This document shows positions 1 to 64,000 of a stretch of 64,000 nucleotides of DNA, one piece after another. This DNA comes from Verpa conica (lineage: Eukaryota; Ascomycota; Pezizomycetes; Pezizales; Morchellaceae), in the NCBI GenBank assembly GCA_033030425.1, contig JAUFSD010000015.1, positions 1,426,001-1,490,000 on the forward strand, read 5' to 3'. Positions within the stretch are counted from its first letter, which is position 1. Each line of letters begins with the position of its first letter. Position numbers and translations under genes: made by a program. Under the pieces are notes generated by a model. The model made no database searches and was not told the DNA's origin. It was given only the letters and a program-made list of their open reading frames with translations.

Positions 1-3000
1 GGGGATGGAATGACATTGCACCTTTGGAAAGAGCCCTTCCGTATCCAGGTACACACTCAAAACCACCCTTTATCTAGAAAAACTCTACTAAATACATAAA
101 CCTCAATAGGCTGTCCGTACTTTGACTCCTTTAAAGGATCCATACGTCATTCCCGGAGTTGCCAAAATTTCAGCTCGCAAAGCTCCAAAGGTTGTCTGGC
201 AGACATCTCCGAAAACCTTCCGCCAGAACCTCCATCCACAGCACAAGATGTTGAAGGATGTTGTCCTGGATGTGGTCAAGCCTGGTCACGGGGAGTACAT
301 AGGGTTTGGGGAACAAGGAGGAATGAGTTTTATGAAGTTGCCTACCTTCATGGATTATTTTAGTGAGTACTTCTTTGAATAATTTTTTTCTTATGGTAAA
401 GCCTAGGGATTGTTTCCTTGTACTAAGTATTCTATAGATTTCGATAATATGCAGTACCAGCAGGTTTATAGTCAGGGTCCTCTTGATAATCGCGAGCCAT
501 TGTAAGTGACCATATTTAATTCATCGTGGCCACTGTGCCAGCTTTGGGGCTCGCTTGTGTGGGATTTTCTTCATTAGTGTCTTGGCTGATATCTTTCCGC
601 AACCAGGTACCACTCCGACCCGTTCTGGATGGAAGTCAACTCAAACGCAGAACATAAAAATATCACTGCCACCTTTCTCGACAATAGCAGCCAGATCGCT
701 GTCGATTTTGGGAAGACAAATTCAGGCTTTATTAAACTAGGCACTAGATTTGGAGGTTTAGATATGTATGGGATCAGTGCAGACACAGTTCCGCAGTGTG
801 TGAGGTCTGTATTATCGTTTCTTATTGGTGGTTATACCATGCAATCCAAAACCTTATAACTATACTAATATATAACTATCTTCTAGACTTTATACAAGTC
901 TCGTTGGACGACCACAGTTGAAGCCAAGGTATATTCTAGGAAGTCACCAAGCGTGTAAGTTCCTAAGACGCCTTTCTACTATGAGTTTCAGATTAAATGT
1001 TTTTTTGCGATCACAAGCTTATCTTATTTCTATATCTATTAAGGTTATGGATACGCGAAAGAGCAGGACCTCCATGATGTCGTCCAGCAATATCGTGATA
1101 ACGGCATCCCTCTTGATGGGTTACACATTGATGTCGACTTCCAGGTAGGGAAATCTCGGAATAAGCACTTTGTTAAAACAGCGAATCTCCGGAGAACGCG
1201 TACCCTCTACTCTGTGGTATATAAGCTAATTATGGTAACAATATTCTCAGGATAAATTCAGAACATTCACCACAAACCCTGTTACCTTCCCCAATCCGAA
1301 GGAAATGTTCGATAAGTTGAGATCCAACGGTATCAAATGCTCTACAAACATTACACCTGTCATTAGTGTAAACGACCGACCTGGAGGTTACAGTACCCTA
1401 ATTACCGGGAAAGAGAAAGGGTGAGTACCTAGAATTCTAAACCTAAGGCCAAATGCTTTGAAGAGAAGAATACAAGGCTGATACGATTGTATTCCTTCTA
1501 TGTAGATATTTCATCGCCGACGACAGATATACCGACGGAACAAGTGGGAATCCAAATGATGTTCGATACTTTTACTGGGGTAGTGGGAACCAGATCGAGG
1601 TTGATCCCAAGGACAGGGGATCTTGGCCCGACTTTGGAGATGATTAGTACGTATATTTATACTACTTAATAACGACATTGTGAGGGTGACTGATACTAAT
1701 AGATTAATAGTGACTTCAACGCGCATTTCAACTCCAAACAACCCTATCACGGTGCGGTAGGTTACGGGTATAAGAATGGAACTGTAAGTGACCCGGCATT
1801 ATAGATAGGTCTGCGATGCTAAATATTTTTTAGGCGGGGCATTATCCCGATCTTAACAGAGAGGAGGTTCGTAAATGGTGGGGGGAGCAGTACGAGTACC
1901 TCTTCAATGCGGGTCTTGAGTTTGTTTGGCAAGACATGACCACTCCTGCGATCCACCCGTCGTATGGAGATATGAAAGGGTATGCACAAGAGAAAATCAT
2001 GTGAATTATGGTCCCAGCTAATGGATATCGTATAGTTTACCCTCACGTCTCTGGATCAACAGCGGCTCATCGAAAGAAAAAGAGAAGAAAAAACTTGCTA
2101 TTGAATGCTGGGCTCTATATTCATATAATCTTCACAAAGCAACCTATCATGGCTTGGGTGTTCTAGATTGCCGCAAAAACAAACGCAACTTCATTCTTGG
2201 GCGTGGTAGTTATGCTGGTGCGTACCGTTACGCGGGTCTTTGGACTGGGGACAATGCAAGCACGTGGGATTTCTGGAGGATTACGGTTTCCCAAGTGCTT
2301 TCTTTGGGCCTTAACGGTGTCTGCATTGCTGGATCTGATACAGGTGGCTTTGAACCTGGTAAGGACAAGAATGGAGTGGAGGAGAAGTACTGTAGTCCGG
2401 AGTTGCTCATTCGATGGTATTCCGGTTCATATCTGCTTCCTTGGCTCAGAAACCACTATGTGAAGAAAGATAGAAAGTGGTTCCAGGTATGAGAACCCCC
2501 TCCTAACTTTAGAAAGGTTCAAAGAAATCTAGAAAGAAATCTAACGTTCTCTAGGAACCATACGCATACGGGAAACATTTCGACGAGAGCAGTACTCCCC
2601 CACCCGCGGACCAAGGATGGCTCTATCATACGGTCTTACCTGTTATAAAGTACTATATTGAGCTCAGGTACTCTCTCATCCAGCTTCTTTACGATGCAAT
2701 GTTCGAGAATGCGATCACCGGTATGCCTATCGCGAGATCTATGGTACGTCTCAAATATTTTTTTGTTTTACTCATGATATATATATGTCTTCACAAGCTT
2801 TCGCACATCTTAGTTTATTATGGTTAAATTTCTTGATAAGAGATGACTAACAGACCTGTCAATTTGGGATAGCTCTTTACGGATACTGAAGATACAACCT
2901 TTTTCAACGAGAGCCAGAAGTTCCTGGACAACCAATATATGTGTGGTGAAGACTTACTCGTGGCACCAATCTTTCACAGCAAGGAGGAAAACTACAATGA

Positions 3001-3906
3001 GAACAGAGATGTCTATCTCCCTCTATACCACAACTGGTACAAATCAAACTTGAGGCCTTGGGATGACCAAGGAGTCCCGTTGACAGGCCCAGTCGAGGGT
3101 GGAAGTGTGATAAACTACACCGCCAAGATTGTTGCAAAAGAGGATTATCATCTTTTCCCAGATATAACTCCAACTTATGTCAGAGAGGGTATGAGTGTCG
3201 AGTCCCCGAGTATATTGTAGAGCTAATACCGCAAAATATAGGCGCAATTATTCCACAAATCGGGGTTCGAAAGTATGTTGGCGAAGGAGGGCCAAACCGT
3301 ATCAAATTCAACATCTACCCTGGCAAGAAAAAGGTAAAAAGCGATAGCTAGTTTCTCGTATCATAAGGTGCCCATAACCGCTAACCACACCTCAAAACCT
3401 AGGAGTACTCTACGTACCTCGACGATGGCGTCAGTCGTGACAGCGCCCCCACGGATCTCCCACAGTACACCAGACCTGAAATCCAGAGGCTAAAAGTCAA
3501 GAAATCAGTGACTGCAAGTGATAGTGATCATGAGGCAAAGGGTTATTACCGCAAAGTTACCGTCAAACAGGTATTCTTTATCCAAACTCAAACTTCATAG
3601 GACGTCTCTAATACCAATAACTTGCAACTTCAATAGGAGACCAGTGACAAAACCAGGACTATCACTATCAAAAAACAGCACGATGGATACGATCCAGTTA
3701 AGGAAGTCGGGAGCTTGTATACAATTATTCTTTGGTATGCGCCAGACTTTAATGGAGCAACAACAGATGTGGGAAAGGCTACCGTGGTGGTCGATGGCGC
3801 AGAGAACACAGTCAATAAGAACACTAGTTTGGGGGCAATTGCAATTGATATCAAGGAGACACTAGGGGCTTCAGCAACGATTACGATTACTGTTACTGCT
3901 GCTTAA
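1..3906 (+). CDS. alpha-1,4-glucan lyase (GH31), 5' end outside the window
   Basis: Cleaves alpha-1,4-glucans (starch, glycogen) by elimination, releasing 1,5-anhydro-D-fructose; it is a lyase within glycoside hydrolase family 31. I read 16 exons: 1-48, 110-361, 438-501, 607-804, 887-954, 1044-1144, 1251-1420, 1506-1646, 1711-1783, 1834-1979, 2036-2486, 2555-2743, 2873-3188, 3242-3333, 3403-3570 and 3637-3906 (TAA). All junctions have GT/AG ends and keep the frame. The spliced product closely resembles morel glucan lyases throughout: HLWKEPFRIQ at the start, the GH31 nucleophile region EFVWQDMTTPAI in exon 10, LGRGSYAGAYRYAGLWTGDN and SDTGGFEP in exon 11, and a beta-rich C-terminus ending TVTAA. 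Only about the first 150 residues are missing, beyond base 1. A plain alpha-glucosidase is less likely, because GH31 hydrolases have WxDMNE where this has WQDMTT. No other anhydrofructose-pathway gene is visible nearby. Confidence 0.93.
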
Positions 3907-5294
3907 TGCGCATGATTGCTACGTAGGACGGTCGGTGTAGCTTTCGAGGGTATTCTTTCTGTTTTGTTGGTAAACAAAGGGTTTTCTCCAGTAGCTATTA
4001 TCACATGGCTGGCTGGAGTGAGGGTTATCGTTCAGTGAGGAAATCTCTAGGAATCTATTAACTACTTTTCTTTCTATCAATGAAATGGTTATTTATAGCC
4101 AACTCCTCTATTATAAAGATGACACGCGACATTCACGAGTTTAATAGTGTTGGTGACCAAAGGGAGTTACTTTTCCGTGATCTATGAGCCTCCTCCAAGC
4201 TATTATGAGATATATCTTCAGTCTTTCTATTGGTTCATGATGCTGATGACCAATGTATGAGTGAGTACCTTTTGCCATACCTGTGTATATCTCAGCATGG
4301 TTCCACCTTGGCGTTTTCTACACACTAAAACAAATATTTCTAAGTTGTTATAGCTTTACAAGCATAAAATAGAGTTTTCATGGTATAGAGCCTCTCATTC
4401 AATCTATCAATCTATATTTCTGCGGGTTTTAATATACTGTGGGGTTGTGAAGTTATAACAACCTGGGATTCTGTCACCTCCTGATCTCGTGCACCACAGT
4501 AGAGGTCCTACTCCAGGTAGACCTCTTTGCTGAAAGTCTTAAATATCTGCTCGATGCAGTTTTATCTTCAGGTCAAAATATACCTGTCACATCTCACCTA
4601 TCACACCAACAAGAGTTCAGGGCTACCAGTAGTTGCTCCCCACTAATTGCTGTACATTCGGCAATCCCCACCCATATTTTTGAGTGGCTCCCCCGTCTAG
4701 TACTAAATACGCCCCGATGTCCTAGTCCGAGGAAGAGCGTTCAAAGTATGTTTACATTGGTGAGTGGGATATCAAGAATAGATCGAGTGCCCGCTACGAG
4801 TTAAGAACACTCTGTCGAGTACGGGCTATCAGGGTTATTGAACAAATTCCCTGAACGAAGTGACGTTTACGCACCGAAGTTGTATGCAAAGGTTCTGTCC
4901 TAGAATGAAAAGAACTATGGTTTATTAAAAAGAGAAAAAATGAATTGACCAATTGGCCCGGCCAATAGCTATAGATCTCGTGGAAGTCCTCCAATCAAGC
5001 GAACCCTAACCCAATATAAGAATCGAGTATCAATAATCAAATTAATTAAAAAAACATGGAGTCCGTCGAAGAGGCCGGGTACTGGTATGGACTAGCCCGA
5101 TGCAAGGGCCTGGGCGGTTCGTTCGGAAAGTAGGCGGCAATGGCCCCTAGACCACCGTGCGCATGGCGGGGTCAAGTCGAGTATCGATATGTACAGCGTA
5201 CGGCAAAAACGATCGAAAAACTTGAGACACGAGACTCGTAGCTTTCATTCGTTCTTTAGGCTTTTGGCGAAGGTTATGGTAGGATTGGTCACAA

Positions 5295-5438
5295 TACAGC
5301 CTCCGGCAAGATTATTGTAGAAACATGGGATTCGAGATCCATGGGATCTATTTGTCTTTCAGATTCTCTTACAGTGAGTATTGGACACAGCACTCCTCAT
5401 CAATGCTTTTTTCTACAATAATCTTGCCGGAGGCTGTA
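5295..5438. mobile_element. MITE-like foldback element, 29-bp perfect TIRs
   Basis: Bases 5295-5323 are the exact reverse complement of 5410-5438 (29 of 29 bases), enclosing an 86-bp centre with no coding capacity. Both ends begin or end in TA, as expected for a Tc1/mariner-type TA target. Perfect terminal repeats suggest recent activity. The terminal motif (TACAGCCTCCGG then AAG/AGAATTATTGT) recurs in diverged form at 5772-5917 and 50183-50341. Confidence 0.8.
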
Positions 5439-5771
5439 CTGTTAGCCGACTCCCGGTTCCTCGATCTTTGTTGTACCCAATTAGGTACCAGGTTCTGTTG
5501 TTGCAGTCCTTAATTGGTTTAGTTTCTGGTTTGCCAACTCATAACCCTGTATCCAGAACCTCTGGGTATGAATAATATCCCGGCTCCCCGCAAGTGCATC
5601 CAAGAAAGCAATTGTATTCATGCAAAGTAGATAAGATTACGGGTATCGAGAAAGAAAGCGCTCTTGACCCTACGTGGTGCGCATGAGATGGTTTTAGTGG
5701 AGCTTAGATTCCTACGCGTTATCCTGTTTTTTTCTTTTCTTTCTCGGTCACCTGCTGGTTAGCCTAGATTC

Positions 5772-5917
5772 TATAGCTCCCGGTAGAATTATTGTGGAAA
5801 TGTGGCGCGCAAGATAATTCGTCTTCTACGTTTTTGACGAAGGTTTGGACAATATCATTGGCTAGAAGCCCCTGCTCGATAATCCATGTTTCCAGAATAA
5901 TTCTACCAGACGCTGTA
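5772..5917. mobile_element. diverged foldback element, same family as 5295-5438
   Basis: The left arm (from 5772) and right arm (to 5917) are imperfect inverted copies over about 34 bases, sharing the GGTAGAATTATT core. Length (146 bp) and TA ends match the element at 5295. It is an older member of the same family. Confidence 0.65.
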
Positions 5918-6406
5918 TATCGAGACGATTTTTACTGGGGGCCGGGAGATCGCGAGATTGACAAATAATACTAGTTTGAACACCTGTGATATATGTATGG
6001 TGTGGTATAAACTTGAAAGATTCTATTTGGTCATAACGCATCACTCGCCAAGCCTGCACGGCGCAGCTCCCATGTGAGGTTGAAACGTATTTATCAACAA
6101 ATAGACACTCTAGCTTTTAGTTAGCCTTATATTCAGTGGTGAATTGTGAAATCAAAAGTTTGACTAATCTACGCTTCCATGTAGCGAAAATGATGTTCAC
6201 CATTGGCTAGATGAAAATAGGAAACCCCAAGAGAGCCCTCATTTAAAGTGTCACATATGATATTACTATCCCAAAATATTACTAACGCCTGAGGATAAGA
6301 AAAGGCTCAGGTATATTTAACCCGAAGAAAACGAAATCACAACCCCCCCGCGCTAAAGTAATGAACTCAACACAGAAATCTATACGAAGACATTAAATAA
6401 ATTAAT

Positions 6407-8263
6407 CTAAGCAATGTGTGGGAGGAGGTTTGTCCACATGACCTTATCGTATGAACCATGCGGAAGCTTCCTCACCGATATAAATGACTCGACCAAAAGG
6501 TATAATCGAGCCAAAACACAGGGAAGAATTGTTAAGACAAAGCAAAAACAATAAAAAAATATAGTCCATCGTGCTGCAGTTGAGTATACCTGGAATGACA
6601 ATGCTCTTGTCCTCTGTATACCTGGTATTGGTATCTCTTCATCAGTAACATCACTGGAGTCTTCCACAGCCTCGATAGAACCTCCCACTTCCTTTGAATC
6701 CCACAAACCATCCCCCGTGTTCCTTCTTATACTCTGAACTCCCTCTTTCATCAAATCTTCATCTTTTGCCGGCACCCCATCTCTTTTCCTGCCTACTACC
6801 CCCCAAACCCACTTGCCAAGAATGCCAACCAACATAGATATGCAAAATAACATAACAGTCACAGCGGTAAGAATGGAAGAAATCTTCCATAATCTGCGCT
6901 CTGCCTCGCTCGGAAAATTAAATTCCCATGCTACTAGATGGAGACTCCCGTGGGTGATGCTAACGACCGAAAGCCCAAAAGCCTCCCACAAAAAAGTTGC
7001 CCCTCCGTTCACCACCGCTTCATAGGCCTCGAAAAGTAATAAGAGATCTTTAGAGAGGTTTCCTGTCCCGAAACCACGCCTGTCCCATAGTTGTTGGAAC
7101 AAGAGCTTCCCGAGACCGGCTCGTTTAGTGAGACAATCGGTGTAGTCCTTGTGCCAAAATACCTCTGTTTCGTTGTTGAACTTGTTGAAGCCATTTACCT
7201 TACCATCACCCCCGCCTCCTAGGTCCCTTAGTACGTCTGGATGTACTAATATAAACTCCGGCTGGGTGACATTGAACGGTTTGTTGATCCAAACCACATA
7301 CATTGCTACCGCGCAGAACGTATGTAGTATTGTGTAGAGCTCAAGCAAGGTAACGGGTAATTTGCTTGCATATCGACTTAGTACTTGAATAATGGTCCAA
7401 ATCGCCTGGAAGCACACTAAGAACTTGGCAAGTCGGTTGACTTTGCTTTTATCCCTGACTCGATGCGATGAAGGGTAAGAGACGAGTATCTTCGACTGGG
7501 CGAGGTGTAGGACTCCCCGTGGTGTAAGTGTGAGGCGCTGTTGGGTAGCCCCGGACTCTGAGATCTCTTGGGCTATACGCGCATTTCTCGGGGTATTCCG
7601 GATACGATCGATGCTATCGTGAGGCCTAACCTTTTCACATTCGGTAGAGCTGGAATTTCGTGGGTCGATAGTGTGACCAGACTTATCCTCCACGACAACA
7701 AAACCCCCCATCACAGCATAATAAGAAAGTGTTATATCCCATTCTGTAGTGTTCTCTTTTGTGACTTTCTTCATCTCCGCCAAAAGCAGTTTCGCAGTCC
7801 TCCTCTCGTGGGCTGCTACCAAAAGGGAAATCTCTGGAAAGAGAAGTGTCATGACACTCCAGAGTATCTTATTATAGTTGAGGTTCTGGTGAAGCTTTGA
7901 TACAGAAGTAGTGAATTCTGCCGTGGTAGGGGCGGGGGTTTGCGCGTCGCGTTCCACTTTAGTTTGTGTCTCAGATAAACGTCTTTTATATCTGGCTTCC
8001 CACATATAGGGTTCGATGTTTGAATGAACCGCTGTCCACGCGCATAGGAGTAGAGTCAGCATACAAGGGAATATGACATCTACCGTCCCCCTCCTCGTTG
8101 GTCCGCTGAACCAGGATGGTTCATAACCCGGATGCGCCTGCGCTGGGTTGGGTTCGGTAGTTGAGCGTCGGGTGACATATGGGGCGTCTTGCTGTGTTGG
8201 CGCCGATTCTACATATACGACGAGAAGTAGTAGTAGGGCGAGTATCCTTTGGGGGGTAAGCAT
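6407..8263 (-). CDS. polytopic membrane protein, function unknown
   Basis: A single uninterrupted reading frame of 618 residues. The N-terminus (MLTPQRILALLLLLVVYVESAP) is a clear signal peptide. Hydrophobic segments follow at about residues 62-80, 135-150, 285-345, 425-445, 460-490 and 560-590. Motifs I associate with a widespread uncharacterised fungal membrane family are present: WINKPFNV in the middle, HLVAWEFNFPSEAERRLW before a membrane pair, and a C-terminus with RLYLLVESFISVRKLPHGSY. A low-complexity acidic stretch (about 505-550) separates the last segments. I do not assign a biochemical role. No intron is needed, and the ATG at 8263 is preferred because it supplies the signal peptide. 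Confidence 0.85.
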   Translation of the reverse strand: MLTPQRILALLLLLVVYVESAPTQQDAPYVTRRSTTEPNPAQAHPGYEPSWFSGPTRRGTVDVIFPCMLTLLLCAWTAVHSNIEPYMWEARYKRRLSETQTKVERDAQTPAPTTAEFTTSVSKLHQNLNYNKILWSVMTLLFPEISLLVAAHERRTAKLLLAEMKKVTKENTTEWDITLSYYAVMGGFVVVEDKSGHTIDPRNSSSTECEKVRPHDSIDRIRNTPRNARIAQEISESGATQQRLTLTPRGVLHLAQSKILVSYPSSHRVRDKSKVNRLAKFLVCFQAIWTIIQVLSRYASKLPVTLLELYTILHTFCAVAMYVVWINKPFNVTQPEFILVHPDVLRDLGGGGDGKVNGFNKFNNETEVFWHKDYTDCLTKRAGLGKLLFQQLWDRRGFGTGNLSKDLLLLFEAYEAVVNGGATFLWEAFGLSVVSITHGSLHLVAWEFNFPSEAERRLWKISSILTAVTVMLFCISMLVGILGKWVWGVVGRKRDGVPAKDEDLMKEGVQSIRRNTGDGLWDSKEVGGSIEAVEDSSDVTDEEIPIPGIQRTRALSFQVYSTAARWTIFFYCFCFVLTILPCVLARLYLLVESFISVRKLPHGSYDKVMWTNLLPHIA

Positions 8264-10426
8264 CTTGATTGAAGGGATTTCTATGATTATATCGATGAGC
8301 CCCTGTGTCTCTAAGTTATGGAATTCGGTAGCTTGGGAATACCTCCTAGCACGATATATAATTGGCCGAAGCGACTAAACCAAGTGTGTAGATTATCGGA
8401 GGGCAACAGAAATCTCGCTTACTACCCTTCTCCTATCTAATATCGGAGAAAAGAAAACAAAGGTTTTAGAGAATGAGTACTGACACCTTGTGTGAAAGGG
8501 TATCCAGGGAATCTAGTAGAGAATTATAATGCGAAGCTTTCCGGGAACATAAATCTGAATTAGGGGCGGATTAGAGCTTTATCACTTACAGCAGCTGGTG
8601 CTGCGCTTGCTAGTTACTGGTTCTTAATTGCGCACCGATTTAGGCGTCCTATACAACCTTGCTAATACAGATCAAGGAGTTTGATCGGCTTTTAGTAGTT
8701 GGTTTAGCCATAGAAGTACTGCCTGATGCCCTTGTTTCTCGATCCTTTTGTACTAGTGGCTGTGTACTTAAAGCGTGCAAAGCAAACCCAAATAAAACTG
8801 ATTGGGAAACGACGTTTTTATGACGACTACCCAATACTCAGGCTCCCTTTTCCGGAGCCTATAACAGAAAAAAAGGTGTTGAATGACGAAATGTGCGAAG
8901 AGAAAATATTACTGATAAATGATAGACTTTGCCCGTACACCCTAAAAATGCCCTTGGTTTGATGCTTCGAAAGTACCCTTCTACTTGCCTTATCTACTCT
9001 ATAGGTTCGCTTCCCCTCCCGAGAGACATGCTAATCTGGACCAGAGAAAGTGAGGCTTGGCTTTAAGATTGTGGTTAAGTGGTACTAATAGACGAATAAT
9101 ATTGGGGCCTGACCTGAGTCAATAAAAGGCAACAAACCCACAATTCACAGAGAATCACTCCACTCTACTCACGTCGAAGTCTCTACTGAACCTCATCCTT
9201 TCTGGTATAAACTTAATATATCTCTGAATGGAGACAGAGTAGATACGGTATATCCTGAGGCACTTGACGCCTCACACCTCCTACGCATCCACACAGAGGG
9301 AACCAGGTGGAGTCCCATAAACATATATGTAGATCTTAAAAAATCCTGATCTCAGATTAACTACCCACCTGGGCTAAAATGGCTTTCCTTGGCGCCATTG
9401 ATGTGGGCTTGGCGAGTATTTAGCATGATTAGTACTCTAGTATTTTATTGGTAAGTAGAGACCCGACCACCTGCAGGCTGTACGTGAAGTCTCAGCTGGT
9501 CGCAAGACTGCATTGCACATCAGACAATCCAATCCCTCCGCCTACGCTAATACCTAGTGCTCCCGCTGAAAAAAGCAAAGACAGAGGCTCAATATCTATT
9601 CCGCCACAGCCTTTTATTGTGTAACCTCGAACATAGGTATCAATATGTAGATCGATAAGTTGATGTTGTGCTGTCAGAAGGATCAGCACCCGCACCCCAG
9701 TGGCCTTCCTATGACCAGCGCAATCACTGGATATAGCAGCTCAATGTGAATTATCAAAGGTCCAGAATTTATTTGTAGGAGCCCGGGAGTCTCATATAGA
9801 GTATACCGGCACAGGAAATTATGTAATAACTCACAGACCATAAACTGCTGGCAGCCCAAAGCCGTGATGTAATGCAATCGAGCCAGTGATGGTTCTCCAA
9901 AGTGACTGTTTATTGAGTGGTGAACATGGTGCCTACTAAATCTAGAACCCTTTCGCCAGCTTATAGACCCCCGGACAAAGACAATGCGATTGATCACACT
10001 TGGCGACTGACCTGTCACACACGTACCTGAGCCGCAACCTCGCCTACATCATAGGTACAGTATTTCCGCGGGGTCGCGAGATGTATATATATATGTAAAT
10101 CAGATACCTCCTAAAATGCATCGATAAAATGGAATTCCCTAGAGATATCCAAGTTGACCCCAATAATGTCTGTTTACCCCTTCTCAGCACCCCCCTTGCT
10201 CTTTCTCCTAGGAAGTAATTTTTGCTAAAATAGGGATATCACGTAGGATGATTCCTCTGGTGATGGTTATGGAACTGAACTGTATGTCCCTTGCCCATAC
10301 CTAGAAGGCATGAACCTATAGACTAAAAGTTTCTCTAGGAGCGAATATTCAACTCAATCGCTAACTTCGAGTATATACGAGTACGCTTGTACTTTCACTG
10401 AATTCTATAGTTACTGAGGGTCTGGA
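8264..10426. other. intergenic spacer
   Basis: No gene supported. A short stretch around 8660-8820 (+) can be read as part of a protein-like sequence (…ACKANPNKTDWETTF) before a stop, but it has no start, no splice continuation and no family I recognise. It may be a relic. Confidence 0.5.
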
Positions 10427-11900
10427 TACAGGTACCGGCACAAAAACGGGAGACGGTATCATGCTTCTGAAGAACAGTAAGTATCTTTCCACTATTGAGA
10501 TTGGGGATGGAAATACTAATACGAGGTATTCTAGGAAATACTCAATGCCCAATGACGAGGTATACCCGAATTCTAAACAGTACGAGCTGAGACTCTAGCT
10601 GATAACAACCTACAGACAGAGCAAGACAGGTTTGTCCATCACCATGCTCCGCATCCCCTTTACAAGATTTTGATATAGAGTTTTACAGGCTTGATATCCT
10701 ACACCATAGCTACCTCCTCGTTATGGACGGTAAGCTCCACCTCGCCCCAATTGGTCTAAATCCACAGCGGATTCTAGATATAGGGACCGGAACTGGGATA
10801 TGGGCTATCGACGTAGGAGAGTAAGCTTTAACCCCACTTAGCACTTATTCCCAAGAGGAGAAAAGATGAAAGGTAAAGAGTACTAATCTCAAAATAGTAA
10901 ATATCCATCTGCCGAGGTCATCGGTACTGATCTATCGCCAATCCAACCATCTTGGTAACCCCTCCACCTCTCTACTGCTTTTATTCACTAGTGCGGGGAT
11001 CTTTAGTTCCATTTCCCCAATACCCCTCTTTATAGTTTTTTTTTTGAGTCCACTCTTTAGGATGTTCTGGTGTTGGCTCTAATACTAGCGGTATTCAAAG
11101 GGTTCCACCAAATGTCTCCTTTGAAATTGACGACGCAGAGGAAGATTGGACGTACAGGAAGAACTCTTTCGATCTAGTGCATATCCGCCACCTCAACGGT
11201 GCAATTGCAGACTGGCAGAAACTGTTAGACCAAGCATTTGCGTAAGCTCATCGCCCTTACTCACCTCCCTACCTACGACAGGGCAAAAGCAGGGTTAATA
11301 GATAGGAAAAAATGACAGACACATCAAACCAGGCGGCTGGATCGAAATGGCAGAGTTTGAGATGGGAATCTACTCCGACGACAACTCACTCCCGGACCAT
11401 CTCGAGCTCAAAAAATTCTATGACCACCTCTATGAAGCCACTGAGAAATCTGGTCATTTCACGCCTCCCCACGTTTCTAGTCTAGCACTTCTCTAACTAG
11501 TCTCCTGGTATAGGCCGTAGCTACCGTCACACAGCGGTTTTTGAGCCACTTCTTGAGAAAGCCGGTTTCACGGATATCCACCACCAATTAGTTAAGATCC
11601 CGCTGGGTCCCTGGCCGGCGAGTAAGAAGGAAAAGGAGATCGGCGCCTTCATACTGCTGTCGGCTCAGACGGGATTTGAGGCGTTTGGGATCGAGGTGTT
11701 TACGAGTATACTTGGGATGCCGGTGGAGGAGGCACAGAACGTAATAACGATGTCAGCGAAGCAGTCGAAGAATAGAAAGATCCATTCGTATAGTAAACAG
11801 TAAGTTTTCTATCCGAGTGATGCGGGGAGGTATTAAGAGTGGTAGTGCTGATGAGAGATTAAGCCATTTTTATTATGCGCAGAAACCAATGAAGGAGTAG
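10427..11900 (+). CDS. LaeA-like SAM-dependent methyltransferase, start unresolved
   Basis: Class I methyltransferase of the LaeA/TAM-like fungal family, often nuclear regulators or tailoring enzymes of secondary metabolism. Exons read by eye: ..10427-10476, 10535-10559, 10616-10629 (14-nt microexon), 10689-10820, 10898-10954, 11101-11241, 11319-11452, 11514-11799, 11864-11900 (TAG). Diagnostic pieces appear in order: [40 protein letters not shown], the SAM-binding motif [42 protein letters not shown], and a C-terminal YYAQKP like the VYGQKP end of the family. The start is not clear: a TGA lies in frame at 10415, just before the first recognisable residues. Either an upstream exon is spliced to the TACAG at 10427-10431, or the N-terminus is broken. 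No other biosynthetic gene is adjacent. Confidence 0.8.
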
Positions 11901-14626
11901 GTGGTGTGGGGGCCTTTGTGGCGAGGCGGGGACTATGATATAGAATACTGCAAACTAAGCGGTAATTTTGTGGTTGTACATGTGTTTCCATGATTTGTCC
12001 TACCTACACGTTCCACAAGTGGATATTTATCTATTCTACATAACCTAGGCCATTTGTCGGTTTATCGGCCCAAATCAACTTCACCCAGTCAAATTTAGGG
12101 CGGTAGCTTAATGTAGTAAATATACTTATTCAGGCGGAACCATTTACTAGAGTAAGCTAGAGCATCTGGCCCCTGTCCCTCCAAGCTCATGACCCATCCA
12201 ATTCTACTGAGAGCAGGCACAAGGAAAAGTGAACAAATACTATATATGAGACCTGAGGGCTGCGTCATGCGAGATGATAGAATGTACATGGGGTGCTGGA
12301 AAGTGATGCACATTTTGGCCTAGCAACACCCAAACACCTAAGTTTTACCACAACAAAACACCCAAAATTAACTCAGTTTTTGGTTATAAACTTCACTTTT
12401 TATACTATTGGATGTAAAACTTGGTTTTACTTTGTGAAAAATGCATCTGTTCAGCAAGGGGTAGTACTAAGTTATCTGCTCCCTGCCCCAAAGTGCTAGT
12501 ATGGTAAATGGTCATGAACCTTACTTAAACTTTCCATTGGGATTAGAATCTGCATATTCTAAATTACCCCAAGACTCTCCATAACATAAGTTAAATATGT
12601 GGTTGAGATTCAGCGTGGTTTCTTCAAATGTGCATCACTTTCCAGCACCCCATGTACAAGATGGATCGTCTGGGAATCAAAGGACATGGCAAGAAAGAAG
12701 GGGCGGGAGGCATACTTATGTGAATACTAAGTACCAGCAATGCCGAGAAGTATATTGATCAATTGATTTATCTTTGTTGGTGATTCTCTCCCTCTCACCA
12801 AAAACAAATCACGTGACCAATATATCTTTTCGCCCGTTAGTAATCTCGACTGATTAGTTGCTGACTAATCGGCCTACAATCTTGAGTATTATCCCATGAG
12901 GTGATATAAAATGTTGCCCCCATATGTAACAGCTAGTTATATCTTTTGATAGAATGGCGGTCAAGTTAGAGGGGTCCCTGGAGTAGCTTTGTCTAGCCCC
13001 TCCCCTAACCCAAGAAACCGGTCAGGCTCTCATAGGTAGGAGGTCTATCCTGCTGACATAGTTATGATTCCGCCCCCACAAAAAAGGGGCAGCAATAACA
13101 CGATATGGGATAGTATTTTTATCACCCTCAGTAGTAGGATAACTTTACATGTTATACCAATTAATATTACAAGCTTTCGAGAGTTTCGAGACAGATAGGG
13201 CGGGACCTCCGAGTAAATGCTTAATATATTAATTTTATACTCATAGATTCCCTACCAACCTAACCTTATGTTAAGCATTCTTTTCTAAGCACATAAAACT
13301 AAGATTTTTTAGCTTCTAATGTTTAAGCACACAAACTTTATAATACTTACAACTATATCGTTACTAGATTCATCATACCCAATACACAAAAGAAACACCA
13401 CTTGGAATTTACCTGTTTACCACATCTCGGACATGCTTGGATAGTTTCCAAGAGACATTAGTAACATTACTGTACTCTTTAGTATTCGTGTACTTCTTTG
13501 TACAGCCTGACCTGACAATTCGATTTTTAAAACTCACAGAACAGAACAGCTCAAGGGATACTTCCTTAGTGAACCTATAGGCTACCTTAAACTTAGCGTT
13601 TTGTTCCACCACATGCACCAGCTCCGAGAACACAATCCATCTAATGTAGATTTCCACTACGCAATTACTAAACCTAAAAATATATATAGAATACCCTATA
13701 ATAACGCAGATTTTAGTTAAACAAGATTCTAGAAATGGGGACAGGCTCTATAGTAATGCCCACACCTATTATTGCATGAGGGTTCGGAAATAGCATATGA
13801 TAGCAGCCTAGAAATTTCTGCATGATTTGGCGGTATGCAAGCCCCTATCTCAGCATGGTGAGGTGCAGGGTCAACTTCCGGCTACCCGCCATTAGTACCT
13901 TTTTAAATATGGGCGCTCCTCTACACGGAACAGTGGCTACCTACCGTGGAGTTTACGCAGACTATGGCAGCAGGTTCAGAGTCATGGGTACTATTAACAC
14001 GGGAGGTTCAAGCACGTACATTATCAGAGCTTAGACATAAACCCCCGCCTCTGGCGAATATGACTGCATAAACGTGCTTTTCTAGCCTTGTCCCGCTTTC
14101 CTGTAACTAATAGTATTTGTTGAAGCTATCCCCGGCCCCTACTCCATCTTCAGGTAGCCATCATAAAGATTAAGCGATTTCAAGTTTCTATTCATACAAT
14201 AATCCAGTAGCCCTACTCCTCGGCAGTTTCTTTTCACCCTTAGCTATCTCCTAGGCTATAAAATTTACTCAACAAACTGATCCTATCAATAAGTCCACCT
14301 AGGTATTCGGCCTGCGGCGGGTCTACCGTGGCGATAACCTGCTATCAGTATCTTCCGAGCCAAAATCAGGTAAGAAGCCGCATGGCAGATTAAAAAACTC
14401 TATCAATTCAAGGGACTAGTTTAGATTTCTTTTGGCTACTCCCAATCAATCTTATTACACTCCAAACTAAGCCCAGATATCGCCTCGATTAAGAAGTCAC
14501 CTTCACAGTCTTACCATAATCTATCCTTGAGCCTCTTCAGGTAGAATTTGTAATTAATGCCATATTCATCACTAGTAAATACTAAGCTTATAATACAGGA
14601 GCACCTACCCCGCACCTCCCAAGCCC
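11901..14626. other. intergenic spacer with one TIR element
   Basis: Apart from the inverted-repeat element at 12283-12658, I find no supported gene. Small open frames around 13409-13657 (-) and 13822-14034 (+) show no recognisable family and no splice continuation. Confidence 0.5.
12283..12658. mobile_element. Tc1/mariner-type non-autonomous element, 33-bp perfect TIRs
   Basis: Bases 12283-12315 and 12626-12658 are exact reverse complements (33 of 33). The element spans 376 bp. TA dinucleotides at 12285-12286 and 12655-12656 would be the target duplication if the true ends are CATGGGG..CCCCATG. The interior carries no transposase. A similar terminal motif (TGCATCTTCCAGCACCCCC) occurs at about 61970-61990, probably a relic of the same family. 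Confidence 0.85.
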
Positions 14627-17600
14627 ATGGATCTCGTTTCTCGCCATCCAGCTGCTATTGTTTCAGCTATTATCAGTTCAACTGTTATCAGCTTCCCCCA
14701 ATTAGAAAGGACTCAGGAGCTAAATGATGATAATCTTGTGTGGGCGTCAGGAAGTGGGGAGTACGGTCGCGTGAGCAATATGTTGGAGCGTGGGGCAGAT
14801 ACCGAGGCACGTCGCCACCCGCCAGTTGGAACATTCAATAACAATACAGCGAAAGTTACAAAGATCAACGACAATAACAACTTGGTAACCGTGGAGCTTA
14901 CCCTTGCTTCTAGACATTGGGCGGAATACTCCACCAGTGGCAGCATGTTTGGGAGGACTGCGCTTCAAGCAGCGGCGGATGGGGGTCATTTGGACGTCGT
15001 CAAGTTACTGTTAAACTATAAGGCGGACGTTAATTCTCCGCCAGCAGAGAGTTTGGGGAGGACACCACTACAGGCAGCAGCAGAACGAGGGCATGAGGAA
15101 TTAGTAAAGCTACTGCTACAAGCCGGAGCTGATATCAACGCACCACCAGCGGACGATGGCGGCAGGACGGCATTACAAGCAGCGGTGCCGACGAGTAACG
15201 AGGAACTATTGCAGCTATTACTGGACAATAATGCGGATGTAAATGCATCAGCAGCTCCGGGCGGCGGGAGGACAGCGCTGCAGGCAGCGGCGGAGGTGGG
15301 GCATGAGAGAGTAGTGTGCTTACTGCTTAAACATAAAGCCGACATTAACGCACCAGCGGCAGAGGATTGTGGAAGGACTGCACTACAGGCGGCTGCGGAG
15401 AGAGGGCATGAGAAATTAGTGAGATTACTAATAGAGTCTGGAGCTGATACCAATGCACCGGCAGCAAAGGATTCTGGGAGGACGGCACTGCAGGCAGCAG
15501 CAGAGCAAGGATACGGGAAAGTAGTGAGCTTACTGCTAGAGTGCGGGGCTGATATTAAGGGGCCGGCGGCAGAGAACGACGGGATAACTGTGTTGCTTGC
15601 AGCAGCAGAGGGAGGCCATGAAGAATTAGTAACGATTTTGCTGGATGCTGGGGCAGATACCGATGAGCTAGTGGCGGCATTGATGTCAGCGGCGAAGAGA
15701 GGCCATGAAAATTTGGTAAAGGTGTTATTGGGTGCTGGTGTTAATGTCAATGCAAAAATGGTAGATGATGATGATGGATGGACGGCACTGAGATTGGCAG
15801 CAGATAAGGGACATGACAAAGTAGTGCAATTACTTATAGGTGCTGGAGCTGAAGTTAACGTAACGGCGGCGGATGATAATGAATGGACGGCATTACAGGC
15901 AGCGTCGGGGAAAGGGCATGTGGAGGTGGTGAAGCTACTGATTGATGCTAAAGCTGATGTCAATGCATCCCCTGCAGAGACATTTGGGAGAACGGCATTA
16001 CAGGCGGCAGCTGAAGGTGGACATGATCAAGTTGTACAGTTACTGTTAGCTGCTAAAGCCGATGTAGATGCACCGCCTGCAAAGTCATTTGGAAGAACAG
16101 CTTTGCAAGCGGCGGTGGCGGGGCGACATGATACGGTAGTGCAATTACTACTGAACTCTGGAGCAAATACCAACCGTCCTGTCCAAGATGGAAGAACGCC
16201 CTTATGGACAGCTGCGGTGGCAGGCCAGGAAAACATAGTAAAAATGCTCTTGGAAGCTGGAGCGGACGCCAGCGCTGCTAGTGAACTGACAGCGCTGCAA
16301 GCCACGGCGGAGGCAGGGCATCAAAAGGTTGCCCAGCTGCTACTAGGTGCTCAAGCAAATGTGAATGCTGCTGAGAACGGCTTGACCGCTTTGCAAGTAG
16401 CTATAACTAATGGGCATGATAAGACCGCGGAGATGCTCCTCAAGATGTCCGATGTCGATCTTACTACCAAAGACGCCGTCGGCCAAAATGTCTTTCATCT
16501 GGTATGCCGTCGAGGGAACATACCTCTCCTTAGTTTACTTCTAAAGAAAGGCAAATCTACGGGTTTTAACTCCAGAGACTACTCGGGATCTACACCACTA
16601 CATACTGCAGTAATACACGAGAATCTCCCAGCTGTGAAGCTCCTGGTTCAGACAAAGGGTGTCGATATGGAGATCAGGGATACTTCGGGTAAAACACCAT
16701 TGCAGATGGCGCTCCACAAGTCTCTCAACGAAATCCTGTATATTTTATTGCAGAACGGTGCCAGTACCGATCGTTTAGGGCTAGACGAACTACCTAGTCT
16801 GAGGAAGGCCTGTGGAAATAACGGCAGTGAGGATCTATTCCTTCTTCGCCACGACGTAAAGAAAGGTAGATCTATTGCTGGAATCATGCGCGAGGAAACA
16901 ACCATAGCTCACTGGAAGGATCTGAACTTGGGTTCCCCGTCAATTCTTTTCCAGGAGTGAGTGTTTGATCCATGTTTGAAGATACTCAAATCTCCGTGAA
17001 GCTTACTGTCGTATCTTATTTCAAGCCCCAAATCACGCTTGACGGACACTATAGACAAGAAATGCTTTGCAGATCCCTGCGTCTTCCTAGAACCTTACAG
17101 TTATCCGGTTCCTGACCGCAGTCAAACCGGTTTTCAGTGGGCGTGGTCAACTTTTGATCGTCAACGTCACGTTCCTATCCAATTCTTAAATGAAATTACC
17201 AATAATCAAGATATTCTCTCGTACAGACCTGTTGAAGGTATTCACAGCCCCCAATGACTATCTATTTTTTATTTCTCTAATCTTGTCAGTGATACTTGTC
17301 GGATACGTATGGTTTTATTGCCCGACAGAACGTTTGGACCAAAGTGTTGCGCACGGTGGCGAACATGGAAATACTACAATTCCATCATTTAATTCAGGTA
17401 CCGAAAGAGTTGAGATCTCTTGGATAATGAGGCAAGGAAGGCAGACCACAGAAGAAACAAGGCACTCCCTTCGATCTATACACTATCGCGGTTCATTGAA
17501 CATGAAATTTCTTTCAATCCCGCGACACGGTGCTGACTTCGTTTTTTTATTCCTCGATGATATCCATAAGAGGTGGATGAAATTGATTGATAAAGCCAGG

Positions 17601-18764
17601 GTGCATCTTGGCAAAATCGTGAGTTACCCTTGTCTCTACCAATCCCCAGTCAGCCTAGTGGACTTCACTGTTTACTTACCAAAATTTCGGCAGCGTGATG
17701 AACAATTAGCCAAAGAAGGTCAAGACCCCGGGATTATCAAGTGTTTGTTAGGCGACAGCAAACAGTGGTATAAGCTGCATAAGGACTGGCACCAACACCT
17801 TTCAATAATGCGAGACCTCTTGAACGAATTCAAAGAAAACGATGTTCTGTACACGGAATTAATTGAGCTCACCTACGGTTCTCTAGAAGCTACAACTGGG
17901 GATATTGAGAAGCTCAATCCAATCAAAAAGCTAACACTCAAGGTTAACCACATTGAGAAACAGTGCGGCCCTGCATTATTGGAACTTGATAAAGAAACGA
18001 AGGATATGATTGAGCTCGTTAGTACCCTAATTTTTAGGTCATCGGGAGTGTCAGCAGAATATCTAATAACACATCTGCTATAGGAGTTTAGTCTTGTATC
18101 CATATATGAGGCCCGGCGTTCTATTGACGTATCCGCGAGTATGAAGAGGTTAAGCTGGATTACGGTTTGTTTTTTCTTCTTGGTTTATAGCTCAATATTA
18201 ACGCCTTCTTAGTTCATCTTTCTTCCGTTGATGTTTGTCTCTGTAAGCGAATACACTTGGCTCCTCATAAAATATCCCTGCCCATTACTAACATGAGAAA
18301 GGGATTATTCGGAATGAATGTGAATTTACTGAAAACAGACCCGGCCTGGCAATGGTATTTTGTTATTGCAGTACCCTTCTTGACCTTAGTCTTGGCTGTA
18401 TGGATCTTGTGTAAATATCTTCCGGTTTGTTACCGCTCCACGATATCAGTAATTACAAAATATATTACAACTACTAATATGAGTTTAGATTACGGAATAT
18501 TTAGAGGAATACATCGGTAAGCCTTTGGAATCAACACTTGGGAGGGCTATACCACGACCCCAGAAAACCCATAGAGTCCGACAATCCTCACAGAAAAAAC
18601 CAGCCCCCACCAATCATGAATCTATCAGTATAGGGGCGGATACAGTAACCAAAGCTCCTCTGGCAACAGAGCCATTTAGCAGGACCTTAACAAACCTACT
18701 AAATCGGAGAAGGAATAGCCGTCGTGACGACGTAGAGGAAGCCCCCCAGATAAATGAGTTATGA
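14627..18764 (+). CDS. ankyrin-repeat / CorA-like membrane protein fusion
   Basis: A spliced gene: 14627-16956, 17026-17237, 17290-18047, 18111-18164, 18213-18242, 18302-18424, 18489-18764; further introns inside exon 3 are possible. All listed junctions are GT/AG and in phase. Exon 1 encodes about 18 ankyrin repeats, mostly of a 35-residue pattern (GRTALQAAAERGHEELVKLLL..GADINAP). The later exons match the CorA-like region of fungal ANK-CorA proteins: a long helical segment (WYKLHKDWHQHL … KDMIELV), ASMKRLSWIT, FIFLPLMFVS, then GLFGMNVNLL with the GMN signature of CorA magnesium channels, a final membrane helix (WYFVIAVPFLTLVLAVWIL) and a basic tail. Likely a membrane protein, possibly a divalent-cation channel or sensor gated through the ankyrin domain; that role is inferred. 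An extra N-terminal exon cannot be excluded. Confidence 0.85.
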
Positions 18765-19342
18765 CAGCTATAGACTAAAGAGAAATATGACCTTGCCAAT
18801 CTTATTACTTTTGTACTCTTCCTTCATGCTTTGAAATTCCATATGGTATATCTATAATGAATTGGGTCGTAGAAAATGATTTTATACATAAGTCATTTAT
18901 ACATGGAAAGAGATAAGCACGGGGCTAATCTCTGTGACTGTTAGCAATGTTCCTTTTGTTTTGATAATGAATTTACTTCGGCATAAGCTTGGCGCAGAGT
19001 ATCAGTTTCGGATGACGTATGTACTCGTCCTCCAGGGTAAGAACCAGAAAACAGGGGGGTTAATTTTGTATGGTGTGGCGTCGTGCACAGATATTTCCCC
19101 ATACAAATCGTGACTCCCTTGTTTTCTTGTGCTTGCCCTGGGGACGAGTATATTCTATTTTTACCTATTTCATATCGCTGTCTTTGGTATAAAAGTTAAG
19201 TGGGGGGCTGGCATAAGTTTTCAGGGCTACATATTATGATAATCCTGCTTATTCTTTACTATTATAGGCGAAAAGTATATCTTCATTTATCTCAGAAATC
19301 CCATTACATGTAACTTAGTTAATCAGTATGCATGTATGAAGA

Positions 19343-19400
19343 AAATCACTAAAGTCTCCATGTACTTATGATTAATTCATTCATTCATTCAAATCACTAA
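19343..19400 (+). mobile_element. ultra-short retroposed tail with 10-bp target duplication
   Basis: The 10-bp direct repeat AAATCACTAA (19343-19352 and 19391-19400) flanks only 38 bp, which end in (ATTC)n after CTCCATGTACTTATG. The same tail occurs at 35123-35189 and, diverged, at 44156-44198. Direct duplication plus a simple-repeat 3' end points to target-primed reverse transcription of a 5'-truncated LINE or SINE. Confidence 0.7.
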
Positions 19401-20105
19401 CGTTGTCATGGGAGGCAATTTGTTTGACTACTGCCGCGTATATATTATGTTTCTGTCACCTAGCTAGATACCTAATCAGAGACTTCTGTGCGTACGTTAT
19501 TGTGCACCGAATCTTCCTAATAGAACAGTGACGCGACCACACTACCTTTGCCAAGGCTGCTCTACATATAAATAGTAGATAGCTTATACCGCAACCTTCC
19601 CATTAAGTGACGCGAGATTCTTCGTATAGTACACTAGACTCGAGTTGCCTCCCGAGGTATAAGCCGCACGAAGTAGGCAACAGAAATAAACAAGTTGTCT
19701 TGGTAACCCTAACCCTGAAATGGCGCTGGTTCTTCCAATGTCAAAAAACCCAATCCTCACCAGAAGACACATTTTGCCCTAGCCTATAGAAAACTCTAGA
19801 TTAAGAGAACCTACTGATTGCCAAGTGTGTATCTCAGCGGCTAGAGCTGAGAGGCTCCCGTCCAATATAATATTTTCTAGCCCATACAAACAATCCTGCA
19901 TGCGGACGTCATCCGCAGCAATAAAACAAAGTCAGAGACTACTTCCCTACTGTACAGTATTACTAGTGTCTCGGGCTTGTAACAGCAGGGTTCTTGTAAT
20001 TGTTCTTGTGCAACTTCCAACACATCATGTAGAATGACCCCGCGGTATAATGTCCGAGCTGAGAACGACTTCAAAAGGCTAGTGTGCGGATAAAAACTTA
20101 CTCGT

Positions 20106-20500
20106 GTCAGGGCCAAAGTATTGGGACGCACTGAAAAGGGAAGTATAACGATTACACAGACCCGTGACGCAATAAAACACAGCAAAAAACAGTGAAGCAC
20201 GGTGGTAACAGAGCAAAACAGTGACCGCTCAGATCCGTGACAGCCTGCCCGCTCACGGACTTAGGAGCCAGGGCGAAGTATTGGGGGCCTAACCAGGGTG
20301 TCACGGATCTGAGTGGTCACAGTAATGCTCTGCTCCGATCACCGGTTGGTTGCGTCACAGATCGGTGTAATCGTCATATTTCCCTGGGTCCGGCCCGAGT
20401 ACGTACGTGCACCAAAAACGCCGCCGGTAGCCAGCGATAGCAACATTCGCGTCACATAGAAAGGGGGGGATACACCGCACAGATCTGTGACGCAAGAAAT
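20106..20500. repeat. complex inverted and direct repeat cluster
   Basis: Bases 20209-20245 and 20297-20332 form an imperfect inverted repeat around the shared core CTCAGATCCGTGACA. A direct repeat (…CAGGGC.AAGTATTGGG) lies at 20106-20125 and 20267-20286. Further copies of the GTGACGCAA / GATCTGTGAC motif lie at 20163 and about 20480. This looks like nested or rearranged foldback elements. Confidence 0.6.
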
Positions 20501-23500
20501 AGTGGATAACGGCACCTCTCCGTAACACCCTACCGGGCCCTAATATTTGGTCTTGACCCGACTAGGCCTGTTACTCGTGAGTAGCATCGCCATAGGCCAT
20601 TAAACCCCAGTCATATGGGTATATACGGCTTAATTTTTGGTGAGATTAAATTATAATATATTGATAATTATCAACTTAGAAATATCCCAAGCGATGTTTT
20701 GGGATGTGAATATGTTCGAGTAACGTTCCCACAAAATCCTACAGGCCACCCTATCCCTAACAACAAAAATCACACTTTTTACGCCATCCCCATAGCTGCT
20801 ACGTAGGAATCATACCCCGAGGGAATTTAGATGCAGAGGGAAGGTTCTAGGGTAGAATGCGACCGCTTTTCTGTATAGCCGACACTCCGTAACGGCGCTC
20901 AGAAGGCCTGCTTTGTAACGGAGAAGCATGCTAGTGATGATGTGTTTCTACATACCATTCAATAGTCAGTAGCTGAAGTATAGTCTAGAGATTGAGGGGG
21001 ATGAGTTGAAGGTTAGAGGAGTTCGAATTCAAAAAGGGGACCAAGGGCGCTTGGGATGAAGAGTTGCCCTCGTGGTTAGCTGTCAGCTCATGTGCGTGGA
21101 AGAAGGTGGTACTATGCCTCGTGTGCTAGCAGATAGCTTTTCGTAACTTGGAGGGAAAATTGAGTCCGGAAACTAAGCTTAACAATTTGTTTATTGCATC
21201 AAGTGCAGGTAGCCTTCCGGCCGGTTATGGAATTAGGCTGGATTTCTCCGTGATCTGGAATTAACTGTAACCATATTCTGTACATCAACATTTCTAGTAT
21301 AGCTACGTAGGAGATCTATGAGCGAATAATAATACAGGAAGATTCTGAAAGGGTGTATTCGAGTGATAACTTATGTCGATATGTACAATCACGGCATATG
21401 TTTCAATCCCGGCAGCTATACTAAAACAGAGGCACTTTTTCTATCAGCCAGAAATAAAAATAACCCTCTGGTGGTGTAATTTATTTATCTGGAATGTCTC
21501 AGAATATAGCTCCGGTACCACCTCAGGTGGCATGAGATCGGCCACGCCGGAATCTCAAACGCTGTTTCTGGTAATCGCAGAGACCGGTTCTAGAAACAAA
21601 GGCAACAGCACGTGCTGTCTAGTCGCACGGATGGTGCTTAGACCGGTTCATGCCGATAGTCCTAACCTGATCTAGCATACATTTGGCAGGGGAGTGTCCG
21701 GGCTGAACGAAAATCGCGGGGAAACTATACGCGTCTTGTGTCAGGCGTCGCGGCGTTGCCGATAGGGGGGCATGGAGTATCACTCACCATCTGAGCTTTC
21801 AAACGGTGGTTTGGAAACTGAGTTCTAGCTTGGGTATGCCTAGTTGATGAGATCTCGGATTTATCTCGTGAGTATCGGTAAGATTTGCTATTACTGTTAC
21901 GCGCTTTTTAAACTCTACCGAGCCTTCGAAGATATATTAACAAATGTAGTAAATCAATCTAGAGGGCCTCACTCCTCAAACTCCTATCTCCTATACTGAT
22001 TAGTTTGACGAGCTTCACTCACTCAGATTTTAGCCCTCAAATGCTACAACTTCAACCTCCCTTATGTCACAGCCCGTTAGAAAAAATACTCACCGCTGGT
22101 TATATTTCTAGTCTCATATGCCCGAGTTATAGCCACTAATATACGAACACCATAGCATAGATGGGCACTAGAATAATCAAAGACAAAGCTTGACGTGTCT
22201 AGGGATGCGCCCTATCTTCACTACCTATTACCACCCAATCAAGGTACTTAATTATCTCGTGGGATTACGCATCCTTTCCTCTTTCGCAGAATATAGGGTA
22301 CCTTTGTGTCTAGGGCTTCCGACAAGCTTAACCGAGCTGCGTGAAACCGAAAGCGGAGGTGCAATCTCCACATTAAAGGTTGAGCACCTTCAACCAGCAC
22401 AACCCAAGCGCTAGCCTAATTGCCTATGGAGTTGGAAGTCGCACGAGGCTGAACTGCCAGGGTCGTGCGAATCGCGAATACTGCTGCGGTAGATCACCCG
22501 CTGCAATAGCTGTGGGGTATACATGGACTCGTAACTTGTGTAGATTTCCAGACTGGGAAGCTCTACAGAATCTAGCCCGGCTGCACAGCCTGCCTTTTCA
22601 AAAGTGTTAATCCATCCAAGCGAACGTCGGTAGCTACGTGGTGGGATCCGATAACTGTTTTGGGTAATCCATAAGGGGTAGGTGTCCAGCTGTTTATCGC
22701 TTGTATATGCTACATAGCAAACGAGGATATATGGGGATAAGCAAAGTTCTAATGGGAAAGCCCCCTCCTCATTCTACTATGACCCCGCTCGATGCCTCAA
22801 TGGCATGATCCACGCCGTTGCCACAATACTGTGGAGACTAGTAGGTAGCTTTACGAATTACTATCATTTTTGATAGCTTGTGCCATACTTCTTTGCTAGA
22901 CTGTTTCTTGTGGTCAAGGGTAAGGTGCCGCTGTACTTGTAATGTGGAGATCTAGGGATCTAGTTTCTGTTTGAGCGTTCCTGTCCCTATTTTTGCCCAA
23001 GTTGTCTCCTATGGGTATTATGTGGCAGCGGAACCCTCCCGCTGCCGTTTCCCGGGTTTCGGGTTTCGGGTATGCGCACTCGTGGCACTGTAGGGCAAAA
23101 CAGAACCTGCAGGCGCTATTCATCCTGGCACAAGTGAGACCTATATCGGCCGTCAACCCCCCCCCACACCACGAAAACCAGCCGAACTCGTGGGAAGACA
23201 CCCTTCTTTCTACTTGTTTTTCAGCTTCCTAGAGTTAGGTACGCCGATAATTACAAGTAATAGGCTCTGACTAATACCCCAACAAGGTGATACATTGTGT
23301 TTAATCGAGCGTCACAGCAATTGGATTTATTTCGCTTAAACATTCTGGATATATACGTTTGTGGAAATAGTGTTGATGGAAATAGTGGTAGATTTTTCCA
23401 ATTACAGATGAGGGTTTATTACTATTCATACAGTTAGAAGTGGCGTTCCATTCAGCCAGCCAAAAACATGAGAACGCGTGTTGCATGGAGAAAATACTCC

Positions 23501-24225
23501 TGGAAACAAATCTAACCGTTGTCTCCAGCGAATAGAGCCTGTTTGTTTAGCGCCACCATTCTCCCTATAGTACTTATCTAGGTATCACAAGTACGCCTCG
23601 CTAATCCGCTTTTTGTCGTCTACTACATGGGAGAAATCAGGCCATCTAGATCTTGGTAGTGGAGTATCCACATAGTGTATCACCCGCTCCCTCAAGACCG
23701 GAGCTGAGGATGCTGTCGTACAGCCCCTTGCATCGGGGCGTTTCTCAGCCATCGAGTGATGGATGGTGAATCAACCTGTACTACGATCCGGGAAAACTCA
23801 CGATTTCTTTACTTGATATAGCGATTAAGCCATTCTAATAGAATAGATAGATTGTGGAGAGTAAAGGGTAACAATAGGCTACTTTGTTAATGGGATTAGT
23901 GGTTGGGGCTGGTTACTTTAGTAGGTAGAAGAGGGGATAGCGTACGAACCGATGGGGTTATGGGATTTGCAAACGGAATCAGCTCCTTAAACTGCTGGTA
24001 GATTTCCTATTCTGGGTGTAGAGAATTAATTGTGTGAGTGGGGCTGAAGACCGGACTAAATTTTGAGGACATTTTTTTTGAAGCTGATAGAAAATTGGGT
24101 AGAGTGGGGTGTCTTGCTGCAGGTACCTAGACCCACAGGGCGGTGATGGTGGGACGGACTGCTCTACAGTCAGGTAATCATCAGAATGACACCTTCACGG
24201 TAGTGAGCCAGGCAGAAACGAAAGT

Positions 24226-24232
24226 TATAAAA
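24226..24232 (+). promoter_or_regulatory. TATA box of the lectin-like gene
   Basis: TATAAAA lies 136 bp before the chosen ATG at 24362. It is followed by a CT- and A-rich leader typical of well-expressed fungal genes. This supports starting translation at 24362 rather than at the in-frame ATG 24146, which is upstream of the TATA box. Confidence 0.55.
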
Positions 24233-24361
24233 CCAGGCGCAATCCCCCACCATCCTCAATCATCATCCAACAGCAATTCCAATCACTTCCCAACCAAAGC
24301 AATCATTCCTCTCCAAGCTTTTAGCTTCAAAAACTACTTTCGAACTTTCAACAGTCCAACA

Positions 24362-25570
24362 ATGTCTTCTTCTCCCACTCGTCCCTCAAGCAGTGCTGGC
24401 AACAACGAAAAGCAAAAAAATGGCAAGCCTACCCTAGTTCGCAAAGGGACCGTCTCGCCCCCGCCCCCCTTCAGCAGTTCTCGCCTTGGGGAAGATGGAC
24501 GTCATCCCGGGCAAAAACCTCCTCCTCAGTCTCACAGTGCACTGCCTGCACCTAAGACCGAGAATCTCAATGGGTCGGGTAGCAATGGGGCAACGAGCAA
24601 TGGCACCAGTAACGGCAGCGTTGGCGCAGATAAAAACGGAATAAATGCCACAGCATCTCACATAAACGAACACGGAGAAGACATCTTCCACCCAACAATC
24701 CACCCAGAGCCCGAATGCACATTCGAAGTCCTCCCAGGCGCTAAAGTCTTCTTCACCGGTTACTCAAACGGATTATACACGCAGCGCATCACCCTCTTTT
24801 GCAATGGCAAAGACCTCGGGGTCTTTGAGGGTAGTGGAGAAAATAAGCCCATGAAGGTCATTGAGAGGCACCAGCCGTCAGGAGGGGTAAAACAAGAGGT
24901 AGCGGAGAGTCCAGAAGTCCTCGCACTTCCAATCTCTCTCAATATTCGTAATTTCAAAGCCCGATTTGAGTACAAAACAAGCGAGAACACGAGCTACATA
25001 GCCTCCAAGACGCTAACTCAAGTCAACATTGGAAAACACGATATCATTGAAACAATTTCCATCAACTCTGTAGAGGGTTCTGGAAATGATTTCTGTGATT
25101 CCCAGTTGAAGTGCGATATAATGTTTCCTGACCTCAACAACCCAACCAGAATTCTCATCCCCAAAAAGCATGCTGTTTCAATCAGTGCCATGGCGAACGC
25201 ATCCTTCGAACAGAATCTTGTATTCAGGATTGATAACGAACCGCTACAGACATTTTCTGGGAGAGGCGAGAATCAACCAATGTTGTTGGACGGCAAAAAG
25301 CTTCTCACCCTCGACCCGCACAATGAGGACCGCTGGCTTACGGGTATCTTCTTGTTTATCGACGGGAATAAGACGCGGACACTTGCAAGGGTTAATAAAC
25401 AGCTCCTTGTCACCGACCACAGTGAATTCAGGTCTGTTACTGTTAGTAGCGAGGATAGTAGCAAGGCTTGTGGGATGAAGGACAAGAACGACACTGTTCT
25501 CAGGGTTGTCGCTATCCGTAGCCCTGTTTACCACGACCTTGACGACCTAGATATCCGACCCCATTGTTGA
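24362..25570 (+). CDS. protein with two tandem LecB/PA-IIL-like lectin domains
   Basis: 402 residues, no intron. Residues 1-110 are low-complexity (Ser, Asn, Gly, Pro). Two similar domains follow, about 125-256 and 268-398. Both contain a paired motif: VFFTGYSNGLYTQRITLFCN..F.GSGENKPM in the first and VSISAMANASFEQNLVFRID..F.GRGENQPM in the second. Each ends in a strand like the calcium loop of bacterial LecB-type lectins (SEDGTDNDYND): NSVEGSGNDFCD in domain 1, VSSEDSSK then DKND in domain 2. Domain 2 keeps the E, D, N and D ligand positions; domain 1 seems to lose some. If correct, it is a calcium-dependent sugar-binding protein. There is no signal peptide, so it is cytosolic or non-classically secreted. 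The family call is inferred by eye; an unrelated beta-sandwich is possible. Confidence 0.6.
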   Translation: MSSSPTRPSSSAGNNEKQKNGKPTLVRKGTVSPPPPFSSSRLGEDGRHPGQKPPPQSHSALPAPKTENLNGSGSNGATSNGTSNGSVGADKNGINATASHINEHGEDIFHPTIHPEPECTFEVLPGAKVFFTGYSNGLYTQRITLFCNGKDLGVFEGSGENKPMKVIERHQPSGGVKQEVAESPEVLALPISLNIRNFKARFEYKTSENTSYIASKTLTQVNIGKHDIIETISINSVEGSGNDFCDSQLKCDIMFPDLNNPTRILIPKKHAVSISAMANASFEQNLVFRIDNEPLQTFSGRGENQPMLLDGKKLLTLDPHNEDRWLTGIFLFIDGNKTRTLARVNKQLLVTDHSEFRSVTVSSEDSSKACGMKDKNDTVLRVVAIRSPVYHDLDDLDIRPHC

Positions 25571-26921
25571 AGGGATTTCTGTAGTTTAACTTTGGATACG
25601 GTTTAAGCTCTGTTTCTATGGTGACTGCTATATTTTCTTTTTTTCTGCTTAGGAAATGATTTAGGAGAGAGAGACCGAGGGGCGAGCTGCTATGGGTTTA
25701 AGAGGGGAGGGGGGGGTAAGGTGCGGTAAATTGTTTGAGGAATCTGAGGAGGAATAATATGTGTTTTCTTTTTTTTGATGATTATTACTAAATGCAATAC
25801 ATAAAACATTTACTTATAAACTCTATGCCCAATTAAACACTTGAGAGCGTTCTATCCGCGGTATAATATAAGAGATAAACCGATAGGTTTATATCTAGAT
25901 ATAAAACCAAATTAAGTAAATTTCTTATAAGATAGGTGTGAGCTACTTGTGCTAAATTAAGGAACTAAAGATAGTTCTTAACTGAATATACGATGGAAGG
26001 GACTCTAAAAGTATGGATTAGGGTTACAAGCAACTCTAATCTAATCTAACCTTATCTTATCGCAATGTCTATTGGCCCCACACCACAAGATTCATGTTGG
26101 TCATGTGACTGCTACTCGGGATTTATCCAGGAAGCCTAGCCACGTGACAAACACTAAGTATAGGTCACGTTGTGGGAGGAACAGAATCGCCGCCAAAGAT
26201 AAATCATGTGATCAATATACCTTTCAGCCTCGCTAGTAGTAGCAACCTTTACCCTTATGGATGGTCTATCCGGCTGACTAATTGAATAAAAATATATCTA
26301 AAATGAATATCGACTCTTATCCACCTGTATTTCTGGTAAAAAAATTACTATTGTCATCTTAATGTGCTCTCGCTTAGGTATGGTGATAGGCGAAAGGAAA
26401 GCGCTTACTAATGGGCTGGAGGTATTCTCATAGGTTAGGCTCTTGTGCGGGCGGGCACCACTCTCATAGCTGAAGCGTCACTAAACCTAGCACCGCCAAC
26501 TCGCTTTCTCTTTAACGGCAACTTGAACACAGTGCTAGGCTTGGGAAAGATGGAGTCTGGACCTGACTTTAACCTGGGCCTAAACATAAAATGTGGAAGA
26601 ACTTACCTTGCTGCCTAAAATAGCTTGTCTTTTACAAGGGTTTATTCAATTCAATAATGTAACTCTTGTTGATGGGGAAGTTGTTAGAGCAAGGATAGCT
26701 GACTTATAGTCTTTCTAGGCTTGTAGAAGTTGGACCGGTCTAAAGACATCATAGGCCAAGCTCATTGCGAGACCAGGTTACTCATTGTAAGTCCTGGAAT
26801 CAACGCGCAGAGATTCTTGCTGTAAATATTTAAGCAAGCACAATCAGTTACATAGAGATCTAAGAATTAACTCATTTCGTAAAGAAACTATAGAAGCCAC
26901 CAGTATATCTTAAACTACAAA
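25571..26921. other. intergenic spacer
   Basis: AT-rich 3' flank of the lectin-like gene and 3' flank of the convergent GTPase gene. I see no further gene, RNA or repeat structure that I can support. Confidence 0.5.
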
Positions 26922-27839
26922 TCAACCACCTGCTTTCTTGGCAAGGTGAACCAAAGCAGCCACAACACCCACTGGAGCACTAACCAGTGCAGCCGGAGCC
27001 AAAACAATAGGAGCAACAACAGCAAGACCAAGTTTTTCAGCAAAAGAGAGCTCCGTAGGCTTCGAGAGTTTATCTATAATTGACTGTAGAGTGCCCTTCT
27101 CACCAGACTTCGCAAGCTCTCGGATACCCTCGGGTATCAATATACTCCCCACAGTTGTTTGCTCAACTGAATGGGGAGGCCGAAGCATTTCCTTTTGCCC
27201 AAGTAGGAGAATAGGGGGTCTTGCTAAAAGATCGGTGATGATACCCTTTGCTGCATCCTTGTCTTCGTAGAATAGTCGAGTAGTTTTGTAGATGCTGCCC
27301 CAGTGCTCGGTTTGTATATTCTTTTCCCTCTTCTCTTCATTCTTGAATCTGGGTTGGGTACCGGGGCTCCACATCGTTGTTCCGATAATGACACTTCCCA
27401 TATTTTCCTCCCCAACAATCGATTGGAGAATTGAGAAGGTTTTCTTCTGGCTTCCAGAGTACCTAACCTCGCTAATGTCGTGGAGGAAGATTACGCCGTG
27501 GATCTTGAGTTTCCGGGTCGCAAATCCGTAGAGCCGAGACATGATATCGTATACGAGAGTTAGATTTTCTTCGGCAGAGTCATCAAAGCCGGGAGTGTCC
27601 AAAAGGGCAATTTGCTTGTCCCCTATCATTGCTATATAAATGATGGGTTTGCGTGTACCTTTGTTTCTTTTGTTTAGCTGCCTAGAGAAATTGATATGGG
27701 GAATATGTAGTGGCCTACATGAGCTGATTCCATCGCTAACAGCTGGTTCTTTGCCGGTAATCATCTCCCTTCCACCAAGCAACTTTATAAAGCTACTTTT
27801 CCCAGCCCCGGTCTTCCCCATAAGAATAAACACGGCCAT
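26922..27839 (-). CDS. AIG1/septin-like P-loop GTPase
   Basis: 305 residues in one frame, starting at ATG 27839. The N-terminus carries the Walker A/G1 loop MGKTGAGKSSFIKLLGG (GKTGAGKSS, residues 8-16), followed by the G3 motif LLDTPGFDDS (about 79-88) and a strand-turn VIIGTTMW around 150 at the G4 position. The last 45 residues are alanine- and valine-rich (LGLAVVAPIVLAPAALVSAPVGVVAALV), probably a membrane-associating segment. This is the common fungal family of small, often lineage-expanded GTPases related to AIG1/GIMAP and Toc GTPases. Roles in immunity-like or stress responses are proposed elsewhere but not shown here. No partner gene is adjacent. Confidence 0.85.
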   Translation of the reverse strand: MAVFILMGKTGAGKSSFIKLLGGREMITGKEPAVSDGISSCRPLHIPHINFSRQLNKRNKGTRKPIIYIAMIGDKQIALLDTPGFDDSAEENLTLVYDIMSRLYGFATRKLKIHGVIFLHDISEVRYSGSQKKTFSILQSIVGEENMGSVIIGTTMWSPGTQPRFKNEEKREKNIQTEHWGSIYKTTRLFYEDKDAAKGIITDLLARPPILLLGQKEMLRPPHSVEQTTVGSILIPEGIRELAKSGEKGTLQSIIDKLSKPTELSFAEKLGLAVVAPIVLAPAALVSAPVGVVAALVHLAKKAGG

Positions 27840-29770
27840 ATCCTGTAGGGGGTCTACTCCATCGGCTGAAATGAATGCTAATAATTAGCCAGTGCCGAGT
27901 AGATACTCTTGGAGATAGCGGGCATCGAAGGAATAATCTTGACGGGGAGGTTGATATTTCTTACCGGAGCTTGGAGCCTGGCTACCCATCGACCTCATAA
28001 TTTTGACTCTTGCGGCGAGATTGGGAATTCTGAAATAGCACGAGAAATTATTTTAGGGAGTATTTTTAGGACGTGTGTAAGACGAGAATGGATTTGTATG
28101 GTGAATGCACTAGTTAGAGAGTTTGGGATCGCAGTGATATGAGAAGTCGGAGGCTGAGTGCTACCTTTATAGATGCTACTGAGCTTGTACCATAAACAAT
28201 ACCATAGAAAATATAGGATAACAAACGGTAGCTATTAAGCCTCTCATACCCAATAATTAGAGCCTTGGAGCGGGGAGTGTTGAATCTAGTAATCTGATAG
28301 GCTTTGTATGAGTCTAGGCAGCTACCAAAGAGACATAGGTTGCCTGAAGCTACTACAGAAACGGCCGGAGGCTGGGTTTAGGCAACCAACCCCCCCCCCC
28401 GCCCAGATATTTACCGTCACCTACAACCTCCAGCAACCTATTGCGAAAACGGGGATTAGTGAACAAGATTCTGCGGCCACCAGAGCCTCCGCCGATGACA
28501 TCAAAAGGCCGATCAAAGCCCTAATTAGAGCGCTTTGACACCATTTCTACGGAGGACTACACATCTTATGAGAGGCGTCGGCACAGTAGCCTACTCGTAA
28601 TCTCCTTGACTAGGTATTACACTCATTTATTCGTCAATACCTTATGTCGATGCTTTCCTACAATATTATCATTCACAGCCTCATGCCAAGCCTTTGATTA
28701 GCCTTGGCGCCAAAAAGCACCTCCGCAATAAGAGCCGCATCGTATTGAATTTAACCCTTACATCTTACATTCACAAGTCAACCATTTATTGGGTTACGTG
28801 ACCCAGATATGATTAGAGCTTTCTATACTTCTCTTTGCCCTTGGCATTCTGTGTCATCCGTTTGCATCTTAGATATATGTAACTACGCTCGTGCTGACAG
28901 CAGATACCGAAACGCATAGACTTGTTCCCTCCTTTGGCGAGTACTTGTAGTAGGTATGGAGCCATTAAAATACAAGGCCTAGGGGGAAGCATATTTCGGG
29001 GAAACTCCTATTAGGAAAGCTCCCATAAAGCATTACGCTCGGGAATGTAGTTGTCTTAGTAATGTTTCAATTCAGCACAAACGCGCCTTACCACAAATCA
29101 ATAGAATCTTTGATCATCTGGGAGCCTGGTAGCCTAGATTCATTCTCTACTCAGGGCTATGTTTTTTGGCAGCTTCACCACACGCGCTCCATTTGTGTAC
29201 CTCCAACCTCCTTTGATTGAAGGGTGATCGCTTAAACTCCTAGACTGGTAGAAGCACTCAGATTGTCCTAGGACTCTGATGTGTTGGTGCAAACATCAAG
29301 GGGCACGCGAGGGGTGGAAGGGGTGGGCGGTGTTGGGTTTTGAATGTGGGTAAGGTTTAGACGATCTATTCTCCAATAAGGCACCGAGTAATCTAGATAC
29401 TATCTACGAATAAATTCATTACCAGCGGTGAACTCAATTTAACACACTTCAGTACTGTGATGCTCTATACCTCCGCATGTGAGGGCGGCCCTACGATGTC
29501 GGATTACCCTTTCAGCCCCACATGAGTTAGTCCACGGGATGGTGTTTAGTATAATCCCGAAGAAAGCTTTAGTTTTATTTATTAAATTAAAGAACAATCT
29601 ATCTAGCCAGTGTGTATTGTTGAACAGTATGGTTTTATTCATATACTTGAGAGCTATTTTATCGAAATCATATGACGGGCCGACACCCCCGTTTCATAGG
29701 CAGCACTTTGCTCACGAATTACAGACCACTCTTAAATGACCTGAACCCTTATGTAGGGATAACAGGCCAA
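27840..29770. other. intergenic spacer
   Basis: Upstream flank of the GTPase gene and downstream flank of the F-box-like gene. It contains a C11 homopolymer at about 28390. I find no supported gene or repeat family. Confidence 0.5.
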
Positions 29771-31560
29771 CTATATCTGATAAGAGTCTTCATCAGAACT
29801 CGTCTCCTCTTCTTCCTCCTGACGCGTATAATCTTTCGTTGTATCTGGACAGGTACTCTCCTCTATCTTCTTTATCCTAAGTAGTAGTATATCCAATTCT
29901 ATCAGCTCCTTTCCATACCACAGCCCCACTTCCCATCCATCCCTCACCGTCTCATACCCTGTTTTTATTCTCACCATCTGGGGCCCTCCTCCCATTATCG
30001 AATTTGCCAAGAACTCCGATGGACACGGGGTTGACCGCACAAGCTTCCACCCTCCAATACGCGGGTTCTGGTATGCGATGGTATGGAAGGTGCGGCAGGT
30101 CAACGCAAGTGTGCGTTGCGTCTGTAGGGTCGACTGCTCGTAGATTTGTTCGCAGAGTTCGACAGGGAGGCGGGGGTACGAGATCGCATTATGCTGCTTC
30201 TGCCTTCTAGGGGAAAGGATCTCGAAGAGGACATAGAGGCCTTGTGGAGTGGATTCGGTGCAGCACATGTTCTTGAGCTCAAAGATGGTGCGGTCGAACA
30301 GGGGGATGTTGTATGTGTGGGTAACATCAGTCCCTGAGTTTGTGTATTTCATTTTAGCAACAACGATTGACGAAATTGAGAAGATGATTGCAGTTGTCTC
30401 AGGGATATGAGGTCTATAAACGCGGGCGCCATTAACACGGGCAATGGCCTTTCCAACTGCAGCGTGGAGGTTCTGCTGATGCTCAATATCTTGATCCACG
30501 ATGATGAGGACGTCTCCCATCCAATATATATCATGCTCTGGCGGTTCCCACCACGGTGTCGCCATCTCTTCGTCTCCGATATGTTTATAATACCAGTGAC
30601 TCTTTTCCCTAAAACGAATGTTGTTTGTCCCGCATACGATACTCAGAATAGCGAACGAAATCTGGCGCAATACAAAATCGCTGTTGCTTAGGTGACCACG
30701 GGGGTGGGCAATAATGCTTGGGTAACGGCGAATGAGCTGCCGCAGCAGAAAAAGTCGAAAATTTTCCCACACTGGGGCTTCATCCCGCTCGAGCTGGACG
30801 GGGAAGTGTTCAAATTTTGGTGAGTGCTTATTGTACAGTGCTACAAAAGACATATCTGGATCCTTTGGGACATCAGAGGTAATGGTTTCGTACTCTGGTG
30901 TAACATCACCAACCATGACTGGGTGAACACCAGTTGAGACCGGACGTGGTTTTTTGCCAAACCCATACCACCCTCCTTTGTATTGCCTTGGCCTTTCTGG
31001 AGTCAGAAACGGGAGATCAAACAGCCACCGTGGAATTTTATCGAGGCGGAATTCACGCAAGTAGTGTAGCTGATCATCAGAGGCTCTAGCTGGCCCAACC
31101 ACACTAAATTTCTCTGTTTCCAAATCAACCCTATATTGGTAGCTAATACGACCACCACATGGCCAGGCACGTCCTGGCTTCATGGTATAGTCTCTCCCCC
31201 AATCAACTGGAAGCTCGTAGTCGAAACCGTACCTTGCACTGATATGAGCGCAGTAAGTCTGATTGTCTTTGGAAAGTTTCCGAATCCGCTTCTCTTCCAT
31301 CATGTAGAATTCAAGTGTGGCCCTTTTCCACTCTGATGAGCTATTAGAATACTTTCTATAAAATACGTAATAGTAGGGCGGATGGGAAAGGACTGTGTTT
31401 GCAGAAGAAGTGACTCATTATTACCTTGGTATTCCAGTGGATTGGATGGAATCCCGTTGATGATTTCTTTGCCAAGGTTGGATGGATCACCATCGGTGTC
31501 GTGTCTAATCGTATAATAACGGCCTCTAATATAATAGATTACAAGAGCTGCGATATCCAT
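29771..31560 (-). CDS. hypothetical protein with C-terminal F-box-like motif
   Basis: Two exons: 31560-31425 and 31332-29771, joined in phase (…PLEYQ|EWKRATLEFY…), giving 565 residues. I chose ATG 31560 because it adds a conserved-looking hydrophobic start (MDIAALVIYYIRGRYYTIRH) through a good intron. The central part (residues 60-400) is rich in Trp, Tyr and Pro, with no family I recognise. Around residues 430-475 is YPRLPVELCEQIYEQ..LALTCRTFHTIAYQ, which fits the LPxELxxxI start of an F-box and its second helix. An F-box would link to SCF ubiquitin ligases, but its place near the C-terminus is unusual. The C-terminus is acidic (EEEEETSSDEDS). Confidence 0.7.
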
Positions 31561-31599
31561 GAGTGGCAGTGGCAATTGAAAGATAATGTGGGAATTGGG

Positions 31600-31672
31600 G
31601 ATGATGAGATGGTGAGATGATGAGATGATGAGTGATGAGATGATGAGTGATGGGTGGTGACTGATGGGTGGT
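31600..31672. repeat. GATGA-type simple repeat
   Basis: Imperfect tandem units of GATGA, GAGATGAT and GAGTGAT upstream of the F-box-like gene. Probably slippage-derived; no coding role. Confidence 0.75.
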
Positions 31673-32113
31673 TGGGTAGTGAAGTCGTGAAAGGGTTGGA
31701 TGGTTTGCTCTATTCCATTAGGGGCAAGAGCGTCATCATACGAATCACTCGCTCAACAAACACAGTTGAATCATCTTCGATAGCCTTGAAATATAAAAAT
31801 AATCCCTACTGTAGCATCAATTGGAGTATGACTGATACATCTTCTTCGATGCTGGAGTCAGTAAATGTAGGTCTAGCAGCCCATGTTCTACAGGAAGAGT
31901 CTCTGTGTACCGGCTGAGCCTCACATCCCGGGCCAGCCACAGAAATACCCCAGGGCCACAACTACTACAGTCTCCGAGATTCGGTCGAAAGTTTCCTATC
32001 CAGAGAAGTATACATTATTCCCCTACTGTATGTAAATGTGGTGGTGGGTTACACCAAGAACACCCATCACCATCACCATCGCCCATCACCCCGCCCCCAC
32101 TTCACCTATCCCG

Positions 32114-33350
32114 ATGGAAAAGATGGACGACAAAAGGTCCCGCATAGATCTGGAGGATCTTTCTCGCCAATTGAGAAGCATCGATGAATCAAACATATCT
32201 GAGCTTGTTGCGCTCAAAAGGTCCCTAGAGAGGAGTCTGAGTCTCTCTACCGAGGTGCATACCTACTATTTTCCATCAGTTACATCTAAAATACCCCTCA
32301 TGTTATATCATGCCTTATCTCTATTTCCATGCTATAAATTCACCATCTCGTGTATACCATCATACAGTAAGCTAATATACTGGCAGCCAAGTATCCCCTG
32401 GATCGCAGCCCGAAATCTCACTCGTGCACAAGTCTTCTCCAACTTCGGTCTTACAAACACCACTACTACCGGAGAGGGGGGGATTGATTTCCCCCCATTC
32501 GAGCCATCACAGTTTGATAGTAGCCGTAGTGAATGGCTTGGTATCCACAAACACCCCTTCCCGTTTCGACCGACCTCCTCCTCCGACCTATGACTATCAA
32601 ACACCTGGGTTCTAACAGCTCTTAGCTCGCTCTTTAAACATAGGACTTGATATCTTCAAGAAAAAACGTACCGATACGACTTTAATTGTCAACCTCATCA
32701 TAATGGATGTGATACATGATCTACCCGGCTTTCAAGTTCTAGAACAGTTCAAGCCCGGCAACACACCAACACAATACAGGACAGCAGGTACTTCTCACTC
32801 TGATGGATCATGTCCCCCGCCAAAACGGCTCAAAATCCGTGCCTACAGCGATATTGCCCTCTCTTCAACTATTGAAATTGCCGGAAAAAGTACAACAGTT
32901 GTCGGCAAACTCAATGCCGGGTTCTCCTTGAGTCGTCTTTTGCGATATTCGGAGACCCATTGTAAGCATTTTGTCGATACATACCTTGTTGTATTTAATA
33001 TTTCGCTAGCTAGCTGGACTAGGTGGGGTAACGCGGGTATGGATGATGATATCGATGAGCTTAGTGCCTATCTCGCGATGATGCATCATGCACGAGCGCA
33101 CTGGCTAGCCTCTGTTCGCTGCGTTGGTGAGGATTATACAGCCTATGGGCTCGTGACGGATGGGAATATCTTTAGGTTCATATACCTTGATAAGAGCATG
33201 AAGGTAGACAATTTAATTGCTATTTTCTTTATGGTATTTTCTTGTGTGCTCACGAAGGTTGTAGATACACAGGTCACCAATTCTCCAAATCGGGCTTCAT
33301 CTTCTCGATATTATAAAGTACTTTCGTCATTGTTTTACTGGGATAATTAA
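32114..33350 (+). pseudogene. uncertain or decayed gene, possibly nuclease-fold related
   Basis: Coding-like pieces lie in one direction but I cannot join them into a clean frame. The first is a helical N-terminus from ATG 32114 (MEKMDDKRSRIDLEDLSRQL…) ending near a GTGCAT donor at 32255. The second is a middle piece with HKHPFPFRPTSSSDL near 32550. The third runs from about 32703 (IHDLPGFQVLEQFKP) to 33209. It ends with SAYLAMMHHARA..YTAYGLVTDGNIFRFIYLD, resembling the C-terminal part of a fungal domain with a restriction-endonuclease-like fold. The expected ExK-type catalytic strand is not seen; LVVFNIS stands near that place. This may be a gene with several small introns or a decayed copy. 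Confidence 0.35.
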
Positions 33351-34737
33351 TAGCCCGCCAGTAGTTCCTATACCCGAGGGTTAGACAGTTCGCTTAATAT
33401 CAATGAATTCCTTTCTCATATATGGGCTGCGGGTGCGAGTTTATGGGAGTGGAGGTTTGTTGGTTTGGAAACTGATACTAAGGTTCAGCTGTGACGGATC
33501 TTTTATTCTGTCTGTATCTATGCGTGCCATATACTATTATATACTCTACTCAATTTCTTGTAGTTATTACTCAATCACGGAAAAGTCTCATCCCATTCTC
33601 TTGTCTTTCAGTTCTTAGCAACATTGATATAGTGGTTTAGTAGCCCTGAAAATCTTCCTCTTACCACCTTAAATTGTTACTTATACCGAGTAGACCTTTC
33701 ATGATTTTTTAGTCGCTTGATGACCTCCGATATAAACCTTGCTTGAATCTGCTTCTCTAATTCACTTTTACAGCCCACGCCCAGTCCACGTTGTACCCAT
33801 GTTGGAGTCCTTCCTCCAGGTACTACCGGTTTCAAGCTCCGGACCATTACTTCTTCCAGTTCGCCCCTCCCCCTGGTATTTTCAGCAGGAAGTCTGTTGA
33901 TTAAAATCTAGACTTGATCTTTCAGTGGTATAGAGTGGAGGTACCTTGAACCCTACTTTATTTTCGTGCTTATCTGAACACTATTGGCCAATGCTTACCT
34001 ATACTGAAGATTATGGACAGTCAAACGGCTGGTTACGGCACTTACGGACAAGCCTCGGCAAGTCCAAGCACACTTACCAATATAGGGAAGGGCTGGCTGA
34101 GGCTCTGCGGGAAGAAGAAGCGAGCTGCAGGTACCGATCTGCACGTGGCGCTGAGGCTCAACAGCTATCGGTCTTGGCTGGGGGTTGCGTAGCTTTACTA
34201 ATATCAACTCCCCTATGTCCGACGCGTGAACTGGACCTCAAGCTGACACCTCAGCAGGCCTAGAGCAAGCTCCTCCAGCTCTCCTATAGAGCAAACAACG
34301 AACCCGGAGCAAGACTGGTACGCTCAATGAGGGTGGTACGCCCTAGTACGCCCGGGAGAGAGTCCTTATACACGTTTTCCCCCGGGGCGTACCTGGGCGC
34401 ATATACGTTTTTGTTGATGTATATTCTCATGGACGTACTAGGCTCCAGGATGTAGTGCCGTCAGTTTAAGGTTAACTTCCGGCGGAAGGTCTGCCTTACT
34501 TTCTTGGGGTAATGGATATTTAGAGCTGTTGTTTTGTACTGCGCTTTGTTGTGTTAGAGTATTAGGCTTGATTGAAGAATTACCATAACTCAAGGGCTCA
34601 TGTAATTAATGAGAAGAAAAAAAGGTCTTATTCTTTAGGAGGAACAACACCACTTTCTCATGACCATGTTTCCTCAAACCCATTCTATTTCTTTACAAAC
34701 TCGCCTTCTGTCTATCCTAGTTTTCTCTTTGCTATTA

Positions 34738-34909
34738 CAGTCGTACCTTGCTATGTCGGATCTCAATATGCCGGATCCCTTGCTGTCCCGTACGAAATGC
34801 CGTGACTAAACATTTTTTCTACTACAAAACAATCTTCTATCCCGGATCTCTTGCTATCCCGTAATAAATCCTCTGGATTCTTAGTATCCGGCATATCGAG
34901 GTGCGACTG
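34738..34909. mobile_element. pogo/Fot1-type MITE with TA target duplication
   Basis: The element runs from CAGTCGTACCTTGCTATG to CATATCGAGGTGCGACTG, imperfect inverted copies of a CAGTCG(C/T)ACCT(C/T)G.TAT end. This is the terminus typical of pogo/Fot1 transposons. It is flanked by TA at 34736-34737 and 34910-34911. The 172-bp length and lack of coding make it non-autonomous. Confidence 0.75.
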
Positions 34910-35107
34910 TACTCTAGAACTTTCCTAAACCTTCCACAACAGCGGTCCTAGCGCGGTAGCTAGCCGCTAAGTGAAGGACAATGCTTTATGTCCCAAACAC
35001 GAGCGCCACAAGTTAACAAGTGTTTGTATACATCCCCTCTAGTAACATATATCCTCATAATACTGTATAAATTCATCTAGGCTTTTGTATATAATTCCTA
35101 CTTTTCC

Positions 35108-35204
35108 AACCATCACCAGTTGGGTACCATAACCTCAGGGTTGCATGTACTTAAATGATAAATTCATTCATTCATTCATTCATTCATTCAACCATCACCA
35201 GTTG
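35108..35204 (+). mobile_element. short retroposed tail with 15-bp target duplication
   Basis: The 15-bp direct repeat AACCATCACCAGTTG occurs at 35108-35122 and 35190-35204. Between them lie only about 67 bp: GGTACCATAACCTCAGGG, then TTGCATGTACTTAAATGATAA, then seven copies of ATTC. The shared tail sequence, simple-repeat 3' end and long duplication are hallmarks of target-primed reverse transcription with strong 5' truncation. Confidence 0.8.
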
Positions 35205-35943
35205 TCACTCGGCTTATTGACAGCGCTGCCTTTGTCGTTCGTTCGGCTACTAGTTCGTTTCTAGGTGATTACTAGTTTGAGGAGATCATCAAGTCAGAGA
35301 TAGCTAGAGGCATTCATGCTAATGGTGCTGTGGCGTTGAGTGAATCTGGTCGTAACCGTGGATATTCCTGCTTTTTGTTCACGGGTTGTGAATTCCTTTC
35401 TTTCAGCTCTCTTTTTTAAAGGTCCTTATCAACATCTTATCGCTCTATGTATCACGACTTTCCTCTACTAGGCATATACTCATGGCTATATCACTAGTAA
35501 CTACGGTGGCAAGACCTATCGTCTCAATACCCAACTGTTCGCGTTCAAATCCTCCACATACCTCTTGTCCGTTCTACACACTCAGATTTCTTCAGGTGAG
35601 CCTAATGTTCTCTTCCGTAGCATTTGGATATAATAGCAATAGCTACTCCATATTTGTACTATCAGAGCCCCGGGTGTAGTATCTTTTCACTAGAGCGAAG
35701 ACATTTCAGTACTACCTACTAACCTTGATAGATTGAAGATTTTGTGCTGGTGTTTGCTAGCTTTGCTCTATCGAATGTTCTTTTAGTGCTACCTACTTAA
35801 AGGGACTTTCTGGTGCTGCCTGCCAGCTTCTCTAGAGGGAAGGTAGATATTTCTCTATTTTAATAAAACTTTCTTTACCTATAACCCCCCCCTCTCTGTA
35901 GGAAATTCGTATTATATAGTACATAGTGAAAGATGTTACGAAA

Positions 35944-38358
35944 TCACTCCACCTTAGCTCCCAACCGCCTATAAAACTCTGCACATCCCGCACTTCTTCC
36001 CAAAAACGCCCTCAATAACTCCATACCTCCTTGTGTCCCCCCTGCCTCTAGCACTATCTTCCTCCACCTCCGCCCCGCCTCCCCCCACTTCCTTTCCTTC
36101 CCCTGCCACCCGCCATCCTTCCCTGCCTGGTCAGCTTGTTGGAACACCTCCCACACATCTGCCGCGTAGCAGCTACTCAAAATATAGCCATAATACCCAG
36201 CATCATACCCCATTTCCAGGTGTCCGAACGTCGCATACCCGTCCATTCTTTCCTCTGCCCCTAACACTGGAATGATTTCCTTTCTTAGTTGGTTGTATAA
36301 ATTACCCACATCTTCTATGTGCGAAGAAGAATGAACCGCCATATCAAAACTCGCAATATGCACCCCTCTTAATGTTGATAAGGCGGCGCCATCAAATCTC
36401 GCTTTTACAAGTGTATTAGCACTCTCCCGATCAGCACCGAGCTCGTGTAAAACGTCAACATCCCAAGCAAACTCCTCTCCCACTCGGCTTGGGACCTCCG
36501 CAAAATCGACTGGGACACCGGCAGGTCCGTGGTACCGTGCATATTTTGTTTCCGAAGATAAATCATGTACTGCATGGCCGAGTTCATGGAACAGCACCAC
36601 CAGTTCTGCATGACTCAGCACCCCAGAGGAGGGGAAGTCTGTTAGGACGGCAGTGGAGGGGTAGTGCCGGCGAGCTTGCGAGTCATCTGTAGAAGAGGCA
36701 GGAGAGGTACCCCCCCGCCGGGGAGGAAGGTCATACCCTGGTGAGACGTTGAGATTCCCGGCCTGTGCAGTCTTCCCAGCCCGCGCGAGAAGGTCAAGGT
36801 AGAGATACCCTACGAACTTTCCTCCTTCCCCACTGTTCTGCTTATCCAAATTCCAGACTGCATATAACTGTACGCTTTCGTGCCATGCCATCTTCTTCTC
36901 TTCATCTGCACCCCCAATCTCATCGCCGTTGCGTACTTCATCCCACGCCGACTCATGCCCCTTCTCCTGTACAACCTCGTCAGCGCTTCGAAGTTCATCC
37001 CACGCTGATTTATGTACCCCCTCCTCCTGTACAATCTCGTCAGCGCTTCGGAGTTCATCCCAAGGCGACTTTGTAGAAAAGACACCCAGCATCTCCTCCC
37101 AATCTTTCTTTGACACGCGCACAAATTCTAACCCAAAAACATTCCCCATAATTCCCAACACTTTTGGTAGCGTGCTTTCTAGTTTAAAGCCCAACTCCCC
37201 TCCCGGCCGCGAGTGCAATAGATGGTCTACATATTTCTTATCCCACAGGTGGTACCCCTCCTCCACCTCTCCTAGCTGCTCTCCTCGCTGGGCCTCGTCC
37301 TGCTCCTTCACCTGTTGTCGCTCTGCCACCTCTTGTTTGGCCACAGACCAAACCCCCTCTCTGACCTCCTCTAGAAAGGATCCTACGAATCCCACATCCG
37401 GCACCATCCTCCCCTCCACTCTGAACTCTGCCCAGCTCTCATACCCAAGCAGCCTGGCCACCTCGGCACGCAGCGTGATCAGGTCCGCAAATACCGGTGC
37501 ATTCGCCGGACAGCGGTTCTCATTCGCGATAAAAACCTTCCTCCTTGTGGTGGGGTTGAGGGCAGATGAGAGCACCGTGGTGACAGCAGCGGGCTTCAGC
37601 GGTAGCACTAGCATCTGCTCCCCACTCACTTGCATCTCGGGGTCCGGGGCCAGGGTGGACAGAAACTCGGCGGGGACTCCAGAGAGTTCAGACCGAGAGA
37701 GAGAAAGCGTGGCATTGATACTGATGAGGTTTGCCTGAAACCTCCCGCGTAGTACCTCCATATCTCCCAGCAGTACTTGCAGCCGCTGCTGCTGCACGAG
37801 GGGGAGTGTGAGGCCATCATGGAGGGTGGCGGTGTACCAGGATGTAAGATAGCGTGTGGATTCGGTGTCTATGGAGTGGGTAGAGTTGTAAGGGATGAGA
37901 GCGGTGAGAAGGGGAGGGAGGGATGGATGTGTTGATGCGGTGAGAGTGTGGTTGTTCAGTGCGGCCAAGAGGGATGCGGTGGTGTCTGAAGGGGAGACAA
38001 GAGAGAGGATAGTAAGTGTGTTGATGAGTGTTGTGAGGACTGCTTCGGATGCGGCGAGCGGGGAGAGGACGGTGTTGAATGTTGCATCTTGAGGGGTGAG
38101 GGTGGAGAGGCGGGATAAAAGGCCTGAAGATGAGGCTATGGCGGCGTGAATAGTGGAGGGAGGGGGTGGGAAGGAGGGGGGCGGCTGGGGAGGAGTGCGG
38201 CGATGGGTTAGGGTTTCAAGATTCGAGTTGTGGTGTGGGGCCCCCGAGGGAATGGGAGGGGAGGGTACAGAGAGTAAGAGAGACGTGGTCCAGAAGGTCA
38301 GGAGCAGAATAGCGACCAGGCTGAGGGTGGGGATGAGAAAAGGGGGAAGGCGTGACAT
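35944..38358 (-). CDS. M3 family zinc metallopeptidase (thimet oligopeptidase-like), membrane-anchored
   Basis: 804 residues in one frame. Cleaves short oligopeptides using zinc bound by HExxH and a downstream Glu. The motif FHELGHAVHDL is at about residue 590, and the third ligand sits in DFAEVPSRVGEEFAWD downstream; the C-terminal GYDAGYYGYILSSCYAADVWE is typical of M3 enzymes. The N-terminus (residues 7-30) is a hydrophobic signal anchor, so this member probably faces the secretory lumen or exterior, unlike cytosolic saccharolysin. It is about 100 residues longer than usual. An acidic insertion near residues 425-490 contains three tandem copies of S(P/A)WDE(L/V)R..DE. It is divergent from the ABC transporter with 574 bp between starts, so they may share a promoter region. 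Confidence 0.9.
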   Translation of the reverse strand: MSRLPPFLIPTLSLVAILLLTFWTTSLLLSVPSPPIPSGAPHHNSNLETLTHRRTPPQPPPSFPPPPSTIHAAIASSSGLLSRLSTLTPQDATFNTVLSPLAASEAVLTTLINTLTILSLVSPSDTTASLLAALNNHTLTASTHPSLPPLLTALIPYNSTHSIDTESTRYLTSWYTATLHDGLTLPLVQQQRLQVLLGDMEVLRGRFQANLISINATLSLSRSELSGVPAEFLSTLAPDPEMQVSGEQMLVLPLKPAAVTTVLSSALNPTTRRKVFIANENRCPANAPVFADLITLRAEVARLLGYESWAEFRVEGRMVPDVGFVGSFLEEVREGVWSVAKQEVAERQQVKEQDEAQRGEQLGEVEEGYHLWDKKYVDHLLHSRPGGELGFKLESTLPKVLGIMGNVFGLEFVRVSKKDWEEMLGVFSTKSPWDELRSADEIVQEEGVHKSAWDELRSADEVVQEKGHESAWDEVRNGDEIGGADEEKKMAWHESVQLYAVWNLDKQNSGEGGKFVGYLYLDLLARAGKTAQAGNLNVSPGYDLPPRRGGTSPASSTDDSQARRHYPSTAVLTDFPSSGVLSHAELVVLFHELGHAVHDLSSETKYARYHGPAGVPVDFAEVPSRVGEEFAWDVDVLHELGADRESANTLVKARFDGAALSTLRGVHIASFDMAVHSSSHIEDVGNLYNQLRKEIIPVLGAEERMDGYATFGHLEMGYDAGYYGYILSSCYAADVWEVFQQADQAGKDGGWQGKERKWGEAGRRWRKIVLEAGGTQGGMELLRAFLGRSAGCAEFYRRLGAKVE

Positions 38359-38932
38359 GTTGGATATAGCCCGACCGAGGCAGATTGATTTGGAGCTCCA
38401 TGGCGACGATGGGGTTTATTTCAAGTGTAGTTGCAGAGGAGCTGTGAATAGGGCGTAGTCTGGCCAGCCAGTCAATAACACGACAGAGAATGGTGTAGTC
38501 CGGGGGTGGGGGCAGGAGGGAGGGAGGGTAGGGTGCAGACAGGGGGAGTAGAACAGGATAGACATAATCCGGGATTCAGACACAGGATGTGACAGGGGAT
38601 ATAACATAAGACTTACCAGAAAGATACCCCTGACTGACTGTGTTCAACGGTCTGCAGATGAATCAATCTGCCGGCAGAAGGAGGGGCATCTCCCCTAGAA
38701 TAGCACCGTGGCTCGTGCGTAGAACCACCTTCCATTCCGATATGAGACAGCGAGATCAGCGGTGGCTTATGCGGGTGATTGCAGGGGAGAGTGGCAGTAC
38801 ATGGAAATGTACTGGCTGTCGGCTTATTATCTCTCCCTCGAATATCTACTTTATATATTTATATCTGCTTGATTCCTACCAGCTACCAGCTGTCTCCGTA
38901 GAAGAATAGACGGTTAATTCGAGTTGTTAATC

Positions 38933-41900
38933 ATGGACTGCCCTCCTAGTCTCGATGCCCTCTTTGGCCCCGCCGTCGCCCATTGCCGGCGCACTTTCGA
39001 CTTTACCCTCCTGTTTGAAGAAACAATCTTGACTATCGCCCCAGCAGTGCTGTTTATTATCCTCTGCCTTCCACGGCTATACACTCTACTCAGGCGTCAG
39101 CTGCTAACTCAAACCCACGGGTACCTTCACAAAGGAAAACTAGTCTGTCCCTCTCCCCTCTCCCCTCTCCCCGCTTCTCAACCGCCCCGCTGACATCACT
39201 GCAGATAACAACCTCTATATACGCCGCCCTCCAAGTGGCCTTTCTTGTGCTCACGTGCACTCGCCCCCATACCCGCACTTCTATCCCCGCCGCAACCCTA
39301 ACACTCTTATCTTCCCTGCTCATCCCCGCCCTATCACACCTTGAACATACCCGCTCCATCAGACCCTCTGCACTCTTATGTGTATATACCCTCCTCACAC
39401 TCCCATTTGATGGGGCCCGGACGCGCACACTCTGGTTATCTTTCTCTTCCTCTACCTCTAATATTCCCGCTATCTTGACGGCATCTCTCGGCGTAAAGCT
39501 ATTCCTCCTAACGCTTGAATGCGCCCCCAAACCTCGACCTCAGACCGCCGAGATCTCCCCCGAAAGCACCGCTGGTATCCTTGGGCAGTCCCTCCTACTA
39601 TGGCTCCTTCCACTGCTTCGAGCTGGCTATAAGCGCACCCTACAACTGTCGGATCTATATCCTATTCCCCCATCCTTACTCTCTTCTTCCCTATCTGTCC
39701 ACTTTCACAGCCACTGGAACCCTGAATCATCCTCCAAGCATGCGCTACTACTAACAACAGTCCTCTCTCTCCCCCGCCCCCTCCTAGCACCCATAATTCC
39801 CCGCCTAGCACTAATAGGTTTCACATTCACCCAGCCGTTCCTTGTCTCACGGGTATTGTCTTACCTTGCTGAAGACAATTTAGAGAATAGGAATGCAACG
39901 GGCTACAGTCTTATGGCTGCGTATGGGATTGTGTATACTGGGATAGCTGTAAGTCATCAACTTTCCTACTACTCCTTACCTCTAGTTTGTCCACTGCTCC
40001 GTCCCCCCTCCCACCCGTGGTGGAAAGCACGCAGTTCGAGTACTCCAAGTGATTCTCCGGGAGTCTGGGGTTTTAAGCTTCCGCGGTTGTTCGCTGGCCT
40101 TCGCTGACACCCACGATAGATATCAACTACCTTCTACAACCACCTCACATATCGGCTCCTCACGGCTGTGCGTGGGGGGCTTATTGCGACGATATATAAA
40201 CACACCTTGGTGTTCCCCTCTGTATCAGCGGGGATGTCTGCCAGTGTGACAAGCGATGAGGGAAATCAGGAGAAACCTACGACGCCTGCCTCCTCATCAA
40301 GCTCATTAGGCGAGCAGGAGAAGAAGAAAGCCTCCACTTCATCCTCGTCCTCGAGCACCCCAGACGCAGACTCAGCAGTCACTCTCATGTCTACCGACGT
40401 CGAACGCATCGTCTCAGGCCTAAAATTCCTCTACGAGCCATGTGCTAACGCAATCGAGTGTATTCTTGCCGTATATCTCCTCTCGCGCCAGGTTGGCGTC
40501 TCCGGTCTCGCTATGGTTGCGCTCGCGCTCGTGTGCGTTCTCATCACTGCTCGAGTCGCCGGCGTCGCGGGGGTGCGGCAGGGCGTGTGGATGGCCGCTA
40601 TACAGAAGCGGGTCGGGGCGACGGCGGGCGTACTTGGAGCGGTCAAAGGGGTGAAGATGATGGGGCTTGAGAACAAGGTCGGAGGGGTGCTGCAACAGCT
40701 TAGAGAGACGGAGGTGGAGCGGGCGGGGCTGTTTAGGCGGAGTATTGTATGGTCTATTGGGCTTTGTGAGTCTCCTGAGGGTAACCTAGTGGCTATATAG
40801 CTGACTTGGAGGGGATAGCGTATGCGACATTAATATTTAGCCCGCTCCTGGTATTCGCGGCGTTTACAGGCATTGCCGAGAGAAAGGGACAGACACTGGA
40901 TGTTGGTAGAATGTTTACGAGTCTTACGCTCATTTCGTTACTTGCGGCGCCGCTAGTACACCTATTTCAGGCGCTGCCGGCGTTGAGTGCTGCGGGGAAC
41001 TGTGCGGCGCGTATTCAGGCGTATTTGAGGGTGAGGGGAAGGGGAGAGGGGGGGGCACACCCCTGGGCCACAGACCCAGAGGGGGAGAGTATAAGGCCTG
41101 AGAATAAAATAGAGAGTGAGGCGATTGTGGTCTGTGGCGGTAGCTTCGGGTTCAGTTCAGATACCCCGCCTGTGGTCAAGGATGTTAACCTCAGTGTTAA
41201 GCGTGCGGAACTAGTCATGCTAATCGGCCCCGTTGGCTGCGGAAAAAGCACACTCCTCAAAGGGCTACTCGGGGAGGTAGTAGTGCTAGCGGGGACAGTA
41301 AGGGTAAGTGGTGGGGTCGCGTACTGTGATCAAACCGCGTGGCTAGTCAATGATACTGTACGTGCGAATATTATCGGCCCGGCGGAGTACGACGAAGGGT
41401 GGTATCGCAGTGTGACGAGAGCGTGTGTGCTAGACGGGGATATTGACAGACTGGCGAAGAGAGATGGGACAAAAGTTGGGAGTAAGGGCGTGGCACTTAG
41501 CGGTGGGCAGAAGCAGAGATTGGTGAGTTCGCGCCTGATGGAGCGGAGACGGGGGAGCTAATAACATTGGTAGGCACTAGCGCGGGCACTTTACGCGCGC
41601 AGGGAAATCGTAATCCTAGATGACATCTTCTCCGGGCTCGACCGCACGACTGTTGAATTGCTGTTTGGGCGCCTCTGGGGGACTGAGGGCCTGTTGCGCA
41701 AACTCAGGACGACAGTCATTTTCGCAACGCATGGTGGTAAGTCCTCCCCCTTCTTTAGAGCGCGTAGAGTGCGCTGACGCGCCTTGGGTAGTGGGCTACC
41801 TACAGTACGCGGACCGGGTTGTCGCACTAGGATCGGACGGTAGGGTTTTAGAGCAAGGGACGATAGCCGAGGTGCTGCTGGCAGATGGGTATATTAAGAG

Positions 41901-44101
41901 TCTGTGTGGCGCAAAGCAGGGTGTGAGTGCTGTGGATGATGAGCCGGCGGAAGAGAAGCCAGAGGTGCTATCGGAGAAACCTACGGAGGACAACGAGAAG
42001 GGGGAAAGGAAAACAAGGGATAGAGATGTTTATAGGTACTATTTTAAAGCGATTGGGAAGCTTAATACTGTCTGCTTTCTCGCTGGCGGGATATGTTTTG
42101 CGGTACTACTAAAGTTTCCAGGTTTGTCTTGTGCTGTGGCTCTCTTTCTTTCTTGGATTTTCTAACAATAATGACCTATAGACCAATGGTTGACATGGTG
42201 GTCGAATGCGAATACGACACATCCGAACCAGAGAATTGGGTATTATCTTGGAGTGTATGCGGGGTTTAATGTTTTGGCGTTTATTTCACTGTGTGCTTGG
42301 TCGTGGTCAGTACGCCGTACTATACACCTTGATCACCGTTAATTAGTGGGATAGGCATCTCTTCTACGGCGTTGTAGCGACGTCGGGGAAGAATCTGCAC
42401 CGAGAGCTATTAAAGACTGTGATGAGGTACTTTTAAGTCTAATATTGATCAGGTAGTGTGGTATTGACAGATATTCTAGTGCCCCGTTTCCGTATATAAG
42501 TCGTATCGATACAGGTGTTACGACCAATAGGTACTTGACTGTCTACATACTTTAGAGGAGGAAGCTAATGATTTCATAGGTTTAGTCAAGATATGTTATT
42601 GGTCGATGGGACATTGCCGTTATCATTATTGAACACGGCAGCAGGTATGCCTCTACGTCTTCCAGACCAAAGTACTAGCTAACTCTCGCGGCAGAGCTCT
42701 TCACATTTATCGTGCAGATCGGCCTCATCGCCGCCGCATCCCCCTTCATCCTTGCGTCATTCCCCTTCATCTTCGCTGTCGTCTATATAATCCAGCGCTT
42801 CTACCTCTGCACCTCCAAACAACTCCGCCTCATGGATATCGAAGCAAAAGCGCCTCTCTATGCTCACTTTATCGAGACTTCGAGTGGGCTGGCGCTCATC
42901 CGCGCCTACGGTTGGCAGCGCTATTTCACGGAGACTACATATCGTGTACTAGACGAGTCGCAGAAACCATTCTACCTGCTGTATTGTGTACAGGTTTGGT
43001 TGAATTTAGTGCTGGATTTGGTCGTAGCAGGGTTGGCAGTGGTGATAATTGGCATTGCGGTGGGGCGGCAGGGATTGTTGAGTACGAGTGCGATAGGTCT
43101 AGCGTTAGTGAATATCACGACACTAGGGGAGACACTAAAGAATTTAGTTATTTCTTATACGGGTTTAGAGACTAGTTTGGGGGCGATTGCGAGGTTAGAG
43201 TCATTTACGAGGGAGACGCCGAACGAGGATGCGGGGGATGAATATCATGAGGAGCCGCCGAATTGGCCCGGTAGTGGAGTTGTCGAGTTGAAGAATATTT
43301 CTGCAGCGTACAGGTCTGTTTTTATAGAACCTCAACTAAAGGGTGTTTTAGCTAACGTGACTTTGCGCTTCAGAGAAGAAGGAGCTCCAGTTTTGAAAAA
43401 CATCTCATTGAAAATTGAAGCCGGCCAGAAGGTGGCAGTTTGTGGTCGCAGCGGTAGCGGAAAAACCTCCCTCCTCACTGCCTTCTGCCGCATGCTCGAT
43501 CTCACATCCGGAGCGATTTACATCGACGGCATAGACCTTTCAACAATCCAGCGGCATTATGCGCGCTCACACCTTAACGTCGTCCCCCAGGATGCGTATG
43601 CTTTCCCCGGATCCGTCCGTGCGAACCTCGACCTCGCGGGCACCATCTCCGACGAGGAGCTAGTCAGAATACTAACACGGGTAGAGCTATGGGAGAAGAT
43701 AAAGGAACTCGGCGGATTAGATGCGGAGATGAACTTAGAGGAGTTGAGTGCGGGACAGAGACAGCTGGTCTGTCTTGCGAGAGCCATGGTTAAGAGGGGT
43801 AATGGGCGTATTTTGCTGCTGGATGAGGCGACAAGCAGGTTTGCTCTCTACCCCCCTTTTTTTATTATAAGAAATGGAAAATTAATGTAGAGATAGTGTT
43901 GATGTTGCTACGGAGAAGTTGATGCAGCGAATTATAGAGGAGGAGTTCAAAGACCATACAGTAATTGCTGTGTTGCATAGGCTAGCATCTGCATTGGAGT
44001 ATGAGAAAATTGTAGTTTTGGATAAGGGTGCACTGGTGAGCTTTGATACGCCTGAGAATTTGATGGAGAGCAATCCACTATTTAAGGGATTTAGAAAGTA
44101 G
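38933..44101 (+). CDS. ABCC-type (MRP-like) ABC transporter
   Basis: Full transporter with many introns, ATG at 38933, ending …PLFKGFRK then TAG at 44099-44101. An N-terminal hydrophobic region (38933-39950) precedes the first transmembrane domain (about 40150-41010). NBD1 has Walker A GPVGCGKSTLLKG (near 41227), signature LSGGQKQRL (near 41500, split by an intron) and Walker B IVILDDIFSGLD. The second membrane domain covers about 42180-43190 and includes NRFSQDMLLVDGTLP across an intron. NBD2 has Walker A GRSGSGKTSLL (near 43446), signature LSAGQRQLVCLARAM and Walker B ILLLDEATS, then an intron and the switch His in AVLHRL. The Asp (DD) instead of Glu after Walker B in NBD1 fits the degenerate ABCC site. 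Exports conjugates or xenobiotics; its substrate is unknown. A serine-rich insertion lies at about 40300-40370. Confidence 0.9.
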
Positions 44102-44137
44102 CAGTAAGGTAACAAGTGTCTGTCAAACCGCTGTTTC

Positions 44138-44215
44138 TTTCTTGTTTGTCTATATCATAGCTCAAGGGCTCCATGTATTTATGATTAATTCATACATTTT
44201 TCTTGCTTGTCCATA
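44138..44215 (+). mobile_element. retroposed tail with about 17-bp imperfect target duplication
   Basis: The direct repeat TTTCTTGTTTGTCTATA / TTTCTTGCTTGTCCATA (about 44139-44155 and 44199-44215, two transition differences) flanks about 43 bp with the shared tail CTCAAGGGCTCCATGTATTT, ATGATTAATTCATAC. The ATTC array is nearly absent here. It is an older copy of the insertions at 19.3 and 35.1 kb. Confidence 0.6.
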
Positions 44216-45345
44216 CTTGCGCCGGATCGGTTGCAACTCTGAGCCAAGCTCCGAGTAGTTTACAATATACTAAGCGATGAGGAGAAGTAGAAACAAATAG
44301 ATACCAAAGTTGAATCTATTACCAGCCCTAGGAAGGATTTTTTATTATTTGTATTTGTCAGTAAGAGATTACAGGTATAATGGTGGTGTTTGTGACGCCC
44401 TAAGTAACTACGGGCTGGAAAAGCAAATAGCATGGTTAAAGTCATGGTCTCACTAGCTGCTTACTTATTAATCCTGGCTATTCATTCCGCTTAAGGTCAA
44501 AGTGCCGCTGTAGCGCACCAAGCTAGGCTTAGACCTCACTAGCTCAGACCCCACTAGCTCAGAGCCGCACACATAGCTTCACCAGGAATCACTCAGTTCA
44601 TCACCATTCTCCCTCCCCTGAATCATCAATCAAGACACGAGCAGCTCTACACATTTTATAATTAGTGAAAAGGAAAGTTGACTATGAGCGTCGAGACAAT
44701 CACACGATTTAAAACCCAGACTCAACTTTAAAAATCAATACTGTAAAGGTCTAGAGTACGGCTCGCTTGAGAGTAGAATGCCTGCTGTGAATCTTATGAG
44801 GCCTAATGTAACAGCTTTTTCAAACCATAAAACTGAAGTTTCTCTAGAGCATCCGAATAAGCTGGCAAACTCCTGTACTATTTCCTTCATGTTTATAAAA
44901 TTATATTTATTCCCTCACTGTATATGCTCCCTATAACGTCAAGGAATCATGCTATACCTAAAATTCTCTACTCTAGATATTGTTTTCAATGGAATTTTAT
45001 ATCATGGTATACTACATAGACTCCCTTTAATGGGTGGTAGTCTGGACGATTACCTTAGGTTTTAAAATCTCTACTATAACGAAATATCTATAGTCTGACC
45101 AGAAATTGGGTAGAAACTAAGCAAACTATCTAAACCGACCACAACCTATTGCGAGAACTATGGAATCAATTTCTACCGTAAACTCTCTATCATTATGATT
45201 GCATAGGTAGGCGGCCATCACCTAGCCAACGGCTGAATTGTACTCAACTTTCACTGATGATCCGGGTCTCGAGGCACAAAAAAAGAATAAATCAAGAAAG
45301 GCTTTTTTTATTTAAATAGCAATGATAATAAAAATACAATCCTTT
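44216..45345. other. intergenic spacer
   Basis: Convergent 3' flanks of the ABC transporter and methyltransferase genes. AT-rich; I see no gene or repeat structure. Confidence 0.5.
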
Positions 45346-46400
45346 TCACGCGCGTTCGAAATCCGCCCACCAAACATCCATAGTCCTACACCTACTAACG
45401 TCCTTCTCCTTTACCTCTCCCTTATTTATATTTTCCAACTCTCTCATCGTTTGCTCCCTCAACTCCAAGACTTCTTGTTTAGCCTTCGCTTGGTCAGGCC
45501 GGCAGAGCACGCTATCAATCTCATCCGTATACTGAGGGTAGAAGCAAACCCAAGTAACCTCCCATTGACCATCCACAACCTCTTCTACGGGTGTCACCAT
45601 CCCCTGCATCTCCACTCCGTCTTCGGATGAGCGGAGCTTCCATCCTGCCTTCTTTGCTAACTCTTTTACCTGCTCCGGCGACGGTGCAGAGCGCACATTT
45701 GGCTCCGTCGCATCTCGCTGCTCGGGGGTTTTGTAGGAGTAAAAGAGCGCCTGACACTTTGCTGCCAATACATGTGGGATCTGTTCTGGCAGCGAGTGCG
45801 AGAAGCTATACTCAGCTACGCAAAGGCGCGGAGCAAAAGGAAGTATCGCGGAGAGGGATTCTAATATGCTCGCGTGGGAGGGGAAGTACCAGAGGCTGTG
45901 GGAGAGAATGATGAAGTCAAAGTGCTCGCCCGGAGGAAGGGCTGCGAGATAGGTTAATGGATTCTGGGCGTGGAATGAGATGCGGGGGCCAAGCGGGGAA
46001 GCAAGGATGTGCTCGCGGGCGGCGGAGACGGTAATCGGTTGGCCTGCGGGGATGAGTTTGAGCGCTAGTACCACGACAACAGGGAGCACTAACCATAGTC
46101 TAGGCGGGCGGGATCAACGCCGACCACTTTTCCTGTTGGGCCAACGATATGCGCAAGTACGAGCGTCGTTTCGCCCTACAATATCTTTGTTTAGTTAATT
46201 TATCCGGAGATAGTAGAAGAATACAGACTGACCTGACCACACCCGAGCTCGAGAACCCGCGATCCCGGGGGAATATTGAACCGTGAGACCAGCTCCAAGC
46301 GGTGGCGGAATTGAGGGATTACGTAGGTTTGAAGATGGGCAGGCTTGTGAAGGTAGCTGGAGGAGAGGAGGGAGATGGTTGCATCGTCGGTGGTCGCCAT
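45346..46400 (-). CDS. SAM-dependent methyltransferase
   Basis: Three exons, 46400-46233, 46175-46094 and 46043-45346, in phase, giving 315 residues. The glycine-rich SAM loop VLELGCGQGETTLVLA spans the first junction. The acidic end of strand 2 is GVDPARLDYG in exon 2. Exon 3 continues with HFDFIILSHSLWYFPS (motif for strand 4) and AEYSFSH (strand 5). The fold is class I; the acceptor substrate cannot be told. It lies between the ABCC and MFS transporters, so it could belong to a small-molecule or peptide pathway; dikaritin loci often include a methyltransferase. It is divergent from the MFS gene, with 622 bp between starts. Confidence 0.85.
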
Positions 46401-47022
46401 TGTGAAGAAGATATGCTAACTACAGTAAGAAGAATACAGTGTAATGGGTGATTTCGGTCGAGCTTTGTATTGCTGCGAGCTCTTGTTCGCCCTACCTCTT
46501 TTCTGATGAACTCCAGAGCTTATTACGCTGCTCTTTTTTAGAATCACTTGCCTCATTTGGCTTTGTTCCGATGCAATGCAACACGTTATAGTCTGACTAA
46601 TCGTAGTTCTAGTCCTCCGATTCCCTACTTGTCCTCCATGGATATGAACCCGGAATTCTGAGACACCCCCCTGCTTCCGGGTTCTTATCAATGCTATCAA
46701 GTATTACGGGCGTCGGGGTAAGCCTGATGACAGGTGGCGGTGATTTGCGTGGAGGTTCAAGCATGTTCTACACCGCATGTCATCAGACCTACCCATAATA
46801 CCGTAGTAAGTTTGTTGTTTGATATTTGTTTTTCTCGGATAGTAATCTAGGGGTAATTGGCTCACACCAACACGGCCCGGAAGTAAGGAAATAGTAGGCA
46901 ATCCTCAATTAGTTAGCCGTGGCGCTAGGATAGCGGCATTTGATATGGAACTCAAAAATTCTCTCAACTTTCACTATTCACAACCAACATTTCAGCATTT
47001 CTTGGAGTTGAATTGAAGTATT
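46401..47022. promoter_or_regulatory. divergent promoter region, methyltransferase / MFS transporter
   Basis: This stretch separates two divergent starts (46400 and 47023), so it should contain both promoters. No clear TATA box or palindromic operator stands out to me. Confidence 0.4.
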
Positions 47023-48882
47023 ATGGCAATCGACACGGCGCCCATCACTAGCAATAGTGAGATGCTCCCCCCGTTCGCTACAGCTACTGACCATGAGCAA
47101 AGATGGTTCATTCCAACCATCAAGTTCTTCAATACTCAACGAAACCGGATATTTAGTAGTGTTCAATTCTATGCTACACTACTATGCTTTGTAATTATTG
47201 TAACAGTAGATATGGCGGCATATCTGTCCTCAGCTCCTCAAGTCCGCCTATTCGAATCTATCATTTGCCTTGACTACTACCGGGTGAATGATCCAGAGCT
47301 TATTGATGGAAATGGAAACGTCCCAGAGCAGTATTGCAAGATCGATTCTATACAAAGCGAGATTGCGATGTTGAATGGATTGCAGACGCTGTTTTCAAAT
47401 ATTCCGGGTATTACAAATAAGAGAGAGAGATAATACGCATATGCTAATGGGTATGATTAGGTGTGGTACTCGCAGTACCATTCGGTGTTCTTGCCGACAG
47501 GTTTGGACGGAGGATTATTCTAGTTGTAACGATTTTAGGGCTCACGCTCTCTTCTGCCTGGGTACTCTTTGTTTGTACGGCCATTTTCCCTCGAGGTCGG
47601 CGACTGTACTGACCCGGAAATAGGCTGGTTTTCATTACCGATCAAACTTACATGGCTATCCTCAGCGTTTTATTTACTCGGGGGAGGGTCCTCGATGGGA
47701 TCAGCTCTAATTCTCATGATAATTGCGGATGTAACACCAGAGAGTCAAAGGTGAGTTTTGTCTCTAGTTATGGCACCACTAGCTATTGACTGGGGTACTT
47801 CAACCTCTAGGTCGACGGTATTCTTCCAGTTACAGGCTTGTGTGCTACTATCCGAGCTTGTAGCGCCGCTATTTGGCTCTGTACTCATGAATCGTAATGT
47901 CTGGATCCCGCTGCTTATTGGTCTCGGGGTTCAATCTTTGGGGATACCCATTGCTCTTGCTCTACCGGAGACAAAGGGTTCAGAAACAGGGAATATTGAA
48001 CCAGTAAATTCAACGACCGGAGATGGTAACGAAGGAGAGAACGATGATGAGGAAAGTACCAAAGAACTAAGCCCACGCGAAAGCAACTATCGAGAGGTGA
48101 TGCTCTTCCTACTCAAGGACATAAACGTGACTCTCTTGGTCTTTACGTTCCTTGTGGCTACGATAGGGCGGCAGGCACTGGAAATACTTTTACAGTATGT
48201 TTCAAAGAGATATGAATGGTCACTGTCCAGTGCAAGTTTCCCATATAATTCCGATAAGAAATCTCAAGTATTAACAAAAAGAATAATTTCCAGGCTAATT
48301 TTCTCTTCTCACTCCGGGCTGGTGTCAATCTGGTCCTCTTGTTAGTTATTTTACCAGCACTGGCTTCTGTGTTGATGAGCAGGTGGAAAATGAGTCCTGG
48401 TAAAAAGGATTTGTATATAGCACGCGCAAGTATAGTTCTCATGGCCATAGGCTTTTTGGCTATCGCTATCTCCCCAGCCCCCGTTCCAATGATGATTGGT
48501 AGGCCTCTCATTTCCATATTTTATTATATATATCAGAGACACTAACTCTTCAGGTCTCATGGTCTATACCTTCGGCTCTGGCTTCAGCGCGGCTGCCCGT
48601 AGTCTTGTCACCTCTATGGTTGACGGATCGAATATTGGGAAGCTATACACCAGTATCGCGCTATTTGATACATTAGGTGGGTTAGTTGCAGGTCCAGCTT
48701 TGTCGCTTACTTTCAGCTGGGGGATGAAACTCGGAGGCGGGTTAGTTGGGTTACCATTTTTGTTGTCCTCAATTCTGTTCGGGCTGGTCGCCGCTATCAT
48801 GTTTCTGGTGCGATTGCGAGCGCCAGTTGGCGAGAACCGGTATGAGCCATTAAATGGGGACGAGGAAGACGGGGAAATTTGA
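47023..48882 (+). CDS. MFS transporter
   Basis: Major facilitator protein, six exons read: 47023-47407, 47461-47574, 47624-47750, 47811 to about 48227, about 48291-48498, 48554-48882. The N-terminus is cytosolic, and the first helix is TLLCFVIIVTVDMAAYL. The loop RLFESIICLDYYR…EQYCKIDSIQSEIAMLNG and the motif A equivalent GVLADRFGRRI identify a fungus-specific MFS group. Helices continue through LPETKGSE, a long acidic central loop, and six C-terminal helices ending PLNGDEEDGEI. One junction (about 48228-48290) does not restore the frame with any GT/AG pair of normal size that I tried; either a non-obvious splice or a one-base disruption is present. Probable role: export of a metabolite. Confidence 0.82.
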
Positions 48883-49250
48883 ATGGGTAATGTCACGATG
48901 TAATTAGGTGTTTAGAGCAATGTCTATTTCTGCTTTGATGAACGTTCGTTTTAGGTATGGGTAGAAATCTCTATGGTGGTTGGTATTTAGTGACTTGCAG
49001 TGCACGTGAGTGTAATAGAGGATGCAACCGGTTATTTAGTAATAGAAGGCGCATATTACAAATATCAGTAAAATAAATCTAGACCAGTCGATCAGAACTC
49101 TTAATCACAGCCCTGGAAAACGGTTGCCAAGGGCGGTATGTACAACAGCCACATGGCTGCCCGTGAAGATGAAAAAGCCCCACCAAGCACTTTAGCGACA
49201 GGGGTCCAGTTTTCAAGCAAGGCTACTTGGTGGCAATCTGAGTAGATATT

Positions 49251-49408
49251 ACGGTCGCCCGAAGAATACTGTCTGTTGACGAACAGGGGGGTCGGTGGCC
49301 AATAAAGTCCTATAGAAACTTAGGATAGGTGATCCCTTTGGTATCTCGGCAGCTTCCTACCATATGTGGAACGCCTATTTGTCAACAGGCAGTATTCGTC
49401 GGGCCGTG
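49251..49408. mobile_element. MITE-like foldback element
   Basis: The arm from about 49251 to 49287 and the arm 49374-49407 are inverted copies with few mismatches, sharing GAATACTG.CTGTTGAC. The 158-bp unit has no coding capacity. Confidence 0.65.
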
Positions 49409-50132
49409 AACGAGCGTACGTGAGATATGAATAGTGCAGAGAATAGTGCAAAAGTATAAACACTCAAAGTTTCAAAGTAATGAAACCGTTGCGTTTAAAG
49501 GTAAGGATCTACAAATCTCGGTCACCTGGTGGGCGTTTCCAAAGCGCCGCTGACCGCAATTAATTACTATTAACCAAACAATAAAACTCTGCTCGCCTAG
49601 ATACTTGTGGGTACATCGGCTACACTAAAAATATGAAGGTAAATTGCAATATACATGTACCTCAATGTACCTAACCGAATAGAATCTTTTTATCAGCGAG
49701 TGGTCGCCGCCTACAACCTTAATGATTTTGGTAATTAATAATCGGATAATCGGATAATCATCATAAGCTTATGCCTACAAAGCGGAAATTCTAACCAACT
49801 CTCGTTAGAGTGTATTTTATAGTTTATGATAGAGTTACTGATACATATATTATAATCATAGCAAGCCGACCGAGCCCCAGAGTCATGTGGGGACTATTTC
49901 GTCTTCAGATTCTAGGGATCCGGCAACGTACGGGTTTGAACTTCGTTACACAGGGGAAGTGGGGGTGGCCCAACCGCTTGACATTGTTTGGATCAGCATT
50001 GGTGAATAATCATCTTAGGTTGTATACGTTCTACTGCATGGCCTTTTAGCATGGTATTTTGATTTGATTTTGTTGCTATTAGCTACTGCAGGCCATTTGT
50101 CTATCGTGCTTATCCGAGGCGGAAAACTATAC

Positions 50133-50446
50133 CTGCAGCGTGCGGCAAAAAGATCGAGAAACCAGAGTCTGCTAACAGGAGTCTACAGTCTCCGGTAGAA
50201 TAAATACGAAAGTACGCCACCTAGGGCTCACACATATGATTGGTATTTAATGTCCTAGTGGAGATTCTATTACTGGACACTGGCCACAAAACCCTTACTT
50301 ACTAATCCCTGTTTTCGCGATAATTCTACCGGAAACTGTAGTGACCAATCCTGCTACTAAAATCGTCACCAATAACCTAATGGGCGAATAAAAATTCTGA
50401 AACTTGTATCCCACATTTCGCGATCTTTTTTGCCGCACACTGTAGT
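50133..50446. mobile_element. foldback element A, interrupted by element B
   Basis: The terminal arms 50133-50161 and 50416-50446 are inverted copies around GTGCGGCAAAAA(A)GATCG. A second inverted-repeat element is inserted inside (50183-50341), so the outer element was present first. A similar outer arm occurs alone at 5191-5220. Confidence 0.75.
50183..50341. mobile_element. foldback element B, nested inside A
   Basis: The arms 50183-50201 and 50323-50341 pair with one mismatch in 19 (CTACAGTCTCCGGTAGAAT). The end sequence is related to the elements at 5295 and 5772. Confidence 0.75.
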
Positions 50447-52980
50447 GCTTATCAAGGCGACACTACCCCGGATGACATGCATGGCATTGATCCATAGGTG
50501 AGAAAGTACCATTACTTACCTTCGTAGAGCTAGAGCTTACGGCGATCAGGACTAAAGGGTATCTAACTACCGAAGCTAACTCATCTGCTCCGACCGAGTG
50601 ATTACAGTCGATCATGAAAACGGGAGGTATAGGATCCTGATACATTTGAGGCTCTGACCGGTTTAGGGCCGAGGAATTGCCTATTTGTGGACCGCCGCGA
50701 TGGCCGAGTTTCAATGTTAAACTGGAATAGCCTTGTTGTAGGGCCAAGACCGAGTGGCTAATGAATCTCAACTTTCACCGCTGGATCGATTAAAGTTCTA
50801 CCGATGCACGTGCTTACATACACCAGGCAGTAAAATTATTGTAGGAGCGTATGATCAAAGATTAGGTTCTTATTCGTCAATAGAATTAGCTGCCTGACGA
50901 AGGCCATGGCCCGTGCGCACTAGCGATATATCCTCAAAAAAAAGATCATATACTTGGCAACAATTCTATTAATTTGTATTGGCTATAGAGCCTTACTTAT
51001 TAATTTGTCTCTCGGTCTTTGTTACCTGAGGCTGTAGAGCTATCAGTTCTATACTCTTGTTTCTGCATGACCTCTCTGGTCACTGTAGGCCGTGTAGGCG
51101 CTGCGTCAAAGAAAGGGTAAGAAACATGAGACATGGAATTTGGAGTTCTCATTGGCCTTTATGACTTTCGTTTCAGATTCTATTTGTATGATTTGCCAGA
51201 GAACCCTGTATTTTGACCCTTGTCCCCCAATCATATTCGCCAATTGCTATATTATGGTGCAATGTTTCGTTATTCTCACGACGCCTTGTACTAACTTATC
51301 GTGACGTTTGCATTGCATTGCCCATTACACTTTTAGATAGGGTACCAGCCGGAAAAAGCAAAGAAGATAGGTGAAGATTATTTATCGTTCAAAATTTAGT
51401 GTGAATTAACTGTGAGAGTCTCTCACGGCTCCTTCCCGGGTTAAGGCACGCCTATTTTGATACGGTCATTGATGACCCGGTGTTTTTCTGTACCTCGGCT
51501 ATTTTATTTTCTATCACGGAGGTAACCCATGTTACTCCAAATTACCCGGAATATGGAGGTGTGCCTATATCTGGGTAAGTAAATCCACGCATCTCTTATC
51601 CTAGTGATATATCATGCATGGGTCCGGTTTCGGCAGTAAGCAATTTTGATATCAACTGTCCAATGTCAACCGGTTGAGGTCCAGATCTCCGTAGTATCTG
51701 TGCTTGGGGTACTTGGGTTCATCGACTTTCTCATCTGCAACCTGTTATTATTTACATTACGCTAGAAACCCAGCTTACTTCACTGATCAGTAGATGCCAG
51801 GAGATTAGCTTATATGTATGGCATCATTACCTGCCAAATGAAAAGTGACGCGCAGCTAGCCTCATAAAACCAAAACAAATTAGCTCCAACGTAACTCCGT
51901 CCGTTGCCGTGAACCATGCATTTGCGGGTGGGGGAAACGGGTTCAGACATGACAGATTGCGAGGGGGTTCGATTGTGTTGGGGGCGGGCACCATAGAGGC
52001 TCGTGGATTCAGACCGTTGCCCAGAGCACGGCTTACTACCAGTACGAGTATATGATGCTAGTTGTAGGAGTCTTATTGTACATCAAGCAGGTCTCCCTAC
52101 CTCCCGACCTGTTATTCTAACCCCAAAGGGCATAGTTTAGCAAGCCGCGCTCAGGGTAGCGGTCTGAATTTTACGATCCCCCCTACGTAGGATAGTGGGG
52201 GCGGGTGAGTGGTCTCCTCTGCTTGTAATACAGTCAGCCAGACAAGAGGTGGCTGCGATTCCTGTACCAAGATCTGCGAGGCAACTGGGCCTGCCCTTTA
52301 CAGCCCCGGGAAATATAGATCGGAAAACGGGGATTAATAGGAAAGGCTTGATATCCAATTCACATGCACTGCTTACAGGGGGGTGAATGACTAATCTAAA
52401 CCCAAACCCGGGGCGCTTCAAGATCAGTTGCATCTGCCAGGGGCTGTAAGTACGGCCCACCTTCCTAAGATCGCTGGCGGTCTGATCACAATTCGGCACG
52501 ATGACTGTGCTGCGGGGTAAGCCTAAGCTTTTCTTACCGTGTCTTTAAGGTCTTGAAGAGTGGTAATAATTAAACGAGTCTTGGCGCATGGTGGCGGTGG
52601 CACCTACCGTCTGTTGGTTGGTGCATGCGTACGCTCAACGGCTTGCTTTGTAACACATACCGGGTACAGTAAGCGTTGGAGCAGAATGTTCGACTGTTGA
52701 TTGGTTCGACAACTACATGAGATGAATACCACCAGGCTGATGTTGATACCGATTCTTAGTCGGATATTCAGTAGTAGCGTATTTCACATCAAAATGCACG
52801 ATATGGAGAAAGTAGGAATCGACAGCTATCCATTCACTCGGTCTTTAAAGCACCGGGTTCAATATGAGATTCTAACATTGCAGTAACTCAATTTAAAAAA
52901 AAGCAAACATCATATAGTAGGTTATCAACTGCTAATACATGTATCTTCATTTTTTTTTATCTTACTACCCCTTAAAGCTC

Positions 52981-54082
52981 TTAATTATGATGAGCATGTT
53001 CATCATGGCCACCGTGATCATGACTATCCCAACCCTCAATCCCAAACATTCTCTTAAATTCATCACTCATTCTAACCGGAGCTTGCTCCTCCGGCTTTCT
53101 CAACGTTTTGAATTTTTCGACATCAACTACATTCTCCCCCTGCCACTTTAGGATTGCATCAAAGTCCTTACACTTTCTGTTAATGCTGAAGTCTGGGAAG
53201 GGGTATGTCTGCCCCTCCACCCAAGCTTGTGTAACGATGTCGGTAGATGCTGTACACATCAAGTGTTGTAGAATGATGTAGAGACAGTGTGAGGTATGTA
53301 CTTTATGCAATTCGGGGAAAACACCATCGGGATACTTCTCCCGGAAATAGTATTCAAAATCGAGATCTCGCCGGATGGCATTGAGGCAGTGGATTTGGTG
53401 AAGGACATCGAGCTCAGCAATGTGCTTATCGGGGCCAAGGCCAAAGTCGTCAGGGTATCTTGCGGTACGAGAGGGATCTAATGAAGGGCTGAGATTAGGA
53501 CTAAGTTTGTAAATCTTCCGGCGAATGAGCTCACCTTTTCCAAGCTTGATCACATCCTCCGTAGTGATGTAGGTGGGGCGGAGGTCAGCAATACGGTTCC
53601 ATGCAGCGTCAACTTCAGGACTGGAAGGTGCGCGGAAGATGCTATGGTCCATATCGAGGAGTGAGCCATTAACTCTGACGTCCTTAAGCGGTATCTGAAC
53701 CCTGTCAAAAAGCGGAGCTGTTCATCATATCAGCATAGGTCGGGGTGTAGCTTGAAGAGAGACAGTTCTCACAATAATAACTTGTTTCCTTCAACAAGGA
53801 ATTGTTGACATTGTGACGCATGCGGAACGAATAGCTGTATGCCACTGAGAAGACAATTAAAGATATACAGAATAAAGCAATGTTGAGAAAAACTAAGATG
53901 CGGCCGCCTTTGCCATACACAATGCTAGAGCTGGTATGTTTCTCCTGGACAATAAACTCCTCAGAACTTGAATTCCGAGAGGATGAATCGCCAACAAGAG
54001 ACTCGCCAGACTCAGTGCCATCATCGTGGTAGGAAGGGCGTTTTTTGCTCATGGGGAGGTACCCTTTCTTCGTGAGAAACAT
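52981..54082 (-). CDS. UstYa-like (DUF3328) RiPP-modifying enzyme
   Basis: Two exons, 54082-53773 and 53717-52981 (intron of 55 nt, donor GTGAGA, acceptor AACAG), in phase, 348 residues. The N-terminus is a cytosolic Ser-rich tail, then one membrane helix (GRILVFLNIALFCISLIVF, about 63-85), so it is a type II membrane protein of the secretory pathway. The catalytic region contains the two DUF3328 signatures, HQIHCLNAIRRD and HTSHCLYIILQHLMC (both HxxHC, about residues 205 and 245), and the upstream block SLLDMDHSIFRAPSSPEVDAAW. In ustiloxin and related pathways UstYa-type proteins catalyse oxidative cyclisation of Kex2-released core peptides. The C-terminus has a His-rich tail (DSHDHGGHDEHAHHN). 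It is divergent from the repeat precursor gene, which makes it the probable modifying enzyme for that peptide. Confidence 0.92.
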
Positions 54083-55283
54083 GGTGAAATTCAAAGTGAG
54101 TATGGCTCCAAAACTCAGCAGCGTGGAGAAATGGAGAAATAGAAGAGATGGAGCGTCCTTCGAGGAAGATGAAGGCGTAAGAGGATTTCCAGCTTAGTAT
54201 ATTGTAGCACTTGACATCGTATGATAGGCGGTGAGAAACGCAGAAAGTATTTGATTATGCTGCAGAACAAGGGTTGACCCCAGGCCTGAATGAAGGAGGC
54301 TGTGAAGCACTGCCGGATGTAGGAGTGTAAATTACTCTGATGTTTGTATAGCCAATACCTATACGGGATAGTATGTTGCCACGGGAGGACCCGGGCTTAT
54401 TTCACCACATTTACTAATTCTACCACTCGAGCTCAGTGGCGATCGTTGAATCGACTAGGAATTGTGAGATAATCTCAGGCTCTTCTTACTTATACTCTCG
54501 GTACCTTAATTAGCCTCTGGCCTAAAAGTAAAAAGACGAAGGATAACGGTATATAGTTATTTTCGGGAGAGAAACCCAACTTGGAAAATGTCGATCTTTC
54601 GGTGAGTCTCGTGTTGACTATAACAGATGCGAAGTGATATTATAGTGTTTGTGCACAGTGCCGCTCCTACCCATTTGTAGCCCCTTGAAACGGGTATCAA
54701 GACTAAAGATATGTCCCAAATAACCTTCTTGGAAGGTTGGCTATCCTACATTCATGATGCTATCTCTATCCATTATAGAAATAGGTTCAGCCGTTGGCGC
54801 TTGAAGATGATTTTCCATTACGATTATTGGAGATAGTAATACAGCTTATTCTAGTTACTTGCATGGGACGGGAATTGGTCTGACAAATGACATCTGCTAG
54901 TAAGGGTATATTCTTGTAGAATCTCTAGTGAGTATCAGGTGTGCAGACTATTGCAGGGTATCGTCGCTCGAAACTCTAACAGACGACCATGCATCCCTTG
55001 TGAAATTTCCGGCTCCACCGGCATCGTTCCTATCAATGAGGGGCCGCGATACAGCGTTCCCCCGCACCAGATGAGCTAATGCAGTAGATGCGTTACTTGA
55101 TCAAGCTCTATCACACCCCGAGGTAGCACTGACCCCTCATCCTCCAAAGGCCATCTGCTCTATATAAGGCCTGCCCATTCCCTCCATTTCTCCTTCATCC
55201 AAAACAACATCCTTCACAGTCTCATACCATTCTCTACGCCTCTCCAAAGTACTTTCATCTTTCTATCATCTAAAATCACCACA
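54083..55283. promoter_or_regulatory. shared divergent promoter region, UstYa-like enzyme / repeat precursor
   Basis: A 1.2-kb region separates the two divergent starts. The precursor side has a clear TATA box (55161-55167) and a CT-rich leader. Co-regulation from a common upstream region is likely but not proven. I see no long palindromic operator. Confidence 0.5.
55161..55167 (+). promoter_or_regulatory. TATA box of the repeat precursor gene
   Basis: TATATAA lies 123 bp upstream of the ATG at 55284 and is followed by a pyrimidine-rich leader (CCATTTCTCCTTCATCC), typical of strongly transcribed fungal genes. Confidence 0.65.
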
Positions 55284-56516
55284 ATGCGTTATCAACTTTC
55301 CATCGTCTCCCTAGCACTTCTTGGCTCGCATGTTCTTGCTATGCCAGTGCCAGGTTCGTATTCCTTCGCCCTCGTGCCTTAGGATGTTCCTACTAACAGC
55401 GAAATAGAAACCCCGGAGAAGCGTGAAGCTGCTAAGGAGTACTTCCACGTTGCCAATGATGTTCTCGACAAACGCGACGCGGCCAAGGAATATTTCCATG
55501 TTGCCAATGATGTCCTCGACAAGCGGGAACCAGCCAAGGAGTATTTCCACGTTGCAAACGATATCCTCGACAAGCGGGAACCGGCGAAGGAGTACCTCCA
55601 TGTTGGAAACGATGTCCTCGACAAGCGTGCTAAGGAGTACCTCCATGTTGGGAACGATGTCCTCGACAAGCGTGAAGCGGCCAAGGAGTACCTCCATGTT
55701 GGGAACGATGTCCTCGACAAGCGTGAAGCGGCTAAGGAGTACCTCCATGTCGGAAATGATGTCCTAGACAAGCGTGCCAAGGAGTATCTCCATGTTGGAA
55801 ATGATGTCCTCGACAAGCGTGAAGCGGCCAAGGAATACCTCCATGTCGGAAACGATGTCCTAGACAAGCGTGCTAAGGAGTATCTCCATGTTGGAAATGA
55901 TGTCCTCGACAAGCGTGCTAAGGAGTATCTCCATGTTGGAAATGATGTCCTCGACAAGCGTGAAGCGGCCAAGGAGTACCTCCATGTCGGGAACGATGTC
56001 CTAGACAAGCGTGCTAAGGAGTACCTCCACGTTGGAAATGATGTCCTTGACAAGCGTGAAGCGGCCAAGGAATACCTCCATGTTGGAAATGATGTCCTCG
56101 ACAAGCGGGAACCGGCTAAGGAGTACCTACATGTTGGTAACGATGTCCTTGACAAGCGTGAGCCCGCCACCGAGTACTTCCATGTTGCCAATGATGTCCT
56201 CGACAAGCGGGAACCGGCCAAGGAGTACCTACATGTTGGAAACGATGTCCTTGATAAGCGTGAAGCGGCCAAGGAATACCTCCATGTCGGAAATGATGTC
56301 CTCGACAAGCGGGAACCGGCTAAGGAATACCTACATGTTGGTAACGATGTTCTTGACAAGCGTGAGCCCGCCACCGAGTACTTCCATGTTGCCAATGATG
56401 TTCTTGACAAGCGTGAGCCCGCTACCGAGTACTTCCACGTCGCCAATGACGTCCTCGACAAGCGTGAGCCCGCTACCGAGTATTTCCACGTTGCAAACGA
56501 CGTTCTTGATAAATAG
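55284..56516 (+). CDS. Kex2-processed repeat precursor, dikaritin-type RiPP
   Basis: Two exons, 55284-55353 and 55408-56516 (54-nt intron with TACTAAC), 392 residues. The downstream AG at 55406-55407 is required; the first AG gives an immediate stop. A signal peptide (MRYQLSIVSLALLGSHVLA) and short spacer (MPVPETPEKR) are followed by 22 tandem units, each ending LDKR except the last, which ends LDK-stop. Seventeen units are 17 residues (for example EPAKEYLHVGNDVLDKR) and five are 15 residues (AKEYLHVGNDVLDKR). Fifteen carry YLHVG and seven carry YFHVA. The KR pairs are Kex2 sites, so secretion would release about 21 near-identical 13-15-mers. Every core holds one Tyr, as in ustiloxin and phomopsin precursors, and a UstYa-like gene is adjacent. 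An alpha-pheromone precursor is less likely, since the units lack the Trp/Cys/Pro-Gly pheromone pattern. No product structure can be predicted from sequence. Confidence 0.93.
55420..56513 (+). repeat. 22-unit coding minisatellite (45/51 bp)
   Basis: Tandem 51-bp units with five 45-bp units interspersed (units 5, 8, 10, 11 and 13). Neighbouring units share synonymous variants (for example GTC CTA GAC AAG in units 7, 9 and 12), which shows duplication of blocks larger than one unit. Confidence 0.95.
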
Positions 56517-58454
56517 ATTTTGAATGAGGAGGAATGAAGGAATGTCGGATATGTGGTCTCTGGTCGAAGTGGATTGGTAAATCTCTTTGTTTTTTCTTTA
56601 TTGGCATAGTAGCAGCGAGTTTTATAAGAATGATTTTGCGGGAACATATCTCGACTGGAGCGCGTATACTCTTTTCTACTTTTGTTAGCTTGTGGATATA
56701 ACGGAAATGGTTTTTGTACTGGAATTACGTTTTGAATTTAAATTTGACCTTCTAAGTTCATACTTTGCCGCTCGTAAACCAGACAATCGCCGCTCCTTAA
56801 ACATTTTAGAGTGGGGTGAAAACACATCCGACAGCTGCCTAGGTCAATACCTAGAGATTAGCCGGAAGGTTAGAACAAGCAAAATAAAAGGTGTAATATA
56901 ACCTAGAACATCTCTTATTCGACTCGCAGCCTGTGAGAAGCCTTAGAATGATTAGAATTCAGCTCATCTACTGCGCTGTTATATCTCTATCAGCACCGAT
57001 AGAGTTGGGATTTCATGGCTTCGTTAGAAAGCTAGCTCCACTACTGACAATAGCGACCCTAGCAAGTAGGGTAAGTCTACACTATGGCTTACTTAAAACG
57101 TGGGTAGTAAACAATCGTTACATATAAATGGTGCTAGAATAGTGGATATGATGATACCGTCCGTGTCTCTAGGAATGGTTGGATGACTCGCTCCCCGGAT
57201 TCCTCCTATATACCAGACCAAGTCACCCGGTCACCGCCATGACCTGAGCAGCTACCTCGCTAGATAGACTGGACTAAAGACTGACTCGGTATGATCTGGC
57301 GCGGTCCAATAGCAAAATTCGTGCCGCAGTGTCTACAATGGCTCCGCCTGCGGACATCTGAGGAAGGTATGGTGGGAGCTCCATCTGCTAATGGCAGTGG
57401 TGACTGCGATGAATTTCTGTGCTCATTACTCACCTCTGTAAGTATATATGTGAGAGAATGTTTGGGAAGCATACTGGAGTACCGTACTTGACTGCAACTG
57501 CGAGGATGTACCCCTTTCTCTGTAGATATGGCGTTGGGTGCGCAACCAAAAATATTTCTAGGGGCCGGGTAACCTTGATACTGGTCTTATCAGAACAATA
57601 CCTGTCACAAGACAGAATGATTAATAAGCCAAGTGGCTGACTGGAATAAAAGAGCCTCTAGTCTTTCCTGTTGTGTGATGGAGAGTATGACTAAGGACAG
57701 GGTATGGAACAGATTTCTTGGCGGGGCTAGCTCGTTAGATAAAAGGCCTACAGGCATGTAAGATAGAACATCATCCTTCCGAGAATAGAAACAGCTGATA
57801 CCAGAGAGCAGCGTACACCCAGGTGCCATCTTAATCAACACAAGATACCTAGGTACATAGAGGCTAATAGGAACTTGCTTAGGGATATGAAAAATGTTTA
57901 GGCAGCACATTGAAGTATAGATTTCTGAGATATTCGCACCATTGTCTCGGAATGGGGCGAGAAACCCTTTCTCACTGGTGTACACACAAGATTATTGCAA
58001 AAGTAACTAGTACTAGACTAGGTTTATCCTAAACTAGACGGACCCTCAAATTGGTAACCAATAGATCCCGAAGTACCCTTTCCCAATATGATGAATCTAT
58101 TTAATGATTGAAGAACCACACCTTGACCCAGATCTCGTTACGTATATGGGCCGGAATGGATAAAATAGTTTACCCCGTTGATGTAATTTGTAATTATGAT
58201 TGTAGGTCGGAGAGTCCTCAACCCATAGCAGACGGTCAAGCAACAAGGAGAGGATTAGTGGTCAAAGTGACTAACTTGAAGCACTACGCAAATCTATAGA
58301 AGATTAAACAGTTTTCATCGAAACAATAATCAAAAGACCACTGATATCATTCGCAAAGTAGAAAGAAAAATATCTGTAATATCTGACACAACTTCCAGCA
58401 AGACACCCTCCTCCTGGATACTAAGAATTATTCTCTTCTTTCACTTTGCTCTTT

Positions 58455-58584
58455 CAGAGGTTTAAATGAGCCGACCCAGCCACCTTTTATGTGGCCCGGG
58501 CCAGCAATCACCATACTAAATCAATTATTGGGCCAGGCCGGGCCACCCTAGTTTTGAGCCCGGGCCGGCCCATTTAAACCTCTG
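58455..58584. mobile_element. GC-rich foldback element
   Basis: Terminal inverted repeats CAGAGGTTTAAATGAGCC and GGCCCATTTAAACCTCTG (one mismatch) enclose a 130-bp unit rich in GGGCC / GGCCC motifs, which can also pair internally. No coding capacity. Confidence 0.7.
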
Positions 58585-59158
58585 GCTACAGATTCTCACA
58601 AAAATTAATTTTACATCTCGCATGTTTTACTATCTCATGCCCTATAAGAGAACTAGGGTACAATAAAACCAGATTTTCTTAGCTTGGCAGCCTATATTTT
58701 GGCACCTATTTAGCTATACTAGTACTTTGTATGGTTTATAGCAGCGTGAGTCTAGGATTTATCCTGTGACGCGAATAATCTGATGTCCCGTACGAACTGA
58801 AGCTTAGCATTCCGCAGAACGAGGTGCGACTCTACATGTAGCTGCTCATGTCGCTGAGGTTTGACTTGATGACATGAGGGGTTAATATTGGTTAACTTAT
58901 CACATGGTCAAGCCGAACCTCGGCGATATGAGTTATGTCCTTTTTATTAATGCAATCTGGATTTAGACTTGCTCCGCAACCAGCACCCTGCTAGATGGAC
59001 AAGGGATACCGGGTACCAGAACGATAAGTGCCAAAACAAGAGGGGTCCTGAACCAAGACCCTGGAAGACAAAACTAATAAAATAGTGGCTCGAATAGTGA
59101 CCACGACTGACCACACATGCAGATTAACTGAAGGGGTCTATCAACGGTAACTATTCGA

Positions 59159-59242
59159 TGATTCGGTGAGGATTCGAACCCCAGTCTCTCCTTCTTTCGT
59201 TGTAAGCAAAAGACGAGTGTCATACCATTAGACCACAAAACC
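59159..59242 (-). tRNA. tRNA with probable short intron (anticodon Lys-TTT or Gln-TTG)
   Basis: Reading the minus strand: acceptor GGTTTTG pairs with CCGAATC (one mismatch) plus discriminator A. The box A region is TGGTCTAATGGTATGAC, and the T-arm TGGGG-TTCGAAT-CCTCA contains box B GGTTCGAATCC. At 84 nt it is about 11 longer than an intronless tRNA. The extra bases fall in the anticodon arm (CTCGTCTTTTG then CTTACAACG), so an intron after position 37 is likely. The register of the anticodon is uncertain: TTT (Lys) or TTG (Gln). Confidence 0.75.
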
Positions 59243-60012
59243 TTAGATAGCACGATAAGAAATGTTCATAGGTACATAAATCGTCAGATACGACCGATAG
59301 GTGCGAGCATTGATAGCTCCGAGTCACTTGGTAGAAATTATATAAAAAAAATTCGGGTCTCAATTAATCTTAGTAATTAGTTTACCGCAATAATAATCCA
59401 TCTCCTGTTGTGTATTGAGGTATAATGTACTTTATGTTTGGGGCGTTGTAGCCGGGAGATCAAAAACCAAAAGAAAGAAAAGACGGCTGAAAATATTGGT
59501 TTATAGAAGGGGCTTTCATAGACACACATACAACAAAGAAATCTTAGGGGTTGATGCTCAAGCGGGACGGGTCAATACATTCATTGTTAAGTAAATAGTC
59601 ATTTCTCTTAACACTAAATGATATTATCGTTGGCTCCACGGGATTCATCGTGAGTGGATTATATATCTAAACTTCTAAAAACCCTTTTATCATCTTAGGT
59701 ATATAGATTATACAGGCTCTCCGGCTGTTAAAGAAACATACTAATCTACCAGTTGAAAAACCTATTAACTTGGTGTAAAGGAGTAAAACTTAATTTTGTA
59801 ATATCTTTATTTAATCTTATTATAAAATCGCGTCTAAAGGCCCAGAGATAGTTTCTGAGAGACGCTTACAAAAACAATATAGATACCAAAGGGTCCAATT
59901 ACAGCCACTCCTTGTCAAAAGGAACTGGGATGACAGAAACGGGTATCTTTCTCAGGCACGGTATATCTTAATCTACGCCGCTAAAGCTGTCAATAAACGC
60001 TTTAGGTTATCC

Positions 60013-61064
60013 CTATATTTTCCGATAGGGGTTGGGAGTGAGGGAAGGAAGGGGGTAGACCTGTTCTAGCGCATCATTTCTGCAAATCGGGCACCGGAGC
60101 GATTTCGTCCGCGCCTTACCCCACGGTTGAGTCTTAGTTTCAACAATTTTACCGCAACACACCTGCTTACTGTCAGTCCATAGCGACTAATATCCTATGC
60201 CTAAATCTATATAATGTATACCTCACAAAGTGCCAAATGCCGACACGGCATCAGTAGTACATCCGCAACACGCTCAAAGCAAACTATGCATCCCGAGTCG
60301 ACTTTCAAGGCATCATCATGCGCGGCTTGCAGTGGCTCTAGTCGCTCGCCCAAACTAATTTCGAGTACCCGGAGCTGCTGCGTCATTGCAAGCACGGACG
60401 TGAGGGCGGAAGCGACTAGCCTTTTCTGCACGATAGTAAGTTGTTGGTCGTCGGCGGGTTTGACGTGGGAGAAGACGTCGAGCATGAGGGATGCGTGATC
60501 AGCCACCTGGCCAAGGTTGGATGTGTCAGGGATTGTGAAGAAAGGAGGTGTGTCATTTATATCGAGACTCTGGTCAATGTCTGTATCCCATTCGAGGTCC
60601 CAGACTTGTTCGACTGCGGCTAACAGGCGTCCACTAAGGATAGGAGATACATCGCACTCGTCAGATTCTGACTGGGCTGGTGCCTCAGTGGATGGTGCTT
60701 CTGATGAGAATATTCCGGGGTCGCTGAATAAATCATGCAAGAGTTGATCTATGCGGTGGCCTTTGTGGATCTTACGGCGTATCCGCCTTTTGCTAGAGCG
60801 AGAGGGGGGGAAATGTAATATTTCATTGAAATCTATTTCACTATTGGGATTGGGTGTGTCAAGGGGGTCTGGAGGAGCTGTGGGGGCGATATTGGGATTG
60901 GGTATGTTATGGGAATCTGGAGAAACGGGTGGGACGATATTGGGATTAGGTATATTAAGGGAATCTGGAGGAATTGGGGAAACGATATTGGTGCGCCTGC
61001 GGCGGGGCATTTTCTCAAGACGATGAGAGAGTGAGTTGTTTGAGAGGGGTAAGTATTCAGGCAT
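60013..61064 (-). CDS. RING-finger protein, probable E3 ubiquitin ligase
   Basis: Two exons, 61064-60222 and 60162-60013, joined in phase 0, 330 residues. The RING (C3HC4) is split by the intron: CIVCFERVADVLLMPCRHLALCE | VCCGK … CPICRNDALEQ, giving C-x2-C, C-x-H-x3-C-x2-C and the final CPIC, at about residues 258-322. Placing the RING at the C-terminus with a long disordered N-terminus is common in fungal RING proteins. Residues 30-75 carry three tandem repeats of about 20 residues built on PDS(L/H)NIPNPNI. A basic cluster (KRRIRRKIHKGHR) follows and may be a nuclear signal. Probable role: ubiquitin transfer; substrate unknown. Initiation could also be at the internal MPRRRRT. Confidence 0.85.
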
Positions 61065-63652
61065 CCATTAAGTACGCCCATTTAAGGCCGCAACATCAAA
61101 TTATCAACGTACCCTAAATTAATAAATACATAATAAAATCAGTATATATGACTCTTTGAAGTAACTATAGTTTCTTATAACTCTATTATTACATATTCAA
61201 AGTAAGGCTAGCTTGGTTTCTTTCGGCGAGGCTTAAAGTAGTTTAGACTTTTCTCTTGGTATTGGGCTCGGTGGCCTTGGCACCGAGTGATCACTCATGA
61301 GCTACGCTCTTGGTGCTTGTATATTAGTATTAGATTATCCTCTAATTATTATACTGACACACTGTAAATCTAGGTATTTGTATCACTACGCTATAGGTAT
61401 TCAAAGATTCTAGGTTCTTTTGTTCCTAAACCATCAGTTTATCCACTACCGTAGAACAGGAAGCTTCCGATAACCTATTTTGATGGCCTAGGTCCAAACA
61501 AACACTGTTCATATGAATTTTAGGGCTTAAATTGAACAGTAAGGCCATCTGTAGAGACCAATAACTTACAAGGTAGTCTCATTTGCTTTATAGACTAGGT
61601 GATTATTAGTAAGGGGGGAGGGGGATAGTATTTAAGTGCGTATAGGAGTCATCGAGCATGATCGTATCACTTGTAGCTAACTTATACTGTGTAATTATCT
61701 GCCGAAGAGAGTCTGAGATAATGATTCCCATTAATCTATTCCCAAAATATAACTACATTTGATGTTGTTAGGTAGAACCCTAACCCTGAATTAATGCTAA
61801 GATCACTAAATATATATGGTACGTTAAGTTCAGTGTTTGTCCTCGGGTTAGAGAGGTTTCTAGGTTCTAGCGTAAATATGGGGGCGCGTATAGAGGCTTC
61901 AGTTCTATAGAGAGCGATATACAACAGCAAGATCAAACAAATTCCGCCTGGTGTATCTCAAGAATCTGGTGCATCTTCCAGCACCCCCAGCACCCCCAGC
62001 ATTTTTCTGCCTTAGGAGGGGCGAATTCCGCCCTGGGGTAGATTTTGAGTCTTTTTACCAAAAGGTAGAAAGAGACTAGGGATGCAATGAGATATAATAG
62101 AATTGTTCAGGGGACAAAACCACCCTTTTCCCGAAGTTGCTAATATATAGGCCTATCGAGATATTTAAAGTGGAAGGATATGGAAGGTGCGTTTACCAAA
62201 AGAATAGAATTATTAACACAAATTATTAAATACCAGAGGATAAGACCGCTTATAGCGATGAATGATCCTAAAAGTTCAAAAAGACCCCCGGAATATGCAT
62301 ATTTTTGCAAGTATACAGCGATAGCAAACGCAATATCTTAATACGATACTAAGGGCGAGTATAGCATGTGACATTGCTTTACATTTACACTATGAAGTAG
62401 AAAATTAATTTTTTTTTACCGCACACGCCCCTGATATTTCTTTCCCCACCAATGTAACTGCGGAACCCGACAAATAAGACTGTGTAGGTTCGGGGGGGAT
62501 GAATATGAATCATACTAACCGATCTAGCCTAGGGGGACGAAAATAACTGCGAGTTCATATAGCAACCAGCATTTACTAGGAGAGGAAGAGCTCAATGATC
62601 ACTACTCCACAACTACTAATAAGGGCATTAAGACTAAAATGCAGGATCTGTGAGCCAATGAATTTTATATTATCTATCTTAGATATTGAGTATGTTGTGT
62701 TCACCAGAAATGATTTTTGGGTATTGGGCGATAGTGAGGCCCAACTTAGTTGCTATGGGAATCCGCAGTTACTATTGTTCCCCTATTGTTAGTAGCTCAG
62801 TGACCCAAAACCCAGAGGTACACGACAACGTAATAGCCTAAGAAATCAATGGCCACGATAGGTATAAGACTACTATTGAAATCTCAACTCCATCTGAGAT
62901 GAAACTAAAGACATAATCTTCACTTTGAGTCATTTCAAGTCAGGTTGGGTGGGCGTTGTAGCTGGTCAAACAATGTAGGGTACGTCGGGGGTTTCGGGTC
63001 GCTGTGACAACTAACAATACAATACATGTAATAGAGCTGTCCATTGTAAGATATCTTTATTCTTATGGAGTATTATAAATTATGTCCTAGGATAACCTCT
63101 GGACACATCAAGTATTGCTCTCCAATAAACTCATCCCTTGAGTAGTGGTATTGAATATCACTCGGCCCTACCAATCCTATGAAATAGTGGCTGTAGTGGC
63201 TGTGGTGGCTGTAGCTTCGGGCGGAGAAAGCGGAAATGGCTTCTGTGGTGGAATTAGAAATAGGTCCGATCCGCGAGACTCAATGCTGTGTTGGCTATGC
63301 ATGCTCGTAGCCGGATGACATGAGAATGGAGTAGATCTGCATACCATATAGAACCATAGGCCCAGTCTAGTATTTGATAGTATGTAGGAGTAGTCTGTTG
63401 TCCGGTTATGGGTAGACATCCGTTGTAGAGGTTGTACTACACAGGTATTTTTAGGACCTATTATGGTGCTGTTAGTTATATTATAGGGTTCAGCTGAGAA
63501 AGAACGGAGATACTTGTGTCCTTGTCTCATCATTATAAAATCTACGTTTTTCTTCCTCCCCCTCCCCCTCGCCTTGAATCTACACACATCTCCTAAAACC
63601 ATCACACTAGATAATATCTTTCAATCCAAACGAGACTCTCGCTCCTCTGACT
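61065..63652. other. intergenic spacer
   Basis: AT-rich. It holds a relic of the 12.28-kb TIR motif at about 61970-61990, followed by a short CAGCACCCC tandem, and a GGCTGTAGT-type simple repeat at about 63188-63215. No gene supported. Confidence 0.5.
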
Positions 63653-64000
63653 ATGGTCACCCACGCCACTGTCAAAGCTGCTCACACCGCCGCCCTTGCC
63701 GGCATTAAAGCCTGCATTAAGAACCAATCTGCCGTTGTCGGCGCAACTCTCGCAAACTGGACGAACACAGAATGGAGCAAATCTACCCTTGTGAAGAATT
63801 TCACAGAAAACAATGCGTCGCCTAAGTCACCCCACGTCGAGGTCGTCGGAAATTTCACACATACAAAACCTGCGAAAACATCAAGGATCCTTGTGATGCT
63901 TGATGCAGACATACCGCCAAAAACTGGAGGAGCACCGGGGGCACCGAAGGAACCGCATATTGGCTGGGAGGTTGAGGTCAATGGTAAGAGGGCAGGGAAT
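63653..64000 (+). CDS. unrecognised protein, 3' end outside the window
   Basis: An open frame from ATG 63653 to the window edge, 116 codons, with good context and a CT-rich leader (CTTCCTCCCCCTCCCCCTCG). The protein begins MVTHATVKAAHTAALAGIKA and contains NWTNTEW, FTENNASPK and NFTHTKP (four N-glycosylation-like sites), then LVMLDADIPPKTGGAPGAPK. There is no clear signal peptide. A possible donor (GGTAAGAGG) lies near 63983, so the frame may leave exon 1 there. I do not recognise the family. Confidence 0.6.
   Translation, partial: MVTHATVKAAHTAALAGIKACIKNQSAVVGATLANWTNTEWSKSTLVKNFTENNASPKSPHVEVVGNFTHTKPAKTSRILVMLDADIPPKTGGAPGAPKEPHIGWEVEVNGKRAGN

What the first reader, a model, noticed from the sequence alone, without database searches (positions are those of the whole stretch)
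52981..56516. Candidate dikaritin-type RiPP locus: 22-unit Kex2 repeat precursor divergent from a UstYa-like enzyme
Seen: a signal peptide plus 22 KR-punctuated units with a YLHVGND or YFHVAND core, and a divergent DUF3328 gene with two HxxHC motifs 1.2 kb away. Known: ustiloxin, phomopsin, asperipin and epichloecyclin precursors share this layout, and UstY-type proteins cyclise the released cores. Inference: this locus makes a family of secreted, oxidatively cross-linked peptides with a core I do not recognise, in a probable Pezizomycete, where I know of no described product.
Basis: partly seen in the sequence, partly recalled or inferred. Interest (0 to 1): 0.95.

Follow-up and report, generated by a model that had tools for sequence, protein, structure and literature searches.

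The report
Repeat peptide precursor beside UstYa gene
A fungus apparently related to morels carries a gene for a secreted protein that would be cut into 22 near-identical short peptides, right beside a gene for the enzyme type that cross-links such peptides in known fungal toxins; it is a good but untested candidate for a new natural product of a known kind.

Summary
A 392-aa precursor (55284-56516, one intron) carries 22 Kex2-type units; a UstYa/DUF3328 gene (54082-52981, Pfam E=5e-51, two HxxHC motifs) starts 1.2 kb away, divergently. Added here: (1) it is the only PF11807 match found in the 45.8 Mb genome; (2) a hidden 57-nt stop-free intron gives a 329-aa enzyme; (3) the repeats are under purifying selection (14 of 14 third positions vary, 4 of 28 others; 10 spellings of YLHVGND); (4) 17 of 22 units carry an extra EA/EP/DA, a Ste13-type substrate, so trimming would leave only four 13-mers; (5) the enzyme's nearest relative is from Morchella importuna (79%); (6) the locus lies 14 kb from a telomere-like contig end. 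No precursor relative was found. An MFS transporter and a methyltransferase-like gene lie 4.1 and 6.6 kb away. Best reading: a minimal, asperipin-like dikaritin locus making oxidised Y-x-H-V-x-N-D peptides. Expression, cross-link and synteny are untested. The kind is known (DUF3328 genes near 1,758 of 7,878 published repeat precursors; a Fungal-RiPP cluster is already listed for one Pezizomycete); this member appears new.

The parts
55284..56516 (+). Kex2-processed repeat precursor gene, 392 aa; exons 55284-55353 and 55408-56516
   Evidence: splice sites and frame; 22 units
55284..55340 (+). signal-peptide-like N-terminus MRYQLSIVSLALLGSHVLA
   Evidence: inspection of the translation; no predictor run
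55425..56513 (+). 22 units: [EA/EP/DA]-A[K/T]EY-[LF]-HV-[GA]-ND-[VI]-LD-K(R); 17 carry the dipeptide, 5 do not
52981..54082 (-). UstYa/DUF3328 gene, 329 aa; exons 54082-53773, 53717-53535, 53477-52981; a single N-terminal membrane-spanning helix by inspection; HQIHC and HTSHC
   Evidence: Pfam PF11807 E=5.1e-51 (uncorrected form); second intron from homologues; both motifs invariant in 47 aligned rows
54083..55283 (.). 1.2-kb intergenic region between the two divergent start codons; TATATAAGG at about 55162
   Evidence: sequence; promoter role inferred
47023..48882 (+). MFS transporter gene, 526 aa, 5 introns (one GC-AG); possible cluster member
   Evidence: model; Pfam MFS_1 E=2.5e-21
45346..46400 (-). 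SAM-methyltransferase-like gene, 315 aa, 2 introns; possible cluster member
   Evidence: model; PDB 3bkx E=1.8e-15 on the 255-aa ORF; Pfam only below cut-off

Best explanation
A minimal dikaritin-type RiPP locus. The precursor enters the ER by its signal peptide. Kex2 cuts after each KR, a Kex1-type carboxypeptidase removes KR (K in the last unit), and a Ste13-type dipeptidyl peptidase removes EA/EP/DA, leaving 22 copies of four 13-mers: AKEYLHVGNDVLD (15), AKEYFHVANDVLD (2), AKEYFHVANDILD (1), ATEYFHVANDVLD (4). The membrane-anchored UstYa enzyme oxidises the peptide, most likely through the invariant Tyr, forming an ether to a side-chain carbon within Y-x-H-V. Peptidases and a transporter finish and export it. 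Shown here: gene structures, units, enzyme family and motifs, single match in the genome, coding selection. Inferred: processing order, oxidation, cross-link site, export.
For: 22 units with every third codon position variable and few others. UstYa domain E=5.1e-51, single match in the genome, 1.2 kb from the precursor; if a genome has about 5 such precursors, chance adjacency is about 5e-4 (rough). Both HxxHC motifs invariant in 47 aligned rows (46 of the 120 listed homologues plus the window protein); 118 of 120 listed homologues have both. All 22 cores contain Tyr, as do 65.6% of repeats in DUF3328-accompanied precursors against 38.2% in the rest (PMC7329392 section 7). Kex2-type and DPP-IV-type genes are present. 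Asperipin-2a has the same lone-UstY design (PMC6514808 passages).
Against: No transcript, mass or synteny evidence. No precursor relative found. No tyrosinase match on this contig (0 of 20), though asperipin-2a needs none among its four genes. No S41-type peptidase among the 19 window ORFs scanned. DUF3328 enzymes can hydroxylate or chlorinate and occur outside RiPP pathways. The Ste13 anatomy also suits linear pheromones.
Confidence: 0.72

Rival explanations
1. The precursor releases linear signalling peptides or a mating pheromone (alpha-factor-like: Kex2 plus Ste13 spacers), and the UstYa gene is an unrelated neighbour.
For: EA/EP/DA spacers in 17 of 22 units. A pattern for the WCxxxG[QE]xC pheromone core gave 14 scattered single hits (control 10), so no other pheromone gene of that type was recognised. 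78% of published repeat precursors have no DUF3328 neighbour.
Against: No MF_alpha family among 8 Pfam matches at E<=1. Published pheromone precursors lack a DUF3328 gene nearby in 227 of 227 (yeast alpha type) and 213 of 216 (fungal type) cases (PMC7329392 section 8). The genome's only UstYa match is the neighbour.
Confidence: 0.15
2. The enzyme acts on these peptides but by hydroxylation or halogenation, not by cyclisation.
For: DUF3328 proteins hydroxylate and chlorinate in cyclochlorotine clusters (PMC12048977 section 22).
Against: All 22 cores carry Tyr, and UstYa-type enzymes of repeat precursors described in the papers read cyclise through aromatic residues.
Confidence: 0.08
3. A decaying or silent subtelomeric locus with no product.
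For: 14.2 kb from a telomere-like contig end; no precursor relative found.
Against: Both reading frames and the splice sites placed are intact; unit differences are mostly synonymous; the enzyme keeps the invariant residues of the alignment.
Confidence: 0.05

Closest known systems
Asperipin-2a locus (aprA, aprY, aprT, aprR; Aspergillus flavus)
   Same: Repeat precursor, one UstYa homologue, a transporter, no tyrosinase among the four genes (PMC6514808 passages)
   Different: Core FYYTGY against YLHVGND/YFHVAND; no reductase recognised here among the ORFs scanned; membership of the transporter is unproven
Ustiloxin and phomopsin loci
   Same: Signal peptide, KR-bounded repeats, DUF3328 enzymes, acidic residue just before the core Tyr (EDYxI; PMC6339444 section 10)
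   Different: His instead of Ile two residues after Tyr; one DUF3328 gene instead of two or five; no tyrosinase on the contig
Yeast alpha-factor-type pheromone precursors
   Same: Signal peptide, Kex2 sites, X-Ala/X-Pro dipeptide spacers (spacer comparison recalled)
   Different: No MF_alpha match; adjacent UstYa gene, which is rare for pheromone precursors
UstYa homologue LAJ45_05170 of Morchella importuna
   Same: 79% identity to the corrected product, clade support 100/97
   Different: Its neighbouring genes could not be seen; no precursor is known to me for it

Membership tests
Dikaritin RiPP | DUF3328/UstYa class-defining enzyme | tested here: met
   PF11807 E=5.1e-51
Dikaritin RiPP | two HxxHC motifs in the enzyme | tested here: met
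   HQIHC 191, HTSHC 225; invariant in 47 rows
Dikaritin RiPP | precursor with highly repeated Kex2-bounded cores | tested here: met
   22 units, 21 ending in KR and the last in K
Dikaritin RiPP | signal peptide on the precursor | tested here: inconclusive
   N-terminus looks like one by inspection; no predictor available or run
Dikaritin RiPP | aromatic residue in the core to be cross-linked | tested here: met
   Tyr in 22 of 22 cores
Dikaritin RiPP | oxidatively cross-linked product | not testable with these tools
   needs mass spectrometry
Dikaritin RiPP | conserved pairing of precursor and enzyme in relatives | not testable with these tools
   no other fungal genome DNA held; no precursor relative found
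Ustiloxin/phomopsin subtype | EDYxI-type core | tested here: not met
   cores read [K/T]EYxHV
Ustiloxin/phomopsin subtype | tyrosinase in the cluster | tested here: not met
   0 of 20 tyrosinase matches on this contig
Alpha-factor-type mating pheromone | similarity to known pheromone precursors | tested here: not met
   no MF_alpha family among Pfam matches at E<=1; no relatives found

The most novel reading that the evidence does not exclude
The UstYa enzyme of this probable morel relative joins the invariant Tyr to the invariant His two residues on (Y-x-H, where ustiloxin and phomopsin have Ile), giving a dikaritin scaffold with a Tyr-His link in a class of fungi with no described dikaritin product that I could find.
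Probability: 0.15. Interest if true: 0.7.

Novelty: new member of a known kind. Interest (0 to 1): 0.45.

Why it matters
It gives a compact, testable RiPP candidate in the morel lineage: one enzyme and four predicted 13-mers of known mass. Because it is the only UstYa match found in the genome and sits beside a highly repeated precursor, it is a clean case for asking what a lone UstYa protein does to a Tyr-x-His core. Comparable pairs are already catalogued in large numbers in other ascomycetes, which limits the surprise.

Tried and rejected
Precursor relatives: (392 aa query, candidates of about 216-686 aa; 7,994 scored) gave none at E<=0.001. One search (194 aa query, about 107-340 aa; 7,997 scored) gave one at E<=10, P0121 (132 aa, E=8e-4), with LHVGKE repeats but no KR sites; rejected as chance. 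Second copies in the genome: one hit at E=1.25 besides the gene itself, rejected.

Pfam matches of the precursor to Mitofissin, T7-like_Y65, Mtd_N and others have no stretch that passes on its own; rejected as repeat artefacts.

Tree: 34 of the 120 listed homologues plus the window protein, midpoint root; it groups with Morchella next to Hortaea, Penicillium vulpinum, Colletotrichum, Beauveria and others, away from the Orbiliomycete rows. Horizontal transfer is not claimed.

Pheromone pattern scan: 14 scattered hits against 10 in the control; uninformative, and it does not remove the pheromone rival.

Papers: UstYa+Kex2+Pezizomycetes 0; dikaritin/UstY/DUF3328 16; Morchella+UstYa 0; HVGND/HVAND/Kex2 5, off-topic by their listing; Morchella+RiPP 11, one opened; Morchella/antiSMASH/fungal-RiPP 111, 15 listed. 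Open-access library only.

Full report
OBSERVATION. The precursor gene runs 55284-56516 (+) with one 54-nt intron (55354-55407) and encodes 392 aa: a signal-like N-terminus, then MPVPETPEKR, then 22 units. Fifteen units hold YLHVGND and seven YFHVAND; the L/G and F/A changes go together in 22 of 22. The UstYa gene runs 54082-52981 (-). Homologues read GKDPS where the genomic frame has a 19-residue insert, so I place a second intron at 53534-53478 (57 nt, stop-free, GTGAGC...TTAG); the product is then 329 aa with HQIHC and HTSHC. The Pfam score (E=5.1e-51) and the homologue search were run on the uncorrected 348-aa form.

REPEATS ARE SELECTED AS PROTEIN. Over the 14 codons compared in all 22 units, 14 of 14 third positions vary but only 4 of 28 first and second positions (P=6e-8 if columns were independent). 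pN is 0.044 and pS 0.587. Among the 15 YLHVGND units pN is 0 with 10 spellings of the seven codons; the seven YFHVAND units have pN 0.034, pS 0.697 and 6 spellings. Copying among units alone would not hold the protein fixed while synonymous sites differ.

PROCESSING ANATOMY. Seventeen units begin with a dipeptide (EA in 7, EP in 9, DA in 1) before A[K/T]EY; five begin with AKEY directly after KR. X-Ala and X-Pro are substrates of Ste13-type dipeptidyl peptidases, as in yeast alpha-factor (recalled), and the next pair, AK or AT, is not. Trimming would bring all units to A[K/T]EY. The last unit ends in K, which a carboxypeptidase could remove as well. The expected set is four 13-mers in the ratio 15:2:1:4. 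For ustiloxin, Kex2 products of 13-14 residues are proposed as the enzyme substrates (PMC6514808, passages). The genome holds a P-proprotein (Kex2-type) match on contig C12 and DPP-IV-type genes on C17 and C3.

THE ENZYME. It is the only PF11807 match found in the 45.8 Mb genome. The nearest relative is Morchella importuna LAJ45_05170 (75%; 79% with the corrected model); the next rows are at about 50% (Colletotrichum, Hortaea). Both HxxHC motifs are invariant in 47 aligned rows (46 of 120 listed homologues plus this protein). Of the 120 listed homologues (163 passed the threshold), 118 have both motifs and two, P0047 and P0115, have one. In a 35-row tree it pairs with Morchella at 100/97.

SURROUNDINGS. 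An intact MFS transporter gene (47023-48882) and a SAM-methyltransferase-like gene (46400-45346) lie 4.1 and 6.6 kb from the 3' end of the UstYa gene (methyltransferase by 3bkx, with Pfam only below cut-off). ABC-transporter ORFs (39019-43890) and an M3-peptidase ORF (35944-38415) lie further out. None of 20 tyrosinase matches in the genome is on this contig. The contig ends 14.2 kb beyond the precursor in irregular TTAGGG-like repeats, so the locus is probably subtelomeric. Whether the transporter and the methyltransferase belong to the cluster is open.

WHAT IT IS LIKE. Umemura 2020 (PMC7329392; abstract, sections 7 and 8 and passages seen) found DUF3328 genes among the 15 nearest genes for 1,758 of 7,878 Kex2-repeat precursors, most often at the neighbouring gene, with Tyr in 65.6% of those repeats against 38.2% in the rest; pheromone precursors almost never have one. 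This locus fits that published class. By gene content it is nearest to asperipin-2a: one UstY homologue, a transporter, no tyrosinase among its four genes. Ustiloxins and phomopsins share EDYxI (PMC6339444 section 10) and link the Tyr to the Ile (PMC9233826 section 9). Here the matching positions read [K/T]EYxH; if the enzyme keeps that spacing the partner would be His. That is conjecture.

LIMITS AND RESULTS AGAINST. There is no expression, mass or synteny evidence. No precursor relative was found, but each search covered only proteins of 0.55-1.75 times the query length and scored about 8,000 candidates. DUF3328 enzymes also hydroxylate and chlorinate and occur outside RiPP pathways (PMC12048977 section 22). 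The Ste13-like spacers and the lack of a recognised pheromone gene elsewhere keep the pheromone rival alive. The species is not identified; 'Pezizomycete, near Morchella' rests on one protein. A Fungal-RiPP cluster is already listed for Sphaerosporella brunnea (PMC10455484, passages), so a RiPP prediction in the class is not new.

VERDICT. A well-supported candidate dikaritin-type locus with an undescribed core: a new member of a known kind.

Noticed in passing
L024:6530-6738: The contig carrying the window ends in irregular TTAGGG/TTTAGGG-like repeats, a probable chromosome end, 14.2 kb beyond the precursor.
   Followed up: partly
48232-48293: The MFS gene appears to use a GC-AG intron (GCAAGT...TTCCAG).
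   Followed up: no
35944-43890: An M3-family peptidase ORF and ABC-transporter ORFs on opposite strands, in a GC-richer stretch (53-57% in 36-42 kb, 40-49% in the other 2-kb windows).
   Followed up: no
14594-16960: A 788-aa ORF made largely of ankyrin repeats (Ank_2 E=9.5e-119).
   Followed up: no
24131-25570: A 479-aa ORF with a weak match to the PA-IIL fucose-binding lectin family (E=2.1e-6, 28.4 bits, above Pfam's cut-off).
   Followed up: no
26922-27884: An ORF with a weak GTPase match (MMR_HSR1 E=4.9e-7).
   Followed up: no
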